Shown here piece after piece: positions 1 to 23,222 of a DNA stretch of 23,222 nt (positions are counted from its first letter, which is position 1; each line of letters opens with the position of its first letter). A program made the translations under genes and the position numbers. The DNA is from a virus. The stretch covers positions 1 to 23,222 of IMG/VR virus record IMGVR_UViG_3300036760_001532. One strand, written 5' to 3'. The notes under the pieces are model-generated. The model saw only the letters and a program-made list of their open reading frames with translations. It was not told the DNA's origin and searched no databases.

Positions 1-390
1 CTTCGTGCCGACAAAGCGGCCATTGAGCTTCCAGGCGATGAGGCTCAATGCGTATTGCCAGCGGCGCTTTGCCGTTGCCGGCGCAATGCCAAAGCGCCAG
101 CAAATCGGCTTCCATGGTGTGAATTCGGCACGCGCCCAGGCGAGCTTTGCGTCTTCGGCTTCCAGCCAGCGCAGCCAGCCGAGCGTCTCCTCCATGCGGC
201 TGATGGCGTCGGGCAATGGCGTCGGGCGCTTCAACCGCACTGGTTCTTGCCCGACGAGGTCGCTGAACTCGTGGAGAACCTTCGGCCACAGGTTGAAGTA
301 ACCCTGCACGCGCACCTCCGGCAGACGCGCCATCACGTCCGCCGCTTCGTGAAGCCGCGCTTCCACGCAAGCCGGCGTCCAATCAGCCAT
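1..390 (-). CDS. DUF6362 family phage protein, C-terminus cut by window edge
   Basis: The reading frame is open from the ATG at 390 to the window edge (130 codons, no stop), so the C-terminus lies outside. The protein matches my memory of DUF6362 proteins: an N-terminus of the form ADWTPACVEARLHEAA, then VQGYFNLWP, an ISRMEETLGWLRWLE segment, and the conserved stretch PICWRFGIAPATAKRRWQYA, which reads like a helix-turn-helix. DUF6362 genes usually lie in phage clusters just before DNA-packaging genes, but no function is established; the HTH-like segment suggests DNA binding, which is inference. The start overlaps the end of the 66-aa upstream gene by 8 bp, so the two are probably translationally coupled. 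This is the last gene visible in the long minus-strand operon, which continues to the left of the window. Confidence 0.8.
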   Translation of the reverse strand, partial: MADWTPACVEARLHEAADVMARLPEVRVQGYFNLWPKVLHEFSDLVGQEPVRLKRPTPLPDAISRMEETLGWLRWLEAEDAKLAWARAEFTPWKPICWRFGIAPATAKRRWQYALSLIAWKLNGRFVGTK

Positions 391-583
391 GGTACGCCTC
401 CTTGTTCGTCGAGCGTTTTCCGTAAAGTTTTCCCCCGAGCTGCCGGATCAGTTCACGCTCCGGCCAGGTGAGACGATGATCATCCTCGCTCACCACCAGG
501 ATGCCGTGCTCGTGCCAACCCTCACGCTTGACGTCGTCGGGAGGGCGCCGCTCTCCGCCGTATCCTTTGGGCATCCACCTCAT
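383..583 (-). CDS. Small conserved phage protein of unknown function (66 aa)
   Basis: A 66-aa charged protein starting at the ATG at 583, which overlaps the TGA of the upstream TSCPD gene by 4 bp (ATGA). Its own stop lies inside the first codons of the DUF6362 gene. The sequence has a basic N-terminus (MRWMPKGYGGERRPPDDVKR) and a middle segment with WPERELIRQLGGKLYG. I remember similar small proteins next to DUF6362 in alphaproteobacterial prophages, always without a function. No transmembrane segment, Cys cluster or catalytic motif is visible. Both start and stop interlock with neighbours, which is the main reason for calling it real. Confidence 0.7.
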   Translation of the reverse strand: MRWMPKGYGGERRPPDDVKREGWHEHGILVVSEDDHRLTWPERELIRQLGGKLYGKRSTNKEAYHG

Positions 584-897
584 GGCTGCGCCTCGCGGGC
601 GATGAGGTCGGCGAGCGCACCGATGATCGAGGCGGGCGTTTTGCCGTCGCCAAGCCGCCCCATGCTCGCAGCGAGCGCGGTGGGCTCGACGCCGTGCTGA
701 AGCAGGAGCGACAGCGCGATGCAGGCATCGTCGAGGATGCCGTCCATGGCGGAGCCGACCTTGGCGCCGTGCGTGAACACTTCGCCGATGCGGTCGGTGT
801 TCGGATCGAAACCGACCGTCACCGAATAGGACCGGCAGTCGTGCACGAGCCTGGTCGTGAGGCTGGGCCGGCGATCGGGAAGACGCTGCCGGCTCAT
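580..897 (-). CDS. TSCPD-domain protein (ribonucleotide reductase C-terminal-like)
   Basis: A 105-aa protein resembling the TSCPD domain found at the C-terminus of B12-dependent (class II) ribonucleotide reductases and also as stand-alone phage proteins. Visible signatures are RLPDRRPSLTTRL near the start, YSVTVGFDPN, GEVFTHGAKVGSAMDG, and the helical segment ACIALSLLLQHGVEP. No catalytic reductase domain is present, so it cannot be a reductase itself; the role of the stand-alone form is unknown. The start at 897 is supported by a strong Shine-Dalgarno (GGGAGG) in the 43-bp gap after the primase gene, and the end overlaps the next gene by ATGA. It may bind nucleotides or DNA in the replication module, which is inference. 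Confidence 0.75.
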   Translation of the reverse strand: MSRQRLPDRRPSLTTRLVHDCRSYSVTVGFDPNTDRIGEVFTHGAKVGSAMDGILDDACIALSLLLQHGVEPTALAASMGRLGDGKTPASIIGALADLIAREAQP

Positions 898-940
898 GGC
901 GCGCCTCCCTGAACCAATCCAGTGTCGAGAGCGCGCGGCA

Positions 941-3874
941 TCACGGCACCCCCTTCAGCCAATCGGGGGAATCTGCGCCTGGGGAACGTGGGGAACGTGG
1001 TTGGCGACCTTCCCCGCCATCTTCCCCGGTACAAGCCTCTGAGTTGTCAGCGTTTTGGGAAGGTGGGGAAGGTGGGGAATGTGTTTGCTCTTCTTTATTA
1101 TTGTGTACGCGCGCGCACGCGCGGAGGTCGGAAAAACATTCCCCACCTTCCCCACATTCCCCGAGCCCTGCTTGATCAATGGGATAGGCCGGGGAACGTT
1201 GGGGGGAATGTTGGGTGACAGACGCCTGACATTCCCCTTTTTCTGCTTCGGACGGGTCCGGAAAACGTTCCCCATGTTCCCCTTCGAGGGCGAGCTGCCA
1301 GCGGCGGGCCTGGTGCGAGACGCCAATCGCGCGGATGCGCGCCTTGAGTCCGCCGATGTCGAATACCCGGTCGCGCATGCGCGCGAGCGCCTTGCCGAGC
1401 CGGATTCGCTGCGAACGGTCGCCGCCGGTGCCGAGCGGAAGTGGCGGCTCACAATTGACGGCGAGCTCGTAGAGGCCGCTGGTGCCGACCTCGGCGGTGC
1501 CGAAGCGGTCCCACCATCGTCCGACGAATACGCGCCAGACGGCGCCTTCGCCGTCGGAGGCTTCGAGCATCTCATCGATGTTGCCAAGGAATCCGGGAAC
1601 GCCGATCGCGTCGAGCATACCGCCCATCACGGCAGCCCAGGCTTCAAAGCTGCCGATGTGCTTGGCCCCGCGCGGCATGCCGGCCGCGATCCAGGCGCGA
1701 CATAGCGTCAGGCAAGCGGCGACGAGGTCTGCCCGGTTGGCATGCACCCAGCCCAGGAGATCGGGATGACGGAAGCCGCTGCGGCGCCAGGGCTGGTCGA
1801 CGCGGGCGTCGAGCCGGATGCGCACGAGCCGGCGCGCCATCTCGCCCGAGAACTCGGCATTGTTGCCGGTGGCAATCCAGATGCAGCGGATCGGCAGCCG
1901 CGTCGTCTCCGAAACACCGAGGATGCGGTCTTCCCAGAACGGCGCGGTGAGCGCGGCAGCGAGTGCCGAGGAGTCGAGCGGGCGGCGCAGATTGTCGATC
2001 AGGACGACTGAAGGGATCTGTCGAAGCTTGGCGGTCAAGCGCTTGCGCCATTCCTCGTCATCGCTGCCTTCGACCATGACGCTTGCCCGGCAGCCGATCG
2101 CGACGACCGACATCACGTCCACCATCAGGGTCGCGCCGGTGCCTTGGGTCGGTTTCTCGACCAGATGCAGCGGTGTCGGCCCGTCGATCATGGCGCGCAC
2201 GAAGCCCACGAGCAGCAGCGCAAGCGCATGCGCGCGCTCGGCTTCGCCGATGAACGGGAAATCTCCCAATAGGTCGTCGAGCAGCAATGACCGCGCAACC
2301 GCGATGTCGGATTGCGTAGGTTGTGCCGGCACCCGCGGCAGGACGAAGCCCTTGGGCGGGTCGTAGAGCAGGCGCGCAGCCGGATGGTAGCCGGGCTCGG
2401 TGATGAGTTCGCCCTCGCGGCCGAACACGGGCGTCGTGACGATGCCTGTCAGCACCGGAAGCGCCGGATCGGGTGTGGCCAGGATCGACTTGATCACCGC
2501 CAAGGGTGGATGGGCCGGGACAAGATCGCCGTTGCGGGAGAGCTTTCGCCAGTCGGCGAGTTGGGCAAGCACCGGCCGCAGGCGATCCTCAGTCAGGGGC
2601 TTCGCCATGGGCAGGCCGTCGTCGTCGCGCACCACCCAAGTCGGGCATCCGGCGGCACGGAACATCCAGGGCGGATCATTGGCGGCGAGCAGAATCTGCC
2701 ACGCCTGCGACACCGCGCGCGCCAGATCGCCATTGTCGGCGCGCAACTGCGGTCGGGGGCGATCAGGCAGCGAGAGACCGATCGGCTTGTGCGTGCCGCT
2801 GTCGATGGCGAGAATCACCCGGTCGTCATTGCCGTGGGCGCCCCATTCGACCGCCGCCTCAACGATTCTGCGCACGGTATCGACGCCGTTGCGCAGCAGC
2901 AGGTCATTGAAGTCGTCGCCCTCCTTTGGCGGCATGGCGATGAAGACACGACGGCCCTCGGCGTGCAGATGGGCGGCAGCAGTCTCGGCCGCGCGCGCGC
3001 CGGCGCCGGAGGGATCGTGGTCGGCAAGAAGCACGACCTTTCGCGCTTCGGTGGGCAGAGCCACCTGTTCCAGGTTAGAGGCCGAGAGCGTTGCCCAGAC
3101 TGGCAGGCGCGCGCAGGCAGTCATCACCGAGAGCGCCGTCTCGATGCCTTCGGCCAGCCCGATGACACGGTCGTCAGTCAGATTGGCGAGACGCACGGCG
3201 CCGCCTGCGATCGAGGCCAGCATTTTGCGCGGGTTATCGACCGGCGCCTTGGCGGTGCCGTCGTCGGCGAGATAGGTACGGTGGAGCGCGATGCGGTTTC
3301 CGGCAACGTCCCGTACCACGGCTGCCAGGCCCGGAAAGCCGCGGCGGCTCTCCCAATGCGTCAGGTCCGGGTGAAACAAAAGGTCGGTGCAGGCAGACGC
3401 CGGTAGGCCACGCGAGGCCAGATATCGCTCGCCCAACGTGCCCGCAATTGGCATTGTCTTTGAGAGGATGTGTTCGATTTCGCGGGCCTGATCGGCCTGC
3501 TTGGACGACGGCTTGGCGGCGGACCGTTTCGGCTGCGCGCCCGTTTTCGTCAGATCGGCCGCGTAGGCGAACAGCTCGCGCCCGCTGAGTCCCGTTGCAT
3601 TCTCCAATGTGCTGAGCGGCCCGCCGCCTTGGCCGCCATCGAAGTCAATCCAGTCGCCAGCGTGCTCGCCGGCAAGCGCGATCACGCAGGAGCCGTTCTT
3701 ACGCGGCGCGGCGCCCTGGATATTGGCGAGCCGCCATTCATCGCCCACCCGCCGACCATTCGGGAACAGCCGCGGAACCCATTGCTCGGCGCTATCGCGC
3801 AGACGCGAGACGATGGCATCGAGGTCAAACCGTTCGACCGGCCATACAGGTTGCGCGTCGTTGAGGTCGAGCAT
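941..3874 (-). CDS. Toprim-domain DNA primase / AAA+ helicase-like phage replication protein
   Basis: A 977-aa replication protein. An in-frame ATG exists at 3973, but it would overlap the helicase gene by 92 bp; the ATG at 3874 has a GAGG 6 nt upstream and lies 7 bp after the helicase stop, so I chose it. Residues ~25-110 resemble the N-terminal domain of phage/ICE primases. A Toprim domain follows at ~235-330 with AEGIETALS (Glu242) and LLADHDPSGAG (Asp285, Asp287), the metal-binding residues for primer synthesis. Residues ~560-700 look like an AAA+ motor: a P-loop-like PTQGTGATL at 575-583, a Walker B-like VVLIDN at 623-628, an IATGNN sensor at 667-672 and RRLVRIRLDAR behind it. The usual P-loop Lys is Ala here (position 581). 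The last ~105 residues are low-complexity Ser/Pro/Gly sequence encoded by a repeat array. It probably primes and helps unwind element DNA. Confidence 0.88.
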   Translation of the reverse strand: MLDLNDAQPVWPVERFDLDAIVSRLRDSAEQWVPRLFPNGRRVGDEWRLANIQGAAPRKNGSCVIALAGEHAGDWIDFDGGQGGGPLSTLENATGLSGRELFAYAADLTKTGAQPKRSAAKPSSKQADQAREIEHILSKTMPIAGTLGERYLASRGLPASACTDLLFHPDLTHWESRRGFPGLAAVVRDVAGNRIALHRTYLADDGTAKAPVDNPRKMLASIAGGAVRLANLTDDRVIGLAEGIETALSVMTACARLPVWATLSASNLEQVALPTEARKVVLLADHDPSGAGARAAETAAAHLHAEGRRVFIAMPPKEGDDFNDLLLRNGVDTVRRIVEAAVEWGAHGNDDRVILAIDSGTHKPIGLSLPDRPRPQLRADNGDLARAVSQAWQILLAANDPPWMFRAAGCPTWVVRDDDGLPMAKPLTEDRLRPVLAQLADWRKLSRNGDLVPAHPPLAVIKSILATPDPALPVLTGIVTTPVFGREGELITEPGYHPAARLLYDPPKGFVLPRVPAQPTQSDIAVARSLLLDDLLGDFPFIGEAERAHALALLLVGFVRAMIDGPTPLHLVEKPTQGTGATLMVDVMSVVAIGCRASVMVEGSDDEEWRKRLTAKLRQIPSVVLIDNLRRPLDSSALAAALTAPFWEDRILGVSETTRLPIRCIWIATGNNAEFSGEMARRLVRIRLDARVDQPWRRSGFRHPDLLGWVHANRADLVAACLTLCRAWIAAGMPRGAKHIGSFEAWAAVMGGMLDAIGVPGFLGNIDEMLEASDGEGAVWRVFVGRWWDRFGTAEVGTSGLYELAVNCEPPLPLGTGGDRSQRIRLGKALARMRDRVFDIGGLKARIRAIGVSHQARRWQLALEGEHGERFPDPSEAEKGECQASVTQHSPQRSPAYPIDQAGLGECGEGGECFSDLRACARVHNNKEEQTHSPPSPPSQNADNSEACTGEDGGEGRQPRSPRSPGADSPDWLKGVP
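1057..1161. repeat. Long inverted repeat, 25-bp arms (24/25 paired), 55-bp loop
   Basis: The left arm is 1057-1081 and the right arm 1137-1161; one base pair is mismatched. The arms are built from three 9-bp repeats each, facing each other. The loop holds a pyrimidine-rich/AT-rich stretch and an alternating purine-pyrimidine tract. It lies inside the primase reading frame, so it is not a simple rho-independent terminator; it could extrude as a cruciform or form an mRNA hairpin. Confidence 0.75.
1102..1123. other. Perfect alternating purine-pyrimidine tract (Z-DNA-prone)
   Basis: All 22 bases alternate between pyrimidine and purine, mostly CG and CA/TG steps, the classic composition for Z-DNA under negative supercoiling. 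It sits in the loop of the long inverted repeat in the primase gene. Actual Z-DNA formation is inference. Confidence 0.6.
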
Positions 3875-3881
3875 CGGCGCC

Positions 3882-5186
3882 TCAATCGAGCAGCACGAGG
3901 CCGCGCTCGGCGCGGGTGATGGCGGTGTAGAGCCAGCGGGCGCGATCCTGCGGCGTGCGCCCGAGCCCGTCATCGAACACCACGACGTTCTCGAATTGGG
4001 AGCCCTGCGACTTGTGACAGGTGATGGCCCAGCCCCAGACGCACTCGATCAGGGTGCGCTTCTTATGATGGTCGCGCCGGTCTCGATCAGGATCGGGCAA
4101 GAGATGATCGTCGAAGTGGCCGCGATAGATGCGGAAGCGCTCGCGCTTGCCGTTGGTCTCGCCGCCAACCTTGTGCCCATCCTCGGTGGTGATCGCGGCC
4201 TTGAAGGCGATCTCGTCGCCGTCCTCCTCGATCTCGTCGAGGGTGACGAACATGCCGTTGACCAGGCCGATGTCGTTGCGATTGCGCAGACAGATCAGCT
4301 TCTCGCCGGCCCCGGTCGGATAGGAAGCAGCAAAGCCTGCGGCCTGCTTCATGGCAAGGTTGAGCTGCATGCGCGTGGCGTTGCGCCCACAGATCACCTG
4401 GCCGGCCCGAAGCAGGCCCGACGCGTCGACATCAGACCGGCGCATCTTCCAGACGAATTCATCGTGCTCGCCGTAGGGAATTGATTTCCCCTCGCGGGCC
4501 CAGGTCGCAAGGCGGATGATGGCGCTGTCACCGGCCTGCCGGTGCACCTCGGTCAAGAGCACGTCCGGCTTGTCGGTGTCGAAGGCGCCCTCGCCCTTGA
4601 CCGGCGGCAACTGGCCAGGATCGCCCAGCACGAGGGTCGGCTTGCCAAAGGCAAGGAGGTCGCGCGCCATCTCCGCGCCGACCATGGACACCTCGTCGAG
4701 CACCAGCAGCTTGGCATCACGCAGGACGGACTCGGTATTGAGCACGAAACGTGGTTTGTGCACGTCCTTCAGTCGCAACTCGAGAGAGCGCAGCCGCGAC
4801 TCCTCGAACAGGCGCTCGGCGACGCCGAGCGCCGGCAGCTTCGCCTGGATCTCGGCGACTTCGGCCTTGAGCTTCTCGATTTCCTGTGGGCTCGCCTCCG
4901 ACACACGATAGATGAGGGAATGGATCGTGGACGCGGGCGTACCCTTGCGCGTCATCACCAAGGCGGCCTTGCCGGTGAAGGCGGCATAGAGCACGTCGCC
5001 GATCTTCGATTCGGCTCCCGGCGTCGAGAGTCCCAGTTCCTCGATCGCATACTTGACGATCGTGCTCTTCCCGGCGCCGGCATAGCCGAACACGCGGCAG
5101 ACCTGCTGCTGCTTCGTGCGGTTCTCGAACCAGTCCTTGACCGTGGTGATCGCCGCGCGTTGGCTCTCGGAAAGCGTGATGGTCAT
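3882..5186 (-). CDS. RecD-like / Dda-like SF1B DNA helicase
   Basis: A 434-aa ATP-dependent 5'-3' type helicase of superfamily 1B. Motifs in order: Q-motif region LSESQRAAI (5-13); Walker A GYAGAGKST (34-42); motif Ia region YAAFTGKAAL (67-76); Walker B LVLDEVSMV (161-169); motif III GDPGQLPPV (188-196); motif IV TEVHRQ (212-217); and near the C-terminus TCHKSQGSQFENVVV and WLYTAITRA (motifs V/VI, UvrD_C_2-like). A charged helical insertion at ~97-145 separates motifs Ia and II and may form the coiled-coil pin region. The start ATG overlaps the stop of the Cas4-like nuclease gene (ATGA at 5183-5186), which suggests the two proteins are made together and may act as a helicase-nuclease pair, as RecB-type nucleases do with RecD-type helicases. 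The likely role is unwinding during replication or recombination of the element. Confidence 0.93.
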   Translation of the reverse strand: MTITLSESQRAAITTVKDWFENRTKQQQVCRVFGYAGAGKSTIVKYAIEELGLSTPGAESKIGDVLYAAFTGKAALVMTRKGTPASTIHSLIYRVSEASPQEIEKLKAEVAEIQAKLPALGVAERLFEESRLRSLELRLKDVHKPRFVLNTESVLRDAKLLVLDEVSMVGAEMARDLLAFGKPTLVLGDPGQLPPVKGEGAFDTDKPDVLLTEVHRQAGDSAIIRLATWAREGKSIPYGEHDEFVWKMRRSDVDASGLLRAGQVICGRNATRMQLNLAMKQAAGFAASYPTGAGEKLICLRNRNDIGLVNGMFVTLDEIEEDGDEIAFKAAITTEDGHKVGGETNGKRERFRIYRGHFDDHLLPDPDRDRRDHHKKRTLIECVWGWAITCHKSQGSQFENVVVFDDGLGRTPQDRARWLYTAITRAERGLVLLD

Positions 5187-5968
5187 GCGTTGCCTCCCGG
5201 TGCGAGCGCGTGGCAGCGGATGCGGTACGGACAGAACGCGCAGATGAAGAAGTTAGGGTCGCCGGAGATGCGCGGCAGGAGCTCGCCAACGGCAGCGGCG
5301 CGGATCACGGCGACTGCCTTGTCTGAGAGCGCCTGGGCTGCCGGCGGATCGAAGGAGACGAGCTCGTAGCGGAGCGCCTGCGTGTCCTTGTCGAGCGCGA
5401 CGAACAGCGTGCGCTCTACGGCGAGGTACGCCATGTAGACCTGGACCTGCGCCCAGTAGATCGGCTTCGACGCTCTCACTCCGTGCTTGACGACGTCCTG
5501 CCAGGACGAGGACTTGAGCGCCTTGTGCTCGAACAGGGCCGGATACTCGATCCCGACATCTGGGCCGCCGACGATGACGCCATCGATGTGGCCGCCGAAT
5601 CGGCCGGCGGCGGCCGAGAAGCCGAACTGTTCGCCACTGCGCTTGTGTGTTCTCAGATCGAACCCGGCGAGCCGGAGCCAGCGGATCGTCATTTCCTCGA
5701 AGCGATGGCCGGCTTCGAAAATGCGCAGCATGCGCCCGGAAAAATCGGCGCCGCCATCGACCGGGACCTGCATCAGCTCGTAGCAGAGCCGGCGCGCGCA
5801 CGGTTCGCCGATGCGGGACGCGCCGAGATAATCGCGCGCAGGCATGACGGCACGCTCTGCCGTGAGCGCGCCGTCAACGAGGGCGTCAATGCGCTCGCCG
5901 ATCGGCGGCGGCGCGGGGGCGCGGCCGTATATGAATTCCGAGCCGTGGTTGAGGTCGACGATATCCAT
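5183..5968 (-). CDS. Cas4/RecB-like PD-(D/E)XK exonuclease with Fe-S cysteines
   Basis: A 261-aa nuclease. I chose the ATG at 5968, which has TTGAGG just upstream; an in-frame TTG at 5980 is less likely. The PD-(D/E)XK core is visible: a helix with AGHRFEEM (His87, Glu91), GGHIDGVIV with Asp129, FEHKALK giving Glu147-x-Lys149, and the motif QVQVY (Gln174 onward). Cysteines at 57 and/or 62 together with the C-terminal CAFCPYRIRC (Cys243, 246, 252) match the 4Fe-4S-binding layout of Cas4 and AddB-type nucleases. No CRISPR array or other cas gene is nearby, so this is a stand-alone phage version for DNA end processing rather than CRISPR adaptation. It precedes the RecD-like helicase with an ATGA overlap and follows the DUF6511 gene closely. 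Confidence 0.88.
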   Translation of the reverse strand: MDIVDLNHGSEFIYGRAPAPPPIGERIDALVDGALTAERAVMPARDYLGASRIGEPCARRLCYELMQVPVDGGADFSGRMLRIFEAGHRFEEMTIRWLRLAGFDLRTHKRSGEQFGFSAAAGRFGGHIDGVIVGGPDVGIEYPALFEHKALKSSSWQDVVKHGVRASKPIYWAQVQVYMAYLAVERTLFVALDKDTQALRYELVSFDPPAAQALSDKAVAVIRAAAVGELLPRISGDPNFFICAFCPYRIRCHALAPGGNA

Positions 5969-5976
5969 GACCGGCC

Positions 5977-6321
5977 TCAAAATGGAATGTCGTCGTTGAG
6001 CGTTTCGCGGCGCATGGCTTCCTGGAAGCCGTCGATGCAGGCCTCGATGAGGCGATCGATCTCTTCAGGCGTGCGGTCGTGGAACGGCGTCATCAGCCCG
6101 AGCTCGGTCAGCACCTCCGCAAAATTGCGCCGCACCGCCTTGATCGCCTGTATCTCCAACTCGGTCTTGTCGATCACGCCGTGGTTCCTCTTGGCGATGG
6201 CGGCGCCGGCGTTGAGGCAGCGCAGCGAGCAGAAGGGATAAGTCGGGTAGCGGTCGGGGCGCAGCTGGTGGGTGTAGTAGAAGCCGCGAGCTTCGCGGCT
6301 GCAGAGGGTGCAGGCTCTCAA
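5977..6321 (-). CDS. DUF6511-like zinc-ribbon phage protein, TTG start
   Basis: The frame is open to 6492, but conserved sequence only begins near residue 58 of that frame, and the upstream part overlaps the 77-aa gene. The natural start is a TTG at 6321 whose last two bases belong to the TGA of the upstream gene (TTGA overlap), giving 114 aa. The protein has a four-cysteine zinc ribbon (CTLC at 4-7, FCSLRC with Cys31 and Cys35) around a conserved YPTYPFCS segment, then VIDKTELEIQAIKAVRRNFAEVL and an acidic C-terminus ending in DDIPF. This matches my memory of DUF6511 proteins in prophages. Its function is unknown; the zinc ribbon suggests nucleic-acid or protein binding. The non-ATG start makes the N-terminus the least certain part. 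Confidence 0.72.
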   Translation of the reverse strand: MRACTLCSREARGFYYTHQLRPDRYPTYPFCSLRCLNAGAAIAKRNHGVIDKTELEIQAIKAVRRNFAEVLTELGLMTPFHDRTPEEIDRLIEACIDGFQEAMRRETLNDDIPF

Positions 6322-6551
6322 CCCAACAGCAGCATCGAGAGCTTCTGCGACCCGGGCTCGTCGGGTGCTTGCGCGATCCGCTGCGACGCCAGCACGATGA
6401 AGCGGCTGATGGCGTTCTGCGCCATGGCCTCGATCTCGGGCATGGTCAAAGAGCGGATTGGCTGGTGAAGCCGTCCTCTTCCTTCGAGCCATTCGCCGAT
6501 CGCCTTGGCCGCTTCATGCGTGACGTGCGCCTGCCATTCGTCGTCGGTCAT
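6318..6551 (-). CDS. Small conserved phage protein of unknown function (77 aa)
   Basis: A 77-aa, mostly helical protein starting at the ATG at 6551, 3 bp after the stop of the DUF669-like gene. Segments that look conserved are HEAAKAIGEWLEGRGRLHQP, MPEIEAMAQNAISRFIVLASQR and the end LLLG. I remember similar proteins just before DUF6511 genes in alphaproteobacterial prophages. No catalytic motif, Cys pair or membrane segment is visible. The start codon lies at the edge of a perfect inverted repeat, and the stop overlaps the TTG start of the DUF6511 gene, so its translation is probably tied to both neighbours. Confidence 0.7.
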   Translation of the reverse strand: MTDDEWQAHVTHEAAKAIGEWLEGRGRLHQPIRSLTMPEIEAMAQNAISRFIVLASQRIAQAPDEPGSQKLSMLLLG

Positions 6552-6569
6552 GGCTCAACCATTGAGCCA
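6551..6569. promoter_or_regulatory. Perfect inverted repeat over a gene junction (8-bp arms, 3-nt loop)
   Basis: Arms 6551-6558 (TGGCTCAA) and 6562-6569 (TTGAGCCA) flank a 3-nt centre. The repeat contains the last codons and stop of the DUF669-like gene and touches the start codon of the 77-aa gene. In the mRNA it could form a hairpin controlling translation of the downstream gene. There is no following U-run, so it is not a typical terminator. Confidence 0.5.
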
Positions 6570-7301
6570 AGCCGGACCCGCCGGCTTTGCTGCCGGTGCG
6601 CCGGCGCCGGATGACGGTTGCGACCAGGCGGGCGCGCCGGACGTCTGCGGTGATCGCGGTTGCGCGGCAGCCGGCTGCCCGCCCGGTCCAGTGGCCTGCG
6701 TCCAGGCGGGTTGCCCGGCAGCGGCTTTGTTGCCGGCCCCGCGCGAGCGGCTTGGGCTCGCCGGCACGTCCTTGCCGTCCATCACGAGCTTCCATTCCTT
6801 CTCGGCCGGCAGCACCACGCGGTCGAGGCGGTTCTGGTCGCCGTAGCGGGAGTCCTCGCTGGCCTCGATCCTGATCTTGGCGACGAAGGTGATGCCCGAG
6901 AGATCGGCAAGTCCGCGCAGGACGCGTTTCTGTTTCGCCACCTCGCTCATGTCCTGCGGATCGAGGCCGAGCGCACTGTCGATCATGGCGCGGAAGCTGC
7001 TCTTCGAAATCTTCCAAGCGATCGAGACGCCGTTCTCGTCGACCTTGCCGCCCTGAACGGTGAACATCTGCCAGAACTTGCGCTTGGCATGCGGTCCCTC
7101 CGCCACCGTGAACTCGCAGTCGAGCATCCGCACGTCGCTGGTGGGGTCCTTGGGCGCCTTGAGCAGGGCTTGGTCGATTTCGCTTTGGCCGTCGATCCCG
7201 CCCGGGCGGATGATCATGGTCACCTTGGCGAAGGTGCCGTCGGGAATAAGTTCGCCGGTCTTCTGCGGCTCGGCGTCGTTCATGTCGAACATGGTGGTCA
7301 T
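6555..7301 (-). CDS. DUF669-like phage protein, probable ssDNA-associated accessory factor
   Basis: A 248-aa protein. Residues ~1-180 form a folded domain with an order typical of phage DUF669 proteins: a short acidic start (MFDMNDAEPQK), LIPDGTFAKVTM, a CEFTVAEGPHAKRKFWQMFTV strand pair, a helical KSSFRAMIDSALGLDP segment, and ITFVAKIRIE. Residues ~180-240 are a Pro/Ala/Gly/Ser-rich disordered linker, and the protein ends with PAWLNG. A folded domain plus flexible tail and conserved tip recalls single-stranded DNA-binding proteins, but no OB-fold can be shown from sequence alone. DUF669 genes usually sit beside recombinase ATPases, as here: the ATG overlaps the TGA of the RecA-like ATPase (ATGA at 7298-7301). 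Confidence 0.72.
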   Translation of the reverse strand: MTTMFDMNDAEPQKTGELIPDGTFAKVTMIIRPGGIDGQSEIDQALLKAPKDPTSDVRMLDCEFTVAEGPHAKRKFWQMFTVQGGKVDENGVSIAWKISKSSFRAMIDSALGLDPQDMSEVAKQKRVLRGLADLSGITFVAKIRIEASEDSRYGDQNRLDRVVLPAEKEWKLVMDGKDVPASPSRSRGAGNKAAAGQPAWTQATGPGGQPAAAQPRSPQTSGAPAWSQPSSGAGAPAAKPAGPAWLNG

Positions 7302-8131
7302 CCTCTGCTGGTCTGGTTGATCTTGCGGAGCAGCGCGCCGAGGTCGGGCGGCTCGGTGATGTCGAGGCGGCCGGAGCGATCCTTGCCCGGCAGGCCGAAG
7401 GGATTGGCCGACTGGCAGACGAGGCGGCGCACCTCGCCGCGATCGGGCTCGTGACGCCAGGTGTCGCCATCGGGCGCGAACCGGCTCATGGAGATCACCT
7501 GGTCGACGATGCCGGGGAGTTCGCGGGCGGCCTTGCCACCCTCCATCTGCGGCTGCCAGGTGACGCGGTTGAACTCGTCGGTGACGCGGTCCAGGATCCC
7601 GACGAAGATCACGGTGCGGCCCGGCACGTGTTGCAGGTGCTTCAGGAGTCCGATGGTTTCGCGCGCCAGCAGGCCGTAGGCGCCGCGGGTGTCAGGCTTG
7701 CCGGTCCGTTCGGATTGTGCTTCCGGCCGGGTCTTCGCCCAGGCCATGGCCAGGCGCGTGAGGTCGGTGATGGAGTCCACGAAGATGATGCGCTTGCCCG
7801 CGATCATGCGGACGAGATCGGGATAGGTGTCGCCGAGATGCCGGTAGTGGCTTTCGCAGAAGAAGGTCTTCTCATCGGCTGCCGGATCGACGCCGCCGAC
7901 GAGGCAGGCGACGTCGAGAGCATCGGCGAAGCTGCGCACCGGGATGCTGTCGCCGGGCCAGTCCTGGACCGATTTCATGCCGGCCTCGAGATCGATGCAG
8001 AGCGTCTCCGCCGGCGGCAGGGTCTTGAGCAGAGATGTTTTTCCAACACCAGAAGGCCCGAAGATCGCCATCGTGGTCTTGGTGTGGGCCTCGGCGAGTC
8101 TCTGATCGGCCGTGATGATGCGCAGTGCCAT
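7298..8131 (-). CDS. RecA-like AAA ATPase (AAA_24 / Sak4-type phage recombinase)
   Basis: A 277-aa single-domain P-loop ATPase. Walker A is GPSGVGKT (25-32), followed by LCIDLEAG (44-51), and Walker B is IIFVDS (115-120). A later TVIFVGILDRV strand and LPGIVDQVISM segment complete a RecA-like core; there is no lid or DnaB-type domain. This matches the phage AAA_24 family, which includes Sak4-type single-strand annealing/recombination ATPases. These promote recombination together with an SSB, which fits the DUF669-like gene directly downstream and the Cas4-like nuclease and RecD-like helicase further on. The start ATG shares one base with the stop of the 98-aa gene (TGATG), and the end overlaps the next gene by ATGA. 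Confidence 0.85.
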   Translation of the reverse strand: MALRIITADQRLAEAHTKTTMAIFGPSGVGKTSLLKTLPPAETLCIDLEAGMKSVQDWPGDSIPVRSFADALDVACLVGGVDPAADEKTFFCESHYRHLGDTYPDLVRMIAGKRIIFVDSITDLTRLAMAWAKTRPEAQSERTGKPDTRGAYGLLARETIGLLKHLQHVPGRTVIFVGILDRVTDEFNRVTWQPQMEGGKAARELPGIVDQVISMSRFAPDGDTWRHEPDRGEVRRLVCQSANPFGLPGKDRSGRLDITEPPDLGALLRKINQTSRG

Positions 8132-8427
8132 CAGCGGCCTCCCTCATCGGGAATTGCCTCGACCGCGCGATCGGCGCCGAGCGCACCGGCCTGCCGGGCG
8201 AGGCTGTAGAGCTTGCGCAGCGCGTGCAGCCGGTCGCCGACGGCGTTGAATTCCGCCTCCGTCACCAGCATCGCGAATGCGACGTCGTCGAGCGTGGCAT
8301 CCTCGATCGCTTTGACGCTGGCCTCACGCTGCCGCGCTTCGAGCGCAGGAATGGCAATGCTGTCCGGCAGCCCTTCGAGCCAGATATGGCGCTTGCGTAG
8401 CGCGGTCACTGCAGCAGACGTGGTCAT
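8131..8427 (-). CDS. Conserved phage protein of unknown function (98 aa)
   Basis: A 98-aa, mainly helical protein. Conserved-looking segments are HIWLEGLPDSIAIPALEARQ, IEDATLDDVAFAMLVTEAEF and LHALRKLYSLARQAGALGAD. The alternating charged and hydrophobic pattern over ~25-85 suggests a helical bundle or coiled coil. I remember similar proteins beside AAA_24 ATPases in Hyphomicrobiales prophages, always without a function. The start ATG at 8427 overlaps the stop of the micro-ORF (ATGA), and AGAGG lies 7 nt upstream; the stop shares a base with the ATPase start. It may be a small partner of the ATPase, which is inference from position only. Confidence 0.75.
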   Translation of the reverse strand: MTTSAAVTALRKRHIWLEGLPDSIAIPALEARQREASVKAIEDATLDDVAFAMLVTEAEFNAVGDRLHALRKLYSLARQAGALGADRAVEAIPDEGGR

Positions 8428-8486
8428 CGGAGGGCCTCTTCGTTGGTGCTGAGGTGAAATCTCGGCTTGGCGAGGTGCGGGCCCAT
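8424..8486 (-). CDS. Micro-ORF (20 aa) coupled to both neighbours, strong Shine-Dalgarno
   Basis: An ATG at 8486 shares its A with the TGA of the upstream 113-aa gene (TGATG) and reads 20 codons to a TGA that overlaps the ATG of the 98-aa gene (ATGA at 8424-8427). A perfect GGAGGT stands at 8493-8498, 6 nt before the ATG, the best ribosome site seen in this operon. The peptide is basic (HLAKPRFHL) then acidic/polar (STNEEALR). It fills the gap between two genes exactly, so translation would run through all three without a break. It may be a real small protein or a coupling leader; no family is recognised. Confidence 0.55.
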   Translation of the reverse strand: MGPHLAKPRFHLSTNEEALR

Positions 8487-8827
8487 CACGCGACCTCCGC
8501 CAACAGCAGCGATGACAGCGAGGCCGGAACTGTCTTCGGCTTCGAGCGCGCGATGGCGAGATAGCTGTAGTCGTCGGGACCGTGGCGGCGCTGAACGAGG
8601 TGGATCAGCTTCTGCTCGCCGGCCCACCAGGCGCGGCGCGCCAGTCGGGTGAGCTCCGCGCGGTCGCGCTCGGGAAGGCGCGTCCCATGCGAAAACGTGT
8701 CCAGTGCGAGAAAGCCGCGGTAATACTCCAGGACATCGCCGGGAGCCGCCTGCCCGATCCAGCCGCACAGGTCGGTTTCGTTGATCCGCAGACGGACGCT
8801 CGGTAGCTTGGTGATGGTGCTGATCAT
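8486..8827 (-). CDS. Conserved phage protein of unknown function (113 aa)
   Basis: A 113-aa protein starting at the ATG at 8827, with AGGAG 6 nt upstream. It reads as an N-terminal segment (VRLRINETDLCGWIGQAAPGD), a YYRGFLALD segment, a helix with ERDRAELTRLARRAWWAGEQ, then LIHLVQRRHGPDDYSYLAIAR and a hydrophobic C-terminus. The pattern RRAWWA...IHLVQRR...YSYLA is familiar from many alphaproteobacterial prophages, where the gene follows a sigma-like gene; no function is known to me. It has no Cys cluster, P-loop or membrane helix. The gene lies 34 bp after the sigma-factor gene and overlaps the micro-ORF by one base. Confidence 0.75.
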   Translation of the reverse strand: MISTITKLPSVRLRINETDLCGWIGQAAPGDVLEYYRGFLALDTFSHGTRLPERDRAELTRLARRAWWAGEQKLIHLVQRRHGPDDYSYLAIARSKPKTVPASLSSLLLAEVA

Positions 8828-8861
8828 GATTGGCTCCTACTCGCCACGCGGCTGAACCGTC

Positions 8862-9437
8862 TCACGCGGCCCTCAGGCCGACGGCGAGCAAAGCGAGACG
8901 GATGTCCTTCACGCGGCGATAGAGGCTGCTCCGTGCCCCACGGCCGCCTCCCGCAAGCCGATCGACGGTCGTCCGGGAGAGCGCCGCGCAGAGGGCGCCG
9001 TCGTTCGGATCGAGGGTCCCAAGGCCACGCGCGACATCGAGCCGGCGCTCGACCTCGGCAAAAGCATCGACCGGCTGACCGAGGTGGGCTGCGAGGCCGT
9101 CCTCTTCGGCAACGAGATCGCCGCGCGTGGCGCCGTCACTATTGGGCAAGGTCTCGTCGAGCGACGCCGGCGCGGCGCCAAAGAGCCGGCGGTCGCGTTT
9201 CACTTTGTGCGCGATACGGGTCGCCCTGTTCGCCATGACAATACCGGCGAACGCGCCGAGCGAACCGCGCTCGGGATCGAAGGCGGAGAGACGAGCAAAC
9301 AGGTCGAGAAAGAACTCCTGACGGAGGTCGGCGAGATCGTCGTAGGGAAGACGGAGTTTCCGGATCAGCCGGCGAGCCGCAATATCGGCTTCATGCTGGA
9401 TGATCTGGAGAGAGGCAGGGGTGAGTCGGGTCGTCAT
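8862..9437 (-). CDS. Phage-type RNA polymerase sigma factor (sigma-70 region 2-like)
   Basis: A 191-aa protein. Residues ~15-85 look like sigma-70 region 2: DIAARRLIRKLRLPYDDLADLRQ with an acidic turn, FFLDLFARLSAFDPERGSLGAFAGIVMANRA (the Phe-Asp-Pro-x-Arg-Gly-Ser signature), and a basic IAHKVKRDRRL tail. The linker ~90-140 is acidic, as in ECF-like factors. The C-terminus (~145-188) has helices LCAALSRTTVDRLAGGG and SSLYRRVKDIRLALLA, which fit a diverged region 4 HTH. It is the first gene of the minus-strand operon, preceded by a 122-bp gap carrying four 11-bp direct repeats. It could direct polymerase to promoters of the element; target promoters are not evident. Confidence 0.78.
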   Translation of the reverse strand: MTTRLTPASLQIIQHEADIAARRLIRKLRLPYDDLADLRQEFFLDLFARLSAFDPERGSLGAFAGIVMANRATRIAHKVKRDRRLFGAAPASLDETLPNSDGATRGDLVAEEDGLAAHLGQPVDAFAEVERRLDVARGLGTLDPNDGALCAALSRTTVDRLAGGGRGARSSLYRRVKDIRLALLAVGLRAA

Positions 9438-9496
9438 CGGGCAGTGCCTCGTCGTCGCGTTTTGACGACGGGAAGATGCCCATGCTCTGGCCTAGA

Positions 9497-9534
9497 AACC
9501 TGTCCCGAACCTCTCCTGAACCTCTCTTGAAGCT
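9497..9534. promoter_or_regulatory. Four direct repeats at exact 11-bp spacing: candidate operator before the sigma gene
   Basis: AACCT occurs at 9497, 9508 and 9519, with a degenerate AAGCT at 9530, all exactly 11 bp apart; the following bases are also partly repeated (CTCTCCTG, CTCTCTTG). Read toward the sigma gene the unit is AGGTT. The repeats lie 60 bp before the sigma start and 25 bp after the stop of the winged-helix protein. OmpR/PhoB-type proteins bind tandem direct repeats one helical turn apart, so this is a good candidate binding site for that neighbour. No clear -35/-10 pair is visible nearby. Confidence 0.6.
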
Positions 9535-9559
9535 GCCGCCACCCGAGCGGTTGGCGGAA

Positions 9560-10549
9560 TCAGATGACTCGTGCCGCGTCCGGCGCAAGCATGAGCTGAT
9601 AGCCGACGCGACGCGTCATTTTGATGAGGGCTTTTGCTGCGTTCGGCGAGAGCCGGCCGGCCTTGCGCAGCGCTGACCTTAATCGGCTGATTGTCTTTTC
9701 AATCTGTTCTTCGTTGGTGTCCTTGTTACCGGTAATTTCGCGAATCGTCTCGGAGATTGAACTCCGCGGCACGATGCCGTTCTGGTCGGTAAGCTCATTT
9801 GCAAGGAGGACAAGCACGGCAAAGTCGCGGCGCGTCAGTTTGACCTCGCTTCCGTCGAACCGAGCCCGATGCCCTTGAGTATCGACAGTGAGCCGTTCTG
9901 TCTCGGACGGAGCGGCTGCCACCCGGATGGCCGGAATCGATATTGCAAAAGGGTGCTGATCGTCGCCGGTCAGAATGTGTTCTATCGCGACGACAGCGAT
10001 CTGATCTGCCGACAGGCGCTTCAGAATGTCGCTCGTCAGGTTGCGTTCGGTGGGCGTCAGAATGGTCACCGGGGCGCCTGATGCACGTCCCTTGAGCGCA
10101 AGCGCGGTTTCGCCAGCATTGCGCGCGTTGAGGCCTCGGACGACATAGAATTCACGCCGGCGGCTGCCGCGCCCCAGCGCGCCAAGCCACAGGGTTCTCG
10201 ATGAGATACTTTCGACTCGCGGCCCCTCGAAGCGGTTGGCGCCACGAAACTGATGGCACAGCGCAGCAAAATCGATGTCGTACTGCTGAGTCGCGCGTGC
10301 CGAAACCAGAACCGTCTCGTCCTCGCCATCGAGACTAACGGCTGCAACGTGCTCGCCGACACGCGCGAGTACAATGGTGCCGAGGTCGGACGACAACGCA
10401 CGCTCGATCAAAATCCCAAGCCGCTCGAATTGGCGAACCAACGCCTGAGAAAATCCAGCAAGGTCGTCGCCATCGACGCAGGCGATCGGATGCCGATCAC
10501 TCCGCCGCAACAGCAGTCGGCATAAAGCCGCGTGAGAGCCGGATGCCAT
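9560..10549 (-). CDS. Transcription regulator with C-terminal OmpR/PhoB-type winged helix, unknown N-terminal domain
   Basis: A 329-aa protein. Residues ~219-320 form an OmpR/PhoB-type winged helix: LTVDTQGHRARFDGSEVKLT (first beta-sheet), RDFAVLVLLANE (helix 1), ISETIREITG (helix 2), EEQIEKTISRLRSALRKAG (recognition helix) and a VGYQL wing. The N-terminal ~210 residues are not a receiver domain (no phospho-Asp pattern) and I do not recognise them. Residues ~132-192 alternate strands and helices (REFYVVRGL, APVTILTP, LTSDILKRLSAD, IAVVAIE), which could be a Rossmann-like sensor. The ATG at 10549 overlaps the 420-aa gene by 53 bp; a start near its end (TTG at 10510) is possible. With the 11-bp repeats just downstream, it is the likely switch for the sigma gene. 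Confidence 0.75.
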   Translation of the reverse strand: MASGSHAALCRLLLRRSDRHPIACVDGDDLAGFSQALVRQFERLGILIERALSSDLGTIVLARVGEHVAAVSLDGEDETVLVSARATQQYDIDFAALCHQFRGANRFEGPRVESISSRTLWLGALGRGSRRREFYVVRGLNARNAGETALALKGRASGAPVTILTPTERNLTSDILKRLSADQIAVVAIEHILTGDDQHPFAISIPAIRVAAAPSETERLTVDTQGHRARFDGSEVKLTRRDFAVLVLLANELTDQNGIVPRSSISETIREITGNKDTNEEQIEKTISRLRSALRKAGRLSPNAAKALIKMTRRVGYQLMLAPDAARVI

Positions 10550-11759
10550 TGCGTTCCAGATGCTCCATGATCTGCTTCTCGAACGAATGATCGCGGAAGC
10601 TGGCCACGTTAGGCGGCTTGACCTTGACGATGACCCTTACTTCCTTGCCATCGACATTGAAACGGAACTCAAGCTTCACGTAACCAATCCGCAGATCTTC
10701 TAAATCGACGTCGGGTGCGAGATCGATCAAGCGCCCGATCGCATCCCGGCTGTCCCGCACTGTCATGGCCCAGGGAGAATATCGGGTCTTGCCGTCGACC
10801 TCGTGCTCGCCCTCGTCGACCTGAATTTCCTTCACGAGCACACACAGAACCTGAGAATCCCAGGCATGATGGAACCGAAATGCTGCACCCTGCTTGCGGA
10901 TAGGATCGAGGGTGTAAAGCCGTTGGCTGTCGTCGCCTGGGAAGAACTCGCAATCCCCAAGCATGTGTTCGGCAAATAGATCCCGCAGCTTTTTCCGCTC
11001 CACTGCGGCACTCGCGCTGATCCAAACCCGGCCAGAAGCCGCGTGATAGCGGATCGTGTCCTGTGCAATCTCGCGATAGGCCAGCGTTCGCTCGGCGCCA
11101 TTGTCCTCGACATTGGCGGTCATGGCATTCTTGCCGTGCAACACCAGGATCTGCACCTCGTCGCCTTCCGGATACCATCTCACGTCGCAGTAGCGTCCGA
11201 GATAGCGATTGGCAAAATATGCCGATGCCGCCGCCTTCAAGGCGGTGCGCGCCGTTTCATCATCATGACGAGACTCGACATTTTCTTGCACTCCAACCCA
11301 TTCGCTGGGCGAGCGAACCGACCAGAACGCATGAATGTCGAGCGTTTTATCGAACACCGCCCTGTGGTCGAGGTAGGCTCGCAGCGCAAGGTGGCGCGGC
11401 GTCAGGTGACGGCCGTCGCTTTCCTCAATCTCTTCCTTCGGTACCAGGTTCACGCCGGCAAGATCGGCCTGCTCTTGCAGCAGGCGCGCGCCGTTGGTGT
11501 CCGAAAGCACCATGATCTTGTGGAGCGCGTCCAGGAGTTCCGCCGGGAATCGCTCATCGGTTCTGCGGAAAAACTCGAAAATTGCTTCGCGCTTATCATT
11601 TTCGTCTGCCGGCAGAGCGTCCCAGTCGAACGCGATCATTGACGCGTATGGCTCCAGGAGGCGTTTGAGCAGATCGAGATCGACCGTCCTGGCGAACTCG
11701 CGATTGACGAATTTCTTGACGTTCTTGGCCATGTTAGCCGTCCATGAATCGTTATTCAT
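10497..11759 (-). CDS. Unrecognised 420-aa protein paired with winged-helix regulator
   Basis: I do not recognise this protein. It is 420 aa from the ATG at 11759; an ATG at 11732 (beginning MAKNVKKFVNREFA, with a GGA upstream) is equally plausible. Residues ~1-110 are helical and charged. Residues ~170-330 alternate strands and helices, with two tryptophan/tyrosine-rich patches (YCDVRWYPEGDEVQILVLHG, AFRFHHAWDSQVLCVLVKEI). The C-terminus has a strand pair with KLEFRFNVDGKEVRVIVKVKP and a helix (EKQIMEHLERNGI). No P-loop, nuclease motif, HTH, signal peptide or membrane segment is visible. It overlaps the regulator gene, so the two are probably co-expressed and may form a sensor-regulator or defence pair; that is inference from position. 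Confidence 0.7.
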   Translation of the reverse strand: MNNDSWTANMAKNVKKFVNREFARTVDLDLLKRLLEPYASMIAFDWDALPADENDKREAIFEFFRRTDERFPAELLDALHKIMVLSDTNGARLLQEQADLAGVNLVPKEEIEESDGRHLTPRHLALRAYLDHRAVFDKTLDIHAFWSVRSPSEWVGVQENVESRHDDETARTALKAAASAYFANRYLGRYCDVRWYPEGDEVQILVLHGKNAMTANVEDNGAERTLAYREIAQDTIRYHAASGRVWISASAAVERKKLRDLFAEHMLGDCEFFPGDDSQRLYTLDPIRKQGAAFRFHHAWDSQVLCVLVKEIQVDEGEHEVDGKTRYSPWAMTVRDSRDAIGRLIDLAPDVDLEDLRIGYVKLEFRFNVDGKEVRVIVKVKPPNVASFRDHSFEKQIMEHLERNGIRLSRGFMPTAVAAE

Positions 11760-11802
11760 GTTCCCTGTACGTTCTTAAGCCCGATTCGGCGGGGAGTCGA
11801 TT

Positions 11803-11818
11803 CAAAATCATCATTTTG
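11803..11818. promoter_or_regulatory. Inverted repeat in the divergent promoter region
   Basis: CAAAAT at 11803-11808 and ATTTTG at 11813-11818 form a perfect 6-bp inverted repeat with a 4-bp centre. It lies in the 121-bp region between the 420-aa gene (minus) and the recombinase cassette (plus), the only AT-rich part there. It could be an operator shared by both directions, or part of an attachment site. No convincing -35/-10 pair can be assigned. Confidence 0.4.
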
Positions 11819-11880
11819 GGACGGATTATGAGCCCGGTGAGTAGAGGCCTTGGGAGATTGCCCCTCATCCACGGCTTGCG

Positions 11881-12090
11881 ATGCAGCTCCCGAATCCAAT
11901 TGATCCAGAACGCCTTTCCGCCGCCGAGCGGCTCGACGAGATCGCCGAAATTCTGGCGGCCGGCCTCATGCGGTTGCGGGCTCGGAAGTCCACACCTTTA
12001 TCTGCCCACCCCGGAGAAAGTTCGCTCGACTGTCCCGCCCACCAACGCGGTCATGCCAACGCCCTCACCGATGATGGAGGCTTGGAGTGA
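11881..12090 (+). CDS. Small protein of the serine-recombinase cassette (69 aa)
   Basis: A 69-aa protein from the ATG at 11881. The N-terminal half (ERLSAAERLDEIAEILAAGL) is a clear amphipathic helix; the C-terminal half is polar and probably disordered. I remember near-identical small proteins ahead of DUF2924 and recombinase genes in Hyphomicrobiales, with no known function. The stop overlaps the GTG start of the DUF2924 gene (GTGA at 12087-12090). No good Shine-Dalgarno stands before the ATG (a GGGAG lies over 20 nt away), so the start is supported by sequence familiarity and coupling rather than by a ribosome site. It may be a partner of the recombinase or the DUF2924 protein. Confidence 0.72.
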   Translation: MQLPNPIDPERLSAAERLDEIAEILAAGLMRLRARKSTPLSAHPGESSLDCPAHQRGHANALTDDGGLE

Positions 12091-12533
12091 CCGATACCGT
12101 TCTGGCCCAGTTGGCCGCCCTGAAGATTGCTCCGATAGGCGCGCTCAAGCAGCGATGGCGCGATCTCTTCGAAACCGAACCGCCGCCCTATAACCGGCGC
12201 TTCCTCGAACACCGGCTGGCATACCGAATCCAGGAGCTGGCCTACGGCGGGCTCAAGCCCGAAACGCTGAAACGCCTTCACGATCTCGCCGAGGACCTCG
12301 ACGGTGGCGATCCGGCGCGGCGCCGGCAGCCGGCGAAGGACCGGCCGATCGCCGGCACGCGGCTCATTCGCGAATACGAGGGCGTGGAGCACTGCGTGAC
12401 GGTGCGCGATGAAGATTTCGAATATCAGGGCCGGCCTTACAAATCGCTGTCCGCGATTGCGCGCGCGATCACCGGCACGCGCTGGAACGGGCTTCTCTTT
12501 TTTGGCCTCAAAAACCGGCGGACACCGTCATGA
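12087..12533 (+). CDS. DUF2924 family protein
   Basis: A 148-aa protein with a GTG start overlapping the upstream stop. It has the typical DUF2924 order: an N-terminal helix (LAQLAALKIAPIGALKQRWR), then LFETEPPPYNRRFLEHRLAYRIQELAYGG, a Lys/Arg-rich linker, and a C-terminal part with GTRLIREYEGVEHCVTVRDEDFEYQ and YKSLSAIARAITGTRWNG. The C-terminal half resembles a small DNA-binding fold used in phage and transposon contexts (the RxYxG...Y.SLSAIA..ITG.rWNG pattern). DUF2924 genes almost always stand directly before large serine recombinases, as here (ATGA overlap at 12530-12533). It is probably an accessory or directionality factor for the recombinase, but that role is not established. Confidence 0.9.
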   Translation: MTDTVLAQLAALKIAPIGALKQRWRDLFETEPPPYNRRFLEHRLAYRIQELAYGGLKPETLKRLHDLAEDLDGGDPARRRQPAKDRPIAGTRLIREYEGVEHCVTVRDEDFEYQGRPYKSLSAIARAITGTRWNGLLFFGLKNRRTPS

Positions 12534-13843
12534 AGAAGCCGGTCGTCCGCAAGCTCCGCTGCGCGGTGTACACCCGCAAGTCCAGCGAGGAGGGATTGGA
12601 GCAGGAGTTCAACTCGCTCGACGCCCAGCGCGAGTCTTGCGAGGCCTATATCGCAAGTCAGAAAACGGAAGGCTGGCTGCTGGTGCCTGACCGCTATGAC
12701 GACGGCGGCATCTCGGGCGCGACCTTGGAGCGGCCGGCGCTACAGCGACTACTTGCCGACATCGAGGCCCACCGGGTCGACGTCGTCGTGGTTTACAAAA
12801 TCGATCGGCTGAGCCGCGCACTGATGGATTTTTCCAAGCTCGTCGAAATCTTCGATCGCAACAACGTCACCTTCGTCAGCGTCACCCAGTCGTTCAACAC
12901 CACCACCAGCATGGGGCGGCTGACGCTCAATATCCTGCTGTCCTTCGCGCAGTTCGAGCGCGAGGTCATCGGCGAGCGCATCCGCGACAAGTTCGCAGCC
13001 TCCCGCAAGAAGGGCATGTGGATGGGCGGCTTCGTCCCGCTCGGCTACGACGTCAAGGACCGCAAGCTGGTCATCAACAAAGCCGAGGCGACGACCGTTC
13101 GGATGATCTTCGAACGGTTCATCAAGATTGGTTCGGCCACCGAACTGGTGCGGAAGCTCCGGGCCGAAAGTGTCCGCGGCAAGCAGGGCAAGCTGGTCGA
13201 CAAGGGCTACGTCTACAAGCTGCTCAACAATCGGGTCTACGTGGGCGAGGCCGTTCACAAGGGCACGGCCTATCCCGGCGAGCACGAAGCCATTATCGAT
13301 CGCGCCCTATGGGATCGGGTGCACACCGTCCTCCGCGAAAGTCCGCGCAAACGCGCCGCACATACCCGGGCCCAGACGCCGGCCTTGCTCAAGGGTCTGA
13401 TCTTCGGGCCGACCGGCAGAGCGATGACCCCGGCGCATACGCGCAAGGACGGCAAGCTCTACCGTTATTATGTCTCGACCGACGTGCTCAAGCGCGATGC
13501 CGATTCGTGCACAGTGCGCCGTGTCCCTGCAGCCGAGATCGAGAGTGCCGTCGTCGATCAGCTGCGCGGCTTGCTGCGGGCGCCTGAGATTATCGTGCGC
13601 ACATGGCGCGCGGCGAAATCGATGGGCGACATCTCGGAGGCCGACGTGCGCGAGTCACTGGAGCGGCTCGATCCTCTTTGGAATGAACTCTTCCCTGCCG
13701 AGCAGGCCCGCATCGTGCAGCTGCTCGTGGAACGGGTCGATGTCAGCCTGGACGGCGCCGACATCCGGCTGCGGACCGAGGGGCTGACGAATCTGGTCAC
13801 GGAGCTTCGCGCGATCAGACCGGAACCACGGAGGGCGGCGTAA
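12530..13843 (+). CDS. Large serine recombinase (site-specific integrase)
   Basis: A 437-aa serine recombinase. The N-terminal resolvase domain (~8-150) has YTRKSS with the catalytic Ser (Ser18 by the Y-x-R-x-S pattern), LDAQRESC, and KIDRLSRALMDF. The recombinase domain (~155-270) has RKKGMWMGGFVPLGYDV and YKLLNNRVYVG. The C-terminal part (~285-430) corresponds to the zinc-ribbon and coiled-coil region. Here the usual CxxC pairs are absent (LLKGLIFGPTGRAMTP in place of the Cys pair), so zinc binding is unlikely, a known feature of this subfamily as I remember it. It breaks and joins DNA through a phosphoserine link and would integrate or excise the element. It overlaps both neighbours (ATGA and TAATG). 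Confidence 0.95.
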   Translation: MKKPVVRKLRCAVYTRKSSEEGLEQEFNSLDAQRESCEAYIASQKTEGWLLVPDRYDDGGISGATLERPALQRLLADIEAHRVDVVVVYKIDRLSRALMDFSKLVEIFDRNNVTFVSVTQSFNTTTSMGRLTLNILLSFAQFEREVIGERIRDKFAASRKKGMWMGGFVPLGYDVKDRKLVINKAEATTVRMIFERFIKIGSATELVRKLRAESVRGKQGKLVDKGYVYKLLNNRVYVGEAVHKGTAYPGEHEAIIDRALWDRVHTVLRESPRKRAAHTRAQTPALLKGLIFGPTGRAMTPAHTRKDGKLYRYYVSTDVLKRDADSCTVRRVPAAEIESAVVDQLRGLLRAPEIIVRTWRAAKSMGDISEADVRESLERLDPLWNELFPAEQARIVQLLVERVDVSLDGADIRLRTEGLTNLVTELRAIRPEPRRAA

Positions 13844-14250
13844 TGGCCGGACCCAATCCCACCGGCGATGTCCGCACCTTCACTGTGCGGGTGCCGATTT
13901 CGATCAGGAGGCGCGGCGGGCGGAGGCTTGTGCTCGCGCCTGATGGGACCGACGTCACAGTGGCACCCATCCACCGTCACATCGACAGCGCCATGGTCAA
14001 GGCGATTGCCCGGGCGTTCCGCTGGCGCGAAATGCTGGAGAACGGCACCCACGCGACCATCGCGGAGATCGCCGCCGCCGAGAAGATCAACGAGTCCTAC
14101 GTCGGTCGCGTGCTGCGGCTGACCCTGCTAGCGCCGGACATCGTCGAGGCGATCCTGAGTGGCCGGCAGCCGGCGGGCCTGCAGCTCGATCACCTGCTGA
14201 GCCGTTTTCCAATTGAGTGGCAGTCTCAACGTCAAGCTTTTAGCTGCTAA
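13843..14250 (+). CDS. ParB/KorB-like helix-turn-helix protein of the recombinase cassette
   Basis: A 135-aa protein whose ATG shares a base with the recombinase TAA (TAATG). The N-terminal part (~10-45) is strand-rich (VRTFTVRVPISIRRRGGRRLVLAP). Residues ~48-115 are helical with a KorB/ParB-type HTH: ARAFRWREMLENG, ATIAEIAAAEKINESYVGRVLRL (the HTH itself) and LLAPDIVEAILSG. The C-terminus (LQLDHLLSRFPIEWQSQR) is typical of these proteins as I remember them. It is often the last gene of such cassettes and probably binds DNA near the integration site or regulates the cassette. Its stop overlaps the stop of the convergent DUF262 gene by 4 bp. Confidence 0.85.
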   Translation: MAGPNPTGDVRTFTVRVPISIRRRGGRRLVLAPDGTDVTVAPIHRHIDSAMVKAIARAFRWREMLENGTHATIAEIAAAEKINESYVGRVLRLTLLAPDIVEAILSGRQPAGLQLDHLLSRFPIEWQSQRQAFSC

Positions 14251-15995
14251 GCGCCTTCATTGGGCCAATTCCGCCCTTCTGCCAATGCCTTGAGTGAATT
14301 TCGAACCATCTCCGCTCTGGCGCGCATGAAGGTCTCGTAATCGTTGCGGATTTTCTTCGCGCGGTCCTCGGGCGACTTGATCTCGAAATACCCGCCGACA
14401 TTCAGTTCATCGAACGGTACAATATGTGAGCGCAATCGGTCACGGACTACGGCTTCTCCGAGATCGGCGCGATCAATCCGTTCTTTCAGGTATCGTAAAG
14501 GCTCTTTTGCAGAGATATTCCGATTGGTGTTCATTGTAATAAGAATGCAGTTCAAAGCTCGGCTGCTTTCCCGATCTGTCAGTCCTCCATCATCCCGGAG
14601 AAGAGCATCCGGAAATACGTGGTGATATTCGCGATTGGTGAGCCGTTGGCGTGTCGCCTGGTTGCCGTCAGCGATATCAAAGGCGCCCGCCTTGATTGAA
14701 GCGGCGAGCACCGCCCGGGCCAGTGTCTCTTTGCGTTTTGGCCAACCGGCTTGGATAAGCTCTTCGACCGAAGGAAGTGGATAATCGGTGTCGCTGAACA
14801 CTGGCACTACATTTCGAGCGCCCTTTCCGAGGAAGAAATCCCGCAGTGCACGAAAATCCTGAAGAGATCGCGTGGATGATGCGTTCTCATACCGAGAGGT
14901 GATCGAAGAGCGCCACACGTAAGATCGGATTGTTGCTCTGGCATTGCCATGCTCATCGAGCTTCTTTGGCAAGTATTTGTGCAAAGCCGCCAGAACCGGC
15001 ATGACGGTTACCGTTGGGAGTCGTTGGTCATCAAAGATGCACTCCTCCTCCAAGACCTGGACGGCCCAGTTCACCCCGTCGAAAATTTCGTCCCACGCAG
15101 CATCGACGTCCGAGAGATCGAGTTGAAAAAAGCTAGCCTGGGCGGGGGTTCGATCCGCGCGTAATGCGGCGGTCTGAAGCACGATTTGCTCAGGTGAAGC
15201 GTAGCACTCCAATGCAGGACATTTCTCCCGCAGGTCGATCATCAGGTCGTGCATCGACTTGCCGGTACGCGCTTCAAACTGCGCGACGATTATATCAAAG
15301 GCATTGAGCGGGACCGCTGATGTATTCATTTTCACGAACACATCCAATGCGGTGGCCGGTTTCGTGCCGACGTCCAATACAAGCATGGGCAGATTAAAGC
15401 GCTTCATCTTTTCCTGCAGATCGCGAAGCGCATTCTCAAGGTCCCGGCTAGCTTGCAAGTTGCCGTCTACCGCTTGGTCACACCATTGCTGACGCCGGGC
15501 GGAAATATCCGAAGGCTGAAGAAGTGAAACAGGCGCAAGGCCGCGGGAGTACACCTGGACGGAATCATCAGCCCAGACCGGAAACTTACGACCGTCCTTA
15601 CTCAGCCATCGCTTGACACGAGTGATTCGGGACGGAGCAGTTTCATCCTCATCGGATTCGGGGGCCTTGAGCTGCACGAACAACGTCACGTCCTCGTACA
15701 AATCATGAAGGCTTCGCCACAATGCGGTGAGCCGTTGCTGTCCATCGAGGAGATGCTCGGTGCACCGTTCGACTGGAGCTGGAGCGCCAGCAAGTGGCCG
15801 TGTAATGAAGGGCTCCTTTTCCCCGATTTCAAGAACAAGCGTTGATCCGATGGGCAAGTCCCGGAGGATCGAGTCGATCAAGGCGGCAACATTCTCGTAA
15901 TCCCAAGCCTCGAACCGCTGGAATCGAGGGAGTCGCAGTTGTCCGCTGCGAATTCGGTTGAACCACGCCTCTACACTACGATCTCTTGCCTCCAT
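14247..15995 (-). CDS. DUF262/HNH nuclease (GmrSD-like restriction or defence protein)
   Basis: A 582-aa protein in one chain. The N-terminal DUF262 (ParB/Srx-like NTPase) domain has LRLPRFQRFEAWD (Gln26-Arg27, Trp31) and LLDGQQRLTAL (84-92), the signatures of this family. The middle is helical (~180-420). The C-terminal DUF1524-like HNH nuclease has REYHHVFPDALL (His458-His459) followed by ALNCILITMNTNRNISAKEP. DUF262-DUF1524 proteins include GmrSD-type modification-dependent endonucleases and other phage-defence proteins, so this is probably a defence nuclease that cuts foreign, perhaps modified, DNA. It is convergent with the recombinase cassette and divergent from the type III-like operon, with 209 bp between the latter two. 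Confidence 0.87.
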   Translation of the reverse strand: MEARDRSVEAWFNRIRSGQLRLPRFQRFEAWDYENVAALIDSILRDLPIGSTLVLEIGEKEPFITRPLAGAPAPVERCTEHLLDGQQRLTALWRSLHDLYEDVTLFVQLKAPESDEDETAPSRITRVKRWLSKDGRKFPVWADDSVQVYSRGLAPVSLLQPSDISARRQQWCDQAVDGNLQASRDLENALRDLQEKMKRFNLPMLVLDVGTKPATALDVFVKMNTSAVPLNAFDIIVAQFEARTGKSMHDLMIDLREKCPALECYASPEQIVLQTAALRADRTPAQASFFQLDLSDVDAAWDEIFDGVNWAVQVLEEECIFDDQRLPTVTVMPVLAALHKYLPKKLDEHGNARATIRSYVWRSSITSRYENASSTRSLQDFRALRDFFLGKGARNVVPVFSDTDYPLPSVEELIQAGWPKRKETLARAVLAASIKAGAFDIADGNQATRQRLTNREYHHVFPDALLRDDGGLTDRESSRALNCILITMNTNRNISAKEPLRYLKERIDRADLGEAVVRDRLRSHIVPFDELNVGGYFEIKSPEDRAKKIRNDYETFMRARAEMVRNSLKALAEGRNWPNEGA

Positions 15996-16095
15996 CCGCG
16001 CCCCCTATCGGCAGCTTGCGTCAATGGCACGAGCAATATCACAGACGGCTACCTGGAGTCGCGCACCACCAGATGCCCCCGAAGGTCGGGCGCAT

Positions 16096-16108
16096 CGTGT
16101 TCAACACG
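16096..16108. promoter_or_regulatory. Palindrome in the DUF262 / restriction operon divergent region
   Basis: CGTGTT at 16096-16101 and AACACG at 16103-16108 form a perfect inverted repeat around one base. It lies in the 209-bp region 15996-16204 between the DUF262 gene (minus) and the Phd/YefM gene (plus). It is a candidate operator for the antitoxin-like regulator. No -35/-10 pair is clear, and nothing else is recognisable in this region. Confidence 0.35.
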
Positions 16109-16204
16109 TGGACTTCGATGGACACGTAGTACCGCAACAATTTCCATTCGCTACCTATTCCCAGTCCACCGAGTTGGCTAAAGTAGCTCCAATCGGGAGA
16201 GCCC

Positions 16205-16408
16205 ATGCACCGCATGTCTGCGCGAGACGCCAAGAATGGCTTCGGTCGTCTAATCGATACCGCCCGCGCGAAGCCGGTCGCAATCGAAAAATACGGTCGC
16301 CCGGTAGTGATTGTGTTGGCGGTTGAAGAATACGAGCGCCTGACGATTCGGCGCTCTTCGGCGAGGAAATCGAGAGCCCTGAGCAAGTCGCGGGCGAAGG
16401 GAAAATGA
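16205..16408 (+). CDS. Phd/YefM family antitoxin without adjacent toxin
   Basis: A 67-aa protein from the ATG at 16205, with GGGAG ending 5 nt upstream; an in-frame ATG at 16214 is the alternative. The N-terminal Phd/YefM fold is clear: MSARDAKNGFGRLIDTAR (DNA-binding helix), KPVAIEKYGRPVVIVLAVEEYERL (strand and helix). The C-terminal ~20 residues are very basic (SARKSRALSKSRAKGK) rather than the usual toxin-neutralising tail. The next gene on the same strand is not a toxin but a type III-like methyltransferase, whose ATG overlaps this stop (ATGA at 16405-16408). Phd/YefM proteins repress their own operon, so this one may regulate the restriction-modification genes; that is inference. Confidence 0.88.
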   Translation: MHRMSARDAKNGFGRLIDTARAKPVAIEKYGRPVVIVLAVEEYERLTIRRSSARKSRALSKSRAKGK

Positions 16409-19400
16409 TTGCAATGGAAGAACTGAAGAAGCTCATTCTTGATCTAGTGCCGCCCGACGGTTCGACTATCGGCAATCAAAGCCTTCTCGGCGCGATCCGC
16501 GCACGTCTGCCCGAAGTTGAAGACAGCGACTATTTTGCCGCTCGTGACGCCTTGATAGATGCGGGCGAGTTGGACAAAGGTCGTGGCCGCGGCGGCTCTG
16601 TCTATCGCGTTGATGCTGATACGAAAGCTGCGGAGCAAACCGAGAGGTCTCCGGATAACGCCGAAGACGAGATTGAAAATGGCGAGAGCGGGGAGGAAGA
16701 GGACGAGGATGATGATGGCTTCGCGTTAACGATTCAGGACGCGCCCACTGCACGGGCTCAAATCGGAAATGCAAAGACGAAGAGGCGCGCCAAAGCCTCA
16801 GGTCCTGTTCAGGTGCTTAGCTATCGTCATCCCGACAAGCGTATGAACAACCCGGAAGTTGGCATGGTCCATCCGGAGAATGATCCGGACCAACCGAAGA
16901 GCCAATGGGCCTTCGATCCGCACATCGATCCAGCGCTTCAGTTCGACGCCAGTCGATCCATGATCGAGCAATTGATCGATGGCGCCATTGCCAGCAAGCA
17001 AAGTGATCGCGATCTTACGGCTGTGCTGAATAAGCTTGTTGACGAGGCGCTTTCGGCTGGAAGGGTCGACAAAGACATTTTTGTCGCACTCGTGCAGCGC
17101 GCCATCGAGGCCGACAGATCGGTTCATAACACCGACCGAATGCGCGACGCGCTTATTGAGTTAAAACAGCTTCAGAAACCCTACCTCAATTGGGCGGGCA
17201 AAGCGGAGAGAACTAGTTTCAAGGTCGATACTGTTTCGCTGCATGTGCATGAACGTATCGATCCGGCCAGTATCATTTCCGCCGTCCGCAAGAGGTTGAA
17301 GGGAGAAAAGGACGGGGGCGAACAGGCATTCCAGCCGGGACTGTTCGACGCCCCGTTCGAGAACTTGCCGCTGCGCCAAGCGTTGGATTTCTACAAGTAC
17401 GAAAAAAACTGGTCCAACCGACTGATCGCGGGCGATTCCTTGCTCGTTATGAACTCGCTTCTTCACAAGGAGAGCATGGCTGGGCAGGCACAGATGATAT
17501 ACATCGACCCGCCCTACGGCATCAAATACGGATCGAATTTCCAACCCTTTACCAACAAGCGTGAAGTGAAGGACGGCGCCGACGCCGACCTCACCCAAGA
17601 ACCCGAGACGATTAAAGCTTTCCGGGACACTTGGGAGCTTGGCATTCACTCCTACCTGACCTATCTGCGCGATCGTCTATTGTTAGCGAAGGAGCTGCTG
17701 CATGAGAGTGGCAGTGTGTTCGTACAGATCTCGGATGAAAACCTGCATCACGTTCGCGAGGTTCTCGATGAAATTTTTGGGCCAAACTCCTTCATTTCGT
17801 TGATCAGCTACTCAACCACCGGGGGCTTCTCATCGGCTGCCCTGAGCAGAACTGGCGACTATATTCTTTGGTATGCGAAAAACACCGACCACCTAAAGTT
17901 TAACCGTCTTTACATTGCAAAGGACCTCTTTGAGGCAGCGCGTGACGATTACGACCAAATTGAGCTCAACTCAGGACAGAGGAGAGCACTGACCAAAGAT
18001 GAAAAACGAGATCCGGCGTCAATTATGAACGCAGGCCGTTTGTTTACCGATGATAATCCCACCTCGCAGGGCGAAGGTGCTGCCACGACTGATCATGAGT
18101 ATCGTGGCATGATTTTCCACCCCGGAGAAGGTAATCATTGGAAGGCCCCAGTTCCGGATGGGATGCGCCGCATTTCTCGGGCCATTCGATTCCAAATCAC
18201 CCCAAAAGGAAAAGTTCGATACGTTAGATACTTCAGTGATTTCGATCAGAAGCCGGTAAACAATGCATGGTTTGACATTGCTGGGGCGGTTCAAGATCGA
18301 TCGGATCCAAAGATTTATGCAGTGCAAACCAGCAACAAGATCATCGAACGTTGCCTCTTGATGACGACAGACCCCGGCGATCTCGTGCTCGATCCGACAT
18401 GTGGCTCCGGGACCACAGCCTTCGTCGCCGAGAAATGGGGTAGGCGTTGGATAACCTGCGATACCTCGCGCGTCGCTGTTACACTAGCCAAACAGCGGCT
18501 GATGACATCGAGCTTCGACTATTTTGCTTTGCGTTATCCTCACGAGGGCTTGAAGGGAGGCTTTATCTATAAAACGGTGCCGCATGTCACCCTGAGATCA
18601 ATCGCCAATAATCCGGAGATCGACGACATCCACGATCGTATGTCGCCAACGATTGAGGGCGCGCTCGCCACTCTCAATGCCGCTTTGAGGACGACTTCGC
18701 CTTTTGTTCCCACTCAAGGCGTCCGCAAAGGCAAGAAGGTGGCGTTCACCAAGGGCGAAACGCTGCACAATTGGGAGGTGCCGTTTGATTGGCCGGAGGA
18801 ATGGCCGGCAGCGGCAAAGCCTGCATTCGAGGCATTTCACGTCGCGCGGCAGTCAATGCAACGCCAGATGGACATGTCCATCGCCGCGCATGCGGAACCG
18901 GAAACCCTTTACGACAAGCCGGAGCCTGATCTGAATAAGCTGCGGATCACTGGACCATTCTCGGTTGAAGCCGTGCCGAACCCGACTGTGCTTTCGCTTG
19001 ACGAGACTCAGCCCGCTGCGGAAGCAAGCGTCGCCATCGCTCGCTCCGGCGAAACCTCGCGCCAGACCCTATGGCGCGACGAACTCATGAAGACCGGCAT
19101 TCGAGGCAAGGGCGGGCGGATGCTCACCTTTGCCGAGATCGAGACACTTCCCGGACTGAAGCATCTTCATGCGAGCGGCGCCTTCGCGGAGACTGGTGAG
19201 CGGGTGGTGATCAGCTTCGGCCCCGAGCACGCCGCCCTCGAACAGCGGCAGGTGGAGCTAGCACTTTCCGAGGCGGAGAAGCTGCGGCCCGCACCGAAAT
19301 TCATCATCTTCTGTGCGTTCATTTTTGACCCCGAGGCCGCCAAGGACATCGACGAAGTGCGCTGGCCAGGCGTTACCCTGCTCAAAGCCCAGATGAATGC

Positions 19401-19839
19401 GGACCTATTGACGGACGATCTTAAGAAGGCGCGCTCCAGCAATCAGAGCTTTTGGCTGATGGGGCAGCCCGATGTTGATGTTCGCAAGCGGCCAGACGGG
19501 CTCTGGGAAGTAGAGGTGAATGGCTTTGATTACTTTGACCCGAAGGCCGGTGAGTTGGTCTCCGGCGGCAAGAGCAAGATCGCAATGTGGTCGCTCGATA
19601 TTGATTACGACCAACGCTCCTTGTTCCCGCATCAGGTGTTTTTCCCGATTGCCGGCAAGAAGGAGGGCTGGAACAGATTGAAAAAGAACATCAAAGCCGA
19701 GCTGGACGAGGATCTGATGGTGCAGTTTCACGGCACCGTCTCGCTGCCCTTCGCTTCTGGAGAGAACAAGCGGGTCGCGGTCAAGATCGTGGACGATCGG
19801 GGTATCGAGTCGCTGAAGATTGTCACGCTTGATGACTGA
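16405..19839 (+). CDS. Type III-like adenine DNA methyltransferase with N-terminal winged helix
   Basis: A 1144-aa protein, much longer than usual type III Mod subunits (about 550-700 aa). Residues ~5-70 read as a winged helix (GNQSLLGAIRARLPEV, ARDALIDAGELDKGRGRGGSV). Residues ~85-106 are an acidic linker (ENGESGEEEDEDDDGF). Residues ~110-330 are a helical region of unknown role. The methyltransferase core has IDPPYGIKYG (DPPY at 368-371, motif IV) before DPTCGSGTT (663-671, motif I), the beta-class order of N6-adenine type III enzymes, with the target-recognition region between. Residues ~720-1144 are an extra C-terminal part. It would methylate host DNA for the partner restriction enzyme. 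The ATG at 16405, with AAGGGA upstream, is preferred over 16414. Confidence 0.92.
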   Translation: MIAMEELKKLILDLVPPDGSTIGNQSLLGAIRARLPEVEDSDYFAARDALIDAGELDKGRGRGGSVYRVDADTKAAEQTERSPDNAEDEIENGESGEEEDEDDDGFALTIQDAPTARAQIGNAKTKRRAKASGPVQVLSYRHPDKRMNNPEVGMVHPENDPDQPKSQWAFDPHIDPALQFDASRSMIEQLIDGAIASKQSDRDLTAVLNKLVDEALSAGRVDKDIFVALVQRAIEADRSVHNTDRMRDALIELKQLQKPYLNWAGKAERTSFKVDTVSLHVHERIDPASIISAVRKRLKGEKDGGEQAFQPGLFDAPFENLPLRQALDFYKYEKNWSNRLIAGDSLLVMNSLLHKESMAGQAQMIYIDPPYGIKYGSNFQPFTNKREVKDGADADLTQEPETIKAFRDTWELGIHSYLTYLRDRLLLAKELLHESGSVFVQISDENLHHVREVLDEIFGPNSFISLISYSTTGGFSSAALSRTGDYILWYAKNTDHLKFNRLYIAKDLFEAARDDYDQIELNSGQRRALTKDEKRDPASIMNAGRLFTDDNPTSQGEGAATTDHEYRGMIFHPGEGNHWKAPVPDGMRRISRAIRFQITPKGKVRYVRYFSDFDQKPVNNAWFDIAGAVQDRSDPKIYAVQTSNKIIERCLLMTTDPGDLVLDPTCGSGTTAFVAEKWGRRWITCDTSRVAVTLAKQRLMTSSFDYFALRYPHEGLKGGFIYKTVPHVTLRSIANNPEIDDIHDRMSPTIEGALATLNAALRTTSPFVPTQGVRKGKKVAFTKGETLHNWEVPFDWPEEWPAAAKPAFEAFHVARQSMQRQMDMSIAAHAEPETLYDKPEPDLNKLRITGPFSVEAVPNPTVLSLDETQPAAEASVAIARSGETSRQTLWRDELMKTGIRGKGGRMLTFAEIETLPGLKHLHASGAFAETGERVVISFGPEHAALEQRQVELALSEAEKLRPAPKFIIFCAFIFDPEAAKDIDEVRWPGVTLLKAQMNADLLTDDLKKARSSNQSFWLMGQPDVDVRKRPDGLWEVEVNGFDYFDPKAGELVSGGKSKIAMWSLDIDYDQRSLFPHQVFFPIAGKKEGWNRLKKNIKAELDEDLMVQFHGTVSLPFASGENKRVAVKIVDDRGIESLKIVTLDD

Positions 19840-19849
19840 GAGGGCCCGA

Positions 19850-22800
19850 ATGTCAAAGCCCACTTCGCTCATCATCAACTCGCCCTTCGTGCGACCGGTC
19901 CAGCATTGGGTTGAGGCAAAGGATGGCTCGCTGACAATCAAGTCGGAGCGCCGCTCGGCCGGCTACGAAATTTTCGATGTTCGCAACAACACCCGGCGTA
20001 CAGAAGAACTGACGCTCGTTAACACTATCCGGGAGCGCGTGGACCAGTGGCGGGACGCCAACTATCCGGGGATCACCGCGATCACCCGGCGCCTGCTAGA
20101 ACATTGGCACGACCAAACAGCACGTCAGTACCCGTTCTATTTCTGTCAGCTGGAAGCCGTTGAGACATTGATCTGGTGGGTCGAAGGGGCGAATGAGTAT
20201 CGCCAGGGCATCTTCGTGCCGAGCGATGGCGGCTCATGGGAGCGCCTCTGCAATAAGATGGCGACCGGAAGCGGCAAGACCACAGTGATGGCAATGATCA
20301 TCACGTGGCAGGCGCTGAACGCGATCACCTATCCAAAGCGCAATAAGGATTTCAGTCGAGTAGTTTTCATCGTAGCGCCGGGGCTCACGGTTAAAGACCG
20401 CCTTCATGTCCTCTATCCTGGGGAGTCAGACAACTACTACGATGCGTTCGGACTATGCCCCTCGGAGGCGCTGCGCCAGAAACTGAACCAGGTCGAGGTG
20501 CTGATCGAGAACTGGCATACGCTCATGCCAGCAAAGCAGCCGCAGCGATCTGTCGTAAGAAAGGGTGCAGAGACGGACGAGGCATTCACGCGCCGTGTCC
20601 TTGGGAAGCTCGCAACTCATAAAGATATCGTCGTCATAAACGACGAGGCCCACCATGCTTATCGCAAACCGCCAGAATTGAAAATCAGCAAGAAGGCGGC
20701 AGCGGAACAGGGGCTCGACCTGGATGAGGCGACACGCTGGATCGAAGGGCTCGATCGCATCGACAAGACACGCCGCATTTTACGCTGCTTCGATCTGTCC
20801 GCGACGCCCTTCGCTCCGACGGGCAAAGTTAGCACCGAAACGGCGCTCTTCGACTGGATCGTCTCCGACTTTGGCCTGAACGACGCGATCGAATCCGGGC
20901 TTGTGAAAACGCCGCGCGTCGTCGTACGCGACGACGCTCTTCCCGACGCAAGAACGCTCCGCTCAAAGCTTTACCACATCTATCGCGATCCCTCCGTGTC
21001 CGAGGATATCAATCGGAAATCCCAGCCACACGAAGCGCTGCCGAAGCTGATCCAGGACGCCTACACTCTTCTTGGGGCGGATTGGCGAGAGACACGTCGG
21101 CAGTGGCAGGAGGCGGGACATCATTCGCCGCCCGTGATGCTAACAGTCTGCAATCGGACCGAGACGGCTGCGCGCATTGAGCACTACTTCAACCAAGGCG
21201 ACGCGCATTGGCCTGAGTTGAACGATCCGACCAGGACGCTGCGCGTGGACTCTAAGGTGTTGGAGAAGGCAGAGATCGGTGAGAGCGCCGCCGCTGACAA
21301 GGATTATGAAGCACGGCTGCACGCGATAATCGAGGCCGCCGATCTGCCCGAGACTAAGAAGAGCCGCCTCCTCGATCTGAAGAAAGAAGAGTTGCTGCGA
21401 GCCATCGTGGATAGCGTCGGCAAGCGTGGCGGGGCGGGCCAAGACCTTCAAAACGTCATCTCCGTCGCGATGCTTTCTGAAGGGTGGGATGCCAAAAACG
21501 TCACGCATATCATGGGGCTTCGAGCGTTTACATCGCAGCTGCTGTGCGAGCAGGTGATAGGACGCGGCTTGCGGCGCGTCTCCTACGACATCGATGAAGA
21601 TGGCTTGTTTATCCCCGAGTACGTCAATGTATTTGGGGTCCCATTGTCGATCTCGGAACGTGTCGGCGAGGCGGGCGAGGCTCCGCCACCGCCCAAGCCC
21701 AGTACACAAATCGAGGTGGTGCCTGAGCGCGCTGTGTTGGAAATAAAATGGCCAAACGTGCTGCGCGTGGAAAGCGTCGTGCGCCCGACCCTGACCGTTG
21801 ATTGGGGTACAGTCTCAGTGCTTCGGCTTGACCCCGCGGCGACCCCCATATCAGCCGATCTGGCTCCCGCGTTGGGCGGTGCGGCCGATTTGAGCAAAGT
21901 TACTTCGATTGACCTCGAAGCGCTGCCCGAGGGATTCCGATTACAGCGCCTAATTTTTCAGGCGGCACGTAAAGCCTTCGCCGCGCTAAAGCACAGCTTC
22001 AAGGGCACCGAGGATTATCTCATCTTCCAGCTCATCCAGCTTGTTGAGACGTTCTTAAAATCGGATCGCCTCGAAATCCCGTCGCTTTTCCATTCTGATC
22101 CCCTACGTCGGCGCATCCTGATCGCACTCAACATCGACCTCGTGGTTCAGCATCTACTCCGCTACGTGACGGAGCAAAATACCATGAAGCTCGTGCCGGT
22201 CTACGATGAGGAAAACCCCATCGGCTCGACCGGACAGATGCGGACTTGGTACACGACCAAGCCGAATTGCCCGGCTGCGAAATCGCACATCAGCCATGTC
22301 GTTGGCGATTCGGCTTGGGAGCAGTACGCGGCCAATGTCTTCGAGGCGCGAGATGACGTGATCGCTTACGCCAAGAACGATCATCTCGGCTTCCAAATTC
22401 ACTATCTCTGGGCCGGATCACGGCGACGGTTCATCCCAGACTTCATCGTAAAGCTCACGAATGGGAAGACACTGGCTTTAGAGATAAAGGGGACTGATAG
22501 CCCGCAAAACAAAGCGAAGCGCGATGCCCTCGCTGAGTGGGTTAAAGCGGTCAATGAGGCTGGCGGCTTCGGTGCCTGGGCTTGGGACGTCGCGTTCGAA
22601 CCAGCGCAGGTCCATGATCTCGTGAAGAAGCACGGATCAAACTCAGGAAACAATCAGCCGGAGATTCGTGAACACGTGCTCGTTCGAACGCTCCGTGACC
22701 TGTCCAGCATGGGGTACGTCATTCCACGCGGGTCGGTTGGCGTGGTGGTAGATGTGTATGATCGTAACAAGGGATATGAGGTTGAGTTCGACAAAGAGCC

Positions 22801-22852
22801 AGCGCTTGTGGTGACCGTCTCAGCGAGTGATGTGGAGGCGGCCAATGGATGA
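19850..22852 (+). CDS. Type III-like restriction endonuclease (DEAD-like helicase plus PD-(D/E)XK nuclease)
   Basis: A 1000-aa restriction subunit. The frame is open from 19820, but the ATG at 19850 has GAGAGGG 5 nt upstream and lies 10 bp after the methyltransferase stop. The SF2 helicase has MATGSGKTT (137-145, motif I), DEAHH (265-269, motif II), SAT (317-319, motif III) and QVIGRGLRR (568-576, motif VI). The nuclease near the C-terminus has PD at 863-864 and EIK at 878-880, a PD-(D/E)XK site, in FIPDFIVKLTNGKTLALEIKG. I recall a family named BPTD_3080 restriction endonuclease with this N-terminus, but cannot confirm it. It would translocate on DNA and cut unmethylated foreign DNA with the upstream methyltransferase as partner. 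Confidence 0.92.
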   Translation: MSKPTSLIINSPFVRPVQHWVEAKDGSLTIKSERRSAGYEIFDVRNNTRRTEELTLVNTIRERVDQWRDANYPGITAITRRLLEHWHDQTARQYPFYFCQLEAVETLIWWVEGANEYRQGIFVPSDGGSWERLCNKMATGSGKTTVMAMIITWQALNAITYPKRNKDFSRVVFIVAPGLTVKDRLHVLYPGESDNYYDAFGLCPSEALRQKLNQVEVLIENWHTLMPAKQPQRSVVRKGAETDEAFTRRVLGKLATHKDIVVINDEAHHAYRKPPELKISKKAAAEQGLDLDEATRWIEGLDRIDKTRRILRCFDLSATPFAPTGKVSTETALFDWIVSDFGLNDAIESGLVKTPRVVVRDDALPDARTLRSKLYHIYRDPSVSEDINRKSQPHEALPKLIQDAYTLLGADWRETRRQWQEAGHHSPPVMLTVCNRTETAARIEHYFNQGDAHWPELNDPTRTLRVDSKVLEKAEIGESAAADKDYEARLHAIIEAADLPETKKSRLLDLKKEELLRAIVDSVGKRGGAGQDLQNVISVAMLSEGWDAKNVTHIMGLRAFTSQLLCEQVIGRGLRRVSYDIDEDGLFIPEYVNVFGVPLSISERVGEAGEAPPPPKPSTQIEVVPERAVLEIKWPNVLRVESVVRPTLTVDWGTVSVLRLDPAATPISADLAPALGGAADLSKVTSIDLEALPEGFRLQRLIFQAARKAFAALKHSFKGTEDYLIFQLIQLVETFLKSDRLEIPSLFHSDPLRRRILIALNIDLVVQHLLRYVTEQNTMKLVPVYDEENPIGSTGQMRTWYTTKPNCPAAKSHISHVVGDSAWEQYAANVFEARDDVIAYAKNDHLGFQIHYLWAGSRRRFIPDFIVKLTNGKTLALEIKGTDSPQNKAKRDALAEWVKAVNEAGGFGAWAWDVAFEPAQVHDLVKKHGSNSGNNQPEIREHVLVRTLRDLSSMGYVIPRGSVGVVVDVYDRNKGYEVEFDKEPALVVTVSASDVEAANG

Positions 22853-23222
22853 AATGCTGCGCTCAACGTCTCCAGCCAGTGCTGACGCCTATATGTTGCA
22901 GCCCGACAACCTCCGGATCGACCAAACGAAAATTACTGAGTACCTGCTTAACAGCGGGCATCCAGTAGGAGGTTCCAAAGCACGTTTTTTCACCAGTCAG
23001 GGCTTTTCATTGGAAAGCTGGGAGGAACTGCAATCAGCGTTGCGGACACACGCGGCGACGAACAAAATCTCCAAAATCGTGAAACATGAATATGGGAAAA
23101 AGCTAATCGTCGAATGTCTCCTTAAATCGCCAAGCGGTAAGGAATATTGCATTCGCGTGGTTTGGAACGACCACCTCGACGGCAATCCTCCCAAGCTGAT
23201 AACGGCACATCCGCTTGGGTAG
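22845..23222 (+). CDS. DUF6883 family protein in the restriction-modification operon
   Basis: A 125-aa protein. I chose the ATG at 22845, which has GGAGG 6 nt upstream and overlaps the restriction gene by 8 bp; an earlier in-frame GTG at 22827 is less likely. It shows the DUF6883 pattern: KITEYLLNSGHPVGGSKARFF, SLESWEELQSALRTHA, then strands (EYGKKLIVECLLKSP, YCIRVVWNDH) and an end with PKLITAHPLG. DUF6883 proteins are small and often occur in toxin or defence settings as I remember; their biochemical activity is not known to me. The conserved polar positions (Lys, Arg, His, Trp-Asn-Asp) suggest an enzyme or nucleic-acid binder. Tight coupling to the restriction gene suggests an accessory role in the same system. 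Confidence 0.8.
   Translation: MDEMLRSTSPASADAYMLQPDNLRIDQTKITEYLLNSGHPVGGSKARFFTSQGFSLESWEELQSALRTHAATNKISKIVKHEYGKKLIVECLLKSPSGKEYCIRVVWNDHLDGNPPKLITAHPLG

Follow-up and report, generated by a model that had tools for sequence, protein, structure and literature searches.

A conserved overlapping gene pair directly behind a LexA site in serine-integrase prophages, a candidate pro-lytic induction switch

The Tum protein of coliphage 186 is a LexA-controlled prophage inducer, with host LexA acting through Tum. Phage 186 has been cited as a case of a LexA-controlled prophage (PMC12700426), and GIL01 is another (PMC4551915). In phage lambda, RexA biases the phage toward lysis, and the 2024 RexA crystal paper assigned RexA, RdgC, IML3, and CHL4 to one DNA-binding fold (PMC11077077). 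Here we compare these systems with a gene pair, termed A and B, in the window, which is the whole stretch of 23,222 nt that was analyzed and comes from an IMG/VR record.

The ORFs of A and B lie on the minus strand and overlap by 53 nt, and the pair adjoins an integrase cassette in a control-region position, all in agreement with a preliminary description of this DNA (Table 1). Its statement that neither A nor the N-terminal ~210 residues of B belong to a known family also held: searches of Pfam, NCBIfam, PADLOC, and PHROGs gave no credible match for the window copy of A and none for residues 1 to ~210 of the window copy of B.

Table 1 Coordinates of the A–B pair and of neighboring features in the window.
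Feature	Position	Strand	Remarks
Cas4-type exonuclease	5183..5980	-	early region shared with the Sak4-like gene
Sak4-like annealing protein	7298..8131	-	first of the replication/recombination genes downstream of A–B
Sigma-70 region-2-like (ECF-like) protein	8862..9437	-	co-evolves with A, rho 0.76
Gene B	9560..10549	-	329 aa; C-terminal OmpR-type winged helix at residues 233–319
Gene A	10497..11759	-	420-aa ORF; probable true start 11732 (411 aa)
SOS (LexA) box GTTCCCTGTACGTTC	11760..11774		GTTCN7GTTC; 28–43 nt upstream of the probable A start
Conserved block GAATCGACTC	11794..11803	-	upstream of the SOS box; possible -35 element of the A–B promoter
Conserved block TTGGGACGG..TGAGTAG	11816..11843	+	probable divergent promoter of the integrase cassette
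o69, conserved 69-aa ORF	11881..12090	+	first gene of the integrase cassette
DUF2924 protein	12087..12533	+	PF11149, E 7e-52
Large serine recombinase (integrase)	12530..13843	+	Resolvase, Recombinase, and Zn_ribbon_recom matches
o135, conserved 135-aa ORF	13843..14250	+	after the integrase

Gene A probably starts at M10 (MAKNVKKF..., position 11732) rather than at the ATG at 11759, because its homologues begin at MAK..KF. The ATG of M10 is preceded by a Shine-Dalgarno-like GGACGG, and the upstream ATG directly abuts the LexA box. In a comparison with a 73%-identical relative over 408 codons, 79, 58, and 210 changes fell on codon positions 1, 2, and 3, respectively, and this third-position excess shows that A is under purifying selection. 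A and B are both genuine genes. A was conserved at 105 distinct loci, and when 30 of its relatives were scanned with Pfam, no family was matched, RdgC included.

The predicted structure of A (AlphaFold2 with 30 relatives, pLDDT 83) showed an N-terminal domain made of helices and, behind it, two alpha/beta units. The only significant Foldseek matches of this model in the PDB were RdgC (2owl/2owy) and CENP-N/Chl4, with a probability of 1.00 and E values from 2e-5 to 5e-4 (2.3e-5 for RdgC), and some of the CENP-N/Chl4 alignments spanned 335–374 columns of A. Matches in BFVD were annotated phage RdgC proteins with TM-scores up to 0.49. Despite the probability of 1.00, the TM-scores against RdgC from the PDB were 0.3–0.43, and the fold matches were remote overall (TM-scores 0.2–0.49, rmsd about 7–13 Å). 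Following its helical domain, A thus probably has a DNA-binding fold like that of RdgC, RexA, and CENP-N, an assignment that is likely rather than certain because the global TM-scores are modest. Comparison by hhalign detected no sequence similarity of A to an RdgC alignment or to lambda RexA (probability 0.1% for each); kinship with either at the sequence level was therefore rejected, and A was filed neither as RdgC nor as RexA.

The winged helix of B in the window matched Trans_reg_C (PF00486, E 1.1e-7), which Pfam also found in 18 of 34 B relatives. Those 34 relatives had no other credible family match, a receiver domain was not matched by Pfam in any B member (the window copy and the 34 relatives), and B did not match RexB or another membrane family. 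The predicted model (pLDDT 86) contained a clear winged helix and a remainder that matched nothing well; the structural matches were limited to winged helices of the OmpR type and, weakly, the EndoMS nuclease fold, with good alignment at the winged helix only. The alpha/beta domain of B is reminiscent of a PD-(D/E)XK core, with the weak EndoMS match, but showed no conserved catalytic motif. In most B homologues a Cys-rich, Zn-ribbon-like stretch with Cys pairs stands ahead of this domain; these cysteines are missing from the window copy and from locus L044. A ligand sensor of the CARF or WYL type, which had been suggested to precede the winged helix, was rejected: the sole CARF match of B (PADLOC CARF5, E 0.0016) covered the winged helix itself (residues 212–293), and the structure search of the B model returned no CARF, WYL, or receiver domain.

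To judge by their sequences, A and B are one translational unit, sometimes a single fused protein, and co-evolve. We collected 105 distinct A proteins and left out six at contig ends, and 98 of the 99 scored proteins either were fused to their partner or were followed directly by an overlapping or adjacent ORF, one that matched the B profile or another large one, which addresses the earlier question of whether the pair is always adjacent. The single partnerless A, at L195 (G1018:C117), is a broken gene with stops and frame shifts beside a DUF2924–integrase cassette in a decaying prophage. There were five A–B fusions (L124–L128); a further locus scored as a fusion by the script (L077) is an extended ORF. 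Pairwise identities of A correlated closely with those of B (rho 0.95) and of the sigma-like protein (0.76), and far less with those of the integrase (0.29), the Sak4-like protein (0.19), and the exonuclease (0.08), and the median identity was 68% for the integrases and 29% for A. These correlations suggest that A–B, with the sigma-like gene, is a module that recombines relative to the integration and replication genes.

A near-identical copy (99%) was found in a Pseudolabrys MAG. There it stands at the head of the early region in a complete siphovirus-like prophage that has genes for a GpA terminase, gpD and gpE head proteins, a tape measure, GTA-like tail proteins, and a GH108 lysin. This prophage also carries an apparent mercury-resistance-like cargo between its primase and packaging genes (L121:12796-15699; G001:C2 62696-65599), with ORFs judged by eye as MerR-, MerT-, MerP-, and MerA-like. 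In profile searches, A turned up in 17 of the 397 genomes searched from the order, in 8 of 385 from the class, and in 22 of 299 from the phylum, and 78 loci came from IMG/VR. These counts include a few weak partial matches representing A–B fusions or fragments. A tblastn search of plasmid and phage record collections yielded no A relative. Among the loci examined, A–B was seen only in prophage-type elements, which bears on the second question raised earlier, whether the pair occurs outside prophages.

The usual layout consists of o135–integrase–DUF2924–o69, divergent from A–B–sigma-like–o113–o98–Sak4 and, further on, the Cas4 exonuclease and a helicase. At L135, A–B is on the operon opposite to the replication genes. 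In loci L114–L119 the arrangement differs: every gene points the same way, and the inverted repeat is a different one; upstream of A in L116–L119, the conserved inverted repeat AAGTGTAGTATACTTGCGTACACTT takes the place of the SOS box, and the cassette genes are co-oriented. DUF2924 is widespread without A–B, and it and the serine integrase co-vary (rho 0.70). In Wolbachia phage WO, too, a DUF2924 gene is reported to be followed directly by a recombinase (PMC10299305). We regard DUF2924 as a candidate accessory factor of the integrase. A as an obligatory partner of the DUF2924–integrase cassette was rejected, as 28 of 30 sampled DUF2924 loci from the class had no adjacent A. Past the integrase end of the window, positions 14247-22852 hold a defence-like block comprising a GmrSD-type protein, a type III methyltransferase, and a restriction helicase, and related MOD/RES genes recur beside the integrase end in L043, L044, L056–L060, L096, L101, and L124.

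The motif GAACN7GAAC, which is the LexA box of alphaproteobacteria, was present just before A in 70 of the 105 distinct loci and, in nearly all window-type loci, lay about 30–60 nt ahead of the A start codon. It was nearly always the sole such box in the locus; the density elsewhere in the same loci gives a chance expectation of ~0.003 per 200 nt, and 0.4% of shuffled regions contained one. GTTCN7GTTC is the LexA box of Caulobacter (PMC12700426, PMC9578287). In L042, the one distinct sequence that stands for two close relatives of the window copy, the box is degenerate. A second GAACN7GAAC (GAACCTCTCCTGAAC) is located at 9507-9521, between B and the sigma-like gene; it is shared with the near-identical L007 and not with L042 or L044.

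In 16 of the 105 loci, the gene that directly precedes A, in the same orientation, codes for a LexA-type repressor, and the SOS box is absent from all 16. Pfam confirmed LexA_DNA_bind and Peptidase_S24 domains in the gene upstream of A at L135, and a CCTAAT..ATTAGG-like palindrome, read by eye, often precedes the lexA-type gene in such loci. Two loci have XRE-type and ImmA/IrrE-type genes at the switch (both domains confirmed in L129), and 17 have neither an SOS box nor a LexA or XRE gene. With an SOS box, a LexA-type gene of its own, or XRE/ImmA depending on the lineage, the pair recurs at the induction node with interchangeable repressors. A simple scan for direct and inverted repeats that might serve as B operators returned none that was consistent, only shared blocks. 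Ten prophage proteins of the Pseudolabrys copy were scanned, and none was recognized as a CI/Cro-type repressor. The principal brake may therefore be host LexA, as in the LexA-controlled prophage GIL01 (PMC4551915) and, through Tum, in phage 186; the repressor of window-type phages could also be an unrecognized gene elsewhere.

On the evidence of gene order and upstream motifs, the A–B pair is placed at the induction switch of a widespread prophage family, directly behind a LexA site. We consider it on balance probable, with modest confidence, that A–B is an SOS-induced, pro-lytic module of the lysis–lysogeny switch of serine-integrase temperate phages. In a window-type lysogen, host LexA would hold A–B and the downstream sigma-like and replication genes off, and DNA damage would remove LexA and allow A–B to be made. 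A putative A–B complex would then bind phage DNA, with B providing sequence specificity and A serving as a clamp on dsDNA, and once bound would push transcription and replication toward the lytic state. A LexA box on A–B predicts silence in the lysogen and expression upon DNA damage, and such SOS-gated expression fits a pro-lytic factor and speaks against an immunity repressor or a constitutive exclusion system. Most likely, A–B helps to turn the dormant virus on; DNA binding by the pair, its direction of action, and its targets are putative. Of the two roles first proposed for the pair, lysogeny control or defence, the former was strengthened by the control-region position and the SOS box; the latter gained no positive evidence, as the pair was seen only in prophage-type elements and its expression is predicted to be SOS-gated.

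The predicted RexA-type fold of A, and a gene order of LexA/CI-type repressor, A, and B that recalls cI–rexA–rexB (PMC11077077), would also suit a Rex-like superinfection-exclusion pair expressed from the lysogen for defence. We regard this as unlikely, because B is a predicted DNA-binding regulator, unlike the membrane protein RexB, the LexA box in most loci predicts that the pair is off in the lysogen, and A–B was not seen outside prophage-type elements. That the pair is itself the prophage immunity repressor appears very improbable. Its control-region position, the winged helix, and the failure to find a CI/Cro-type repressor among the scanned prophage proteins agree with such a role, but the LexA box predicts a pair that is off in the lysogen and on at induction, the opposite of what immunity needs, and in other lineages a dedicated repressor, of LexA or XRE type, is present in addition.

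Two further readings tie A to neighboring genes, and we give neither much credence. If A were an RdgC-like recombination or replication helper of the Sak4 and Cas4-exonuclease genes, with B merely its regulator, the predicted RdgC fold and the usual position of A upstream of these genes would be accounted for; however, A co-varies with B and hardly with Sak4 or the exonuclease, the fusions bind it to the winged-helix protein, and at L135 the pair and the replication genes are on opposite operons. It is likewise doubtful that A, with B, is a recombination directionality factor enabling excision of the serine-integrase prophage. A adjoins the integrase divergently, and its expression is predicted to come on with the lytic cycle, but A and the integrase are poorly correlated despite the conservation of the integrases, and nearly all sampled DUF2924 loci from the class lack A beside the cassette.

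The SOS-induced pro-lytic switch remains our preferred reading, and A was found in 22 of the 299 sampled phylum genomes, yet A and most of B are without a family model. If A–B is a switch module shared by a large group of alphaproteobacterial and related prophages, their induction could be predicted from whether the sequence has an SOS box, a LexA gene of the phage's own, or XRE/ImmA. More tentatively, and short of what we would call probable, A–B with the sigma-like gene may be an undescribed portable switch that joins a RexA/RdgC/CENP-N-fold protein to a winged-helix partner, is wired to host LexA, a phage LexA-type repressor, or XRE/ImmA, works independently of CI/Cro, and represents a family linking RexA, RdgC, and CENP-N/Chl4 whose job is phage induction. 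For this fold, whose part in the lambda switch is under debate, the pair would supply an independent branch, and the natural A–B fusion would offer a testable object.

Compared with known systems, A shares its predicted fold class and control-region position with lambda RexA, and the order of cI–rexA–rexB is paralleled by LexA/CI-type repressor–A–partner in 16 of the 105 loci, but not in the window. Unlike RexA, to which it has no sequence similarity, A is longer and has an extra helical N-terminal domain; RexB is a membrane protein whereas B is a winged-helix protein, and most A–B loci, in contrast to cI–rexA–rexB, are connected to host LexA through an SOS box. Bacterial and phage RdgC proteins are the best structural match of A (PDB 2owl/2owy and several phage RdgC proteins), but there is no profile similarity, and A has a fixed partner, B, and a prophage switch setting. 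With CENP-N/Chl4, a centromere protein of the eukaryotic inner kinetochore, A is related only at the level of the fold. B has the C-terminal Trans_reg_C winged helix of the OmpR/PhoB response regulators, but is without their receiver domain and has an unrelated N-terminal part. Like tum of coliphage 186, A is an early prophage gene directly under host LexA, with an SOS box before it, whereas the two proteins of A–B are of DNA-binding type and are not known to be related to Tum, and an anti-repressor action of the pair is putative. The action proposed for A–B would resemble the bias toward lysis known for RexA and, in phage 186, the LexA-controlled Tum.
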